Assembly: GCA_964036195.1 (NCBI GenBank)
Contig: OZ038450.1
Location: 27,778,794 to 27,842,793, forward strand
Origin: Sphaerolaimus hirsutus
Taxonomy: Eukaryota; Nematoda; Chromadorea; Monhysterida; Sphaerolaimidae
Length of the DNA stretch: 64,000 nucleotides
Direction: 5' to 3'
Position numbers and translations under genes: made by a program. Under the pieces are notes generated by a model. It saw only the letters and a program-made list of their open reading frames with translations. It was not told the DNA's origin and searched no databases. Positions 1 to 64,000 of this stretch are shown one piece after another. How positions within the stretch are numbered: the first letter of the stretch is position 1; each line of letters begins with the position of its first letter.

Positions 1-800
1 CAACACCATTAGCAGTGGGCCTACTCCTGAGGTTCAGGGCAGGCAATCTAGCATTAATTGCCGATATTGAAAAGGCATTTTTGCAAATAGGATTGCATGA
101 CCAAGTTAGAGACTACACACTATTTTTCTGGCTGAAAGATGCCTCAAAACCAGTAACTGAAAATAACTTAATAGTACTTTGTTTTAAACGCGTACTGTTT
201 GGACTTGTCTGCAGCCCAGCAATCCTAGGAGCAGTCATAAAATACCATTTAAATGTGACAATAAACAACATGAATGAATATGAAGAAAATGAAGGGGAAC
301 AAAACCAGTTGGTGATGATAATAAACAACATTTACGTCAATAACTTCATCATGAGTGTCACGAATGAAGTTAAAACTGTAGAACTATATTACAAAGTCAA
401 AGCTTTATTTAACCAATGTTCTATGAACATGAGGGAATGGCTGTCAAACTCCAGATCAGTCATGAATGAAATAGCAGAAAACAACAGGAGTTCAAAGGTG
501 AATAAAAATTGTTGCAGTAATGGGCATGAAATAAAATCATCAAAAGGACATGCTGGCAATATCAACACCAAAATTGCAAATTGACAGCATCACAACACCA
601 ACCAGATGAAACTTGAATAAATTATTGGTGTCAGCATATGACCCAATTGGGTTCACAGCACCTGTTTCACTGACCCTGAAATCCCAGTTGTCAATGCTGC
701 TCCAAGAGACAAAAACAACACAATGGGATGAGCCAATTGAAGATAAATACAGATTGGAAAAACAATGGAAAAATGACAGAAAACTGAAAATTGAGCCAGA
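1..800 (+). pseudogene. BEL/Pao pol fragment (reverse transcriptase), decayed
   Basis: Translation gives a BEL/Pao RT core closely similar to the intact element at 27703-33654: LRFRAG, ADIEKAFLQI, the FGLVCSP block, and IYVNN at the catalytic box. A second block from 613 (NKLLVSAYDPIGFTAP) matches the region just after the RT of the intact copy. The two blocks are separated by stop codons and frame disruption around 515-612. Past about 790 the sequence runs into the CGGAAAACGG array. The catalytic aspartate of the YVDN box is replaced by asparagine, so this copy is dead. It sits inside a DNA-transposon-like composite rather than between LTRs. Confidence 0.9.
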
Positions 801-1075
801 AAATGGAAAAATGGCCTGGTAAAACGGAAACGGAAAGGTAAAAATTTTTCAGCTGGAAAACGGAAAAATGGGCCGGAAAAACGGAAACGGAAAGGTAAAA
901 AATTTTCAGCTGCCGGAAAACGGAAAACGGAAAGGTAAAAAATTGTCAGCTGCCGGAAAACGGAAAACGGAAAGGTAAAAATTTTTCGGCTGCCGGAAAA
1001 CGGAAAACGGAAAGGTAAAAAACTTTCCTGCGGTAAGGCGGAAACGGAAAACGGAAACGGAAATTTGACACCCTA
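1..1075 (+). mobile_element. hAT-like composite, right-hand part (TIR TAGGGTGTCA family, copy 1)
   Basis: The element enters from the left edge of the window and ends at 1066-1075 with TGACACCCTA, the same right terminus seen at 1740-1749, 16742-16751 and 54002-54011. Its inner part is a decayed BEL/Pao pol fragment. From about 826 to 1060 it is an array of the word CGGAAAACGGAAAGGTAAAAA, with AGCTGCCGG spacers. The copy at 15881-16751 shows that this family makes an 8-bp target duplication, which with the TIR points to the hAT superfamily. No transposase is present, so the copy is non-autonomous. The left end lies outside the window. Confidence 0.75.
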
Positions 1076-1225
1076 GCCATGGCGTAGCGCCTACGAATGG
1101 CGACATTCCGTCACTCTGTAGGAAAAATTTTAGTGGGGGGGGCTGAGCCCCCCCCGTTCGCGAGGCTCCGTAAACAAACAGCCCCCCCCCCCCCGCTCGA
1201 AAATCCTGGATACGTCCCTGTCAAA
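1076..1225. other. Spacer with G/C homopolymer hairpin
   Basis: This stretch separates composite copies 1 and 2. It contains a self-complementary block of G runs and C runs (about 1133-1160, GGGGGGCTGAGCCCCCC) and another C run at 1181-1194, ending near TGGATACGTCCCTG. No coding is seen. It probably marks a small insertion that replaced the left end of copy 2. Confidence 0.4.
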
Positions 1226-1749
1226 ACCAGTAACTGAAAATAACTTAATAGTACTTCGTTTTAAACGCGTACTGTTTGGACTTGTCTGCAGCCCAGCAAT
1301 TTTGGGAGCAGTCATAAAATACCATTTAAATGTGACAATAAACAACATGAATGAATATGAAGAAAATGAAGGGGAACAAAACCAGTTGGCGATGATAATA
1401 AACAACATTTACGTCGATAACTTCATCATGAGTGTCACGAATGAAGTTGAAGCTTTAGAACTATATTACAAAGAACCAAAAAATGGAAAAATGGCCTGGT
1501 AAAACGGAAACGGAAAGGTAAAAAATTTTCAGCCGGAAAACGGAAAAATGGGCCGGAAAAACGGAAACGGAAAGGTAAAAAATTTTCAGCTGCCGGAAAA
1601 CGGAAAACGGAAAGGTAAAATTTTTTGGGCTGCCGGAAAACGGAAAACGGAAAGGTAAAAATTTTTTCGGCTGACGGAAAACGGAAAACGGAAAGGTAAA
1701 AAATTTTCCTGCGGAAAGGCGGAAACGGAAACGGAAATTTGACACCCTA
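1226..1749 (+). mobile_element. hAT-like composite, copy 2 (left end missing)
   Basis: At 1226-1475 there is a shorter copy of the same BEL/Pao RT fragment as at 150-400, this time with IYVDN. It is followed by a jump to AAAATGGAAAAATGGCC, the CGGAAAACGG word array (about 1500-1735), and the right terminus TGACACCCTA at 1740-1749. Relative to copy 1 the pol insert is internally deleted. The right-hand target duplication cannot be tested because the left end is missing. Confidence 0.75.
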
Positions 1750-2055
1750 CCCACCCCCCCCCAGCTGGTGCAAAGTGCAAACTGCCTTTGTAAATGCAGC
1801 TGAAATGGTACTCAAACATACCTAATGCATAAGTGTGAATGAAATAATGACTAATAAAAAAAAATAAAAGTGGGGCTAAGATAGATAATGCAGCTTTTCA
1901 AAATGTTTACCATTTAATGACTCATTCACACTGAAATTTGAATGAAAGCACAAAGGAAATCTGTCCAGGGTGCAATAAAGACATGCAGAATGTGTCTCTT
2001 TGTTCACTGGGGCAACATGTGTTTCTGAACAAAAGACAGGTCTGTGAACTCAGAG

Positions 2056-2063
2056 TATAAAAG
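2056..2063 (+). promoter_or_regulatory. TATA box of the secreted-peptide gene
   Basis: TATAAAAG lies 57 bp before the start codon at 2113. Standard spacing would put transcription start near 2085-2090, leaving a short 5' leader. The match is exact and its position fits the exon that follows, so I regard it as a real core promoter element. Confidence 0.7.
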
Positions 2064-2112
2064 CAATGGAGAATCTCATCACTGTCATTCCCTTGAGAAG
2101 CGATACATCAAA

Positions 2113-2832
2113 ATGGACTACAAAACTATAATTCCACTTTTTCTCATCATGAGTATTGTGGCTGTGCAAGGTTAGCTGCCTCAATATTCCCTTAAAACTG
2201 AAAAATGTTTTTAGGTAAATAATACAAAAATTGCCATAATTTGCCATCCAGCAAAAGCAATTGCCTTTTATTAGTACCTGATCGCAGGTGGCGAAGGCCG
2301 GCGAGGGGGGGGCGGAGCTGTAAGCTTAGATCAGAGTGAGTATTGTCACTGTGCATATTGTTTCTTATCATGAATATTGTCACTGTGCAAGGTGAGCTGC
2401 TTCAATCATAGGTGGCGCAAGGTCCCAATTTGCGCTTGTCACATTCACATTAGCAAAAATTTCACCTTGTGACACCTTATTATCGGAGCCCTTATTTAAA
2501 GTTGGCAGCCAGCCCAAAATTTTTAAAATCGTTATAAATACAAATAAAATAGGCTAAAAATAGATATATATGTATATACCTAGATGGAAATGTTGATTAT
2601 GAAGGTGAAAATTGGCAAAATGGAGCCAATTAAAACAATTTCATGTTAATTTTGAGCTTTCACACTTGTTTGTACAATACACGCGTGTGAATGTCACAAT
2701 GTGACAGAGAAATTTCTGCTTGTGACATTTAATATCCTGCTTGTGACATTCACAAGCGCACAAGCACTTATGCCGCCAATTTATTATTTATGTGATTTTT
2801 TCCCATTTTCTTTGTTCTATACCTTGAAAAAG

Positions 2833-2908
<76 letters not shown>

Positions 2909-3702
2909 ACCCAGCAAGCCCCCCCTTACCCCAAAAATTACAAATTTTTAGCTATCTTTCCCTCGGGAGGAGCAATTAGCTACATATCTATCCGGCCCCT
3001 GTGAGGTAAAAATTCAAACAGATACCTTTGTCACAAACCGTGTTGCAAGTCTACATAATTTTTTTTGTACTCATCTGCATACTTCTAGCGTGCACATTGT
3101 TTTATGGCCTTCCACCCAAGATTCTGATTTTTTGAAAATTTTTTGTAAAATATTTGTAAAATTTTTGTAAAATGGTTTCATTTTATTTTTTTAATGACAT
3201 TTCAGAATAAAATAAAATAAAATAAAATGGAACACAAACAAAAAAATATACAATTTTAATAAAAATAAAATACAATTTTAGTAAAAAGAATTTTAATAAA
3301 ACCATGGTCTGAGATAATGCAGCTGCATGTTGTTGCACAGGTCGCTGCAACTACAAATGCAAGCCTGACGAGATTTGCACAAAGAGTGGCAGGGGGAGAG
3401 GCAAAGAGTGGCGTTGCGTGCCCGCTTCGGACAAGCGCGGCGCTGTCTCTGATGGAAACAACCAATCCGGTCAGTTCGCAGTTGGCTGTTCTGCGCTCAT
3501 GGAAACATGGGTCCGTAGCATAGTTGTTAAAACGTATTTACGTTTACTTGGCTTTTACATATACCGTAAATGCTCCAATAAGGCGACAGTCGGTTTATTG
3601 TTTTCAGCACATTTTTGGGGGTCGCATTATTGGAGGGGTCGCTTTATTGGAGAGGGTCACATTGTATTTTTCGACAACTCTACAACTCAACTTTTCATTT
3701 AA
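2113..3702 (+). CDS. Small secreted cysteine-rich peptide, two-exon host gene
   Basis: Exon 1 starts at ATG 2113 and ends at 2170 before GTTAGC. It encodes MDYKTIIPLFLIMSIVAVQ, a typical signal peptide with a hydrophobic core and small residues near the end. Exon 2 starts at 3341 after a TTGTTGCACAG acceptor. The phases agree (phase 1 on both sides). It encodes GRCNYKCKPDEICTKSG, then a basic stretch and two or more further cysteines (C-x3-C-x5-C-x12-C visible). I infer a secreted, probably disulfide-bonded peptide and do not recognise the family. The reading frame stays open to 3702, but from 3562 it runs into a MITE. The natural end is therefore uncertain and may be a donor-like GTCAGT near 3470 or a lost stop. 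A TATA box precedes the gene. The 1.17-kb intron holds a partial exon-1 duplicate and a TA repeat. Confidence 0.65.
2145..2411 (+). repeat. Direct repeat of the exon 1 / donor junction
   Basis: The segment covering the end of exon 1 and its donor (about 2145-2190, ATGAGTATTGTGGCTGTGCA) recurs at about 2367-2411 with a few changes. The copy still reads MNIVTVQ up to a donor, GTGAGC, which is closer to consensus than the original GTTAGC. A shorter third piece lies near 2333-2357. This is a local duplication within the first intron. Confidence 0.6.
2835..2905. repeat. (TA)n microsatellite
   Basis: About 35 TA dinucleotides run without interruption. Confidence 0.97.
2905..3010 (+). mobile_element. 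Degenerate end of the AGCTATCTATCC element family
   Basis: TTAGCTATCTTTCCCTCGGG, then GAGGAGCAATTAGC and ATCTATCCGGCCCC, resemble the right part of the intact element at 57872-58341 and the remnant at 56695-56790. No terminus is preserved here. Confidence 0.5.
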
Positions 3703-3980
3703 CTCGTAAATATGAGCATGACATTGTAAACCATCCGCATTAAAAGGTATGCATCCGCGTTTAAGCGTATGATCCACTCAACCACATCAGCAGCCTGTGA
3801 ATCGGCTTATTGGAGTTTATTCGCTCATTATTGGCTTATTGGATGATGTTTTTTTAAATATTTTTGTTTGGGGGTCGGATCATTGGAGAGGGTTATACTT
3901 ACACAATGTGCCAAAGGGGTCATACTATTGGAGAGGTCGCTTTATTGGAGGGGGGTTGTCCTAATAGAGCATTTACGGTA
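3562..3980. mobile_element. MITE with TIR TACCGTAAATGCTC
   Basis: The ends are inverted copies: TACCGTAAATGCTCCAATAA at 3562 and its complement, with one or two changes, ending at 3980. Inside, GTCGC(A/T)TTATTGGAG is repeated in several variants. The element is 419 bp with no ORF of its own. Its left end overlaps the open frame of the secreted-peptide exon. Confidence 0.7.
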
Positions 3981-4140
3981 CTCGAAAACTGCGTAAATAC
4001 GTTTACGTTTCCTCCCAAAAAAAATACCGGTACTCACTTACTCGCGTACTTTTTGAAAGTACGCAAGTACAGCAAACGTAATTCCAAAAAAATAATGGGG
4101 TGCAAAACAAGAGAAAACTATTCAAAACGAATTGAAGTAA

Positions 4141-4502
4141 GCAGAATACAAGAGCCTTTTGACCTAAGGGGACATACCGTAATCTGACTACGCTTTTATT
4201 TTACATTACTGCTGCCTTTTACTGCTGCATTTTACTTAATAAAGCTATACTTAACCTTGTACAATATTCAACTCTCATAAGAGCCTTTTGACCTAAGGGG
4301 GCAAACCATAATCTGACTACGTATTTTACATTTTTTTCTGTAAAATATCCAACATCCAAAAAATAAATACTTATGTCCCATTTTGAGACTTATGTCCTCT
4401 TGCGTATTTTACAAATGTGCATTGAGCACTATGACGTCATCGCTAAAATGCGTAGTCAGATTACGGTATGTCCCCTTAGGTCAAAAGGCTCTTGTATTCT
4501 GC
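4141..4502. mobile_element. MITE with about 50-bp TIR and 8-bp target duplication
   Basis: The left end GCAGAATACAAGAGCCTTTT and the right end are inverted over about 50 bp. The flanks are TGAAGTAA (4133-4140) and TGAAGTAG (4503-4510), a 7/8 match for an 8-bp target duplication. A third internal copy of GAGCCTTTTGACCTAAGGG lies at about 4281. The element is non-coding. Confidence 0.75.
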
Positions 4503-4743
4503 TGAAGTAGCTGTGAAAATCGCAGCGGCAATGATCAAAGTTGCGACAGGTAGGGAAAGCGATGACTTCCACGTTTGCTCTACTTACCTTTATGTTTTTT
4601 GAGTACACTTGTACTCAAAATTTTTGAAAAATATGTCATACAAAAATTGAAATTTTTTGACATTATTCAATGGGAACCCTGACTCAAAATTTACCACATT
4701 TTTTAGTCAAGTCAGGCAAACACCTCGAGTCTTGAGTCAGGGC

Positions 4744-5955
4744 TAGTGTTGTAAAAAGCGCCAGACTTTTGGCGCCAAGCGCCAAAAGCGCCATGGCGCT
4801 TTTGGCATGCGAGCACCAAGCGCCAATGGCGCCACAGCGAAATAGCGCCAAGCGCCAAAAGCGCCATGGCGCTTTTCTAGACCATGGCGCCAAGCGCCAA
4901 TGGCGCCAGGGGATGATGGCGCCAAGCGCCAACAGCGCCAGCGCCAAAAAATTTTGCTGCATAAAGTGCAGCGATGCAAATGCAGTTCTATCTATTTGTT
5001 TGTCAACTGGTTCCCATCCCAATTCAAAGCTTGCTGACAAGTAACACTATCCAGTGTTGTATACACATATACCATATTCCCTCGAAATACCCCCTTCAAT
5101 TAACCCCCCCTCGAAATACACCCCGTCTGGTAGATCATGTATCCAATGAACATGATACATTTATAGCTGCGAATTGACAAAGCAGCTATACATGGCCTTG
5201 TTTACGGACCGATCTATGATAATATGAACAAAATATATCCTATTTAGTCATATAATTACATTTTGGGTACAAAAAACAATACTTTACTACGACCCTTAAT
5301 AAAAATTCCCCCCGAATAAGCCCCCCCCCCAAAACTCCCCTCAAAATTTGCACCCTGAAAAAATAAACCCCCTGGGTGTATTTCGAGGAAATACGGAAGG
5401 TACTTCATGCCGGTACTTCATACCACAGCAACAATACAACTTCATTTGCAATATAATGCAACACTATGCATTTGAATGCTGTTCGTCGGCTCGTCATCAA
5501 GCCTTGAATTGGGATGAAAACCAGTTGACATAAGATTTCGTTGAAAACTAGTGTGTGTAGGCCCATTCTTTGGTAAAAGTTTTTAATATATTTGCAATTG
5601 CATGGACATGGTTTACAAAATAAGCAAGTAGAGGGTTTGTTCTTCCTGTAACACACTTACAGTAACACATTTACTTATGTAACTCATGCAGGCAAGGTCT
5701 TTTACATAAGAAAAATGATTATTTTTTGTACTACTTGGCGCTTTTTTGGCGCTTTATAAAACACTAGCGCCAAGCGCCAATGGCGCCGCGACACCATAGC
5801 GCCAAGCGCCAAAAGCGCCATGGCGCTTTTCGGTAGCACAGCGCCAAGCGCCAATGGCGCCACAGCAAAAAGGCGCCAAGCGCCAAAAGCGCCATGGCGC
5901 TTTTTGCTTTGGCGCTAGCGCCAAGCGCCAGCGCCATGGCGCTTTTACATCACTA
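4744..5955. mobile_element. hAT-like element with GCGCCAA word arrays
   Basis: The termini are TAGTGTTGTAAAA and TTTTACATCACTA. The flanking 8-bp target duplication GTCAGGGC is perfect (4736-4743 and 5956-5963), which supports hAT. Subterminal arrays of GGCGCCAAGCGCCAAAAGCG fill about 4766-4957 and 5742-5945. A second MITE (5071-5401) is nested in the middle. The many open frames through the arrays (Ala/Trp/Arg-rich) are artefacts of the GC-rich repeat. There is no transposase. Confidence 0.85.
5071..5401. mobile_element. Nested MITE of the ACCGTATTTCCTCGAAATAC family
   Basis: The left end ACCATATTCCCTCGAAATAC and right end TATTTCGAGGAAATACGG are inverted copies. The interior is rich in C runs (CCCCCCTCGAAATAC). 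The same termini recur at 14331-14795, 17050-17163, 35060-35172 and 60836. A TA target duplication is suggested by the 14331 copy. Confidence 0.65.
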
Positions 5956-6158
5956 GTCAGGGCCATATTTTTCTGCTCAAGTTGGGTGAGTCGAGTCGGT
6001 ACCCAATTTTACCCTCAGTCACGATTAGACTTGAAAAAATGGCCTACAAAAATATGTGTGAACTCGTTTTCTACGTATACTTTTTCAAATTTCTTGAGTA
6101 TGGAATACGTATTTCAGATAGGTTTGTTGTTTGCTCTGAAAAAGTAGCAGTAAATACC

Positions 6159-6360
6159 TAGGGTTCAAATGGGATCTCATTCCTGAATCTCAAGGATTTT
6201 CAGGTCTTTTGTGGTCCGGATCCCAATCCTGAAACCTCAATCCCAATCCCAAAATCTAAAAAATGAATTCCAATCCTGATTCTGATCCCAAAATTTTGGT
6301 AATCTCAATCCCGGTCATGAAATTTTTACCTCAAATCCTGATCCCGTCCAGGAAAAATTT
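6159..6360 (+). mobile_element. Left end of a TAGGGTTCAAATGGGAT element with AATCCCAATCC words
   Basis: TAGGGTTCAAATGGGATC is followed by an array of AATCC(C/T)(A/G)ATCCTGAA-like words. The inverse terminus, ATCCCATTTGAACCCTA, appears at 62161-62177 as the right end of another copy. No partner terminus is found close to this copy, so it is truncated or interrupted. Confidence 0.55.
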
Positions 6361-6513
6361 GTTAACATTAAATAATGTCTAAGCACTAAGAAATGTGAAC
6401 ATAAACCTCCAATGTTCAACTCAAATGTCAGTTCACTGACTCAGCCAACACGACTCACCAACTCGATCGGAAAAGGTGACTCAAACTTTAAAAAAAATCT
6501 GTTTCGAGCATTA

Positions 6514-6938
6514 AGCCGGAATTACAGCTCAGCGGTGTTTGACGTGAAATGATGACGTTGTAAAATTGATTACATCAAAATAGCCAAAGGTACAGCATTG
6601 AAATTTCAGAATTAGATAGTTCTAGTAATTGTGTGTAATGTCCCAAAGAAATTTTTATCAAATAATCATTTTTAAGTAGTTATTAATTAAAGGTCAAAAT
6701 TTTTTGGTGACGTAAAATGTTTGACATGAAATGTTGACGTAGAATGTGTAAATTTTGATGTAAAATTAATAACTTATAAAATAATTATTATTTTCTTAAT
6801 TTTTTTTAGGACATTGCACACAATTACTAGAACTATCAAATTCTGAAATTTCAATGCTGTACCTATGTCTATTTTGATGTAATCAATTTTACAACGTCAT
6901 GATTTCACGTCAAATTTTGCTGAGCTGTAATTCCGGCT
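6514..6938. mobile_element. Foldback MITE, TTA target duplication
   Basis: The arms 6514-6680 and 6780-6938 are inverted copies over about 150 bp, starting AGCCGGAATTACAGCTCAG. TTA flanks both sides (6511-6513 and 6939-6941), as expected for PIF/Harbinger-like MITEs. It is non-coding. Confidence 0.75.
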
Positions 6939-6941
6939 TTA

Positions 6942-8230
6942 CATAGAAGGGAAAAAGGGATAAAAAACCATAAAATAGCCAATGGAAAAATAGCCAAAAA
7001 TGGGCATAATAGCACACATATAGTCAAAAATAGCTAAAAATAGACAAAAAAGCACATGAACTAGTGAATTTGAAAGTGAAAATGGGCTCAAGTTATAATA
7101 CGAATCGGTATTATAGAGAAAATTGGGGCAAAAGTTATCAAAAATACTCGCTTTTAGAGAGATTTCCTGAGTGATTTTCTCAATCAGAAAAAAATAAAAT
7201 TAAATCTCTCTGGAAAATCGTGGAAAAAATATAAATCTCAGAAAATCCTATATTTTCTGAGATTTTCTGAGATAGAGATTTTTTCAATGCTAGTCACAAT
7301 TCAAGTCAAGTCGAGTTTGAGCCCTGGGCAGGGTTGGCAAAATCTCAGAAAAAATAATAAAAAATAATAAAAAATGAATAAATTAAGAATAAAATTAAAA
7401 ATTAAAGAATAAAAATAGTATAAAAATTCTATATTTTTGGTAAAATTTTAGTAAAATTGTAAAAAAATTTAATATTGGCAAATTGTATAAAAAATCATCT
7501 TTTTTTGTAAAACACTTTTCCAATTGTTTGTGTTTCTACCCGTCTATTCACAGAACTTGTTCCCACTTTACTTGAAAAATAAATATATACTCAAGTACTT
7601 TGTAAATACATTTACATATACTTTTAAAAAGTACCCATACTCACCTGTAAACATACTTTTGAAAAGTAAATGTATTTATGAAGTTTCAAAGGTTCAATTT
7701 TTGTCACTAAGATAACGAAATCTTGAAGAAATCATATAATTTTCCTATAAAATACTAAATAATCACTTCAAAATGGCATCTATTATGTCTTCCAGTGTAA
7801 AAATCGATCTCACATGCAAAAAAGTATTCAAAATTTTGTAAAATGATTTCTTTTTTCATTTATGACATTTTGTATAAAATAAAATAAAATGAAACATGAA
7901 TAAAATTAAAATGCAAATTTAACAATAATTTTTTTTACAATTTCTTGACAATTTGGTAAATTGAATTTTTATAATACTAACCCAAGTGTGGGGTATTTTT
8001 AGGGGGGTTGCTTTGTTACATCCTCTGAAACGTGAACTTTTCTCATTCCATTTGGACGTAATTTATTGCCCACTTGGGGCTGTATGAGACACTCGCCGCA
8101 ACACCATTATTCCCAAATAAATCCTCCAGCTTTTGACACTCAATCTTTTCAGCTTGCTTAGGAAATACAGTAGTGTTGCTCCAGTATTTTTCAAATACCT
8201 AGCGAAAATCGGTGACATGCCACTTGCCAC
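6942..8230. other. AT-rich sequence without genes
   Basis: Runs of A and T dominate. At 7160-7270 short inverted words around AAATCTCTCTGG recur. At 7530-7690 and 7850-7960 there are degenerate pieces resembling AAAGTA-rich repeats elsewhere (19440, 20690, 38450). I see no credible coding region. Confidence 0.5.
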
Positions 8231-9647
8231 TAACGATGGCAAAAAAGATTCAAAAATTTGAAAACATTTTCAAATTTTTTGGACTTTTCAAATTTTTGAG
8301 CATGCGCTGACAAAGATACATAAATATTGATTTTTTTCAAAAGCTTCTAAAAGACTTTTCTAATTTTTTAGGTAATTCGAAGCATTGATATGTATTCTTA
8401 AGTTCAACGTTCTAAATCAATTGATAATTGACTTGCAGTGTGTCTGAGCTGCAATAAAGACGTAAAACGTTTAGTTCCGAGTTCAATTAGGTTTTGAATA
8501 AAAATTTTTTCAAAAAATTTGAAAACTATTTTAAAAAATTTGAAAACTACCCAAAAAAATTTGAAAACTACCAAAAAATTTGAAAAGTACCCAAAAAATT
8601 CGAAAATTCAAAAATTTGAAAACTAAATTCAAAAACTGTTTTGGAGAAAAATTTGAAAATTTGAAAACTCATTTCAGAAAAAATACTTAAAAATTAAATA
8701 TTGGGTTGTAAAGTAAATAACCTTAATTTTTTGCGATTTCACATTCATGCGTCCCATGTTGTTGTACATTGGCGGAAGTTAATGCTGTTCTAGTATATTG
8801 GGGTTTGGGGTTGGGGCTATGACGAAAATTTTTTGTTTCCTCGAATAATCCCCCAGTCCCGAGATAAGGGGGGTCTATAAAAAGGTGGTCGTTTTGAATG
8901 GACGATCTGGATGTTGGACGAATTTTTGAAGCTCCATACATCAGCAATTTCTGGGCCGATTTGGATCAATCAATGCTTAAAATGATCAGTACAACTTACG
9001 GATTCCATTTTTGTGGTCGGATAAGTGATGTAAATTAAGCAAATCTTCTCCCATCAGAGATGCGTAAAGGATATGCATATGGAGAAGTTGCATTCCCGCC
9101 GCTTTATGCGGTTACCTTTTCCTATAGTTAGGACGCTAAATTTCAAAGTGCTATAACGTTTGATTGGAAAGAGATATTTTGAAAAAAATTTGCGTCAGAT
9201 GAATTCTCTTTATCTAAAGTTTATGATAGCATGGTCAGAAACACAAATTTCTGGTGTTGAAAAACCGGGTCAAATCAGCATACGAAATTCAAACATCAAT
9301 AATCCGACCACAAAAGTGGAATCTGTGGGTTTAACCGATCATTTTAAGTGTTAACTGATTCAAATCGGCCTGGAAATGGCCGATTTATGGAGCTTCAAAG
9401 TCAACATCCAGATCGGCTTTTCAAAATGACCACTTTTTTATAGACCCCCATTATCTCGGGACTGGGGGATTATTCGAGGAAACAAAAAGATTTCGTCATA
9501 GCCCCAACTCCAAACTCCAACATACTCGAACGGCATTAATATCCGCCAATGTACAACAGAATGGGACGCATGAATGTGAAATCGCAAAAAATTAAGGTTA
9601 TTTAGTTTACAACCTAATACATTTTTCTGGAGGGTTTGCCATCGTTA
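8231..9647. mobile_element. hAT-like element, TIR TAACGATGGCAAA, with AATTTGAAAACTACC array
   Basis: The left terminus TAACGATGGCAAA (8231) and right terminus TTTGCCATCGTTA (ending 9647) are inverted. The flanks CTTGCCAC (8223-8230) and CATGCCAC (9648-9655) match at 7 of 8 bases, consistent with an 8-bp hAT duplication. An array of AAATTTGAAAACTACC words fills about 8510-8690. A foldback element (8700-9618) is nested inside. No transposase. Confidence 0.75.
8700..9618. mobile_element. Nested foldback element with about 300-bp arms
   Basis: The left arm from ATTGGGTTGTAAA and the right arm ending CAACCTAAT are inverted copies. They share blocks such as AATTTTTTGCGATTTCACAT, CCCAGTCCCGAGATAA and the GATCTGGATGTTG region. 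The arms extend to about 9010 and 9300. It is non-coding. Confidence 0.75.
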
Positions 9648-10361
9648 CATGCCACTGCCCACAAAAATGTGAATATGAAAAACACACTGATTCCAGGTGG
9701 CTCAAAGCACAGGCGGCGAGGGTAGTGATGATAACTCCTTCTGATGATGACCACGCTGATTATGTTGCTGATTGCGATTGTGTGCATACGGTTTGCGAGT
9801 AGTAGCTCGTGGCCGCTGTGCCTTTAAAAGCGCATTGATATTTGGTAAATAAAATACATTTTGCAGTCTGAATGTAGAATTGAAAAACACAATTGGATCT
9901 TGGGTAGAAGTAGATGGTAAACCAAAACGTTATGCACGTGCACTTGAGTAATTATGGAGACAGCACGCCGAAATGAGTCCTCCTTATTTCTACTGGATTG
10001 ACAGGGATTTTGGTGTAGGGCGCTGCATGTATTTACTGCGTGCTCAGTTCGGCAGTAAAATACAGTGTTCATCAATATTGACCAGTTGGCGGGATGGAAA
10101 AAGTGTAGTTTCCATCTGATTTGTGCTGGTCGTTTCTGGGCTTGGTCATCACCAAGTGAAGCGGTCACATTCCAACTATAAATTGTAATGAATACAACCA
10201 AATAGTCAATAAAATCTAGTGTAGCAAAGTTTGGTGAAAAAGCCCAAACATGCGCCAACTTTGTAGCTGACAACTCTCCTCTGACGCTCATCAGCTGCTT
10301 CATGCACCGCTTCAAAACTTGTAGGCAACAACTGGTACTTCTGTGCCGTCCCACATCTAAT
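9648..10361. other. Unassigned sequence
   Basis: No recognisable gene was found. A long minus-strand open frame crosses this region, but it continues through a short-word repeat and shows no domain (see rejected items). Confidence 0.4.
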
Positions 10362-10525
10362 GATGGCAAAAACACACATATTAAATACGGAAACTCATTG
10401 AGCTTCTGTGTTTTGTTTAACACAGAAACACGGAAACCCAAGAATTTTGAAAAACACGGAAACTCAAATGAGTTCTTTTTTGGAGAACATGGAAACACAG
10501 AAACACAGAAAATAGGGAAATGTTT
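10362..10525 (+). mobile_element. TAATGATGGCAAA terminus with ACACGGAAAC word array
   Basis: TAATGATGGCAAAAACACAC resembles the left terminus of the 8231-9647 element. It is followed by repeats of AACACGGAAAC and AACACAGAAAC to about 10520. No matching right end was found. Confidence 0.45.
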
Positions 10526-10813
10526 TTTGAGTATTTTTTCCAAGCAATTGATGGCACAAGATTTTAACTGAACAATGTGTGTATGTGCATACATAAAGTA
10601 TGCATCTATGTATAGTGTATAAATAGGTATGTACATAGTATCCAAGTTTAACGATGAAATAAGTATCCAAAAAATAATTGTGTCCACATCCCCTGGTGGT
10701 TTCAACAATATTAGGGACTGTGATCAAAGTGTTGAGGAGTGTCCATCAGGGTCTGCTAGCTCACACAATTGAGCTGAGGGTTTACTAAAAAACTTGAGTT
10801 TTTACTAAAAATC

Positions 10814-10876
10814 ATACCTTCGCGGTCATTATACCTTCAACATTTTTGACTTAAGAAGGTATAATGTCCGCGGTAT
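10814..10876. repeat. Short perfect-type hairpin
   Basis: ATACCTTCGCGGTCATTATA and its near-exact inverse GAAGGTATAATGTCCGCGGT are separated by about 16 bases. It could be a tiny foldback element or the remnant of one. Confidence 0.5.
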
Positions 10877-11074
10877 AAACACTAGTAAAATGCATATATG
10901 TGGGACATTATAGCTCCGCCGATAAATGACCCGCATTTAGTAGCGTAATAGAGGCGTCTGTTACACTGCATAGGTCTATCGATTGATTGGAGCGCGCATA
11001 TGTGTGCCTGTCTATGCTTTTGCAACGAATGAGTCCAGTTATGAGAACTGGCCATCTTGGATTTTTGAAGGGGT

Positions 11075-11468
11075 CAATGGCATGTGCGGAAAAATACGTC
11101 CGCCGCGTGAATTATCGAATTCGCGTGCAGACATATATAAATACAAAAACGTAAATATATAAACTTCACCACGAATTCTCTTCTCCACATGAGTAAATTT
11201 TCTGGGTGTTTTTCAAAATCGCATTTAACCACATAACATTCCAGCTTTTTAGCATATGTATAAATCCGGGAAAGTAATCTAACCTGACATTTTGAATGTT
11301 TGAACCCTGACATTTTGAATGTTCTATACCAAAATAAATATTCTAAAGACAATTTTCGTATTTACTTTCACTGTGATTTACTTATAGACTATACTATTAC
11401 TTTTGGATAAGTCTGCACGCGTATTTCATAATTCACGCCGCGGATGTATTTTTCCGTACACGCCATTG
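11075..11468. mobile_element. MITE with about 55-bp TIR (CAATGGCATGTGCGGAAAAA)
   Basis: The left end CAATGGCATGTGCGGAAAAA and the right end TTTTTCCGTACACGCCATTG are inverted. Further matching blocks are CGCGTGAATTAT and CGCGTGCAGAC. It is non-coding. Confidence 0.65.
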
Positions 11469-11999
11469 GCGTAGGTGTAGGCGTGTGATAGTGTGTGTAG
11501 GCACATTGTATCCATTTACCTTTATATGCAAATGATGTGTTCCAGTGGTGCGGTCGCTAATCATTGTAAAGTTTCAAATATTAATTATAAAGTGGCAAAT
11601 TTTCTGTCGGGAAACTTACTAAAGGGAGAAGAGACATCGAGAAATATTGGTAAAACTGTGAAAAATTGGCTGGACCCAACCCTAAATGCTTTTTGAATTT
11701 GACAGCTACATTTTTGGGTGGCAAAAATTTCCGATGTTTGATTTTAAGCTAAGCTTTAGGTCCCCAAGCTTTAGGTGTTCAGACTAGGGATGGCACATGT
11801 TTAAATAAAAAAACGCTTTTAAAAAAACAGAAGCATCGAAACCTTCGAAGTTCAGTTTAAAATAAAAAAGGGGTGTGCAACTTTTACCCTCAAAATACTG
11901 GGGTGCGTTCTGTACATGGGTGCGTTTTGTACAAGGGAACTCAAGTTCATGTACGTTCACGTGTGGTATTTGTCATGTACGTTCACGTTACACTCAACT

Positions 12000-12114
12000 T
12001 TAGGGGGGGGGTATTTCAAGGGGGGGTTTATTATTTCCAAAGCCGAAATTTAGGGGGGGTATTTCGAGGGGGGGTTAATTCAAGGGGGGGGATAATTCGA
12101 GGTAATACGGTAAT
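12000..12114 (+). mobile_element. Fragment of the CCGTATTTCCTCGAAATAC family
   Basis: G-run words (GGGGGGGTATTTC, GGGGGTTAATTCA) end in ATTCGAGGTAATACGGTA, the right-hand terminus of the family. The left terminus is missing. Confidence 0.5.
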
Positions 12115-12364
12115 TACACTATTGGGGCATCTGTTGGGCCATGGGAATGTGTTTGATATTTCCTTTAATTTATTGTGATGCAAGAACACTGCTTGCATCA
12201 GATCAAAAATATTTATTGACGCGTGGCACAATTATGCATGCGTCTGTTAGGCCTAGCGGCATCCATTATCGATTGATTCCATGGTTAAACGAAGAACATT
12301 GCATGCAACTTCGCAATTCAATTTTTCGGCCATTTCTCAGCCAATTTTCACCAATGAACACTTA

Positions 12365-12640
12365 ACATGATCAGAATCACATGGAAATTGCATTTTTATG
12401 TTCAGATTATTAAGAATTTGGTAAACTCATGGTAATCATGACAGACAAATCGCCAATATACTACAGACAAAACGCAAATGCAACACAGACAAAACACCAA
12501 TGGATCACAGACAAAACATCAATGCAACACAGACAAAATGTGAATGCAACACAGAAAAAACGCAAATGCAACACAGACAAAATACCAATGTGGCCACACA
12601 AGCTGGTTTTCAATGTTCCTTTTTGAAAACTCTTCTGGGC
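12365..12640. repeat. Left arm of a 4.6-kb inverted repeat, with CAACACAGACAAAACGC tandem array
   Basis: About 270 bp is inverted at 16743-16970. Both arms contain AATCACATGGA, a block ending TTGGTAAACTCATGGTAATC, ACAGACAAATCGCC, and ACAAGCTGGTTTTCAA. Within this arm, 12441-12600 is a tandem array of a unit of about 24 bp (CAACACAGACAAAACGCAAA) in seven or so variant copies. The right arm has a reduced array. Confidence 0.7.
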
Positions 12641-13408
12641 GCTTTACAAAAGTGTGCAATTTGCACTTTTATTTTTCAATAAGTGAAAGCATATGTGAAT
12701 ATTGGTTTCAGCAAGTCACATTTGCCATTCAAAGTTCACATTTGCAGAACATTTTTGAAAACTGTACGGCGATGCGCCAACATAATACTCTGAAGACAAT
12801 TTTGAAAACTTAAAATTGAAAAATGTAGTTTTCAAAAATGTACATTACAGTTTTCAAATTTGCAGAACATAAGTGAAAAGTGAGCGTGGACGTTGATGTA
12901 CGTCGCTGTACGTCGCTGTATGTGCCAGTTTTCAATATCTGTGCAACATATGTGAAAATGTGTTGCTGTACACACCAAAAGTAGCAAAATTGTCACCAGG
13001 CATCAGTAGTTTACAGATTTTCGCCAACTTACTCCAAAATCCTTTAAAAAACACTGGATGGATGGGTTAATGTAAAATTAAGAGTGTACATGCAGTATTT
13101 TATGCTGCATGTAATGATGGGATTCATATAAAATAAAATAATTTTTTTTTTAAACGTCATTGTGGCGACGTTTCAGGTGACAACTGCATATGTCACCTGT
13201 TTCCATAAGTTATTACCAATCTTGAAAAGTACTTGTAACATGACAGAATTTATAAATTTATCTAATTTATCTATTAAATTAGATAAATAAATGTAACAAC
13301 AACACATAATATGGGACTTGGTACTACTGTTAATTAAATCAATCTTCCTGAAACTTGTGTGTACCATGCAATTATTAGTAATTATCTTGCATTAAAATAT
13401 ATAATATA

Positions 13409-13959
13409 GGGTGGCCCACGTTAAGCGCACGGTTTCAATTGGCTCCCAACAAGTCAATTTTGAATGAAAACTGCTCGAATTTGGTATGATGGTAGATAAA
13501 TGTACCCCATTTGTTGTGTTAAGTGCACGGTTCCACATCACAAAAATTCATGTTGGAACGTGAAGCAAAGTGTAATACGTGTTTGAGCGTGGCGCGTTCA
13601 GGCAATTGCCTACCAAAGCACCAATTATTCATAAAAATAGCCCAAATTTGGCATGACAGTAGATAAATGTACCCTATTTAGTATGTTAAGCACATACATA
13701 AATATCACTAAATTTCCACATTTATCACATCGTATGCATAACAACGTTATTCCACAGGACCATCTACAATGGGACACATTCAAAAACATAAATATGAAAC
13801 TCTTTCACGTTCTGACACGAAATCTATTGATATGAAACCGTGCACTTAACACAACAAATGTGGTACATTTATTTACCCCCATACCAAATTCGAGCAGTTT
13901 TCATTCAAATTTGATGTGTTGGGGGCCAATCAATACCATGCTCCTGACGTGGGCCACCC
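13409..13959. mobile_element. Foldback MITE, TIR GGGTGGCCCACGT
   Basis: The ends GGGTGGCCCACGT and ACGTGGGCCACCC are inverted, and the arms match over more than 120 bp, including CGAATTTGGTATGATGGTAG and TTGTGTTAAGTGCACGGTT. A (TA)n run at 13962-13995 follows the right end. It is non-coding. Confidence 0.75.
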
Positions 13960-13960
13960 G

Positions 13961-14000
<40 letters not shown>

Positions 14001-14330
14001 TCATTTCATTTATTGATAAATATTTGTGAAAGTGATTTATACATGCAGTTAGGTTGGCGCTCTGTACGATGGGCTAAATGAAATTTCAGATGCAAATCAC
14101 AGGGATGAAATGTGAGATGCCCAGGCCATCACAGAGAAACTGAAAGACTGGTTTAGATGTACTCATGGCAGACTTAGATACTGCTCAATGGCCAGTCATT
14201 GGTGAATTAATCCAGTATGTCCAACTGCTTGCACAATCTTTGGGTCAATACCAGATCAACACTTCAAGGTGACCAAACAACTAAACAGTATCTGGCCAGG
14301 TGCCAAACCTGATTTTATGCATATTACATA

Positions 14331-14795
14331 CCGTATTTCCTCGAAATACCCCCCGGGGGGTGATTGTTTCATAGTGGTCCCGAGAGGGGGGGGGGGGTTA
14401 AACGAGGGGGGGGGGTATTTCAAGGGGGGTATTTCGAGGGGGGGTATTATTTCACAAGAAAATTGTTGAAAACCAAGTACAAAATTGTTGTCTGAAACAT
14501 ACGCAGATGTCAAAAAATGCAACAAAAACCGCCATTTATAAGGTTCTTAGACTAATATTAGTAGGTAGATGGTAAAAACACTGTTCTAACGTGATGCCGA
14601 CATTGTTTTCACGTGTGTTCTGCACTACGCAGAACACAAACTGCAGTATTTGGCATGTACGTTCTCTTTACACTCAATCTGGGGGGGGGTATTTCGAGGG
14701 GGGGGTGATTGTTTCATAGTGGTCTCAAGAGGGGGGGGGGGGTCAAACGAGGGGGGGGGGTATTTTGAGGGGGGGGGGATTTCGAGGAAATACGG
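14331..14795. mobile_element. Complete MITE, TIR CCGTATTTCCTCGAAAT, TA duplication
   Basis: CCGTATTTCC at 14331 and GGAAATACGG ending 14795 are inverted, with TA on both sides (14329-14330 and 14796-14797), the pattern of Tc1/mariner-related MITEs. Both subterminal parts are G-run words (GGGGGGTATTTCGAGGGG). The middle, 14456-14680, is ordinary AT-rich sequence. Confidence 0.7.
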
Positions 14796-15880
14796 TATGT
14801 CTTATTTTGTGCACTTCCACCTTGCATCACATTTACTAAGCTGAGTTTTCCTGCACAGCTCTAGATTTTCTTGCTTCATTGCATCGCTTCACAGCTGCAC
14901 TGCTTGGCTCAGCTGAACTGGAGTTTTTGGTGTTTTTGCTGCAGGCTGGAGTTGTAATGGCCTCCACTGGGTGCTTGGCAGTAAATTTATACCCTTTGTA
15001 CTGACACTTGGAAGTTGTGCACATACAGTAAATAATTTTGAAAAAATCTCTGGAAACATAAAAAGACTAAGTGATTTTTCCAAACCTTTTTTTGCATCTT
15101 TACTTTTCTTTTACAAGACTTTCACTCAATTCCTCAATTCCATGGATAGATCCAGAAAACTTTTGAGTTTTCAAAAAGGTTCATGTTTATGTTAAATTTC
15201 ATGACAGATTTTAATATGAAATGAAAACATTTCTGAAAACAATACAATAAAATTGTTCTTATTTATTTGTGCTAGTGTATTGAATGTAAAACTGTCGCAG
15301 TTAGTGTTCACTTGTTCATTTTTTTGGCTTTCATTTACATACAAAATCACGCTGTTTGAATTACACTTGTGATTTTTAAAAAAATTATAAAGTTGATTGT
15401 ATAAAAATATCATTATTTGTTTTGCGGAAATGTTATTGAATTCAGTTTTTTTTTATGTGAAAAAATAAGGGCTTTTTACTGTGATAATGCGATAATTACA
15501 GATACAGGGATGTAATTTAAAAAAATTATTTAATGTTTTGAGCATCACAACAATTTCTCCATCATCTTTGAACTTCTATCACAAAACATGGTATCAAATG
15601 AAAGAGAAAACAAATTAATTTAAAAAAAGTATCACAGCGCTAAAAATATACAATACAGTCCCAAAAATCAAGCATAAGTTTCTGCATCACATACAGCTTA
15701 CAGCTTGTCCTACAAATGCATACTTATTCCACAAAAAATATATTGTCTGCAGCATTTTACTGGAGTTTTCAAATATGTGTTCTACCGACAGAAAAATATT
15801 AAAAAAACAAAGATGACGGCTGTTTTGCTGATTACACAGAGTGTTTAAATGAATTTGAAAACTAAATAATGGGTTTTCAC
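14796..15880. other. AT-rich sequence without genes
   Basis: I see no credible coding region. Short open frames on both strands are fragmentary and lack domains. Confidence 0.5.
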
Positions 15881-16751
15881 TAGGGTGTCAAAAAATTTTT
15901 TTTACGGAAAACGGAAAACGGAAAGGTAAAAATTTTCACTTTACGGAAAACGGAAAGGTAAAAAAAAATTTCTGACGGAAAACGGAAAGGTAGACAAATT
16001 TCACTCAGCGGAAAACAGAAAACAGAAAGGTAAAAAAATTTAATCAGCCGGAAAACGGAAAATGGAAAAATGAAATGCCGGAAAACGGAAAACGGAAAGC
16101 AAAATTTTCACAGAAATGGAAAAAAATAAAGTGAAGTTTGCACGGAAATGGACAAATTTGCATGCAGGTTTGCCTGTTTGGCTTTGATTGTGGTAGCTGT
16201 ACATTCTGCAACTATGGATCATGCCAGTAACTTCACTTGTAGTTCAAGCTTGACTGAACCAACAAAAAATCATCAAAAAGTAGCAAAAAAACACTACAAC
16301 CACAATAAAGTTGGAGTAGATGTGGGTCGACACGGGGGCCTCGGATAATCATAAAAAGGTAAGAGATACAACAGAGTTTACAAGTTTCACATATCTGAAG
16401 TTAGAAAAACCAATTGAACAATGTTTGCATGGGAAAACAGAAAATCTGATACACAAATGAGTTTCCTCAATCAAATGAACCGAGCCAGAAAATGGTAAAA
16501 TGGCCTGGAAAAATGAAACGGAAAGTTAAAAAAAAATTTCAGCCGGAAAACGGAAAAATGGGCCGGAAAAACGGAAACGGAATAGTAAAAATAATTCAGC
16601 TGCCGGAAAACAGAAAACAGAAAGGTTAAAAATTTTCAGCTGCCGGAAAACGGAAAGGTAAACAAATTTCAGCTGCCGGAAAACGGAAAGGTAAAAAATT
16701 TTCCTGCAGAAAGGCAGAAACGGAAAACGGAAACAGAAATTTGACACCCTA
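15881..16751 (+). mobile_element. Complete hAT-like composite (TAGGGTGTCA family, copy 3)
   Basis: TAGGGTGTCA at 15881 and TGACACCCTA ending 16751 are perfect inverted termini. GTTTTCAC is duplicated exactly on both sides (15873-15880 and 16752-16759). This is the copy that defines the family as hAT-like. CGGAAAACGG word arrays lie inside both ends (about 15905-16110 and 16545-16735). Between them, 16163-16470 holds the upstream end of the captured BEL/Pao pol fragment, matching the copy at 53560-53707, with the remainder deleted. The element is 871 bp and non-autonomous. Confidence 0.9.
16163..16300 (+). pseudogene. BEL/Pao pol remnant inside the composite
   Basis: The frame reads ...VVAVHSATMDHASNFTCSSS..., matching the linker before the RT in the copy at 53303-53707. 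It breaks off after ...NHQKVA. This is a fragment without function. Confidence 0.7.
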
Positions 16752-16970
16752 GTTTTCACAGAGGGAACCTTGAAAACCAGCTTGTGTGGTGCCAATGGAT
16801 CACAGACAAAATGCTTTGGCATTTTGCTGTGTTGCATTGGTGTTTTGTCTGTGTTGCATCGCGTCTTGTCTGTTGTATATTGGCGATTTGTCTGTCATGA
16901 TTACCATGAGTTTACCAAATTCTTAATAATCTGAACATAAAAATGCAATCTCCATGTGATTCATCATGAT
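16743..16970. repeat. Right arm of the inverted repeat paired with 12365-12640
   Basis: This is the inverse copy of the left arm. The composite at 15881-16751 inserted at the inner edge of this arm, since its target duplication GTTTTCAC is part of the arm. Confidence 0.65.
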
Positions 16971-17049
16971 TCATGTCTGAATGATTTTAAGCAAACTGCG
17001 ACCAATATATACATAATGTACTCTGCATACATCATGTACATAATTCCAG

Positions 17050-17163
17050 ATGGGGGGTATTTTGAGGGGGGGGGTTATTTTTTCCCCAGCCCAAAAACAC
17101 CTGGGGGTATTTCGAGGGGGGGGGGTTAATGCAAGGGGGGGTTGGTAAATCAAGGAAATACGG
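17050..17163 (+). mobile_element. Fragment of the CCGTATTTCCTCGAAATAC family
   Basis: G-run words lead to AAGGAAATACGGTAC at the right end. The left terminus is not recognisable. Confidence 0.45.
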
Positions 17164-17387
17164 TACATTTACTGTATTTATGTGCGTAGACAATAGTGAC
17201 TATGTGAGCAAAAAATATTTGAGCATCATTAGCAACCATTCTAATTGCTTCATAAAGTGATCGCCACATCATTTTGATCATTATAAATGCCCAACCATCA
17301 AAACCGGTAAAGAATTCATGGAAATATGCAGTTCTGAAGGCGCGGCTTCTTATAAAATACCCGATAATTACTACGGAAATTTCAGCC

Positions 17388-17462
17388 CGGTGTGGTGCCT
17401 TCCGGTGCTCTAAGGTGCCGGTGCTATTTTTTCAGAATGGCACCGGTGCCGGTGCGGTGCGC
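17388..17462. repeat. GGTGCCGGTGC word array
   Basis: GTGGTGCC, CCGGTGC and GGTGCCGGTGC words recur. The inverse words GGCACCGGCACC are found at 35320-35500. It is probably the subterminal array of another small element family. Confidence 0.45.
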
Positions 17463-17469
17463 TAAATGT

Positions 17470-18627
17470 TTATACAAACGTTATCGGTACATTGATCAGC
17501 AAAATTTTAAGTTCACATTTAGGACGTTGCCCTGCATTCACGCAGCGTCATACCGTATCTCCTTGAATAACTCCTCTCGGAAAGTATTTTTTCGTCGGAC
17601 TTTTTAGGGGTATGGGACTTCATTTACGAGGGGGAATCATTGGGAATCACGGGGAAAAATCGCATTAGGGAATTATTTTTTGAGCACGCTTTATCAACAA
17701 AATATGTTTTACCTACTAACAAAATAACGTAACGTAACGTAATTTGTTAAAATTGTACACAGCAGATTTAATACATGCCTAAGTTGAAAAGTTCTCATAT
17801 CCAAGACTCAGCGTGAACTGGCAACTTTTCCTGGACATATAGATTTTTTCAATGGATTTTTACGTCGAAATTGTGGACAACGTAACATTTTTCTTCGACA
17901 CGAAAACATTGAAAAATCTATATTGAGCATCGAACAATTTAGAGATGGATTTGTACTTTGTCCATGACAGATTGGGGAGCTGTACAGGCAGACACTTTTA
18001 TGTAATCAATTTTGCGGTGTTATACATTTAAATTTTATGCCGAGCTTAAAGGTAATTATTTCGAATACAGTTAATCTGTCTGCAAAAAGAAGATAAGAAA
18101 CGCTAGAAAAGGCCCACGCCTTCGCGAGAATGCTAAAAAATCGAAGGCAATTCATATTCATGCACATATGCAAATCCAAATAGAATTCAAACAAAAAAAA
18201 ACGAACAAATTATGTATGCCTCAACAGATTTACAAGAAAAACACGATCGGCACACACTCGCTACTCAGTAATGATGGCAAACAAAAATATGAATAATTAT
18301 TTAACCATCAAAAAGCATTTAAACATCTGTTTCTTTCAACAAAAAAGTCCGAAAAATTATGAATCAGAACATTGTTTTTGAATTTAAGGTATTTTTGGTT
18401 GTAAATATATGTGCATTGGAAACAAAAAAATAAGTCACCAATTTCTCATCCAGATAATGGTGGGAAATATAAAAAGGTGAAATCTGTCTCTCGGGACAGT
18501 TTGACAGCCCTCATGAAATGTATTGAAAAGGGTGCAGAAAAGTGAAAAAATTGAATACCTATATAGCAGTGTTGCAAAAATGTATTTACATTTACCTGAA
18601 ATACACGAGTATTCCAGTATTTATACT
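17470..18627. other. Unassigned AT-rich sequence
   Basis: A weak inverted pair lies at 17846-17925 (AGATTTTTTCAATG / CATTGAAAAATCT), and an AACGTAACGTAACGTAA repeat lies near 17726. No gene was recognised. Confidence 0.4.
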
Positions 18628-19115
18628 TAAACACCTTCCCGGACAAGTTCACCACCCATTTTTTATTTCACTTCTATTGCAATATATCCGTCCATGGGGG
18701 TGTGAAAAAGCCGAAACTTTGTATATATAAAGATGTAAGACACCTCTACTCCCCAACAATGGGGGAGGTGCGGCGACTCACTACAGGGTGGGTCGCCCTA
18801 TATGCAACAATTTTTTTGGCGTTTTTGGTGTCCCAAACAAGTTCACCACCCACGTGATTGGCTACACTACGAGAGCCATATCTCCAGCTGTGATGGCGGT
18901 ATAAAGCTGAAATTTGGGGGATGTCTTGCCAACAACCCCCTTCACGATCCACCAGTGGGGCGGCTGCCAACGACCCACTAAAGCATGGGTCACTGCATAT
19001 AAAGTTGACCATTTTCTAAAAACAGCACAAGTGTCCCAAAACAAGTTTATCACCCAACTGCATTGAAAAAATGTTGCAACAACATACCTAATATAAAACT
19101 GAATCGGGTTGGAAC

Positions 19116-21068
19116 CAGGCTGTCCGCGAGATTTAGGTTATTTTGGTATACCACGTAACACGCTTATAGTTCCATCTGTTCCCCCGTGCTAACACGTTTT
19201 TTTGTTTATTACATAAAAAGAGGTCACCTGGAAATCGATAGCTTACCCGTCTAACGCGCAAATGAGCGCGTGCGAAGAAAATCGATGTTTTAATAACACG
19301 CAACAGGGCGGGTCATATGTATTTGTTTACCTCGTTATTAGAAGCCACACGCGTTATAGAAAAACGTATCCCCCATCCATTTATTTGAAAAAAACAGAAA
19401 AGCGTGGTATACCAAGGTTATATACCACGTATTCTGTATTTGGGGGTGAGTAGAAAATATTTTACATATACTTTGAAAAAAAGTTCAGTATTTATAACAA
19501 CTGTGCCCCCATGACCTGCTGCTGTGAACTGACTGCATTTTATTGAGTGATTATGGTGTGCAAAGCATGTGAAAAACTGTGCACATGAAATTGTTACTAA
19601 TCTACTAATTGGTGCACTGAGTTTATTAATTATTTTGTCACAGTGCATTTCTAATTGCCAGATAAGTGTAATTATCCCCCATGACTTGCTGCTGTGAACT
19701 ACATTCAATTGAGTGATTAAGGTGATCAAAGCATGTGAAAAAATGTGTACATGAAATTGTTACTAATGTACTAATTGGTGCATAATTAATTAATAATTAA
19801 ATAATTAATTTGTTACAGTAATTAATTGAGTTAAAAAATTAATTTATACAGTGCATTTCTTATTGCCAGATAAGTGGCAATTATCACCCCATAATGCTGT
19901 GAACTACATTTAATTGAGCGAGCAGGGTGATCAAACCATGAGAAAAAATGTGTACATGAAATTGTACTAATTTACAAATTTGTGCAAATTTGTCAAATGT
20001 AAGATAAGGAAATCGAAATGTCAACGATAAGGGAATCGGCTGTGCGCTTGCATTATTGTGGAGCGCCAGGCGCCGATAAATATTTTTGATGTGATGCGAG
20101 CGTTTTTCTTGCATCACATTAGATAAAACATGTGGCCGACAAGTTTTTATCGGTCATAGGGGATTTGACTGATCGGCTCAGTGCTGGTATCTGCTTTTCA
20201 CGGCGCCACTTAGCAAACAAAAAATTCGGTGCCTCGCACTTCACAGGGCAAGCGCCGCCAGCATGAACAGGCAGTTTCTAATTGACTTGCGGCGGCAGAA
20301 AATCATTCAAAAAATCTGAATGAAAAATCAAATATTATTGTTCAAATCAAATGTTTTGTCATGAATGATGCGAATGGGTGAATTTGGAAAAATTGTAATA
20401 CTGGAAAAATTTCAGTACAGTTTTTATCTCAAAAAAGTTGCAAAAATATTGGTGTCAATCAAAAACCTGTTCAGCATTTTATGCACATTGTATTTAAATT
20501 GTATTTTATTACCCTGAACCGAAACTTTGATCATTTTAGAACCGAAAGAACCGAACCGGAACCAAGTTAAAGAACCGAACCGAGAACCGGAACCGAAAAT
20601 TTTCAGGAACCGAGAACCGATACCCGAACCGAAATGTTTTGGAACCGAGAACCGGAACCGAAAATTTTGAAATTCCCAACCCTAACCAGAGTTGTTAAAA
20701 GTACTGAACTTTTTCAAAGTATACATAAACGTAAAGTATTTTTTTACTTACCCCCTGAGTACAAAACACATAAAGTAATTTTTGTTACTTTTACTAAGTT
20801 ATCACCCGCTCTAACCCGCGAAAGATATTTTCTTCGGGTTATGACAAATAATGTAACACGATTTGTTCCAAATGATGTGTGTTAGTGAAAAAAGTACCGC
20901 GCTAAATGATTGACCCCTATTACGCGCGCGCCTGCTTAACCCGTAGTGTGCGTGTTAGAGCATAAACAAATACGCGCAACTAATACTGGTGCGCGTTATA
21001 AAAAATGCTGTTCGCGTGGCGGTATACCACGTGCATATAACACGGGGTATACTTTCACGGACAGCCTG
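19116..21068. mobile_element. hAT-like element, TIR CAGGCTGTCCG, 8-bp duplication GTTGGAAC
   Basis: CAGGCTGTCCG at 19116 and CGGACAGCCTG ending 21068 are inverted. GTTGGAAC flanks both ends exactly (19108-19115 and 21069-21076). The subterminal regions share inverted GGTATACCACGT words. Inside are three tandem copies of a unit of about 180 bp (19500-20000) and an array of GAACCGAGAACCG words (20515-20690). It shares its TIR with the 5.4-kb element at 55382-60779. No transposase ORF. Confidence 0.85.
19500..20000 (+). repeat. About 180-bp unit repeated three times
   Basis: CCCCCATGACCTGCTGCTGTGAACT, shortened here to its start CCCCCATGAC, begins each of the first two copies at about 19505 and 19676. 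The third begins at about 19884 with ACCCCATAATGCTGTGAAC. Each continues with GTGTACATGAAATTGTTACT-type sequence. Confidence 0.65.
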
Positions 21069-21089
21069 GTTGGAACACCTCTTTCAGCC

Positions 21090-21540
21090 AAAAAAAATTT
21101 TTTTCAGTAGGGCACCCACCCTGTCCCATAAACGGTAGAATGAAAATTTCACTTTAAACCATTTTTTTTGTTTCAAACTTACAAAGTTGGTTTACAGAGT
21201 TCACTAGAGAATGGTCTAAGGTTCAAAGTTATGTAAACAACATAACCTCTAAAATGCCTCCATAACGAAATTTACTTGGGGTGAATTCTATGAAGTCAAA
21301 ATGATGTCATTTCAGGAACAAAATCTGACACAATTTTCACTTTTTCATTCACCCCAAGTAAATTTCCTTATGGAGGCATTTTAGAGGTTATGTTGTTTAC
21401 ATAACTTTGAACCTTAGACCCTCCCCTAGTGAACTTTGTAAACCAACTTTTGAAGTGTGATACAAAAAATTGGTTTAAAGTGAAATTTTCAGTCTGCTGT
21501 TTATGGGACAGGGTGGGTGCCCTACTGAAAAAAAATTTTA
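21090..21540. mobile_element. Foldback MITE, TIR TTTTTTTCAGTAGGGCACCC
   Basis: The arms of about 200 bp are inverted. They share GTAGGGCACCCACCCTGTCC, TTTACTTGGGGTGAAT and GAGGTTATGTTGTTTACATA. The spacer is about 50 bases. It is non-coding. Confidence 0.75.
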
Positions 21541-22567
21541 TGAGCAGGACTAGGGTTCAAATCTTATTCAATTTTATATCAGGTATGTTCTGACAACATT
21601 TTTTTGTAATGCAGTTGAATGGCAAAATTGTTTGGGACACTTGGGCTGTTCTTAAAAAAATTGTCACCTTTATATGCAGTGACCCATGCTTTAGTGGGTC
21701 GTCGGCAGCCGCCCCACTGGTGTATTGTGAGGGGGTTGTTGGCAAGACATCCCCCAAATTTCAGCTTTCTACCGCCCTCACAGCTGGAGATATAGCCTTC
21801 AAAGTGTAGCTAATCAAGTGGGTGGTGAACTTGCTTGGGACAACAAAAACGCCACAAAAAATTGTTGCATATAGGGCAACCCACCCTGTAGTGAGTCGCC
21901 GACCCTCCCCCCATTGTTGGGGTGTAAGGGGGTCTTACAACTTTATATATACAAAGTTTCAGCCTTATAACTCCCCCATGGACGGAGATATTGCGTGAGA
22001 AGTGAAATATAAAAAATGGGTGGTGAACTTGTCCGGGAAGGTGTTTACATTTACATTTACATTTTCCAAAAATACTATTACAATTTGTTAAATTTCCTGG
22101 CCAATTTTCCAAGGTACCAGAGAATACTTAACAAGCTTCACTTGCATAATTTCACCTGAGAATCTATCAAATGGAGTGAGGGAAAAAGCTTCTTCCATCT
22201 CTAAATACTAAATATAGTATAGAACATCCCTTCTGACAAATGTATTGAAGCCAGTTGAGAAGAGACATTGAATGTATTTATCATAAATATATACCTACTG
22301 TGTTTATTGAAATATTACAGCTTATAAACTGGTGGCACATTTAAATGAGAAATCAGGTACCTCATTTTTCATAACAATCTCACAGGGAAACGTGCAGCCC
22401 AATATGGCTGCCATTTGTTGTGGGGGTGCCCACAACATTTGCCTACATAAATGTCAAGTGGCACCCCATGGCACCCCCCTGTTCTGCTGCTACAGATAAA
22501 TGAAAAAAATTTGCCAATTTTTTCCTGGAAAATATAAATGAGAATTTTCAAAAAAAACACACAAAAT

Positions 22568-22697
22568 ATGGCTGCGGTAAAGTGTGCAGCCTTTTTTTGG
22601 TGTGCTGACAACACAAGTGATGAATACACTTGTGTTGGTGCTTTTTCAAAAAATAAAAATTCCTTGTGGCTTGCCCAAAGCCATCGTTTGACCCACC
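22568..22697 (+). CDS. Possible first exon with weak THAP-like pattern
   Basis: ATG at 22568 opens MAAVKCAAFFWCADNTSDEY, and the frame runs to a consensus donor (CCG|GTAAGT) at 22697/22698. The cysteines near the start, then F-x-K and LWL followed by basic residues, faintly recall the start of a THAP zinc finger. The usual spacing is not met and no later C-x2-H is visible. A diverged partial copy (MAAICCGGAHN) lies upstream at about 22402. The BEL/Pao element begins 55 bp after the donor, so any downstream exon would be displaced by 12 kb. This is a speculative call. Confidence 0.25.
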
Positions 22698-22752
22698 GGT
22701 AAGTAGGGGGTATATTTTGACCCCCAGCCCACTCCCCCACACAAAAATTACC

Positions 22753-23849
22753 TGTAAAATAATACGGAACTTGTTGAAGTGACTTGTGAACCAGCTCCTA
22801 TTCCTAACCGAGGAAGAGGACGAATGTGAACAAGTGTAAGTTGACGTGAAGCGTCGTCTCTAGTTGACGTTCCGTTATTTTATCAAATGTGATTAGTTGA
22901 GTTGAAGTGAATTGACGTGAGTTAGTGTGAAGCAAATTTAGATTGTTTACCAAAGGTTTTGACGAACGTTTTTATTTAGGCGATTAAATACAAAGAATTA
23001 AATGTAAATAAAATATATATAAAAATATACGTAAACAAAGGAATTAATTTACAACTAAATTAATTACTTAAATAAAACGTAAAAGAAGCTCTAATTACCG
23101 GAGAAATAAGGCAATTTAAAGAAGGCACTTAATTACGACAAAAGGCGAGAATTAAGTGGCGCGGTTGTGAATAAAGCACCTCAAACAGCGCTGGTGTGAA
23201 ATAAAGCACTGAGGTGACTTAAAGCACCAAGCGTTAAACTTAGCACCAAAAACAAGCGACTTAATAAGGTGACTACGGCGCTTATTTAGATCCTAGGAAG
23301 AGATTCGTGTGAAGTTGACGAGGTTGCAAACACTGCCGATTTTAGCTGTGAAATCGGCTTTTAAGGGCCAGACCGATGGCGATTGGTTTGGCGCCAATTG
23401 GTCGGCTCTAATCTCCGATTTTTACCCAACATTTCCAATTGTGAAAGTTCAATCCTTGCCCGCTCGCTTCTCCGATGAAAAGCGAGCTAAACTGACAAGA
23501 TAGTGAAAATGTGAGACAAGCCAGACAGCATTTGAAATGGCGCGCGGGCCCGGCCCCCCACTCGGGGCGGGCCCGCCGCTTAACATAAACATGACGGCGT
23601 ATTTGCGTGCTGCTTGTCAAGGAAATGTGGCGGAATGTGAGCAATGACTAAGATCTAAATATGTGAGCGATGTGAAGCGCACGTTGTAAACAACATCGCT
23701 TGAGATATTAAATGGTGAATGTGAAGATGTTAAAATGGGAATGTAAATATGAATGAAATCTTGACAAGTTGAATTAATTGAATATAAAAGAGAACATAAG
23801 AAAGTTAACTTAAATATTATAGGTTTTTACATTTTACGATAATGTTACA
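22753..23849 (-). repeat. 3' LTR of the BEL/Pao element
   Basis: On the plus strand it starts TGTAAAATAATACGG and ends CGATAATGTTACA, giving TG...CA ends in both directions. It contains a GC-rich hairpin at 23544-23577 and about fifteen TGTGA words. On the element's sense strand a short purine-rich stretch (TTTCGGGAGTG) lies just before it, a weak polypurine tract. Confidence 0.93.
23544..23577. promoter_or_regulatory. GC-rich LTR hairpin (left copy)
   Basis: GCGGGCCCGGCCCC and GGGGCGGGCCCGC pair with a single bulge around a loop of about six bases (CCACTC), in an otherwise AT-rich LTR. The identical hairpin occurs in the other LTR at 34724-34757. An RNA function is inferred from its strength and conservation in both copies only. 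Confidence 0.55.
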
Positions 23850-23934
23850 CACTCCCGAAACTAGAATAAAAATTAAATTTAATTTAATTTTATCTCAGCC
23901 AATCTCGGCAAATTGATGTGAAACAAAATCAAAA

Positions 23935-26900
23935 TCAAACGCCTGTGATACTTTCATCACTCCTGTGGTAGCAGATCGTCGGCGTCTTCGACGCCGGCAT
24001 TTTCCCGGCCCTCCTCATGATGCTCGTCCATGGGTTCGACGGCATCCTCCTCAGCCTGGCTGCCTTCCCCGTGTCCGGGCGCCTGGTCTTCTGGGGCTCC
24101 CGCTGGTCGTCCCGGCCAGTTGGGGAGCTTCTCAGATTCCTCGGCGAGCCTCTCGAAGGCTTGTCGGAGCGCGTCGGTCTCGTCGACGATCGTCTTCGAC
24201 GGCTCGGTGGGCTGCCATTGTTCCGATGCTGCAAGCGGTTGGCTTGATAGCAAGGGGACATGGGAGGTTGTGAATGAGGTCGTACACTGTGAAGTGATTG
24301 AGTTGAATTGGTCAAATGGTACGGTGGGGGATCTAGTTCTTGATCGTGACTTTCTTCCATCTCTCCGAGCTCTATGTCGGACTGTGAAGGTGTTTGTTTG
24401 AGGAAGGTCACAGATCTTTTTAGATCGTTTAACTTTTGATTTGACCAGTTTTTGATTGATGTTATTGAATTTGTGAAAAGTTTGGGGTATAAAGGAAAAT
24501 GTTTTGTGTGACAATTTCTGCTCACCTGGGAGCCCTGCGACTCCAGCGAATCTCTTGAGTCGCTTTTGCAAGGGCTCGCGGTCAGGGATCGCGTCTTCCA
24601 TTGTGACTTCCGTTGTGACAGGCTCGGTGACTGTGAGTCTGGCGTTTGGTGACGAGCTCTGCGGTTGTGACTCGCAGGAGGGTGCAGGTTTTGTGACCCG
24701 GCGCGCCCCCGTCTCCATTTCGATTTCTTCGGCGCGTTCGGTACTATAACCGATCGGGGGATCCGATCTAGGCTGTACCGTGCGTCCTGAAAGCCGTTTG
24801 AATGGAGAAACTCGTTTGAGGGGTGTGACAAACTTTGAAGGTAACTGTGACAAACTTGACGATTGTGACGATTGTGTGACGATTTGGTTTGACAAAGCGG
24901 GTTTGTTGAAACCGCTTGCCGGCTTCTTCTGGCGGTTACGTCGCCGTCGCTTACCGATTTTTCCTTGTTGAACGGGCGGGGCTCCCATTTGTTTGGGTTT
25001 CTGTCCTTTCTTCGGAAAAAGCCCTTGATGTCTGGCAGCATACCCCTGCCGGTTACGAGCCGCCACTGCATGTAAACATAACCAATATACCCAATACAAG
25101 CAATTGTGAGAATAATGAGTATAATGTTCACAGCTGTTTGAAGTGGCCCAGTAAGTAACGTATCTAATGCTGACGCACCACCTGTGACACTACCGTGAAT
25201 GATGTGACCCAATTCTTTTCCTACACCTTCAAAATATGCACCAACCCCTTGGCCAATGCCCGCAATGTATGCTTGCACTGCTTTAGGATCGTTGGATTTT
25301 GTTGCAATATAATCGACTGAACGTGTGACTTGTTGTTCGAGTCGTTGCAAATTTTGAAAGTGATGATGTGCAGCCATGATACTGAATGCAATGTCAGTCA
25401 TGCTTACACCTGGTGACCCGGAAACATTTAGTGTGAATGGTTTCCACGAGCCAGCCCAAATTAATTCGATTGGGAGTTTTGTGACGTGCAAATTCGTTGG
25501 TCCGTTTTCGTTGGCCCATGAATTATCATTTAATTGATAATATTTGTGATCTTTCATGAGACAATGATCTATTGGTGAATGTGTGATCAGATCATTGGTG
25601 CCAGGAGCTACGAACATAATATGTGGGTGATTTGTGACTTTGACCGGCAGAAATTTATAACATGTATTGTTATATTCATGTTGAAAATAAATAATTTCTG
25701 CTGTGACTGGTTTACAATCCCAGAACATTAATATATCTCCATGCCATTCAGCATAGAGATTTTGACGTCCTAGCAATGCTCGCAAGCCAAGTGTGGGATT
25801 GAATGTGACAATTGCATGAATTATATCTAGTTGGGTCTGACGGATGTGACATAATTGTTGCCAGATAGATCCAAATTGTTTTTGTTCTAGATGTGCAATT
25901 TTGTCAACTTCGTATTGTTGACGGGCTGTGAGCAAGTGAAATACACCAACATCAAGATTTGGTGCGAGTTTGAAATGAAGAGGAGCTTTTTCGGTTGGAG
26001 GTTTTTTCAATTTCTTAAGTTGATATCGAAGAAATTGAATGAATGCCGAGCCCTGGTCAATATATTTTGCGTCTTTTGGCACGCATTCTGCATTATTTGG
26101 GAATTGTTGTGATCTCCATGTGACAGAAAATGCAGCTTGCAATTTTTCCACTATGTAATGATTTTGTGAATATTGCGCATCGAATTGACCAATCTCTTGG
26201 AATGCACACTGCTTGTTAAAGGCAGTAGCATTCCATAAAGAGACGCCATTGTCGCTGTCATAACAATAGCCGGCTTGTGGGTTGCAATGTGACAAATCTT
26301 GAATTTCGGAAACTATTTTCTTTCCGTCAAGACTTGCGACCACACCTTCCTCTATGTGAAAGTTCATTACTGTGTTACTCATGTTGTGACAAAAGTAACA
26401 ATAATCGATGTGAAGTGATTTGTTAGTGCTCCACAATGCATGACCGATTTTTATTAAGGATTCGCCTTTCCAAGTTTTATTTTGGTAGGCGATCATGCAA
26501 TCGTAGGTTGTGACTCTGTGATTTTTAATGATTTCTGGTGGCAGCATAGCTTTTCCGCCCACCAGGCTCATATACGTGACTATAGTATGCTCTTGTTGAA
26601 AGCATCTATAAATTGGTGTCGTTTGCGGCTGAACACGCAACGTCCATATGGATACCACAATATCCTCTATGGCCGTAACTTGAGGAAAGTGACATGTTAC
26701 TTTTTCCGGAAGTTGAATTGCGTGACCAGTGCGTGTTTTATGGCACAGATTGAAAGTTTTGTGATATTGATCTGTCCATGTGAGTGCGTTGGCTAATTTT
26801 GATTGTATTAGCAACGAAAGTGCCATCAAATGCGACACGTTTCCCCAGAACGAATATGTGCCAGTGTAGCGACATGTTCGACGTGGGTTTGCGCGTCTTG

Positions 26901-27684
26901 CATCTTGCTGTGAAGATTGTGATTGTTGATGTGATTGATCTGTTTGTGAATCATCCCCCTTATCAGGTGAAGGTTGTGAATTATCATCATCTTTTACCTC
27001 AGTGTCGAGTTGATATTCAACACCGTCCTCTGTGTCGATTTCAAGAGGTACTAGGTTAGATGGAGATCTACGTGTGCGACGACCGTTACTTGACAATACT
27101 GTGACTGCACGTATTTTGCCATCGCTTGACACGTGTATTTCGTGAACGCGGCCCATTTGCCACATGCCGCGTGGTTGTTTATCATCTGTGATTAACACCA
27201 CTTGGCCACGTTTGGGAGCTTCGTTGATTGTGCCTCTTTTCAAGCGTTGATTTTTAGCTCGATCTTTGAGTAGGTCAATGTATTGACGTGACCACTCATA
27301 CCAAAGCACTTCCCGATTGTGACGAATTTGGTCCCAAAGTAATGTGATGTCATCTCTGTCCTTTTCAGGCACAGAATTGAGTGCAATTTCGTCGATGCAG
27401 TTGACGTCATTGACACGTGGGGGTGTGATTGTGTAGGTTTTTTCAATTTGTGAGGGTGTGAGGTTGAAAGATCCATCCGTCATTCTTTCCCATTCCTCTT
27501 TTGGAATTTTTCGCATGGGTTCAATCGTGGTGGAATCGAGTTCCAACTCACGTTTTTCATCCATGTAACATGGTGGTGGGGTGCCCCAAAGAAAATGTAT
27601 TGGGCGCAGTATCGCTGCACCAATGTCTGTGTTTGACAAGTATGACAATGGTCGCGTATTGACGGAGAATTCGACGTCAAGCAT
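23935..27684 (-). CDS. Integrase C-terminal part fused in frame to an envelope-like glycoprotein
   Basis: This continues the gag-pol frame beyond the single TAG at 27703. Residues 1-215 complete the integrase (NTRPLSYL near 9; an SH3-like DUF5641 region with RGMWQMGRV near 172). After an acidic/Gln-rich linker, a hydrophobic segment at about 279-303 (SHLMALSLLIQSKLANAL) looks like a signal peptide. A cysteine-rich ectodomain with NxT/NxS sites follows. Before the membrane comes a Gly-rich stretch (IGQGVGAYFEGVGKELGHII near 810-829), then a membrane span at about 851-872. The tail of about 375 residues is Ser/Arg-rich and carries DPPPYH at 1118-1123, a PPxY late-domain motif. The arrangement is that of an LTR-element envelope. 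Its viral source is not established. The Gly-rich stem before the membrane makes a class III fusion protein of the kind some Pao elements took from chuviruses one hypothesis. Confidence 0.85.
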   Translation of the reverse strand: MLDVEFSVNTRPLSYLSNTDIGAAILRPIHFLWGTPPPCYMDEKRELELDSTTIEPMRKIPKEEWERMTDGSFNLTPSQIEKTYTITPPRVNDVNCIDEIALNSVPEKDRDDITLLWDQIRHNREVLWYEWSRQYIDLLKDRAKNQRLKRGTINEAPKRGQVVLITDDKQPRGMWQMGRVHEIHVSSDGKIRAVTVLSSNGRRTRRSPSNLVPLEIDTEDGVEYQLDTEVKDDDNSQPSPDKGDDSQTDQSHQQSQSSQQDARRANPRRTCRYTGTYSFWGNVSHLMALSLLIQSKLANALTWTDQYHKTFNLCHKTRTGHAIQLPEKVTCHFPQVTAIEDIVVSIWTLRVQPQTTPIYRCFQQEHTIVTYMSLVGGKAMLPPEIIKNHRVTTYDCMIAYQNKTWKGESLIKIGHALWSTNKSLHIDYCYFCHNMSNTVMNFHIEEGVVASLDGKKIVSEIQDLSHCNPQAGYCYDSDNGVSLWNATAFNKQCAFQEIGQFDAQYSQNHYIVEKLQAAFSVTWRSQQFPNNAECVPKDAKYIDQGSAFIQFLRYQLKKLKKPPTEKAPLHFKLAPNLDVGVFHLLTARQQYEVDKIAHLEQKQFGSIWQQLCHIRQTQLDIIHAIVTFNPTLGLRALLGRQNLYAEWHGDILMFWDCKPVTAEIIYFQHEYNNTCYKFLPVKVTNHPHIMFVAPGTNDLITHSPIDHCLMKDHKYYQLNDNSWANENGPTNLHVTKLPIELIWAGSWKPFTLNVSGSPGVSMTDIAFSIMAAHHHFQNLQRLEQQVTRSVDYIATKSNDPKAVQAYIAGIGQGVGAYFEGVGKELGHIIHGSVTGGASALDTLLTGPLQTAVNIILIILTIACIGYIGYVYMQWRLVTGRGMLPDIKGFFRRKDRNPNKWEPRPFNKEKSVSDGDVTARRSRQAVSTNPLCQTKSSHNRHNRQVCHSYLQSLSHPSNEFLHSNGFQDARYSLDRIPRSVIVPNAPKKSKWRRGRAGSQNLHPPASHNRRARHQTPDSQSPSLSQRKSQWKTRSLTASPCKSDSRDSLESQGSQVSRNCHTKHFPLYPKLFTNSITSIKNWSNQKLNDLKRSVTFLKQTPSQSDIELGEMEESHDQELDPPPYHLTNSTQSLHSVRPHSQPPMSPCYQANRLQHRNNGSPPSRRRRSSTRPTRSDKPSRGSPRNLRSSPTGRDDQREPQKTRRPDTGKAARLRRMPSNPWTSIMRRAGKMPASKTPTICYHRSDESITGV
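23957..25099 (-). CDS. Overlapping ORF in the env tail, Rev/Tat-like basic motif
   Basis: 380 codons are open in a second frame, covering the end of the env membrane span and the whole tail. The open frame begins at a TTG, with the first ATG near residue 38. A good acceptor (TTATGTTTACATGCAG) at 25066 would enter the frame 11 codons in, so a spliced message is likely. Residues 47-59 are GKIGKRRRRNRQK, an arginine-rich motif like those of retroviral RNA-binding regulators. The C-terminal third is acidic (DAVEPMDEHHEEG) after a helical ETDALRQAFERLAEE segment. Its codons have mostly G or C in the third position at 23960-24190, a coding-like bias absent from the env frame there. Function is inferred only. 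Translational frameshifting from env to give an alternative tail is another possibility. Confidence 0.6.
   Translation of the reverse strand: MYWVYWLCLHAVAARNRQGYAARHQGLFPKKGQKPKQMGAPPVQQGKIGKRRRRNRQKKPASGFNKPALSNQIVTQSSQSSSLSQLPSKFVTPLKRVSPFKRLSGRTVQPRSDPPIGYSTERAEEIEMETGARRVTKPAPSCESQPQSSSPNARLTVTEPVTTEVTMEDAIPDREPLQKRLKRFAGVAGLPGEQKLSHKTFSFIPQTFHKFNNINQKLVKSKVKRSKKICDLPQTNTFTVRHRARRDGRKSRSRTRSPTVPFDQFNSITSQCTTSFTTSHVPLLSSQPLAASEQWQPTEPSKTIVDETDALRQAFERLAEESEKLPNWPGRPAGAPEDQAPGHGEGSQAEEDAVEPMDEHHEEGRENAGVEDADDLLPQE
26778..26850 (-). other. Predicted signal peptide of the env-like protein
   Basis: A hydrophobic stretch of about 20 residues (HLMALSLLI...LANALTW) follows a basic cluster (RRANPRRTCR). 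In the polyprotein frame it would be internal. A spliced env mRNA starting at the methionine inside or before this segment would make it N-terminal. Confidence 0.5.
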
Positions 27685-27702
27685 GACTGTGAGAAATTCA
27701 TG

Positions 27703-27705
27703 CTA
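27703..27705 (-). other. In-frame amber stop within integrase
   Basis: TAG separates GRRCLT from HEFLTV, with the same frame on both sides and no other lesion nearby. It is either a single inactivating point mutation or a read-through site. Because env follows in the same frame, a stop here would also limit unspliced expression of env. Confidence 0.9.
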
Positions 27706-30700
27706 TGTGAGACAACGTCGTCCGCATGCTTTTTTGAGCAAGCGTTTGACTAAACCGACCATGCGTTCGTACACGCTGCCCTGCCAAGGACTATTGGCTG
27801 TGATAAAATGCGATTTTACGTCCGGTAGCATTTTGACGCAATTTTTGAATGCTGGGGCATTGTCGGACCAAATTGTGTCCGGCATGCCTCGACGTGAAAT
27901 AAAACGATTTAGAGCCATAATTGTGTCGGCTGTCGAGACACTATTAGTTGACTCTAAATGGATGGCGCGTGTACTGAAGCATGTTAGCAACAAAATGTGT
28001 TGATTGTGACGGGTTCCGTTCTGTGAATAAACTAACGGTCCCATATAATCAATGCCAATATGTTGAAATGGCTTGATTTGTGATTGAGTTCGAGTGACAG
28101 GTAATGTGTGAAAATCGGGTAATGTGAATGGACCTCCTTCCGCTTTGCGACATGTGACACATTTTCGCAAAATTTTTGCAACTACCTGCTTGGCGCTTGA
28201 CAACCAGCAGTGTTCGCGTAAATCTGCTAAAGTGTGAAGCATGCCACTGTGACCAGCAAGCTCATGAAAATGAGTAACCACTAGCGTTGTTAACCACCCG
28301 GTCTTTGGCAGGTAGTAAAACAACGAAGGGTTTCTGTGTTCTTTGTGAGATACACGCGTGACACAATATAATAAATTATTCCACGCGTCCCATTTGAGCA
28401 TGTGGTGTTTGCCAAGTTGCGCTTGTGAAATGCAACTGGCACATTCCTCTGCCTGTGAAATGCGCAATACATGTCTAAATGCTTCGTTTAAATCAGCTTG
28501 TGTGATGGGTTTTGATAAATATTCGCTTTCGCGCTTTGCAGCCTTGTGCATGGAGCGATTTAGCCAATATGTTTTGACACGAAGCAGGTATACGACAGTA
28601 CGCAACAATTTTGACAGTGTTGAAAATCGTCGAATGTCGATTTCGAATGGATTTGAAGGGATGTGACGTTGTCGACTTTCGACAAACGGATTTTGAGGAG
28701 TGACATTTTGTGACAAATTGGGGTCCAAGTTGACAGGTACTTGCTGTGCAAGAGCATTAGCTGGTTGTGAATCAGGCTGTGAAACGGGCTGTGAAGTTAC
28801 TGCTCCAGCGTATAAAGGTCGACTGATGTGAATGTCGCCTTTCGCAAGTTCTTCAGTGACAGGTTGCGCTTGATATTGCGAAATGTCAAGCATGGTTGAT
28901 GTGAGAGGTTCAGCTAAAAATGTGGGTCCGGTGAACCACATTGTTTCGATCATTAGTTGATCAAAAGTACAACCCCGCGACGCGATGTCGGCTGGGTTGT
29001 CTTTTGTAGCAACCTTGCAAATTTGAATGCAATGTTTTGACATTAGTGAATGGATTTTTGTGACCCGATTGTTGACAAAAGTAGCCAGCGGCTTTGCTGT
29101 ATACAGCCAGCCGATGACAACTGTACTATCGGTCCAGAGGAAATTACTGTGAATTTTCCATCCACCCAGCTCAACGAGTTCATGATGTAAATAATTGATG
29201 AGCTGTGCACCAATTGTGACACCTAGCAATTCCAAGCGTGTGATTGTGAGGGGTTGACCTTGTTTTGACGGAAGTGGGGCTAGTTTTGTGCGAGCTGTGA
29301 GAAAACCACTAAAATATCGGTCATCTTCATAACCGTATTCGTCGGGTGAAATCGCTTTTTGACGCAAATAAGCGCAAATGGCGTATCCATCTTTTGAGGC
29401 ATCGCAAAACACATGTAATTCTAATGGTCGTGTGACGGCTTTGACATCGATGCCAAAAGAATGAAATGAGCGCGGGAATTTGATTTGACTTATGGACGAG
29501 AGATGTCGTTTCAAATCGTCCAGTAAGTCATCCGCCTCTGGGTCTTCGATGAGTTCATCCCAGGTTGTGATATTGCACCTTTGAATTATTTGTGACACGC
29601 GAAATTTCAACCGAAATAACGCGGGTGCTGTGACGCCAATAGGATCGTACGTTGAAGCCAGCAATTTGTTTAAATTGCGGCGTGTGGCTGTGACAATGAG
29701 CGTGAAATCCTTTTTGGGAGCTGGCACTGCAATGGTGTCTTCAATGTGATCGTAAACAAGACCCATTACTTTGATGTATTGTGACTTTTTCGGGTTGAGG
29801 TCATCGGGTTTGATTTTTTCCGAGATCATAGGCGAATTTGTCATCCATTCGCGCATGTTGAAATTTGCTCTGGCAAAAACAGCTTTAATTAAACGATAGA
29901 GTTGTATTGCATATTTGTCATCATCTACGCTGATAACTAAATTATCAACGTAAATGCTGTTGAGCAACAGCTCCAGTTTCATTCGTTCATTGGTTTCAGC
30001 GGGATGCATGTGAGCTAATTCCTCTTCTAGGTGATATTTGATGACAGTTGACAAAATGGATGGACTGCATGTGAGGCCAAACAGCACCCTTGTGAATTGC
30101 ATCATTTGAATATTGTCTTCATGTGACGGAATGGTGTCATCACGCAGCCAGTAAAATTTTGTGAAAGCGCGTGATTTTGGGTGAAGAGCAATTTGTAAAA
30201 ATGCTTTTTCAATATCTGCTAATAACACCACTTTTCCGGCTCTGAAGCGAAGCATTAATCCGAGCGCCAGGGGTGTGAGAACTGGGCCTCGAAATAAGCA
30301 ATTATTGAGACTTGGCTTGCCTGCAGAACCATCATACACTATTCGACATGTTGTCGATCTGCCAGGTGTGAGGACAGGTTGGTGAGGTAAGATGTGTTCT
30401 TGCAAACCATCTTGTGAACCATAGACGGGTTCTATGACCCCCTTGTGAAGTTGATCTGAGATGACTTTCGCGTATGTAGCGAATAAATCGGGATCTTTTC
30501 GAAACCGTTTCAACAGTGACAGAAAGCGACGAAATGCTTCTGCATTGTTAGTTGGCAATTCTTGAATGGTTGATTTGAATGGCCAATCCACGCTATAGCG
30601 ACCAGTTTCTGGATCAAGAGTAATTGATTCCAGAATTAACTGTTCAGCTATGTCGTCATCATGTGATAAGGGATCATCTGTGATACCTATTGACTCGAGA

Positions 30701-33654
30701 CTGTGAAATTGAAATAATGTCTCTTGGCCAACAGCAACAGCTGATGAAGCATGTGAACTGCATGAAACCATGAATTGATGTGGGGAAATGTCGGGTGTTG
30801 TGACGAATGATTGTGAGGATGCATTTCCGCCTAACATCAACCCAAGTATTGATTCGACTATGATCAAGCCAGATGGGAGTTTGATTTCTGTTGGTCGAAT
30901 ATCAAACTTCCAATAATAGTCTTGACCAATGACTACATCTGGTTGACATAGTTTGTGACAAAACTCATCAGTCATTTCGGTCAATTCAAGCGGTTCCGCG
31001 AATTGTTCTTGTGCATGTTCACCGTACACAATATAAATGACTGTTTTGTCGTCTTGTGACAAAGGAGGTGGGCATGCATATGTTGCCAAATTATCCACTG
31101 CACGTAAGGTGAGCGGAATTTGTAACATATTGCCCTTATTGTCGACGTGTTTGTAAATAGGCATGACAGCCTCGACCAAAAACGTATTGACTGTGACGGG
31201 CGTTTTTGTCGCAAACACGTTCATTTGAAGAACAACATCTCCTTTGTTTTCAAAGTTATACTCATTTGCCACGGATGCTTTAATGTATGAATATTCGCAT
31301 CCAGTGTCAAAGAATATTAACAAAGGGTCTGTGACTCGATTTAATTCAGCGTCTTTATTAATTAGTGAAGCCTGGGCCACTTGCAAACGAACAATAGGTG
31401 CAAAATCGAACTCACATTCTTGTTCGGCCTGCTGCCTGGTAGCGGGGTTGGGGTTACCGTAACCCGCCTGTGCGCTTAGCACCTCCACCGTGGGCCTGTG
31501 ACTAGGTTGAAGTGGCACCGACGATGACATTTGGTTCGGGTTGAGGTGTGGGTACACCTCGTACCGTTTCTGCTGGAAGCCGCGGATTTTGGCCTCGACG
31601 GTCTCCATATCTGTGCCTTCCTGGATGAGGTTGGCACGGAGCGTCGTCCACAGCTCGTTTTCGCTGTGATATTTGCGGGCTTCCTCTTGAGCTCTCGCCT
31701 GTTGCGCGTTAGCGGGCCTCGGCCATTCGCCCATGTCGAGCGGGCCGTCCATGTCCAGCTGGTACAGCGTGTTCTGTCTCCACCGGAAATCGTTTTCATC
31801 CGGTGGGATGACACACACGCTCATCGGTTCCGTTTGTGAAGGCGGATACGATGGCGGTGCATGTGACGACGCCGCGCCCGTTGTGATTACCTGAGCGTTG
31901 ACAAAATTAGCGCTCGTTGCTTTGACAAAGGCTTTATTTTGTGAATTGTTTACCTGACGCCTGGCGGGTGCCTGTCTGGTAGGACAGAACGCCCCGTGAT
32001 GCTGACCAATCTGGCGACAGTAGTAGCAACTCAGTTGTTGAGTGCACTGTGCCGCTTGATGGCCTCTGCGCGTGCAGCGCGTGCACACATCGCCCAAAGT
32101 TCGCAACCGTTCCGTGCGCTCTCTCGGTGTGACGTATTGAGGGCAGTCGGTTGTGTAGTGCTCTTTGATGCCGCAGAACAAGCACTCGAATTTCGGCTTG
32201 CGATAGTCAGCAGCAGGTTGTGAGGGCTGCTTTTGACTCATCGCTCCGATCGCCGGAGTTCTGGGAGGTTGAGTGGAATTTTTATTTTTTCCTTGTGATT
32301 TACCAGCGTTAGCGTTTGTACCAGCAAAAGCAACCGTATTGTGAATAGGTTTTGGTTTTGAAAAGGTATTTTGTGATTTATTTCCTTTTTTCTTTTGCTG
32401 TTGCCAACCACCTCCATTTTGTGGCTTTTTGATCGATGAATTTTGTGATTTCTGAACAGCAGTTGAAGATTGTGAACTCTGTTGTTCAGTTTTCATCGCA
32501 TCTAACCGAGCACGAGCAATGGTAGTTAATGCATCAACAAACCTGACGACTGTGAGTTCGGTGTCGCCGGTTACAGCGGTGCGCATCGAATTCCGGTGTT
32601 CTTCTGTGACGGCAAGAACAATATTATCAGGAAGATAACCACGAATTATTCTTAACACTGCACCAGAATCGACACTTTCACCCCTTTCTTTAAGTTGATT
32701 GAGAGTTGACAAAAGGGTTCGTGTGAAATTTGTGAGAGAGTCTCCTCTTGACGAAGGTTTTTCAAGTGAATACAATTTATCCCAAAGGGCTGCTTGTACC
32801 CGATGCGTTTCACCAAAGTTTGATTGTAACATGGTGACTGCTGTGATGTAATCTCGACCATCACCTTTTAATCCGGCCAGCAGTTCTGCTGCTGGACCGG
32901 TAAGGCTGAGCTTGAGGTATGTATATTTCATACCCATTGACAAATTAGCTCGGTCGTGAATTTGAGCTCGAAAAATCTCCCACCAAGCTGCCCATTCTAA
33001 CGGATCACCGTTATATTTAGCAAGCTCGATTTTTGGTAACTTTAATAAAGTTTCCGGTTGTGAAGGTTGAGAACTACTTCCCATATTGACATTGTTGTAA
33101 GGGGGTTGTGAAAGGGGTTGAGTAGTTAAATCAACAGTGGACTGACCTTTCAAGGAAAGTATCAACCTTTCCGCGGATTTGATGTGCGCTTGGGCGGACG
33201 CAATCCTCGATTCCAGCTCATCCATGAGCATCATCGCGTTGTTCGAGCCCGAGTAGAGCGCGCGCTCCAATTTTGCGTTGGCGCTCTTTATCTCCTCGGC
33301 CACTCCGTCTTCGTCTCTGTCTAGGCTTGTGATGTAATCTTGGACAGTAGTTGTGAATTTGTCCATAGCCGTAGACAGGTCCGAGCGTTTCATCTCGGCT
33401 TGGTAGCCGTAGGCCTGAAGTAATTCTAATACTTCCTCCGCCGCGCGTATGTTGACGGCGGCGGGTTGTGACTCGTCTTTGACGATTTTAGGAATCGGTT
33501 TGGATGTGAAACGCAGCACTCCGTTGCGCACTCCAGTCAGCGCCCGGCTATGTTGAGTCAACGGATGAGCTGTGTCGAACTCATCAACGTTGCTCGCAGG
33601 CATAGCTGCGGCGGCGGCGGCGCCTCGCTGAGCGCGTATGCGTTCGTCAGCCAT
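27703..33654 (-). CDS. Gag-Pol polyprotein of BEL/Pao element (gag, PR, RT, RNase H, integrase core)
   Basis: 1983 codons start at ATG 33654. The gag core with YNGDPLEWAAWWEIF lies near residues 214-228, a BEL/Pao (DUF1759) hallmark. PPxY-like motifs occur (QPPYNN near 184, PPSY near 600). Three zinc knuckles of CCHC type lie at about 491-557. The protease has FFDTGCEYSY near 781. The RT has ADIEKAFLQI near 1146 and YVDN at 1235-1238, where YVDD is the common form. The RNase H has FCDASKDGYA. The integrase has an H-H-C-C zinc domain (HELAGHSG ... CVTC) and the D, D, E residues in IGIDYMGPL, WSDNAPAF and VYERMVG. The frame ends at an in-frame TAG (27703-27705), after which the integrase continues in the same frame. 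The protein acts in capsid assembly, reverse transcription and integration. Confidence 0.95.
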   Translation of the reverse strand: MADERIRAQRGAAAAAAMPASNVDEFDTAHPLTQHSRALTGVRNGVLRFTSKPIPKIVKDESQPAAVNIRAAEEVLELLQAYGYQAEMKRSDLSTAMDKFTTTVQDYITSLDRDEDGVAEEIKSANAKLERALYSGSNNAMMLMDELESRIASAQAHIKSAERLILSLKGQSTVDLTTQPLSQPPYNNVNMGSSSQPSQPETLLKLPKIELAKYNGDPLEWAAWWEIFRAQIHDRANLSMGMKYTYLKLSLTGPAAELLAGLKGDGRDYITAVTMLQSNFGETHRVQAALWDKLYSLEKPSSRGDSLTNFTRTLLSTLNQLKERGESVDSGAVLRIIRGYLPDNIVLAVTEEHRNSMRTAVTGDTELTVVRFVDALTTIARARLDAMKTEQQSSQSSTAVQKSQNSSIKKPQNGGGWQQQKKKGNKSQNTFSKPKPIHNTVAFAGTNANAGKSQGKNKNSTQPPRTPAIGAMSQKQPSQPAADYRKPKFECLFCGIKEHYTTDCPQYVTPRERTERLRTLGDVCTRCTRRGHQAAQCTQQLSCYYCRQIGQHHGAFCPTRQAPARRQVNNSQNKAFVKATSANFVNAQVITTGAASSHAPPSYPPSQTEPMSVCVIPPDENDFRWRQNTLYQLDMDGPLDMGEWPRPANAQQARAQEEARKYHSENELWTTLRANLIQEGTDMETVEAKIRGFQQKRYEVYPHLNPNQMSSSVPLQPSHRPTVEVLSAQAGYGNPNPATRQQAEQECEFDFAPIVRLQVAQASLINKDAELNRVTDPLLIFFDTGCEYSYIKASVANEYNFENKGDVVLQMNVFATKTPVTVNTFLVEAVMPIYKHVDNKGNMLQIPLTLRAVDNLATYACPPPLSQDDKTVIYIVYGEHAQEQFAEPLELTEMTDEFCHKLCQPDVVIGQDYYWKFDIRPTEIKLPSGLIIVESILGLMLGGNASSQSFVTTPDISPHQFMVSCSSHASSAVAVGQETLFQFHSLESIGITDDPLSHDDDIAEQLILESITLDPETGRYSVDWPFKSTIQELPTNNAEAFRRFLSLLKRFRKDPDLFATYAKVISDQLHKGVIEPVYGSQDGLQEHILPHQPVLTPGRSTTCRIVYDGSAGKPSLNNCLFRGPVLTPLALGLMLRFRAGKVVLLADIEKAFLQIALHPKSRAFTKFYWLRDDTIPSHEDNIQMMQFTRVLFGLTCSPSILSTVIKYHLEEELAHMHPAETNERMKLELLLNSIYVDNLVISVDDDKYAIQLYRLIKAVFARANFNMREWMTNSPMISEKIKPDDLNPKKSQYIKVMGLVYDHIEDTIAVPAPKKDFTLIVTATRRNLNKLLASTYDPIGVTAPALFRLKFRVSQIIQRCNITTWDELIEDPEADDLLDDLKRHLSSISQIKFPRSFHSFGIDVKAVTRPLELHVFCDASKDGYAICAYLRQKAISPDEYGYEDDRYFSGFLTARTKLAPLPSKQGQPLTITRLELLGVTIGAQLINYLHHELVELGGWKIHSNFLWTDSTVVIGWLYTAKPLATFVNNRVTKIHSLMSKHCIQICKVATKDNPADIASRGCTFDQLMIETMWFTGPTFLAEPLTSTMLDISQYQAQPVTEELAKGDIHISRPLYAGAVTSQPVSQPDSQPANALAQQVPVNLDPNLSQNVTPQNPFVESRQRHIPSNPFEIDIRRFSTLSKLLRTVVYLLRVKTYWLNRSMHKAAKRESEYLSKPITQADLNEAFRHVLRISQAEECASCISQAQLGKHHMLKWDAWNNLLYCVTRVSHKEHRNPSLFYYLPKTGWLTTLVVTHFHELAGHSGMLHTLADLREHCWLSSAKQVVAKILRKCVTCRKAEGGPFTLPDFHTLPVTRTQSQIKPFQHIGIDYMGPLVYSQNGTRHNQHILLLTCFSTRAIHLESTNSVSTADTIMALNRFISRRGMPDTIWSDNAPAFKNCVKMLPDVKSHFITANSPWQGSVYERMVGLVKRLLKKACGRRCLT

Positions 33655-33915
33655 AGCAAAGTTCGATTGATTTATTGCTTATTAGCAAAGTGGTAGCTAG
33701 CTGTGAACGAAATAAAATAATAAAATAAATATTTTGTTTCTTGTGACTTGTACTTGTAAAATCGTAAGTATTTATGCACGCGCTACTAACGATTTTGCGT
33801 CCAAAACCGTATTACCGTAACCCCGTGCGTGTGACTCAGGCTGTGAAAAACAATTTCCAATGAAATTTCGCGCGAGACGACTTAATTAGAGTGACCAATT
33901 AGTTTTAATTAGTCA
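33655..33915 (-). other. Untranslated leader of the BEL/Pao element
   Basis: This lies between the primer binding site and the gag ATG. On the sense strand it carries TCACA words and no ORF. A splice donor for env or the overlapping ORF would be expected here or early in gag, but I could not fix one. Confidence 0.5.
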
Positions 33916-33932
33916 CCCTGCTCGCTGCGCCA
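33916..33932 (-). other. Primer binding site
   Basis: Directly after the 5' LTR the sense strand reads TGGCGCAGCGAGCAGGG. It begins with TGG, as expected for pairing to a tRNA 3' CCA end. I do not assign the tRNA. Confidence 0.65.
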
Positions 33933-35030
33933 TGTAAAATAATACGGAACTTGTTGAAGTGACTTGTGAACCAGCTCCTATTCCTAACCGAGGAAGAGGA
34001 CAAATGTGAACAAGTGTAAGTTGACGTGAAGCGTCGTCTCTAGTTGACGTTCCGTTATTTTATCAAATGTGATTAGTTGAGTTGAAGTGAATTGACGTGA
34101 GTTAGTGTGAAGCAAATTTAGATTGTTTACCAAAGGTTTTGACGAACGTTTTTATTTAGACAATTAAATACAAAGAAATAAATGTAAATAAAATATATAT
34201 AAAAATATACGTAAACAAAGGAATTAATTTACAACTAAATTAATTACTTAAATAAAACGTAAAAGAAGCTCTAATTACCGGAGAAATAAGGCAATTTAAA
34301 GAAGGCACTTAATTACGACAAAAGGCGAGAATTAAGTGACGCGGTTGTGAATAAAGCACCTCAAACAGCGCAGGTGTGAAATAAAGCACTGAGGTGACTT
34401 AAAGCACCAAGTGTTAAACTTAGCACCAAAAACAAGCGACTTAATAAAGTGACTACGGCGCTTATTTAGATCCTAGGAAGAGATTCGTGTGAGGTTGACG
34501 AGGTTGCAAACACTGCCGATTCTAGCTGTGAAATCGGCTTTTAAGGGCCAGACCGATGGCGATTGGTTTGGCGCCAATCGGTCGGCTCTAATCTCCGATT
34601 TTTACCCAACATTTCCAATTGTGAAAGTTCAATCCTTGCCCGCTCGCTTCCCCGATGAAAAGCGAGCTAAACTGGCAAGATAGTGAAAATGTGAGCCAAG
34701 CCAGACAGCATTTGAAATGGCGCGCGGGCCCGGCCCCCCACTCGGGGCGGGCCCGCCGCTTAACATAAACATGACGGCGTATATGCGTGCTGCTTGTCAA
34801 GGAAATGTGGCGGAATGTGAGCAATGACTAAGATCTAAATATGTGAACAATGTGAAGCACACGTTGTAAACAACATCGCTTGAGATATTAAATGGCGAAT
34901 GTGAAGATGTTAAGTAAAGGAATGTGAATATGAATGAAATCTTGATAAGTTGAATTAATTAAATATAAAAGAGAACATAAGAACGTTAACTTAAATATTA
35001 TAGGTTTTTACATTTTACGATAATGTTACA
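33933..35030 (-). repeat. 5' LTR of the BEL/Pao element
   Basis: It pairs with 22753-23849 at about 97-98% identity by eye. The differences include a small cluster near 34913-34925. It should contain the promoter and polyadenylation signals, but I could not place a TATA box with confidence. Confidence 0.93.
34724..34757. promoter_or_regulatory. GC-rich LTR hairpin (right copy)
   Basis: This is identical to the stem in the 3' LTR. In the 5' LTR it could be transcribed into the leader if transcription starts upstream of it. Confidence 0.55.
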
Positions 35031-35059
35031 CAACTGGGATTTCAAAACATTTCTGGCGA

Positions 35060-35172
35060 AATAATAAACCCCCCCCCCCTCGAAATACCCCCCCCCCTCG
35101 TTTAACCCCCCCTCAAAATTCTCACTCTGAAACAATAAACCCCCCGGGGGTATTTCGAGGAAATACGGTATA
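35060..35172 (+). mobile_element. Fragment of the CCGTATTTCCTCGAAATAC family
   Basis: C-run words (CCCCCCCTCGAAATACC) and the right terminus TTTCGAGGAAATACGGTATA are present. The left terminus is absent, close to the BEL/Pao edge. Confidence 0.5.
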
Positions 35173-35274
35173 AGAAAGAAAGAAAGAAATATAATTAAAT
35201 TAAAAGAAAAGAAAATATCTCAAAAGAAAATATAATTAAATCTCTCTACAAAAATCTCTCTCTCTCTACAAGGG

Positions 35275-35505
35275 CATGCCATGCACATGCCAGGAGTAGT
35301 GATGTTTAAGGCACTTGGAAAAATGGCACCGCACCGGCACCTCTCCCATGGCATGAAAAGGGCACCTGGCACCCTGAGGACCATGCCAAAAAATGGCACT
35401 GAATTTTGCAACTGCACCACACCGGAACAAGTGCCATTCAGAAAAAAGGGCACTGGCACCAAAGGGCACCGGCCGGTAACCCATGCTGGCGCCAAAACGC
35501 ACCAC
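35275..35505. repeat. GGCACCGGCACC / GGGCACCTGGCACC word array
   Basis: GGCAC words recur about fifteen times with degenerate spacers. The opposite-strand words occur at 17388-17462. Open frames through it are low-complexity. Confidence 0.5.
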
Positions 35506-35760
35506 ACCGGGTAAAATTTTCTAAAAAAATTGGGCGATGAAAATGGTCAATTTATGCGGCCTTTTGCAATGAATGAGCTTTTGTTGAGCTAACGATAGGT
35601 GGGGGCGGTTTTTTTGGGGGGAGGGGGATCCACCAGACCTGTTTTATCCCCGTTGAATAATCCCAGTCCCAAAATAACAGTGTCTAGAAAAAAGTGGTCA
35701 TTATACATGGCAAATCTGGCCAGCTCATAAACTCTGCCATATTGTGACCGATTGAGACCG

Positions 35761-35960
35761 NNNNNNNNNNNNNNNNNNNNNNNNNNNNNNNNNNNNNNNN
35801 NNNNNNNNNNNNNNNNNNNNNNNNNNNNNNNNNNNNNNNNNNNNNNNNNNNNNNNNNNNNNNNNNNNNNNNNNNNNNNNNNNNNNNNNNNNNNNNNNNNN
35901 NNNNNNNNNNNNNNNNNNNNNNNNNNNNNNNNNNNNNNNNNNNNNNNNNNNNNNNNNNNN
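35761..35960. other. Assembly gap (200 N)
   Basis: Exactly 200 unknown bases, a placeholder length. The right side opens directly into a GGCGCCAAG array, so the assembly probably failed in a repeat. Confidence 1.
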
Positions 35961-36145
35961 TCGGAAAGTGGGCGCCAAGCGCCAAGGGCGCCACAGAAAA
36001 AGGGCGCCAGGCGCCAAGGGCGCCATGGCGCCATTCAGAAAGTGGGCGCCAGGCGCCAGGGGCGCCATGGAAAGAGGGCGCCAAGCGCCAAGGGCGCCAT
36101 GGCGCCATTTGGAAAATAGGGCGCCAGGCGCCAAGGGCGCCAGGA
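35961..36145. repeat. GGCGCCAAGGGCGCC word array
   Basis: It resembles the arrays in the element at 4744-5955 and at 36587-36806. Open frames crossing it and the gap are not genes. Confidence 0.7.
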
Positions 36146-36586
36146 TAAAAAAGTGCCTACAAGACCATGTGTGTGCTAAAAATGTTTCTACAGCACCATT
36201 GTACGCGCATTCACTTCTTAATTCGCGTTCTCCTGGATGTAATGAAAAAAAACAAGGCTAGCAACAATTTTTTTTTGAATAAAATCCACATGATGAATTC
36301 AAACGCAATGGAAATTGTCATTTGACAACAATCCATTCATTACAAATAGACCTTTCCAAACAATGTTTCCTAATTGCAACGATTTAAATCCGTTTATTTA
36401 TGATTTTGCAAGTCAGACGGTCCATCATTCTTGTCTTCTGATCCGTCAGACAGATCTGATGAACCGTTGGACGAAAGATTTCCACCCACTCACACAACTC
36501 CGTCCATTTTTCTGGCGAATTTAGATCATCCACGGATGCGTTTTTCATTTTTTTTTCGTTTACACAGCACTCACCGTGAAACCCTG

Positions 36587-36806
36587 CTGGCGCCTTTTTG
36601 GCGCCCTTCTAAAGCAGGGCGCCAGGCGCCAAGGGCGCCACGGAAAAAGGGCGCCAAGCGCCAAGGGCGCCATGGCGCCTTTCAGAATGTGGGCGCCAGG
36701 CGCCAAGGGCGCCACAGAAAAAGGGCGCCAAGCGCCAATGGCGCCATGGCGCGGCGCCCTTTGGCGCCCTCAAATGGCGCCAGCGCCATGGCGCCATACC
36801 ATCACT
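36587..36806. mobile_element. Second GGCGCCAAG array with CATCACTAG terminus
   Basis: Words of GGCGCCAAGGGCGCCA end with GGCGCCATACCATCACTAG, similar to the right terminus of the 4744-5955 element (TTTTACATCACTAG). The left end may lie in the gap or in the array at 35961. Confidence 0.5.
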
Positions 36807-37744
36807 AGTAATTTATCAAACATATTACATACCAAACATATTTATCAAACTTATTACCATATAGGTATTCAGTTTTTCCGATTTTCTGCACCATTTTCAA
36901 TACATCTCACCTCCATTGAATAAAATCCTCCTTACCTGATTTGATTGCAAGTTATTTTGCGCAACGGATGTTTTTTCAGTTGACAATATGATTTTTTGAA
37001 GTGAGATTTTTTTGATTTGCTGTACTATAATATTCAAACATTTTGTATACCGTACTTGATCGAATGACCCTACACACACTAGTTTTCACCGTGACCGATG
37101 TGAAAACTGAAATGGCCACATGGCGACATCCAGCCTACCCTTATTGTATGCTATATGTGTTTAAATTTTTAAATTTTTAAGTTTTAACTTTCATTAATGT
37201 AAATTTCAATTAAAATACAATAAAATCATTCAACCGTGTTCATTAATTTGCATTTGAAAAAATTCAGTTTTCACACGAAGTCACGGTGAAAAATAGTGTG
37301 TGTAGGCACATTAGGTCACCTTTTAAACGAGTGAGGAAAAAAAGAATCCCCCCTTCAGTTATGTCCCCCCTACTAAAGACTAACGACAAAAATGCTTCCC
37401 CAAGGGAATTTTTCGAGCAAATACGGTATTACGCGACGTAAATTGAGCGTAGCGTCCCCGAATGTAAACGTAAGATTTTTCTGATTGGTTTGCCGATAAC
37501 GTTCCTATAAACATTTACTTTACAAAGTGGCGATATTACACCAAGTATCAATATTACTCTAGGTCTTACCCTTCCAAAAATATTATTTTTAATTGAGAAG
37601 AAAACATAAAAAAAATCTCTCATTTATCTCATTCATATGTTCTCTACTTGTTTTCAGAGAGAATTGATTTTTTCATTTTTGAGAGATTTTCTGAGATTAT
37701 ATTTATGATAGGTATTTATTTTACATGTATTAACATTGACACGG
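36807..37744. other. Unassigned sequence
   Basis: A loose inverted relation exists between TAGTTTTCACCGTGACCGATGTGAA (first half, near 37080) and TTCACACGAAGTCACGGTGAAAA (near 37270), suggesting an old MITE at about 37066-37306. G/C-run pieces near 37345-37430 end AATACGGTATTACG. No gene was recognised. Confidence 0.4.
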
Positions 37745-37754
37745 GAAAAGCTAA

Positions 37755-38418
37755 AAATTCAAGTGCGCATAATCCAATCAGGCATAATCCAAGCAAGTTT
37801 TGCGCATAATCCAAGAACTATCGGTTGAAAGTTACATGCATTTTTGTGCCACCAAGTGCAGCATAATCCAAGCATACTCCAAGCAAGCACTCTTCCTATG
37901 TAATGATCTATTTAACTACAGTACAGAGCAAATGTGTATGCAACATTATTAGTGGTGTGCAAAGTTCACATGCAGGTCAATGGCATTAATTTCAGTGTGC
38001 ATTACAGTTGTGTGATTGTTCAGTACATGTAACACATCCATATTTACGTATACTCCATGGACCGCATGCTATGCGTTTTCCTAAGGAAAACTCCATTACA
38101 ATGTCATCATAAAGAAAACAAAAAATTTCAAAAAATGTTTAAGAAAAAATTGGCTAATAGTCACAAAAAAAAGCAATCGACTCCATAGAATATGACAACA
38201 TACATGCAGTGCGTTAGGTGAGGTGTGCTTGGATTATGCAGGTTTTGCATGGATTTTGCTTGGTTTTTCTTGGATTATGCTCAATTTTAGGTAGGGGTGT
38301 TTTGCTTGGATTATGCGACATTTTGTTAATATTATGCTGCACTTATGCTTGGATTATGCCCCATGTCGTGCTTGGATCATACCTGCTTGGATTATGCGCA
38401 CTTGGATTATGCTGCAGA
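37755..38418. mobile_element. Element with opposed arrays of GCATAATCCAAGCA
   Basis: On the left (37765-37890) the word GCATAATCCAA(G/T)CA occurs five or six times. On the right (38220-38418) its inverse TGCTTGGATTATGC occurs eight or more times. The outer words AAGTGCGCATAATCCAA and TTGGATTATGCGCACTTGG are also inverse. It fits a non-autonomous DNA element with transposase-site-like subterminal arrays. Confidence 0.6.
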
Positions 38419-38447
38419 CTCCATTTACACTGTGTGTCAGTGTGAAG

Positions 38448-38830
38448 CAGAGTTGTTATAAATACTGAACTTTTTTTAAAGTATATGTGTATGTAAAATA
38501 CTTTTTTACTCACCCCCAAATATAGAAAATGTAAAATACTTTTTAAATAAAATGTAAAATCGTTTTTGTAAAATAATTTTACTAAAACCAACCCTGCATG
38601 TGAGAGTCATTTTTACGCTGGAAAACATAAAAAAGGTTGTTTTGGATGATTATTTAGTGTATTTTTCAGAAAAATGATATAGTTTCTTAAAGATTGTCTT
38701 ATTTTAGCAACAAAAATACATTTTCTGTACATGTGTACATTTCAAAAGTACGCCTACAGGTGAGTACGGATACTTTTTAAAAAGTATATGTATTTTTTGA
38801 GTAAATGTAAATACAGTTTAACAACTTATT
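38448..38830. mobile_element. CAGAGTTGTTA family element
   Basis: CAGAGTTGTTATAAATACTG at the left and GTAAATACAGTTTAACAACT at the right are inverse with changes. Similar pieces occur at 19440-19500, 20690-20800 and 7530-7690. Confidence 0.5.
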
Positions 38831-39249
38831 AACAAAGTTATTTATTGAGTGTTCATGTAATGCGATAAAGTATGACCCCCAACGCAATTAGTGCTTACCC
38901 ATAGGGTGTCAAATTTCCGTTTCCGTTTTCCGTTTCCGCCTTTCCGCAGGAAAATTTTTTTACCTTTCCGTTTTCCGTTTTCCAGCAGCCAAAAATTTTT
39001 TACCTTTCCGTTTTCCGTTTTCCGGCAGCCGAAAAAATTTTACCTTTCCGTTTTCCGTTTTCCGGCAGCTGAAAATTTTTTACCTTTCCGTTTCCGTTTT
39101 TCCGGCCCATTTTTCCGTTTTCCGGCTGAAAATTTTTTACCTTTCCGTTTCCGTTTTACCAGGCCATTTTTCCATTTTCTGGCTAGATTTTCAGTTTTCT
39201 GGCATTTTTCCATTTTTTTCCAATCTGTATTTATCTTCAATTGGCTCAT

Positions 39250-39719
39250 CCCATTGTGTTGTTTTTGTCTCTTGGAGCAGCATTGACAACTGGGATTTCA
39301 GGGTTAGTGAAACAGGTGCTGTGAACCCAATTGGGTCATATGCTGACACCAATAATTTATTCAAGTTTCATCTGGTTGGTGTTGTGATGCTGTCAATTTG
39401 CAATTTTGGTGTTGATATTGCCAGCATGTCCATTTGGTGATTTTATTTCATGCCCATTACTGCGACAATTTTATTCACCTTTGGACTCCTGTCGTTTTCT
39501 GCTATTTCATTCATGACTGATCTGGAGTTTGACAGCCATTCCTTCATGTTCATAGAACATTGGTTAAATAAAGCTTTGACTTTGTAATATAGTTCTAAAG
39601 CTCCAACTTCATTTGTGACACTCATGATGAAGTTATTGACGTAAATGTTGTTTATTATCATCGCCAACTGGTTTCATTCCCCTTCATTTTCTTCATATTC
39701 ATTCATGTTGTTTATTGTC
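39250..39719 (-). pseudogene. BEL/Pao pol fragment, downstream half
   Basis: This continues the RT fragment after the LINE insertion: NNIYVNNFIMSV near 39640, NMKEWLSNSR near 39540, and a piece of the post-RT region near 39340. Stop codons interrupt it. It carries the same YVNN change at the catalytic box as copy 1 at the left edge of the window. Confidence 0.85.
39714..39719. repeat. Target-site duplication of the LINE (left)
   Basis: ATTGTC here and at 52875-52880. The left flank also contains TTCATTCATG, similar to the 3' tail TTCATTCATTC, so the true duplication could be longer and imperfect. Confidence 0.75.
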
Positions 39720-39753
39720 CCCAGGGTATCGCTCTGGTGGTTGTTTAGGGAGC

Positions 39754-39816
39754 GGGTAGTTGAGTCGACTACCCTTGACGACTGTCGGAAGTCCAACAAG
39801 GACCGACAGTCGTCAA
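39754..39816 (+). promoter_or_regulatory. Two tandem hairpins at the LINE 5' end
   Basis: GGGTAGT/ACTACCC (39754-39760 and 39768-39774, 7-base loop) is followed immediately by the perfect 14-bp stem TTGACGACTGTCGG/CCGACAGTCGTCAA (39775-39788 and 39803-39816, 14-base loop). They sit about 35 bases into the element. A 5' ribozyme or internal promoter/packaging structure is possible. I could not thread an HDV-type pseudoknot with confidence. Confidence 0.65.
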
Positions 39817-40109
39817 AAGTTAGCAAACTAGCTGACTATGCCGAATGGGCACTGAGCCAAAAAATCTTGGCTCGACCCAAAAAGGGTCTTTCACTAATAC
39901 TAAAATTACTGTACCACATTCCAATCATTGAAAGAGGACATATGATCTTTATAATCGATGTCCTTAAGTCCAATCGCACTAAACTGCTGTGCAACGGGGT
40001 GCGGCTAGACATTTTCAAAAAATTGGCACGATGCCAAATAATCAAAATCGCTATTCACATTCGCAGATTTACGCTGGGATCGTTTCTAATACTTATTTAT
40101 ACTAACACT

Positions 40110-43100
40110 ATGGGTGATAAACCCAAACGAAAGACTGGTCGGGCGCGCTCAGTGAAAAATCCTACTGAATCATTTGAAGAGCCGCTACCTGACGATAGCG
40201 ACGCTGCCGAAATTCTGAAGATAAACGATGAAGCAAAGTTTGAGGTAACTTTATCATGGGTAATCTTGGTTCACCGTAACATTTACATACTAAGGTGTGC
40301 ATTGATATCGATATTTCGAAAAATAAATTTTGGTATGTATATTAATTACGGTCGATACACTCTAAAAAATACATTTGCGTATGTTATGTCCAAAAATACC
40401 ATATATATGCAGGAAGCCATCAAGGACATGGCGGAGTCGGAGAAGACCGCCCTGAGAATAGTGTGGAAGAAGACAAAACTGGCAAAAACTCGCTTGTACA
40501 GCACGACTCCGCATCCGTCCAGACTGGAGCCGATCAGGTATATTTACACTATCTTAAAAATGTTTCGGTTCTTAAAAAATACTCTAAAAATGAACTGCGG
40601 AAGTATAGCAGTTGGGGGTCATGTATCAGATTTGATATTCATTGGATCGATAAATGTATTCAATATTTCAAGTGATGAGAAAGCTACAAAGATAGACATT
40701 TTAAAAACTTTTTTGGAAAGTATGGGTGAGATTTTAAAAAATGGCAAACACACACAAAAACGTTTAGAAATCTACAGTACCTTATGGGGGGTTACACATA
40801 TAGAAAAGCACTGTGTTTCTAAGCGCTTTCGCGATGGGGGAAACTACGAAAAATCTGAAAAGTATACTAAATCGAATATATATACCATGACAGATAGATT
40901 GTCCCTACATTACAGAGATGTGGCAGAAGAAGAACAATCTCCCGAACTGGGGGCAGGCGTTGGGTCGAAAAACGTTGATCACGATCTAGCTGAAGAAACG
41001 TTTGCGGAGGTGTTCCCGCCGGCGCAACCCATTACGCTAACAAACACAAAAAGGGGTGCTGAAAACTCATCGGATAAAAACGAGGAGAATCTGTCGACCG
41101 GTACGTTAGTATGTACTTCATATGGGCTAGTGAAAATGGGGAAAGTTGTTGAATGTTCTTCAACTTCGAAAACAAAAAATAACAAAATGTTCTTTGTTGA
41201 GTGTAGCATAGGCACTCATGCAGCGTCACGCATGGTGACTTACTTATGTTCTAAAAAATGCATCAAAAATAGTGCCCAGTCGGTTGTATCGGAAATCAAT
41301 ACAAATGCGGAAATCTATACCAGTTCAGGGGGGGTTCCCATAGACCCTTATCTGGTGCACAACTACGAGAATGTAATACAATTTTATATGTCCACAAAAC
41401 ACCATATTCTATTTCTAACTACAGGCGCTGAATCTAGCAGCCTACTGCAAAAGCAACGCATGGCAGCCCTTGAAAAATCGAACCGGCGTTTGGGGGGTAT
41501 GAATTTGAAAGCCGATCTGGAAACGTCGAATAACCCACCGTTGACGATGGAGGAACTGAACAAACACCTGAGTGAGCTTTTAGTTGACTGGGGTCTTTTA
41601 ATGTACAACAAAAAAAAATCTGTGATTGTAAAAAAAAACATATATAGTATAAATCAGAAAAATAGTATTATGATGGAAAATGATGCTGTTAGGGGGGCAG
41701 TATGTGAAATAAATGCATCACAAACGTTTTTATTGGAAAAAATGGGGATATTATCTGAAACTGGTTCTAATTCCATTAAAAATGGGAGCGAATGCGAATG
41801 TGAATGTGAATATAAACGCGATAAAATTATCTTACACTCAGATCCATCGGCCCCCGATAAAAACTATTTCTTCAACTGGAATAGCTATGCTGCAGAGCTA
41901 AGGCGTCAATATTCTGTGGGTGGCGCACCGTTCAAACCGGATATTATGATGTCCGAGATCCAAAACTGCATCAAGGGCATGGACAGCACCAACAATGTGT
42001 GCCGGGCGGTGATGATGTTGAGCCATCTTGTGCACCACACCGCGTCAGAGCTAAGCCTGGTGACAAAATGCAATGAACAGGTACATAGGTGTTTTGGTAA
42101 AATGTTATCTTTTTGGGATATTCCACATGTTATTTTCTGTTGGTTAAAAGGTCAAATTTACAGCGGAGAGGGACTATACATATTTAAAACACCACTTAGC
42201 CACCAGATCGTGCTAACAAATTTGGTAAAAACATCAGCAATAACTAAATATACGAGCTATGATGAGTATAAAATGGGTACAAACATCTACATAGTGGGGG
42301 TTTCTGTTAACATATCTTACAAAATCCCAGCAAATTATAATATACTATTTTATAACACGCAGCTAGAGCTGCTGCTTGCTGATTTTGCCAGCGGTATAAA
42401 GGAGGACTGCGATGGTGTGTACACGCGTCTGGAAGCCATGGAGGGTGATATTACCATGCTGATAGATGATACCATCAAAATCGATGATAAACTGGAGGAG
42501 AATGCTTCCACGGTAAATTGGGGTTGCCTTTTACCGGTTGTGAATACACATCAGCTAAACTCAGGGGGTACGCTGAACTCTAAAAATTATCTTAGCCTAG
42601 TGATAAAATTAGAGCTAAATAAAATCGATAATTCATTTAAACGGTGGTTAGAGGTTATGTTAGACATTGATAGGGGAGGTGTGCACAGTGTTTTTGATGT
42701 CTCACACATGCATATAAAATTACAGTGCGTCACGAAGCGAGATGCGCTCCTGGCCAACATCACCGAGATCCGCGACAGAATCACAGCGATCGAGCAGCGA
42801 CCGGCCAGCTTTGCCGCCGTGGCAAGTAGCGGCGCTGTCGCGGCCACGGGAAGCAAACGCAAAACTGGCACGGCGCCAGATGCCACACAAGCAAAGCGCC
42901 TGAAGAATTGCGACGTGCCTTCGATGCAAAATGCCCCAAAGGTTAATGGTTCTACTTTCTGTTATCTGGGAGACATACACATACATTCGCACACCTCACG
43001 ATTAAATGTAAAAAAAGGTGATTCACCAATATGTAGAGATTTCAACGATATTTATGTGGGTATTATAGAAGGGGCGAGCAAAGCTTTTATCTCGCACAAT

Positions 43101-46100
43101 ATCACCCCATGTCACAATATCATCTTCCCCATGTCACAGACTGACGCCATTCGGCTTGGCGCTGTGCCAAAGGAATTTCGCGGTAGAGATGGGAAATTAG
43201 ATCTACTGGTGACACTGACCGACCCACTGGACATCCTCGGCTACATGTTCCCGTTAAATGTCATGAGTGGTGGGAAGAAATTTCCATGCATTGCGCTGGC
43301 TATAATGATGGTGAGTTTGCGGATGTCTCGCCACAAAATCCACAAAATCTATGAAACGTTTAATGACTTTCTTGTGTTGTTCAGTACTACTGAAAATATT
43401 TTACAGGGGGAATTATCAATACGCCGTTGGCTATGTTTCCTAGAATTTCCTATCATATCCAATATGAGGTGTTTCTCAAATATTTTAAAAAACCTGTTTT
43501 ATTCAAAAACTATAAATACGGTAATATTTTTAAAAAAGATGGAAACAACAGTGTCTCCTATACTGTCGACTAGTAGAACTAAAAACAGAAATTCAATTTA
43601 TAAACAACACCCTCAGGCTGAAGCCAAGATCGCTGGCAGTGTGGACTTAGAAAACGCAGTGTATGCCTGCACAGCCTTCTTTGTCAAGCACAACGGGGTC
43701 AATTTCGACAGAAAATATAACGACTTTGTGGGCAGATTGAATGCAGCATGGAGCCAGATTTGGCAAGAGCACTTGGCACAGGGAACCGCTGTCATTGGCC
43801 CCAAATGGTTCAATTGTGGGACGGGGCCTTTCGAACATCTGTACAGCTCAATTGAAGAAGCCAAAAATTCGGTGGCGTATTGGACACTCAAAAAAATTGT
43901 GAAAAACGCTGTTAAGAACAATCCCCAATTCCGGTTAGTCTGTTGTAGGGATATATGGTTGGGGTTTACATCTAGCCAAGTCAAGTGGATATATGAGACT
44001 ATTTAAAAAAAATATACTTTAAAAAAACATATTTAAAAAAAACATATTCTAAAAAAACACATTTAAAAAAACTGTATTTTAAAACAAAATACTTTTTTAA
44101 AATTGAACTTTACTTGTTATCCAAGCTGTGTTTATGCAAAAGTAGATAAAATCACGCTACATAAACAATATGTGATAGGCCAAAATATCTCGTGTGTCGA
44201 TATTTCACATTACCGCACCTATTTATACAGTCAGCTGTTGTGGCAGACCGGAAAGGAGCGGAACGGAAACGATGTGATCGACAATCCGCGATTTATCCGC
44301 TGCACCGGCTCCTTCCCAAACAGCGGTTTCAAGGGTGCATTGATGTGCGGTGCCGACCGGCTAGCGTCAGAAGTTAGTTTTGACATGGGGGGTAACATAT
44401 TTCACATCTTTGTCACATATGGGATCTATGCAGCTCCTGTAAATAAAAACGGGGATCGAGCTCTAGAAATCATAGATAAACCACTTGAAAACTACGGGGC
44501 TAAATTAAATACGTACAGATATAATATTAAACGACCATTTTATCTCATATCCTTTCTCCAGGCGGCTCTGGGTACAATGGTTGGGCCCCACTTCACTGCC
44601 CCATACATGAATTTGTGGGGCGAATGTCTAATGGAGGTCAGAGCCAGCATTGGGCAGGAATACGCGTATCGGATGCGAGATGGCAAAGGGTTATGGGTCA
44701 CCGCACCGGAATATGGTATTTTTGATGAATATGACCGCAAGGGGCACTGGAAGCTAAACGACCCTACTAACAGCGTGAGGGGGGTCTTCAATATGCTGCG
44801 AGACCCGAACAAGGTGGGTCTATGCATGTGCGCAGTCTTGGCATTTCGCCAATTTAGGCAGGTATGCCAGGCATGTAAACCTCGAAATACGTTAAAAATT
44901 AAGACAAATGAATGTGTGCGTAACATAAGAAAATATACAATCATCATACGTCTAATACTAAGAATCTCGGATAAGAAGATTTTAGCTCTGCTTATACATA
45001 ATATCAGATTCATCTTATTCACTCAGAGTCGACACGCTAGAGGCGGCGGTCCACCGTACCAACCCAGGGGGAGTGGTATGTCGGGAAGAGGCGCGGCTCT
45101 ATCCACTGCGCAGCCGAACCAATCCTTTTTTCCGGCTCAAAACGACAACTACAGGGGGCGTGGCCAGTATGGGCGTGGCGGCTACCGTGGCCGTGTGAGC
45201 GTCTCAGCGACGCCTATGTCTGCTTTTCTAAAGGCCAGGGTTGAGACCGCGGAACCGGCAATTGATTCCGATGATGAGGATGTACAGGCTGTGAGTGACC
45301 CCGCGTTGAAAGTGCAGGCTGCACAAATAGAAGGTATGCGTGGGTATTGGACTTTTTGCGTTAAAGGGGAAGAAATGTTGAGAAGGTTGAAAACAGGTTC
45401 GCATCTGCAAAAAAACTTAGACGAGGTATCTCAAAAAGATTCTCAAAAAATGTGCCAATCACAGTTGTACCATGTACAACTACTCTACTCAAAAATGTAC
45501 CAGATACTTATGTACCAGATACTTATGTACCTAGATAAAAACTCAGTTAACATCAAAATATCCCACCCAGGCGATCCCGAAGTGGCGGCTCTGAAAAAGC
45601 GTGTTGACCAGTTGCTGAACTATATCGGGGAAAACAAGCCCGATGTGCCGGTCAAACCTGGAGACAACGCTGTGACTACATCTAGAGCCGCCGCTGGTGT
45701 CCAGCAGCATGTACCCCCGCCGTGCATGCTGGACGACGGTGACTCTGAAGGCGAATACTGCGACAATCTTGTGACCCCAGCGCCAAATAATGAGGACAAT
45801 TTGAATGAAGGCACCATTTTCGAGGAAAACGATTCCGATCTCGGTTGGTTACAAATGTCATGGTTTACTCGTCTCTATAATATTCATCCCGATACACCAG
45901 ACTATTCAAAAAAGAGCCAGATAGTTTTTGTAACTAAGTACAACATAAACAAGTGTTGGGTTACACACCATGTGTTAGCATATGTAAATCTAGGAGGATC
46001 ATACTGGCATGCAGCCAAACACACACTGCACGAAATTTACAAAACTAGTCACTGTATTATATCAGTATATAGTAAATATATTTTCATAGCGAGGCTTTAT

Positions 46101-46364
46101 ACTTCGGCGAAGACTCTCATATCATTTTCAGAGTCACCACCCATCGCTTCAAGAGCGACAAGTGCAACTGCAGCGCCCCCTGCCCAGGCTAGTGCGGTTC
46201 CTGTGCAATTAACAATTGGTTTATCAGAAACAAGCGACAAAACGGCTCAACCCATCTCTCAGGTATGTGGGGCCCTATCTATCTACAGAAGCGACAATCG
46301 TGGGGGCGTGGTGCTGGCTCCCGCAAACCATGTGGACTTTGATACACTGACGCAAAAAAATTAG
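40110..46364 (+). CDS. LINE first gene: 14 exon-like blocks, candidate nucleocapsid-like ORF1 protein
   Basis: ATG at 40110 starts MGDKPKRKTGRARS. GC-richer blocks alternate with AT-rich GT...AG segments. Introns: 40245-40412, 40538-40915, 41101-41424, 41572-41841, 42081-42362, 42513-42725, 42942-43139, 43311-43616, 43934-44230, 44373-44561, 44814-45026, 45334-45570, 45844-46131. Phases match at every junction. Exons sum to 2892 nt, 963 residues, ending at TAG 46362. Seen in the exon protein: an acidic N-terminus, heptad-like helices (blocks 5-7), a globular middle (blocks 8-11), an RG-rich segment (NDNYRGRGQYGRGGYRGR in block 12), a second helix, and an acidic Pro/Ala-rich end. The order suggests an RNA-binding structural protein. 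I recognise no family. Twelve of thirteen introns contain no in-frame stop, so a longer unspliced product is also possible. Confidence 0.65.
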
Positions 46365-46391
46365 TCCAAAATTGCAAAATTTTTCAGAAAT

Positions 46392-48746
46392 TTGATCGAA
46401 AAAAGTAAAATTCCAGAGCAAAAATTACTCAGAGACCCAGCCTTTGGAAACGTTTTACTGGCACCCATTTCTGTTGTCAAAAAACTGCGAATGTGCCCCC
46501 CATTTGGCCCCATGACGGGATATCGCACATCGGATGGGAAGGCAATGTATGGGGAAATTCCGGACTTTGAAGTCAATGTAGCACCGGTCGTGATGTTCAA
46601 CAACTATCCCGATACACGATCCCTGATCATGACATTTGAAAATACCCCAAATACCCAGAAAAATCAAAATACCCAAAATATGCAAAAATACCCGAAATAC
46701 CCAAAATACCAAAAATACCCAAAAATACCCAAAAATACCCAAAAATACCCAAAATACCCAAAAATACTCAAAAATACCCAAAATACCCAAAATACTCAAA
46801 ATACCCAAAATACTAATATTACAAAAAATTCCCAAATAACCCAAAATTTAACCAAATTTATCAATATGTTCTCAAATACCAAGGGGGGAAACACTTGCCA
46901 AATCCAAGAAACAGCACAAGAAACAGCACTAGTGATGTTCACGTACCATCCCGATATACGATTCCGGATTTCGACACTAGAAAATCACCAAAATACCCAA
47001 AATACCCAAAATACCCAAAATACTCATAATACCCACAATACCCAGAATACTCAAAATACCCGAAATACCCAAAATACCAAAAATTACCAGAATACCCAAA
47101 AAATCACCACAACACGTTTTTACACCCAAAATACACACAATATTCGAACTATTAGCAATATTGAAAATACAGGAGACGTGGAACACACTCAAAATACCCA
47201 AAATACTCAAAATACCCAAATTACCCAAAATATTCAAAATACCCATTATACCCAAAATACCCAAAATACCCTAAATACCCTAAATACTCAAAATACCCAT
47301 TATACCCAAAATACCAAAAATACCCAAAATACCCAAAATACTCAAAATACCCAAAATACCAAAAATACCCAAAATACCCAAAATACCCTAAATATTCAAA
47401 ATACGGGAAAAAGTCTACTAATTCGGAAAATATCCAGAATGTTTCGAAATATCAAAAATAGAAAAACTTTCCACAATACGAAATATTTCCGCCATATTAC
47501 AAATGTGCTTATATATATTACTAAACTACTTATTGTATTGCAAACAATCGCCACTGTTTTATATATCTTTCCAATGCTAATCTATCCCACCATAGAAAAG
47601 TTGTATTTTGTTGAACCTTACCAGACCAGTGATTATTTCTTCACGATGCTAATCACGGGTGACAGTACCAGTGTAAATCTGCCGACTGAATTGAATAGAC
47701 AAGGATTGGCTCAGTCGCTGAATCTGATAATTCACACAACCTATACTGTCTTCACGGGGCAACGATTGCCCTGTATCGGGACGCTACTAAAAAGTGTTGA
47801 AATTTCAAAAACATTTGACCTGGTGCTTGTGAGGGCGGTACTGGATGTGGCAGATTTAGAGCACAGCCTTGCTCTACACAGGGAGGGTGTATCGATTCGC
47901 AACAATCTACTACACCCTGTCTTTGAAATTCTGCTAAAAATTCTGAGATCTGGAAAATTGAAAATGCAGCCGTATGGGCGAATTGTGCTGAGTCTCATAG
48001 GGCCAACTTTGCCAGATTACAATGCATCCGTGTGGTGTGAAGAATTGGCGTCTGAAGTTTTCCAATTTATGCTGAATGTAGAGAAAGACTTGAAAGAATT
48101 TTTGGAAATCAGGGCGCGCAAGGTGGTGGTTCTGCCACTAATGGAGTTCTGCCTCACTGAATATGAGCGAATGGATGTATCATCGCCTGTACAAGCGATG
48201 GTGCATCTAATCTCTCGAGACGGACTCCATACATCTAGATCGGGCGAGAAGGTGATAGCGCACTTGACGCTGCAGATATTACGCGCCATGTGGGTTCATA
48301 TACCTGTGCTGTGTCATATATCATCTAAATATGGAAAACACTTAAGTACAAAGGTATCTATCGTGGAAATCAGTCAAACAGTGCTTCGATATCTAGATGA
48401 TATAAGGCATGGTGTATCGAAAAATCTCTATCAGCCCCTCAATAAAAATAATAAACGCTCAGGCTGCAGCAACGCGCAAGCGCCAAAAGGAGCGCCGTCG
48501 CGCCCAACCAACCAATCAAAGATCCATAACTTCTTTCATGGGGGATCGCTGCCCGAAGTGAATTATTGCACCGCCGCCTCACAATTTCGCTTTACCATGT
48601 CCGATGACATATTTTGTAGCTGTATCATGTTTGACGGCGCAATCTGTGAGGATTATCAATATGTTAGGTACTTGGACAATATCAATAGTAGTACAAAAGA
48701 AGAAGAACCGGTTCTGATAATCCCTACAGACAAACCACTTTATTAA
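46392..48746 (+). CDS. LINE middle ORF, unknown function, with in-frame 9-bp satellite
   Basis: The open frame is in the same register as the flanking genes. It has a protein-like start (PEQKLLRDPAFGNVLLAPIS, to about 46600), then a satellite encoding Asn-Thr-Gln repeats (46632-47402), then a clearly protein-like block of about 210 residues from 47623 (after CTTACCAG, acceptor-like) to 48251, mostly helical with FEILLKILRSGKLKMQPYGR. A last block (48435-48746) ends at TAA. The satellite region and 48252-48434 may be introns (GT...AG, phase 0 on the second). The true start is unclear: the frame opens at a TTG and no ATG precedes the first block. I recognise no domain. Confidence 0.5.
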   Translation: MIEKSKIPEQKLLRDPAFGNVLLAPISVVKKLRMCPPFGPMTGYRTSDGKAMYGEIPDFEVNVAPVVMFNNYPDTRSLIMTFENTPNTQKNQNTQNMQKYPKYPKYQKYPKIPKNTQKYPKYPKILKNTQNTQNTQNTQNTNITKNSQITQNLTKFINMFSNTKGGNTCQIQETAQETALVMFTYHPDIRFRISTLENHQNTQNTQNTQNTHNTHNTQNTQNTRNTQNTKNYQNTQKITTTRFYTQNTHNIRTISNIENTGDVEHTQNTQNTQNTQITQNIQNTHYTQNTQNTLNTLNTQNTHYTQNTKNTQNTQNTQNTQNTKNTQNTQNTLNIQNTGKSLLIRKISRMFRNIKNRKTFHNTKYFRHITNVLIYITKLLIVLQTIATVLYIFPMLIYPTIEKLYFVEPYQTSDYFFTMLITGDSTSVNLPTELNRQGLAQSLNLIIHTTYTVFTGQRLPCIGTLLKSVEISKTFDLVLVRAVLDVADLEHSLALHREGVSIRNNLLHPVFEILLKILRSGKLKMQPYGRIVLSLIGPTLPDYNASVWCEELASEVFQFMLNVEKDLKEFLEIRARKVVVLPLMEFCLTEYERMDVSSPVQAMVHLISRDGLHTSRSGEKVIAHLTLQILRAMWVHIPVLCHISSKYGKHLSTKVSIVEISQTVLRYLDDIRHGVSKNLYQPLNKNNKRSGCSNAQAPKGAPSRPTNQSKIHNFFHGGSLPEVNYCTAASQFRFTMSDDIFCSCIMFDGAICEDYQYVRYLDNINSSTKEEEPVLIIPTDKPLY
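46632..47402 (+). repeat. AATACCCAA 9-bp satellite, in frame
   Basis: The 9-mer AATACCCAA (Asn-Thr-Gln) and variants run in two blocks, 46632-46850 and 46985-47402. The insert between them (46860-46985) includes a diverged copy of the sequence preceding the first block (ATGTTC...ATCCCGATA...), a duplication of about 70 bp. Because the unit is a multiple of three, the frame is kept throughout. Confidence 0.85.
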
Positions 48747-48821
48747 GATTCGCTAGGCCAGTATAGCAGCCATAAATATGATAACGAGGTAAAAGATCAA
48801 CAGTGTGTCAACAATGATTCT

Positions 48822-49442
48822 ATGGTAAAGGAAATTACGTTCATGCCAACAGAATATTTATGGATGCTACTTGAAATAATTATATATATCGCGTGCGGAA
48901 GATATACACACAGCTGGGTGATTTATTGGTGTATGGTGATTTCAAACCATTATGGATGTGGAACTATGTGTTGTTCAGATAGGTTTGGACGCTGGCCGGA
49001 GGAACGGCCGTGGTATAATTGTTCAGAAGGCTTATTGCTGGGGCTGTGTACATACAGAAACAAATTACTGATATTCTTGAGACAAACAAAGAGAAGGGTT
49101 TGTCTCAAATGGGAGGAAATCTCTCTTGACATTGAACATGCAAAAAACTTTTCAAAAACACTCAAAACCAAATACATGCCGTATGGGCTAGAAGGAGTCC
49201 GGTCTGCAGTACACATACTCATGCAATATTGTCTAGAGATTTACACCTTTTCTACCTCGCTTACTAATAATGACTTTAAATACCCAATGCGCTTTTTCTG
49301 CACTCCAGTTTTTCGAGTGTCTTCGTGGCTTTGCTGTTTGAGCGCATGTTACTTTGCCCGTACGTTACTTGCACTTTCAAATAAAAATAATCATTGGTGT
49401 GTGATTGGATTACTATTTTATTTTATCACTCCAGTTTCAGCC
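48822..49442 (+). other. Region upstream of the LINE endonuclease-RT start, possible intron
   Basis: The frame is open but AT-rich and not protein-like. A donor-like GTAAAA lies at 48789. A strong acceptor (TATTTTATCACTCCAGTTTCAG) ends at 49440, two bases before the endonuclease-RT ATG at 49443. I read it as an intron or leader that lets a spliced message start at that ATG. Confidence 0.5.
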
Positions 49443-52400
49443 ATGAGCACTAACACCGGTGTGTTAGATTCCGTCACATCAACTATTTCATTACTCTCCC
49501 TGTGCGTATTGTATCAAAATACACGATGTTTAAGAGGTAATCTTCAGGCATTATTAGACACTATTCACATTACTGGGGCTGAGATTTTATGTTTTACAGA
49601 AACACAGTTTAGGAATGCAGCTGAATGTTGCAATATAGGGGGGTACACATCCGCACACATATTCAAAACAGGCTCTGAGACAGGTGGAATTTCAATCTAC
49701 CTGAGAAAGGGGTTGAAATACTCCGTAACCAAGGTATCCGATACGGTAACCAATAATATACTTGTTGTGAAAGTTTCTAATCATCCAATACTAGACAGTA
49801 TACATTCGTGTGCCAACAAAATGGGGCGCAAATTGAACCTTGTGGTGGTATATATGGAAAATAATAGTAAGGTAACAAAGTCAGGCGAACAAAGACGGCT
49901 CAATGCTAACATCATTGCTGAGCTGGAGATGATTGTTAGAAAGGGAAGGTCTCAAAACGAGGAAACCTTAATTATGGGTGACTTTAATGGACATATTGGC
50001 AATGATGAGCTGGGGATAGAAGGCAACACTATTGACATTAATACAAATGGCAAACTTATATGTGAATTCATGACACACACTGGTCTTGGAGTGCTAAATA
50101 ATCAACTAGAAGGATTGTGGACCTACGAACGAAAGAATGCTAAATCAGCAATAGATTTATGCTTCGCAGACGGATCGATGGCTCTAACAAAAGGTGTCAT
50201 TGACGCTTACAGTGAGTACAGCAGCATACAATCTGATCATAATGCTATCGTTATGACATTCGACTATATGATGCCATGTGTGGTTGAAAAGACAAGACTG
50301 CTAAGACCAAAGAGTGACATAGAAGAACTTGCATTTCAGAATGCAATACGGGGTACTAGATGTCGGACGTACACAGAGATGGTAGAAACCATCACCAAAG
50401 CAGCCACTGTTCCTGTGTCAACTGGCAAACCAAGAAAGCCGATAAAAGATATGCAATTGCAAGGAAAGAAAATAGCTAAATTAAGGCGGAAAATCAAGAG
50501 ATGCAGTGATAACTTGGAGGGGCTACATTTAGCTGCAGAACTAAAATCAGAAAGAAAACAATTGAGTAAAATGAAAAGTTTTGATTCAAGAATTTCAAAA
50601 GAACGTGCAATAGCACAGTTGGCGAAAAAGCCGTCTGTGACACTAACTGACCTTTATAAGAAAGTAAATGCAATCAGAAATGGAGGAAAGAACATTGTAC
50701 ACACAATAAAGGACGACATGGGTAAAGAAGTTACGACAAAGGACGACATGAAAAAAGAACTGGAAAAGGCATGGGGGGTGGTAATAACCCCAAATCCAGG
50801 TGCAGACCTTGCAGACACGTATTCAGTTCAACAGGTGAAAAGCACCAGCAAACAAATTGATAAATTGTCCTGTAGAATTTCTATAATTGAGGTTGAGAAA
50901 GCAATAATAAATCTGAAAAACAACAAATCATCTGGGACAACCTCTGTCTACCACGAACATCTAAAACTTCTGGAAGAAAATCACCAATCGACACTCGTAA
51001 ACATCTTCAACAGCTGGTTTGAGGGTGCGGAGATACCAGATGATGCTGCCATGTGTAAAATGATACTTTTGCACAAAAAGGGTAACAAAAGTGACCTGCG
51101 TAACTATCGGACACTAGGGTTATCCTGCAATATAAAAAAGGTATATATGTCAATACTCAACCGACGTTTAATTAGATGGCTCGAAGATACAAATGCCCTG
51201 ACAGAAATGCAGGGTGGATTCAGACCAAATAGAAGGACTTTGGACAACATCCAAATACTAAAAACATGTTACAACTATGCGTGTGCCAACGGCAATGCAT
51301 TTGTAACATGCTTTGTGGATGCTGTAAAGGCATTTGACAGAGTGGATCGCGACAAACTGTGGTATAAGATGCGAACCATGGGTATCCCTGATATCCTGGT
51401 GGGGGCTATATCCAATGTCTACTTAAAAACACGGGCGATAATGACTTATGGGGGATATGAGAGTGATGTTCTGCAATACCCCATTGGAGTGGCACAGGGA
51501 TGTGCACTTAGCCCGACATTATACGCTATATACTTACACGACCTGGCGGACACATTACTCCGCACGGGGATGGGAGCTAAATGTGGCTGGCAACAAGACA
51601 AAATTCCAGCCTTATTCTTTGCTGACGATATAGTGTTACTAGCTAGTAAAGACTCAGAACTACAAATGCTGCTAGATATATTTAGCCAATGGGCCTGGAC
51701 GTGGAGTGTCTCAATCAATGCTAGTAAAAGTGAGGTGCTTAGATGGGGTGAAAACACTATACCAAAGAAAAAGTGGTACATCGGATCGGGAGATCCAGCA
51801 CTGAAGAACAAAGCAGTGCTCAATGAAACCGACTCGCTGAGATACTTGGGGGTAAGGATTAACAGAGGACGCGATCCATTTAAAGATCATAAGGAAGCAT
51901 GTGTGACCAAAATGAGGCAACTAAGCACACTAGCCATCTCTGCGGCGAGGAATACGATATCTCCGTTATATAATGGTAAAATGACATGGAAAGCCTATGT
52001 TGAACCTGGGAGTATGTATGGAGTAGAAGTAACGGGATTAGAAAAAAAGGATCTTATAGAAATGGACAAGATATATATGCAAACAATGAAAAAAATAATT
52101 TCGCTGCCAAACAGTGCAAGCAATGCGGCGCTAACACGGGACTTGGATGGGATTCTACCATCGGACAAATACAGGCAGTTAGTGCTTACAAACGACCATT
52201 ACATGCATCATATAGATAAGAGACGGTGGCTGTCGAGAGCACTAGAGGAAGACAAAAAGCTATATGATAATCAAAGAGTATCAGTAATTAACACAAATAA
52301 CGGATTAGTTAAAGAATGTAAAAACTCCATGAATTGGAAAATTGATACGTCACAACTAAGAACAGCCCTGATCAAAAAAAAGGTGCACTTATACAGAAGA

Positions 52401-52766
52401 GCTGTTATTATACAAGCAATGCAGGGCCAAAGTGTTCTCAGAAATAGAGCCGATGATAACATCGAAGTAAAAGGAATTCACTACAATGAAAGAATGTGGT
52501 TTGCAGCACGACAAAACAGTTTGCGGCTATGGGACGGTAAGTTAAAGAAGATATGCAAACATTGCACAACAAAGTACGTGAAAATACCATTAAATACTGT
52601 ACACGTCATGTACATCTGTAAGGGGAATGAGAGCGACAGAAATATGCTGGCCACGACACAGTGCACAGTCCCATGTGGATGGAGGCAGGGACTTTTACAG
52701 TCAAATGTATGTCATGCACATCGCATACAGTGTGATAAAATGATACGTAAATGTTTATATGGCTAG
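49443..52766 (+). CDS. LINE endonuclease-reverse transcriptase (ORF2 protein)
   Basis: 1107 residues from ATG 49443. The N-terminal APE-type endonuclease has TETQ (52-55), GDFNGH (179-184) and SDHNAIV (264-270), the metal- and phosphate-binding signatures. The RT has QGGFRPNR (590-597), the first catalytic Asp in FVDAVKAFDRV (624-634), GVAQGCALSP (682-691) and FADD (726-729). Near the C-terminus a CKHC...H...C pattern resembles the zinc finger of many LINEs. All key residues are intact and there is no stop, so an active enzyme is plausible. It would nick the target and copy the element RNA in place. I do not assign the clade. The start was chosen because the reading frame becomes protein-like there and a splice acceptor precedes it. 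Confidence 0.95.
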   Translation: MSTNTGVLDSVTSTISLLSLCVLYQNTRCLRGNLQALLDTIHITGAEILCFTETQFRNAAECCNIGGYTSAHIFKTGSETGGISIYLRKGLKYSVTKVSDTVTNNILVVKVSNHPILDSIHSCANKMGRKLNLVVVYMENNSKVTKSGEQRRLNANIIAELEMIVRKGRSQNEETLIMGDFNGHIGNDELGIEGNTIDINTNGKLICEFMTHTGLGVLNNQLEGLWTYERKNAKSAIDLCFADGSMALTKGVIDAYSEYSSIQSDHNAIVMTFDYMMPCVVEKTRLLRPKSDIEELAFQNAIRGTRCRTYTEMVETITKAATVPVSTGKPRKPIKDMQLQGKKIAKLRRKIKRCSDNLEGLHLAAELKSERKQLSKMKSFDSRISKERAIAQLAKKPSVTLTDLYKKVNAIRNGGKNIVHTIKDDMGKEVTTKDDMKKELEKAWGVVITPNPGADLADTYSVQQVKSTSKQIDKLSCRISIIEVEKAIINLKNNKSSGTTSVYHEHLKLLEENHQSTLVNIFNSWFEGAEIPDDAAMCKMILLHKKGNKSDLRNYRTLGLSCNIKKVYMSILNRRLIRWLEDTNALTEMQGGFRPNRRTLDNIQILKTCYNYACANGNAFVTCFVDAVKAFDRVDRDKLWYKMRTMGIPDILVGAISNVYLKTRAIMTYGGYESDVLQYPIGVAQGCALSPTLYAIYLHDLADTLLRTGMGAKCGWQQDKIPALFFADDIVLLASKDSELQMLLDIFSQWAWTWSVSINASKSEVLRWGENTIPKKKWYIGSGDPALKNKAVLNETDSLRYLGVRINRGRDPFKDHKEACVTKMRQLSTLAISAARNTISPLYNGKMTWKAYVEPGSMYGVEVTGLEKKDLIEMDKIYMQTMKKIISLPNSASNAALTRDLDGILPSDKYRQLVLTNDHYMHHIDKRRWLSRALEEDKKLYDNQRVSVINTNNGLVKECKNSMNWKIDTSQLRTALIKKKVHLYRRAVIIQAMQGQSVLRNRADDNIEVKGIHYNERMWFAARQNSLRLWDGKLKKICKHCTTKYVKIPLNTVHVMYICKGNESDRNMLATTQCTVPCGWRQGLLQSNVCHAHRIQCDKMIRKCLYG

Positions 52767-52874
52767 CACAAGCAGAAACAGATAACAACTATTAGACTGG
52801 TAGGTGTACATTGGGAGAGGAGCGTAACCTCGTAAGAGGTAGGGCTCCAGATCTCGTTTTTTCTTCATTCATTC
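52767..52874 (+). promoter_or_regulatory. LINE 3' UTR with GTAA-loop hairpin and TTCATTC tail
   Basis: ACCTC-GTAA-GAGGT (52827-52840) forms a 5-bp stem with a GNRA tetraloop. It is enclosed by GGAGC/GCTCC (52819-52823 and 52844-52848). The element ends CTCGTTTTTTC then TTCATTCATTC. In several LINE clades a 3' stem-loop is what the RT recognises, and a similar role is inferred. Confidence 0.65.
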
Positions 52875-52880
52875 ATTGTC

Positions 52881-53707
52881 ACATTAAAATGGTATTTTAT
52901 GACTGCTCCCAAAATTGTTGGGCTGCAGACAAGTCTAAACAGTACGCATTTAAAACGAAGTACTATTAAGTTATTTTCAGTTACTGGTTTTGAGGCATCT
53001 TTCAGCCAGAAAAATCGTGTGTAGTCTCTAGCTTGGTCATGCAATCCTATTTGCAAAAATGCCTTTTCAATATTGGCAATTAATGCTAGATCGCCTGCCC
53101 TGAACCTCAGGAGTAGGCCCAGTGCTAATGGTGTTGTAATTGGTCCTCTAAAAAGGCACTCGTTGAAACTGGGCTTACCTGCCGACCCATCGTACACAAT
53201 TCTGCATGATGTTGATTTGCCCGGCATGATTACTGGCTGGAGTGGCAGGTAATGAATCCCCTTGTTGTCTGTTTTGTCGTCACAGATCTCAATTATTCCC
53301 TTTTATAGTTGGTTGTCCAAAACTTTCCGGTATTGTTCGAATAAGTTTGGATCTTTGTTGAATCTTCTTATCAGTGATTTAAACTGCACCAAGGCTTCTG
53401 CTTTTCCCGTGGGCAGGTCACTGATACTCTCTTTATACGGCCAGTCAATATAGTATTGTTTGTTGTTGTCGTTGAATTTTATGCTATTTATTATCATCTC
53501 CTCTGCAATGTTGTCATCAATTGCATAGGGGTCATCAGTGATTCCCACTGCTTCTAGACTGTGAAATTGTCGTAGTGTTTCCTTTCCTATGGCCACTATG
53601 GCTACTTTTTGATGATTTTTTGTTGGTTCAGTTAAGCTTGAACTACAAGTGAAGTTACAGGCATGATCCATAGTTGCAGAATGTACAGCTACCAAAATCA
53701 AAGCCAA
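52881..53707 (-). pseudogene. BEL/Pao pol fragment, upstream half (protease-RT linker and RT start)
   Basis: Two open pieces (53303-53707 and 52881-53227) match the intact element from about residue 955 to 1210: ETLRQFHSLEAVGITDDP, then STSCRIVYDGSAGKP and the RT start with FLQIGLHD. They are separated by stop codons near 53228-53302. The fragment runs on across the LINE into 39719-39250. Confidence 0.88.
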
Positions 53708-54020
53708 ACAGACAAACCTGCATGCAGGTTTTTCTTCTGCAAATTTGTCTATTACCGTGCTAAATTCACTTTATTTTTTTCCGTTTTCCGTTTTCCGGCA
53801 TTTCATTTTTCCGTTTTCCGTTTTCCGGCCGACTATTTTTTTTTACCTTTCCGTTTTCCGTTTTCCGCTGAGTGAAAATTTTTTACCTTTCCGTTTTCCG
53901 TTTTCCGGCAGAAATTTTTGTTTTACCTTTCCGTTTTCCGTTTTCCGTAAACTGAAAAAATTTTACCTTTCCGTTTTCCGTTTTCCGTAAAAAAAATTTT
54001 TTGACACCCTACGTTACCCA

Positions 54021-54747
54021 GTTGACATTAGTATTTAGTTGAGCTTAGGTAGTATTCAGCTGAAGTAAATTTAATTTACGTTTCTTTTGAAATGTTAATG
54101 AAAATGTTGATTCAGTGATTGGACATAACACTGTAGAATATTGATGAAAAATAAAAGAATTATGCACCCAGTAACCCAATATTTTGAGAAAACGATACTT
54201 TGCTCTTTTATTCAGATGGCATATGGTAGACTCCATTTTATGTGTGCGTAAATACAGTTTCGAACAATTATATTTTCAAAACTACAAGAAACTACCTGAC
54301 ACCTTTGTCCACATTTTTGAATTTGATGTGTAATTTTTGTCTCACTTTTCCAAAAAAGAAAAATAAAAGTTGTGAAATACCTTGTGCTTGTCCATGCATT
54401 CATCCATTTCGAGCACATTTCCCATCATTTTCCTGATTTGTTGTCTTCTTTCGAAGTTTATAACTCTCAAATTTATGTATCGCAGGGCCATAATATTATA
54501 TTTAAATACGAGGATGGATTTTTTCATGTGCGAAATTTAATCAGCCCAAATATTTTTCTCACACACTCCGGTTTGTTGTATCTTGAATTTTGAAATGCAG
54601 TGCCAATTTCATTGCTGTTCCTAAACCATGAGGAACATTTTACACCTAAAACACAACAAGTTACAGCAAATCGGGCTGCCTTAAAAAGTCGGGCCAATTA
54701 AATTTTGCCCCAGCTCTGTCAGAGTTGGCAACGAGCCAACACTTCCG
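54021..54747. other. Unassigned sequence
   Basis: AT-rich, with short open frames only. No domain, repeat array or TIR was recognised. Confidence 0.4.
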
Positions 54748-54924
54748 ATGGATCCAAATAAAGTGTCCTATAGTAGATTAGCTTATGAATTTGACTGCGT
54801 GCTGGAGGATGTCGTGATTCCGACGCAAAATGAGCTAAACAATTTTTATCTGCGGCACCAGAATGCCTCCTGGTTTTACGGCATCAAGCATCCATTGGTT
54901 GGCTGGAATTTTGGGTGTTTTTAG
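54748..54924 (+). CDS. Possible host exon or small ORF
   Basis: ATG 54748 opens a frame of 58 codons (MDPNKVSYSRLAYEFDCVLE ...) with varied, protein-like composition, ending at TAG 54922. GG|GTGTTT near 54913 could instead be a donor. The upstream frame (RVGNEPTLP) is open too. It could be the first exon of the gene whose GC-rich sequence follows at 55256. No family recognised. Confidence 0.35.
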   Translation: MDPNKVSYSRLAYEFDCVLEDVVIPTQNELNNFYLRHQNASWFYGIKHPLVGWNFGCF

Positions 54925-55255
54925 TCCATGTGCACTCCCAGACGGTCATGCAAAGTGTCCGAAGACATTTAAAATGCTTTGTAAAAATGCATGCAAAGTG
55001 TCGAAAGTCATGCGAAATGTTCTGCAAAACGCGTTTGACAATTTATTGCATGTTGTAGCAATCGTTAGAATTTTTATACCTAATATTTCAAAACTTCAAT
55101 TTTCAAAACATTTTGAATTTAAAAACACTGTTTTTTAAAAACTGGGTCATTCAAAAAACCGTTATCCACCCCCATTTGAACCAACTGAATTTAGCCCAGG
55201 GCCGGTGATCCATACCCAGTGACATTCCCTACCATGGACCTGCACCTACACGCAG

Positions 55256-55381
55256 GACATGTGCTACACGCAACTGTGCATGCTGTCGACGGAGCTTTGC
55301 GCCCTGCGGCGGGCGGCCCTGGGTGCGGCCGCCTTCCCCGGCACCGCCACCTACCACCAGCACCTGGTGCCAGTCCCAGAT
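55256..55381 (+). pseudogene. GC-rich coding-like host exon, interrupted by a hAT-like element
   Basis: After an acceptor-like CACCTACACGCAG the frame reads DMCYTQLCMLSTELCALRRA and onward to VPVPD, with G or C in nearly every third codon position, unlike anything nearby. It stops at the insertion point of the 5.4-kb element (target duplication TCCCAGAT) and resumes at 60788 with CATGTCCAGTGCTCTGTC, where a donor-like GTGAGA follows at 60808. The insertion therefore splits a probable exon, which would be inactivated unless the element is spliced out. Frame choice is by codon bias alone. Confidence 0.4.
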
Positions 55382-56694
55382 CAGGCTGTCCGGGAGGGGC
55401 ACATACAAACTGGGGTACACGGGGCACATACAAATTTGCATGTGCCCAAACTTGGAAACATACATTTCTTTTTCAGTTTGTATGTGCCCGAACTACCGGG
55501 CACATGCATGTTTGTATGTGCCCGCGGCCGGGCACATGCACGCGCGCGCGCGTGTGTATGTTTCCAAAACGCGGGCACATACATTTTTTTAGAACTCTGT
55601 ATGTTCCCGTTACTGGGCACATACATGATTCCGAGGTGATTGTATGTTCCCCAGCACGGGCACATACAAATTTTGTACAATTTTTTTTGATAAGTATAGT
55701 CGCAGACATGATATTACACAGGTTTGGTCCACTTATGTTTCCCTTCGCTGAGCGTCAATGAAATTCAACATCTTACTGAACAGCGAAGTGCAATACATCT
55801 TAAATACGGTAGAAAAACGGTGCACAGTGGGTCGTGAATATGTCAATATGTATAGTCGACGGACATATCATTCTACAAAATTGGAAAGTTATATTTTGTT
55901 CTTGTAGAGCGAACGAGAAAGGAATTTAGTAAAAAAGAAAATATAAAGATAGTAAGAAGGAAAATAAAAATGTGCTGTTCTTTACTCGTTTACTCCAATT
56001 TTTGTGCCGATAGGTACTGCAAATTTTTGATTATACGTTTACCTACGTTTAATCTAATTCATATTTAGAAAAGTTACACGCTATCGATTCATTTTGACGA
56101 AAACTTGTTACGTTCAAAATTTTGAATTCAGAAAACGTTCCCGCTTTGTATTTATTCAGATCCAGACGACGCTTGGATGGCATCATGCCAAAAAACTCAA
56201 CTACACTTTGACGGGGGTTTGAATTGTGCGGGCACTGCCCTCTGGAAACCACGACATTCATCTGAAGGGTAAAATAAGACTGGACAAAATTATGCAAACG
56301 ATTACAAAGTCCCAAAAAATTTCTTTGGATTTCTCCCGCTTTTTAAGTATCATTTTGTATACTCGGCGGACCGTAAAGTATGAGCAGAATCTTACCATAA
56401 TTCAAGGAATATAATACTGTGATAAATTTGTAATTAATTATTCCATAATAAAAACGAAATATTATGATGAAAAATTGCAAAACTTTTGGATCATTATTCA
56501 GATGGGTTATGGTAGGTTTCCATACTAAATGTGATGTTCGCCGAGTAAATAGCAAAATAAATAGCATTAACGCGGCAATTGGAAACAAATTCATCGATGG
56601 CGGCGTATTGCGTGTGCACACACTAGTTTACTGCCAGATTTGGGTAGACTCATAAATCGACTTTGAACACATTTGAGTTTACTGAAATCAGCTG

Positions 56695-56790
56695 AAAATT
56701 TTCAGCTATCTATCCCTCAGAGAAGCGATTTGCTATCCATCAACCCTGGGAGGATCAAAATCTAGAATACCCCTGATTGTTGGTGTAGTT
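56695..56790 (+). mobile_element. Remnant of the CAGGGGTCTCC element
   Basis: CAGCTATCTATCCCTCAGAG, GCGATTTGCTATCCATC and AGAATACCCCTGAT align with the right part of 57872-58341. The left part is gone. Confidence 0.55.
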
Positions 56791-57239
56791 GATGTCATTT
56801 TTTGTGACTGACCAAAAAAAGACATAGTGAGCCTTGAGTGTGCCTACTCCGCAGTCACCAACCAAGTCACGCTAAACCAGAAGAGGTCATCAGAAATGAC
56901 TGGCTGATGAATTACGCGTAGTTTCTGATGGCACAACTAGACCCACTATGGACTGGAATGAAAATCTAAACAGGGACACCAACTACACCAGAAGAAAATG
57001 ACGCCTCACAATTACACACACATACTTTTAAATTGGAAAAAAATCATTCCCCATTGCGTGATTTTCACCCTAAAAAATCCCCCCAAAAAAACTTTGCTGT
57101 AATTCCAAACTTTTTTGGCATCGATACCGATACGGAACCGAGAATTTTGAAATTCCCAACCCTAGCAAAAGCAATGACACTGAGCTTTTATGGCCCTACA
57201 CAGCTAGTTGACAAGGACACTAAACTGGTCTACTGGTTC

Positions 57240-57515
57240 CCACAAAATAGTAAATAAGCTAAAGTTGCCATGCGATTACTCAGATCAGGGGTCTCCTAGG
57301 GGGGGGGGGCTGGGGGGGGGCTACCCCCCCCCCAAATCCGCCAGCTATCTATCTATCCCAGAGGCCGCTCAGCTATCTATCTATCCTGAGGCAAAATTTT
57401 TGGCTACTACCCCCAAAGACCCCCCCCCCCCCCAAATCGCTCAGCTATCTATCTATCTGGAGCAGTTTTTGAGAAATTTTCCCCAAATTTTCACTCAAAG
57501 TATGTCGTTAAAAAA
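57240..57515 (+). repeat. Direct duplicate of 57838-58060
   Basis: AGTAAATAAGCTAAAGTTG, GCGATTACTCAGATCAGGGG and the following C/G-run and CAGCTATCTATC words recur about 597 bp downstream. The duplicate includes host flank plus the left half of the hAT-like element, so it arose by a local duplication after that element inserted. Confidence 0.75.
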
Positions 57516-57871
57516 GCCTCATTGAACTTTTGAAAGTGTGTCGATATTTAACCTAAAGTGTATCGTTAAAAAAGCCATTGTGTCGTTTCGTAAGCCACAA
57601 TACAATAATATAAATATAAATACGTACAACCCATGCACACATTAATATGAAGAAAGAGGGAAATATAAGTGGCGGTGAGATGACAGGCATTTTTTGCATC
57701 ATACCTATGTGCGTCTGGTATGGACACGTGTGGACAATTTAATTTGTTGCCTTAGGTAGATTGCAAATGACATAGGAATCTGTAGTCACCTTGAGAATAC
57801 ATCTGACGCTTATGTATTGCCATGCAAATACAGTAGTAAATAAGCTAAAGTTGACATGCGATTACTCAGAT

Positions 57872-58341
57872 CAGGGGTCTCCTAGGGGGGGGGGGGCTGG
57901 CGGGGGGGGGGCTGCCCCCCCCCCAAATACGCCAGCTATCTATCTATCCTGAGGCAAAATTTTTGGCTACTACCCCCAAAGACCCCCCCCCCCCAAATCG
58001 CTCAGCTATCTATCTGGAGCGGTTTTTGAGAAATTTTCCCCAAATTTTCACTCAAAATCAATAATTATCGCACCTTTTTATAGTTTTTCATCTTCAAAAT
58101 TGTGCTCTCCAGCTATATGCATGGTTATATGCCTGTGTTTAGCCATTTTAAACCTACTTTTAGCCACTTTTAACCAATTACTAGCGAATTTTCCCCTTTC
58201 CGCCTTCTATGCACTGAAAAAGCCTATATATTTTGCCCCCGCGAGCCCCCCCCCAGAAAATTTTTTCAGCTATCTATCCCTGGGAGGAGCGATTTGCTAT
58301 CTATCCAGCCCCCGCGAGGGCCAAAATCTTGGAGACCCCTG
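57872..58341 (+). mobile_element. Small hAT-like element, TIR CAGGGGTCTCC, duplication ACTCAGAT
   Basis: CAGGGGTCTCC and GGAGACCCCTG are inverted ends. ACTCAGAT flanks both exactly (57864-57871 and 58342-58349). CAGCTATCTATC words recur inside. 470 bp, non-coding. Confidence 0.85.
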
Positions 58342-58442
58342 ACTCAGATGGAATACAGTAGATTTCATTGTGAAGCGTGCGGTCTAGGGAAAGCTTAATG
58401 CGCCTTGTGTGCGCGGCGCGGGCACCTATATGTATAGATATG

Positions 58443-59591
58443 TGTACACCACTGATCACTAACATCCAACCATGAGCGATTTTTTTTTTAAAAGTTCGCC
58501 ACCCCCAATCTAGGACTTATCGGTTGGGTGTGTTCCATGAAAAATAAAGTTTAAACATTTGTCTAAAAAAGTATATGGGCACCCCCCGCTGAAACCCCCC
58601 GTGGGCCGTGTAAACGGCCCAGACTTTTTTATACAATTTTTCGCTGATCACTCAAGAAGTCCAATCGCGAGTTATAATTCACTGAAATCATGTCTTTCAT
58701 AGCCGTTTTTTGGCCTGAAAAACAGAACAGGCTCATGGCGAAGTGCCAAAAGCCATTTCAATGGCATTTTTACCTTTCAAAATAAGATAATGATATTTTA
58801 ATTTTGTATTGCTTTGTACCGCGGAATGCATGCTGTCGTCATTCTTATCGCAGAACTTTCTTGTGCTGCGAAACGTGATTGGAAAAAAACTTCCACATGA
58901 AAGAGGAAGCCAAAGGCATTGTTTTAAAACTTACTGCGCGGAAATACACCCTCCCAAATTTTTGAGAATATGCGAGGCGAAATTTAAAACACCTTGCTAC
59001 ATTTTCATCTCTACTAATTTTCTTCCCGGATTGAAATTTAGTGTCTTCTTAAAACTTCGCCTCGCATATTCTCAAAAATTTGGGAGTGTGTATTTCCGCG
59101 CGGTAAGTTTTTAAAGAATGCCTTCGTCTTCCTCTCTCATGTGGAAGTTTTTTTCCAATCAAGTTTCGCAGCGCTAGAAAGTTCTGCGATAAGAATGACG
59201 ACCGCGTGCATTCCGCGGTACAACGCAATACAAAATAAAAATATCATTATCTTATTTTGATAGGTAAAAATGCCGTTGAAATGGCTTTTGGTACTTCGCC
59301 ATGAGCCTGTTCTGTTTTTCAGGCCAAAAAACGGCCTCGAAAGACAGGATTTTAGTGAATTGTAACTCACGATTGGAGTTGTGTGATCAGCAAAAAATTG
59401 TATGAAAAAAGTGTGGGCCGTTTACACGGCCCACGGGGGGTTTCAAGCGGGGGTGCCCATATACTTTTTTAGGCAAATGTTTAAACTTCATTTTTCATGG
59501 AACACATCCAACCGATACGTCCTAGATCGGGGGTGGCTAACTTTTTAAAAAAAATCGCTCGTGGTTGGATGTTAGTGATCAGCGGTGTACA
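58443..59591. mobile_element. 1.15-kb near-perfect palindrome (foldback element)
   Basis: TGTACACC at 58443 and GGTGTACA ending 59591 are the outer ends of two arms of about 500 bp. The arms share ACTGATCACTAACATCCAAC, GTGGGCCGTGTAAACGGCCC, GGAAAAAAACTTCCACATGA and GCGAGGC...ATTCTCAAAAATTTGGGA-type blocks. The spacer near 58990-59045 is under 60 bases. Open frames in it are mirror images of each other and not genes. Confidence 0.85.
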
Positions 59592-60835
59592 TTAAAAAAC
59601 ACGATCGATCGCCAAACAACCCCGCAACTCAAACAGAACCCCATCCCCCAGACAGACCTGCCGCGGCGGAATCAACGCGCAGTGGGTGGCGACGGCAAGC
59701 GGCCCACGCGCCGCATTCAAACTGCAACACGAGTCGGACAGCGGCGTGGCGCTGGTCAAAACGGGCGGTGGAAATGAACCCGCGGCAAGAAATGCCTGCG
59801 TCCGAGCTACTGCACTGTGAGCGCGGCTGAATATAGAAATCTGTGTGGGGGGATGGGCATTTTAAATTTTGTAATGTTTAAACGCTTTGGAGATAAGTTG
59901 GAAATGAGTGGAGGGAAATGCCGCGCGACAGTGCGATTGCGGAGATAAAATGGCCTAGAAATAAAAAAAGAGAATGGGCGGGTAAAAAAAATGAGAATGC
60001 GCGGGTAAGTATTGCAGAATACGGAATGAAACTATTCAATTGTGCCCGCACAATTCAAACCCCCGTCAAAGTGTAGTTGAGTTTTTTGGCATGATGCCAT
60101 CCAAGCGTCGCCTGGATCTGAATAAATACAAAGCCGAACGTTTTCTGAATTCAAAATTTTGAACGTAACAAGTCTTCGTCAAAATGAATCGATAGCGTGT
60201 AACTTTTCTAAATATGAATTAGATTAAACGTAGGTAAACGTATAATCAAAAATTTGCAGCACCTATCGGCACAAAAATTGGAGTAAACGTGTGCGTAAAG
60301 AACAGCACATTTTTATTTTCCTTCTTACTATCTTTATATTTTCTTTTTTACTAAATTCGTTTCTCGTTCGCTCTACAAGAACAAAATATAACTTTCCAAT
60401 TTTGTAGAATGATTTGTCTGTCGACTATACCGCCACAAACACTAAATTTATTTTATGTATGTGCCCAAATGTGGAAACATGCATCATTATTTTTCCGTGT
60501 ATGTTTCCAAAGGTGGGCACATACAATTTTTTAAAAGCATGTATGTTTCCAAAGCTGGGCACATACATGTTTTTCTGAAATGTATGTGCCCCAAATCATG
60601 GGGAACATACACGCGTGTATGTTTCCAAGCGGGGGCACATGCATTGTTTTCAAAAGTTGTATGTGCCCCAAGCGGGGCACATACATTCTTTTTATCGCGT
60701 GCATGTGCCCAAATATGGGGAACATACATAGCGGGCACATGCAGGGGCACATACGTATGTGCCCCTCCCGGACAGCCTGTCCCAGATCATGTCCAGTGCT
60801 CTGTCGAGTGAGAAGTCTCTGTCCTATATTTATAC

Positions 60836-60930
60836 CGTATTTCCTCGAAATACCCCCAGGGGGTTTATTTTTTCAGAGTGGAAATTTTGAGGGAGGTAAT
60901 TCGATCGGGGGGGGGGTATTAATTCGCCAT
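60836..60930 (+). mobile_element. Left end of the CCGTATTTCCTCGAAATAC family
   Basis: ATACCGTATTTCCTCGAAAT followed by C-run and G-run words. No right terminus. Confidence 0.5.
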
Positions 60931-61262
60931 AAATTTTCATGAAGGATCGTAGCAAAGAATGGCATTTTACACACAAAACTGGTAGTAAACGTGAACGAAC
61001 AGGGGCGCATAAATATGACTAGTGGGCAGGGTATTAGCGTAGGGTATACATGATCATATCCCCCACACCCAATAGCGATATTGCACAATGTTCACTTTGC
61101 GATGCTGTACCGTCAATCGGCATTCATCAAGGACACCTGTGCCGATGGCAGCGCCATCTATGCCAACAGCTAATACCCTGCCCGTTAGTCATGTACGCCC
61201 CCTATACATGACTAGTGTGTAGAAATGCATGATTGATGAGTCTACATGACTAGCGGGTTTAC

Positions 61263-63230
61263 ATGGCCACACAGCACAGGGTCATTTCTCAGTTGACAGC
61301 ACTCAACATGTTAAGGGATTGTCAACTGGTTGCGCTCAAAGAAAGCACCTGCAAAAATCTGGTGAAACAGGTTGCTCAGGTGCAGTCCAATTTGGATATT
61401 GCTGTCAGATGGTTGAGATCAAAATGGGGAACAGATGGTTTGTTTGTGTGTTAAATATACTTATTTGATTACTTTACTGCCTGCCACATGTGGGAAATAT
61501 TGTAGTGTGTTGGGTACATTTTCAAAATATAAGTTGCAAAACATATTACACATTATGTATTACATATTACACATCAAAAAATTCATCTACATCCACGTCA
61601 GTTACATCTTGCACCTACTTTTTTACTGAAACACGCTATGCTAATAACAGTTTCTGTCAACATCATTTTTCAGACAAACAAGCCCATTGAACAAATTTAA
61701 AAAATTTGTAGGCATATGTCAAAAAACACACTTGTCAAGCTCTAAAAATTGTCCTAGATATTTAAAGAACCCTGTCCTTTGTCCCATTTCAGGTGGACAG
61801 CTGTTATTAATCAGTACCAACTTTCGTAAGGCGAGTTGGCTGAAGTCAAGTTTCAGTGTGTCCATGCAGGCGGTACCCAGCGAGAACTTGCCCAAAGAGC
61901 CGCCACAGCACACAGAGCTCTCACAGTTGGCTGGCACATCCACAAAGGTTTTCTTTTGAGTATTTTCCTGGCCAAATTTACTGGCTAAGCATGCAAGATC
62001 GTGACTTTAGGGTGCAGTGTGGTGCTATCCCATTTGTCAGGAATTGTCATTTTGCTTATCAACTTAATGTTTTTTTTTGAACATTTTCTGCATATTAGTT
62101 TTGGGATTTAGTGATCCTGATCATGAGAATCCAAGAAGCCAATCCCATCCTGACAAGTCAATCCCATTTGAACCCTAGTGCATGATCCCTTTGAACCCCA
62201 GTCCTCTGTAGTGTAAACCCACCAGTCATGTATAGGTATACCTTGAATATCAGGAAATTTTTGTGGAAATGCAAGAAGTATACCTAGCACTGAACACATG
62301 TATACAGTACACCTTTGACTCATTGCCATTCACAATGCCAATTGTTCCATGACATGGTGCCTATCAAAATTCTAGGGGGGGGGGGGTGCTGCTTGAATAA
62401 TCCTGTGGAGCAGTCCTCCCTGTGAAAAAACCTGCTCACATATATCAATAATTCACAGGATACCATCTGCAGTTCAGTGACCAAAAAGACACAAGTTCCT
62501 GCAGATGAAAATCAATCACCCATTATAACTATTGACAGTGATGATACTTCTTGTGCAGGTAAGGCCCATTTTGAGAACAGTGGTTCAGTCAACTTTGTAC
62601 CCTCAGATATGGCTAGATACATAAAGGATGGAGTGGATGGAAACCTGAAATGTGTTGTTAAAAAAACATATCTGGCTGCTTATAGGCACACAATATCACG
62701 GTTTCTTTTCCTGGTCAGCTCTTGTCCCCAGCAAAGTACACACAGGTTTAGTCCTTATCCGGACATTTTCTGATTTCCAGCCAAAGACCTTTTCTCAGCT
62801 CTATTGGAGCTTCGTAGCTAAATAAAGGCTGAAACTAAAATCCCAATCCTTATACTGAAGGCTGAAAACCAGTGCTGAAAATGGTAGGACAGCCCCCATC
62901 CCCCACTTACTGAACCTATTTAGGTTGTTGAGTAAGAAAATCTGGCATATTGCTGACAAAAAAAATATTTAACAAACATCTACTGTTCTGTCAGCTGTCT
63001 GCAAGAATCTACTTTTCCATAAGTGAAAAATAACACATGGCTGGCATTTTTCAGACACAAATATCAGGCAATCACAAATTGCACAGCTGCAAGAGAACGA
63101 CAAGTGTGTTTTCTGTGATTACAATTTGACCACAGAGGACAAAGATTGGGATCCGGCCTGGAGAAGGGCAAAAATGTTGGGACACCTGCTGCAGCAACAT
63201 CCAGCTCAGTTTGCAGATGCTGTGCTCAAG
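61263..63230 (+). CDS. Unrecognised host gene, four phase-compatible exons (partial)
   Basis: Exons: 61263-61437 (MATQHRVISQLTALNMLRDC...), 61793-61947, 62459-62558, 63055-63230. Introns have GT...AG ends (donors GTTTGT, GTTTTC, GTAAGG; acceptors TTTGTCCCATTTCAG, AATTCACAG, GCATTTTTCAG). The phases agree at every join (1, 0, 1). Exon 3 is acidic (IITIDSDDTSC). Exon 4 has CVFCDYN followed about 24 residues later by GHLLQQHP, which could be a C2H2-like zinc site. Exon 4 ends at a GTGAAA donor, and later exons are not identified here. GC-rich coding-like sequence at 61076-61170 may be an earlier exon. The first ATG was chosen because the frame is open from it, but an upstream exon is possible. 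I do not know the function. Confidence 0.6.
62110..62177 (-). mobile_element. Right end of the TAGGGTTCAAATGGGAT family
   Basis: AATCCCATCCTGACAAGTCA and ATCCCATTTGAACCCTA form the inverse of the terminus at 6159. It lies in the second intron of the four-exon gene. Confidence 0.5.
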
Positions 63231-63309
63231 GTGAAAATGAGAGATGGCTGATTTGAAGATGTGGGATGTTAGATAGTTTCAAACTGATGTTAGATAATTT
63301 AGAATGAAT

Positions 63310-63710
63310 AACTCGAATAACTCCCCCTTGAATAACTCCCCCTGTTAACGAGATGGGGAAAAAGTAACTCCCCCCTCGAATAACTCCCCCCTCTTGAATA
63401 ACTTTCCCCTACGGATGAAAACTATAATTTACTCTAAAAAATACAAAGGAATATTATCATACAGCAGCGACAGCAGATACATGATGTGTATGCAGTGTAT
63501 ACACATATTTTTGTTGTTGTTGGAACGTTATATACCTGAATTATATGAGTTTACAGACTGCACCCATACAATGAATGAAGTCCAAGTTTTATGAGGAAAA
63601 ATAACTTCCCCCTTCGAATAACTCCCCCCTCCCCCTTGAATAACTCCCCCCTGCAGAACGTCTGAGGAAAAAATAACTCCCCTGGGGTTTTATTCGAGGA
63701 TTTAGGGTAG
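63310..63710. mobile_element. Element with GAATAACTCCCCC word arrays
   Basis: CGAATAACTCCCCC words occur at 63313-63410 and 63605-63690, on either side of a 200-bp AT-rich middle. The right side ends TTTTATTCGAGGATTTAGGG. It is related in style to the CCCCTCGAAATACC family. Confidence 0.5.
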
Positions 63711-64000
63711 ATAGTCATATTATCAAATCATACCTGTCCTACAGTGATCATTCATGTAACATCTTTCTCATGTGAAAAATGCAGCTTCACTACACACTTA
63801 TTATGAGTACATGTATGGCCAGTGCCATGGAACGCTGTGTATGTATGTAAACATACATACAAATACAGCAAAAAGCACACCATTGAGTGTATTTTAAATG
63901 ATTTGCGGCCACAGCGAGAAAAACTAATGATAATATCTTATCTATGGTGAAAAATGCGCGCCTGCGCGCAAAATTTTTTACACTGACGTTGAAAAATTAG
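63711..64000. other. Unassigned sequence at the right edge
   Basis: A short GTATGTATGTAAACATACATACA palindrome lies near 63838-63860 (more than 20 bases; its core is GTATGTAAACATAC). No gene was recognised. Confidence 0.4.

Follow-up and report, generated by a model that had tools for sequence, protein, structure and literature searches.

Predicted spliceosomal introns kept readable within ORF1 of a LINE clade of the nematode Sphaerolaimus hirsutus

Because LINEs replicate by copying RNA, they normally lose introns, and what their template RNA has to do is a question usually approached with reporter assays only. Among other retroelements, Penelope-like elements with introns occur in hosts besides bdelloid rotifers, and retroviruses use unspliced RNA both as genome and as mRNA for reverse transcriptase (RT), while spliced RNA yields another protein. 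For bdelloids, the accessible text of one study describes a spliceosomal intron in the ORF of one divergent Pen5 copy of a Penelope-like element in Adineta vaga, together with copies of intron-containing host genes and N-rich in-frame inserts in Penelope-like ORFs (PMC3846280). Exitrons, as presented in the accessible part of their description, are introns inside coding exons that have lengths divisible by three (3n) and no stop codons, are GC-rich and show many synonymous changes (PMC4494720). Spliced integrated copies of L1 (SpIREs) have been reported as well, and the part of that report available states that L1 splicing inhibits retrotransposition and calls such copies dead ends (PMC5860796). 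In the Jockey superfamily, the esterase type of ORF1 (type IV) is attributed to only two vertebrate groups in the available text of a further study, where the word "intron" has 0 occurrences (PMC4120745).

The LINE copy described here is 13.15 kb long and lies at 39720..52874 of the window (the 64,000-nucleotide stretch of contig OZ038450.1 that was analysed), on the + strand like all features below, nested within a BEL/Pao-like copy. The extent proposed in the initial annotation was borne out: a target-site duplication, ATTGTC, flanks the element on the left (39714..39719) and, following a (TTCA)n-type tail, on the right (52875..52880). A BEL-like paralogue without the interruption, at window positions 1-1075, matches the flanks and represents a paralogous empty site. 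Alignment of the leader shows the copy to be 5'-truncated by ~80 nt compared with its relatives. The 6-bp duplication, the paralogous empty site and the lack of terminal repeats are those of an APE-type LINE, and self-comparison of the copy found an internal satellite as its sole repeat. An AP-like endonuclease (EN) and an RT share one ORF (49441..52766; RVT_1 E 3.4e-29, Exo_endo_phos_2 9.4e-11, Exo_endo_phos 5.4e-6). A search by RT recovered 41 relatives in the species' own 348-Mb genome, in each of which EN-RT aligns without a break, with -9 to 57 additional nt, and hence has no intron; a more remote family (L043-L045) is built in the same way. An Rfam search of 39300-53300 gave no match up to E 1, and neither scans of viral and prokaryotic contigs nor a protein search with the unspliced ORF1 returned a match. 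A protein search with the RT yielded remote relatives only (24 among the matches listed, 21-34% identity), and the two protein searches did not reach another species carrying this LINE. For the COX1 of the host, at least 120 matches were obtained; among those listed, the ones with a species name (mostly insects, with an amphipod and the priapulid Halicryptus) have 66-70% identity, and the two highest-scoring have 90% and 81%.

Within ORF1, AT-rich segments (GC 0.27-0.38 in the window copy) separate the coding blocks. Exon 1 (40110..40244) begins with the ATG at 40110 and is followed by introns 1 (40245..40412, 168 nt), 2 (40538..40915, 378 nt), 3 (41101..41424, 324 nt), 4 (41572..41841, 270 nt), 5 (42081..42362, 282 nt), 6 (42513..42725, 213 nt), 7 (42942..43139, 198 nt) and 8 (43311..43616, 306 nt), all stop-free. 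Exon 9 (43617..43933), which has 54-96% amino-acid identity in 7/7 relatives, precedes intron 9 (43934..44230, 297 nt), and this intron holds three in-frame TAA codons (44004, 44034 and 44064), as had been noted for one of the thirteen. Introns 10 (44373..44561, 189 nt), 11 (44814..45026, 213 nt), 12 (45334..45570, 237 nt; its donor is supported in L018 only) and 13 (45844..46131, 288 nt) are again stop-free, and exon 14 with its continuation (46132..46640) includes an in-frame TAG at 46362. The previously given total of 3066 nt (1022 codons) for twelve stop-free introns was reproduced when intron 11 starts at 44814 and intron 12 at 45334; a version with shorter introns 11 and 12 (12 introns, 2955 nt, 980 codons) was used for the GC range above and for the shuffle, codon-structure, border-transfer, relative and divergence counts below.

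The coding blocks do share a single frame between 39720 and 52766, as first proposed: from 39645 to 52766 the only stops of the exon frame are those at 44004, 44034, 44064, 46362, 48744 and 52764, compared with 300 and 290 stops in the other two + frames (39720-52766). The expectation of dozens of stops in such AT-rich DNA also held, as 2000 dinucleotide shuffles of the 12 introns carried 66.0 +- 7.6 stops (minimum 42), against 0 in frame in the actual introns, whose two remaining frames hold 79 and 81. Splicing phases agree and all intron lengths are 3n, although these are not independent observations, since with all exons in one frame each implies the other, and we count them once. An end of the first gene at 46362, on the other hand, was not upheld. 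All five relatives that have an intact frame across this part (L037+L016, L038, L039, L041 and L042) are open at that position, and around 48744 the frame is open in the relatives whose sequence was retrieved up to there (L037+L016, L039 and L041), so that both stops look like peculiarities of the window copy. In L037+L016, a single stop-free frame of 4,268 codons starts in the 5' leader and continues until RT ends, between flanks that are both stop-dense. The genome search printed an open frame of "4,200 codons or more" at 10/42 places, a figure from a printout that disagreed with the DNA for the exons of host CCT genes and that was checked in full against DNA only for L037+L016.

ORF1 thus reads on past 46362, through an insert with a (AATACCCAA)n satellite (46641..47600) that is open in frame and missing from L039, L042 and L049, into an esterase-like block (47625..48320). 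This satellite stretch was considered as a GT-AG intron and rejected, as no border was found. The block carries GDS and DGLH motifs, and GDS and DxxH, which we take to be the catalytic motifs of an SGNH/GDSL esterase (ORF1 type IV), are invariant in 7/7 of its members; in L038/L041 the esterase-like block contains additional sequence that resembles a small inverted-repeat insertion. Pfam matches to the block were marginal (SGNH at E 0.058 in 2/7 members, Lipase_GDSL at 0.23 in 1/7), an unrelated family, C6_DPF, scoring better at 0.02 (2/7); the window member itself had no Pfam match, the block had no PDB match, and pieces of the unspliced ORF1 and the spliced protein had no match in Pfam. A non-conserved stretch before EN (48555..49440) is stop-free except for the TAA at 48744 (0 in-frame stops in 48747-49430) and may be one more intron, with its acceptor at TTTCAG 49440, for which no donor was found. 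A signal peptide before EN was also considered, but is probably a translated pyrimidine tract. At the other end, the 5' leader (39720..40109) is a structured RNA with covarying hairpins that is stop-free in the exon frame, and its codon positions give no sign of protein conservation.

As a test for splice-like borders in the window copy, change points in composition were sought between intron and exon midpoints while ignoring GT and AG, and were scored with generic splice weight matrices. Acceptors beat composition-matched shuffles (at four window widths, 0, 0, 1 and 6 of 2000 scored at least as high), and donors did so less strongly (49, 6, 30 and 5 of 2000); with a cruder segmentation, 6/3000 shuffles reached the score for acceptors and 816/3000 for donors. 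Protein alignments then served to carry the borders over to seven relatives, each border being counted wherever the alignment reaches it. The GT...AG borders reported for the AT-rich segments were confirmed by this comparison, with GT at 51/52 transferred donors and AG at 65/66 transferred acceptors (64 of them CAG), whereas the border dinucleotides occurred 0-8 times at each of 20 shifted positions. Introns are kept between neighbouring exons in 38/38 pairs compared by DNA and in 56/58 exon pairs compared by protein. Both exceptions are in one copy, L049, where exons 9, 10 and 11 are joined without a gap exactly at the predicted junctions; we read L049 as a natural copy of spliced RNA. A second candidate for a fused-exon copy (C7:11207488-11207898) has a separate exon 10 downstream, and the match was taken as alignment overrun.

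Divergence among copies separates exons from introns. In the seven relatives, 74/91 exon matches have at least 50% amino-acid identity (range 26-99%), while, apart from the close pairs L038/L041 and window copy/L018, relatives show no similarity (E 1e-3) in their same-numbered introns. The exon-versus-intron comparison of selection suggested in the initial annotation was made in four close pairs: exons are under purifying selection at the protein level by codon position (window copy versus L018,.052/.036/.154; L037+L016 versus L020+L035,.042/.031/.250), and in introns the three positions have changed to a similar extent (.233/.219/.243 and.260/.280/.284, respectively). The alternative that the AT-rich segments are plain coding sequence, namely fast-evolving protein linkers that are never spliced, is therefore highly improbable. 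It would account for the open frame and for a small excess of codon structure in the introns, which a stop-purged null reaches in 13/300 and 8/200 runs, and long repetitive in-frame inserts are described for bdelloid Penelope ORFs in the accessible text of PMC3846280. It does not fit the conserved borders, the unequal divergence of exons beside the near-equal divergence of introns, the lack of alignable intron sequence between subfamilies or the exact loss of two segments in L049. Conserved GT-AG, equal divergence at codon positions and this exact loss together indicate that the AT-rich segments are real spliceosomal introns, and the clade is accordingly described here as having an ORF1 predicted to be split by 13 or more such introns and an EN-RT without any.

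The relatives bear out that 3n length and lack of stops are conserved across copies. Frameshifted introns were looked for as a possible refutation, and 79/82 introns of the seven relatives stay 3n; 78/82 lack exon-frame stops, and the 82 introns (6954 codons) hold 22 in-frame stops, where the two alternative frames have 537 and 558. These features could in principle belong to the host, if in-frame stops were scarce in the introns of this genome generally, or if its genetic code were altered. We found no point in support of this, and it is the least credible explanation considered here, because in two host CCT genes 0/14 inter-exon gaps are stop-free and 4/14 in frame, and the 2091 codons read in the upstream frame include 106 stops (the gaps lie between profile-matched exons, so borders are approximate), and because the DNA flanking L037+L016 is stop-dense. 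The inter-exon gaps of the CCT genes are ordinary.

Openness has also persisted through substitution. Between the window copy and L018, 9/11 introns are stop-free in both despite 495 substitutions, for which 27.1 or 22.7 nonsense changes are expected, and their indels are 3n in 8/8 cases; this set is conditioned on openness, as it omits intron 4, which has a frameshift in L018, and intron 9, which contains stops in both copies. All 11 introns together have 629 substitutions and 34.4 or 28.9 expected nonsense changes. For L038 versus L041, 13/13 introns are open with 135 substitutions and 6/6 indels are 3n. Raw counts of 3n indels over all compared introns were 11/14, 3/3, 3/4 and 10/14 in the four close pairs. 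Intron 9 of L018, the nearest relative, likewise contains three in-frame stops, the first aligned with 44004, while the other introns of this lineage mostly stayed stop-free after divergence; hence, a fully unspliced frame is not needed at every step.

These patterns indicate that something requires intron-retaining RNA to remain translatable. Probably, unspliced RNA is both the template and the mRNA for EN-RT, and the introns are held 3n and stop-free for that reason. Full-length unspliced RNA would act as template for new copies, which would consequently keep their introns, and would also be translated. In the resulting long protein, peptides encoded by the introns would disrupt the ORF1 portion, but the C-terminal EN-RT would be intact and would work on the RNA that encodes it (cis preference), with working ORF1 protein supplied by spliced RNA. 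A stop or frameshift in an intron would separate EN-RT from the RNA that encodes it and serves as its template, and such copies would leave few descendants, whereas the amino acids encoded by introns would be without importance. Of the original proposal of a spliced ORF1 with an unspliced genome kept readable, the introns and the open frame thus stand, and the translation and template role of unspliced RNA are presumed. The intron 9 stops common to the window copy and L018 argue against the strictest form of unspliced translation. Nor does this model explain why spliced RNA, which would carry EN-RT in frame too, so rarely becomes template.

Alternatively, the mRNA may be fully or nearly fully spliced, and with 13 or more introns one or two would often be kept by error; 3n stop-free introns would then allow every partly spliced RNA to be translated as far as EN-RT and to escape nonsense-mediated decay, and the whole unspliced RNA need not be translated. 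We regard this as a possible but rather doubtful explanation. Each intron would be under its own constraint, which suits stops in intron 9 of one lineage while others stay open, and a copy without two introns exists. However, it does not itself explain why new copies almost always keep introns (38/38 pairs by DNA, 56/58 by protein), and it leaves the open 5' leader and the open stretch before EN (0 stops in 48747-49430) unaccounted for. Openness might instead serve RNA survival only, with surveillance removing intron-retaining RNA that has early stops and EN-RT acting in trans, so that protein made from the template is irrelevant. This predicts an identical sequence pattern, and is compatible with the intron 9 stops if decay there is weak, but is unlikely: the frame would need to be open only as far as the last intron, and in L037+L016 this frame carries on into EN-RT without an intervening stop, as predicted by translation of the template in cis.

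With unspliced RNA as both genome and messenger, we lean towards regarding the clade's introns as obligatorily translatable without coding, which would be a new constraint (3n, no stops, no amino-acid selection). A whole clade keeps many introns that selection visibly holds readable while their sequence drifts, leaving a natural, countable record of what template RNA needs (translation, probably in cis). Gene finders could call introns of this class coding, and protein searches could treat them as noise.

No LINE with readable introns was described in the titles or opening abstracts found, an absence that is weak as subscription literature was barely covered. Penelope-like elements differ from this LINE in RT class and in their GIY-YIG endonuclease, a family without a match at E 0.1 in the window LINE, which has an AP-type endonuclease instead and is thus not Penelope-like; introns held open in frame or 3n are not described for them in the accessible text of PMC3846280. 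The window LINE resembles CR1/L2 LINEs (type IV ORF1) in its AP endonuclease, RT and putative esterase-type ORF1 domain. L049 resembles SpIREs as a genomic copy of spliced LINE RNA, but in this clade ORF1 appears to need splicing and intron-keeping copies are the rule. Like exitrons, the introns are 3n (79/82 in relatives) and stop-free (78/82), and differ from them in low GC (0.27-0.38) and the lack of a clear codon-position bias. Compared with retroviruses, this LINE has no LTR, and its introns, which stay readable, are located within the first gene.

The LINE at 39720-52874 (window, G000:C1:27778794-27842793; source genome, 348 Mb, that of an animal by its COX1) sits inside a minus-strand copy of a BEL/Pao-like element, with one ATTGTC repeat at each LINE end and an uninterrupted paralogue of both flanks at 1-1075 (93%-96% identity). 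A Pfam search detected an AP-type endonuclease and a reverse transcriptase (EN-RT). Upstream of these lies ORF1, in which 13 AT-rich segments (GC 0.27-0.38) separate 14 exon blocks (GC 0.47-0.61), and sequence comparison with relatives places an esterase-like block 3' of the ORF1 exon and intron blocks. A nine-base satellite within the LINE (AATACCCAA, 46641-47404) is open in the LINE frame and reads as Asn-Thr-Gln repeats. In the related copies L038 (~8510-8800) and L041 (~7290-7580 of the reverse complement), the esterase block carries an open, in-frame insert with inverted ends (TAGGGTTCAAACGG) and TTGGTAC on its flanks. A BEL/Pao-like element elsewhere in the window (23935-33678, minus strand) comprises two frames, a gag-pol-like one of 1991 aa and, after it, an env-like one of 1255 aa that includes a hydrophobic stretch; the 1.1-kb repeats on either side (22753-23851 and 33933-35032) are 97.5% identical.

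From 39645 to 52766, the exon frame, which is common to all exons and EN-RT, has only six stops (44004, 44034, 44064, 46362, 48744, and 52764); the other two plus-strand frames have 300 and 290 over 39720-52766. Twelve intron segments, measured with provisional borders of introns 11 and 12, contained no in-frame stop in 980 codons; the other frames held 79 and 81, and 2000 shuffles of these segments gave 66.0 ± 7.6 stops (lowest, 42). The 3066 nt reported for twelve stop-free introns in the initial annotation holds, being the sum obtained with corrected introns 11 and 12. Codon structure in the intron segments was small, with an excess of 12.8 per 1000 codons over a stop-purged null (matched by 8/200 null runs, and by 13/300 in another run set), compared with 106 for exons and 53 for RT windows of similar GC. 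As a control, exons of two host CCT genes were located by profile matching (borders approximate); of the 14 gaps separating them, none was stop-free and 4 were in frame, with 106 stops in 2091 codons. For the CCT exons of the control loci L047 and L048, the open-frame lengths that the genome search gave (e.g., 1050 and 708) disagree with the DNA.

Splice borders recur in related copies. Aligning the exon peptides to seven relatives (L037+L016, L038, L039, L040, L041, L042, and L018, the nearest relative) gave 91 exon matches of 26%-99% identity (≥50% in 74/91), through which the borders were transferred. Where the alignment reached the border, GT occurred at 51/52 donors and AG at 65/66 acceptors, compared with 0-8 at 20 control positions shifted by -24 to +24 nt. 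Without L018 and L041 (a near-duplicate of L038), the counts were 33/34 and 45/46. Permitting one residue of extrapolation gave GT at 64/67 donors and AG at 69/70 acceptors, and unlimited extrapolation gave 69/85 and 82/85. Many donor misses fall at introns 11 and 12, where the provisional donors had been placed too far downstream; the corrected intron-11 donor is GT in 5/6 relatives whose alignment reaches it and GC in the sixth, while the corrected intron-12 donor is supported in L018 only.

The constraint on the introns extends to these relatives, in which 79 of 82 introns are a multiple of three nucleotides long and 78 are stop-free, with 22 in-frame stops in 6954 codons versus 537 and 558 in the other frames. 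Excluding L018 and L041, 56/58 introns are stop-free (9 in-frame stops versus 376 and 393). The exceptions are introns 8 and 12 of L040 plus intron 4 of L018 (frameshifted), and intron 9 of L018. In L037+L016, which displays the design best, the initial 1.5 kb contains 36 stops, after which the frame stays open for 4,268 codons before stops become dense again.

At E 1e-3, similarity between same-numbered introns was confined to window/L018 and L038/L041, which are close pairs. In four pairs, divergence at first/second/third codon positions was.052/.036/.154,.012/.002/.032,.012/.004/.031, and.042/.031/.250 for exons, versus.233/.219/.243,.042/.045/.037,.042/.041/.039, and.260/.280/.284 for introns in the same order. 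These values indicate that exons are constrained by codon position and introns are not. Exons had no indels in any pair; intron indels were multiples of three in 11/14, 3/3, 3/4, and 10/14 cases, counts that include aligner-split gaps and frameshifted introns. Between the window copy and L018, the 9/11 introns open in both carry 495 substitutions, a count conditioned on openness, intron 9 being left out for its stops in both copies and intron 4 for its frameshift in L018, with 27.1 nonsense changes expected, or 22.7 with transitions doubled; all 8/8 indels there are multiples of three. For L038/L041 (13/13 introns), 135 substitutions predict 7.4 or 6.2 nonsense changes and none was seen, and indels were multiples of three in 6/6.

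A search of the same genome with the RT protein scored at least 42 places, comprising 41 relatives of 54%-98% identity besides the window copy; this is a lower bound, as scores were given to the best candidates only. EN-RT of each relative was a single continuous match, -9 to 57 nt beyond three per residue, and hence lacks an intron. Two RVT_1 matches of another length class (G000:C3:21887261 and C16:23421047) were reported in 4837-aa open frames, lengths being as printed by the search. At the L011/L040 locus (G000:C7:3665557-3681400), identity to the window copy is 92% in RT and only 72% in the esterase block, and the introns do not align with those of the window copy; ORF1 and ORF2 may have been exchanged between subfamilies. 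A DNA search with 40110-44000 returned 76 matches, of which one is the window copy and another L018 (82% over the full query length). The remaining 74 each lay for ≥0.80 of their length inside one predicted exon, with neighbouring exon pairs ≥114 nt apart in 38/38, and thus recovered the exon map independently.

Precise removal of introns is seen in one copy. The same genome was searched with residues 1-833 of the spliced ORF1 protein. Among the matches listed for exons 8-11, which take in those of L018 and the window copy, an intron was present in 14/14 (exons 8-9), 21/22 (9-10), and 21/22 (10-11) cases, and inserted lengths were multiples of three in 12/14, 18/21, and 20/21 (total, 50/56). 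The sole exception among these matches, L049 (C13:26524449-26525159), has exons 9, 10, and 11 fused precisely at the predicted junctions, without a gap. It retains gaps at exons 4-5, 5-6, 6-7, 7-8, 8-9, and 11-12, with no exon-frame stop in 6,501 nt. A distant LINE family (L043, L044, and L045; ORF1 matches 27%-53% identical) has one stop-free frame over 8.4-8.6 kb in each member. Length differences between blocks of L043 and L045 were multiples of three in 9/9, and ≤15 nt from block ends the two share a GT at the same offset in 8/10 cases and an AG in 8/10, raw counts that may include chance matches. This family retains the 10-11 gap in all three members and the 9-10 gap in both with exon 9 found; therefore, the L049 fusion is most simply read as an intron loss, of the kind that reverse transcription of partly spliced RNA would give.

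The 5' leader forms predicted hairpins with both-side changes in 11/48 pairs (six sequences), and its divergence is about equal at all codon positions. A conserved segment with covarying hairpins (39735-39905) has counterparts in L037, L038, L039, L040, and L018, and the leader had no match in Rfam. No in-frame stop interrupts the leader of the window copy or of 5/6 relatives read (L041 read partly); that of L018 contains one. An in-frame CTG near the 5' end, common to all five relatives with that end read, hints at initiation upstream of the ATG, no more.

We infer that the template for new copies would be unspliced RNA, since copies retain introns, and that working ORF1 protein would come from spliced RNA, since protein selection acts on ORF1 exons only. 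EN-RT is intron-free and in the exon frame; a ribosome reading unspliced RNA from its 5' end would therefore reach EN-RT only through introns that are all open. LINE cis preference is established for L1, and here it would make each successful copy proof that its own introns are readable. The sequences themselves show the introns, the constraint on them, and their exact removal; most likely, unspliced RNA is in addition translated and acts in cis as both template and EN-RT messenger. The main rivals are that intron retention is tolerated and that open introns protect the RNA from decay. The intron-9 stops common to the window copy and L018 favour an intron-by-intron constraint in that lineage; they, and the conditioning of the 495-substitution count, slightly lower the odds of the cis reading.

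Judged by titles and opening abstracts, we found no description of a LINE with open introns in the literature searched. A paper on giant transposons serves for comparison of size records (PMC6431247). The nearest known systems are intron-bearing Penelope elements (PMC3846280), exitrons (PMC4494720), SpIREs (PMC5860796), and esterase-type LINEs (PMC4120745).
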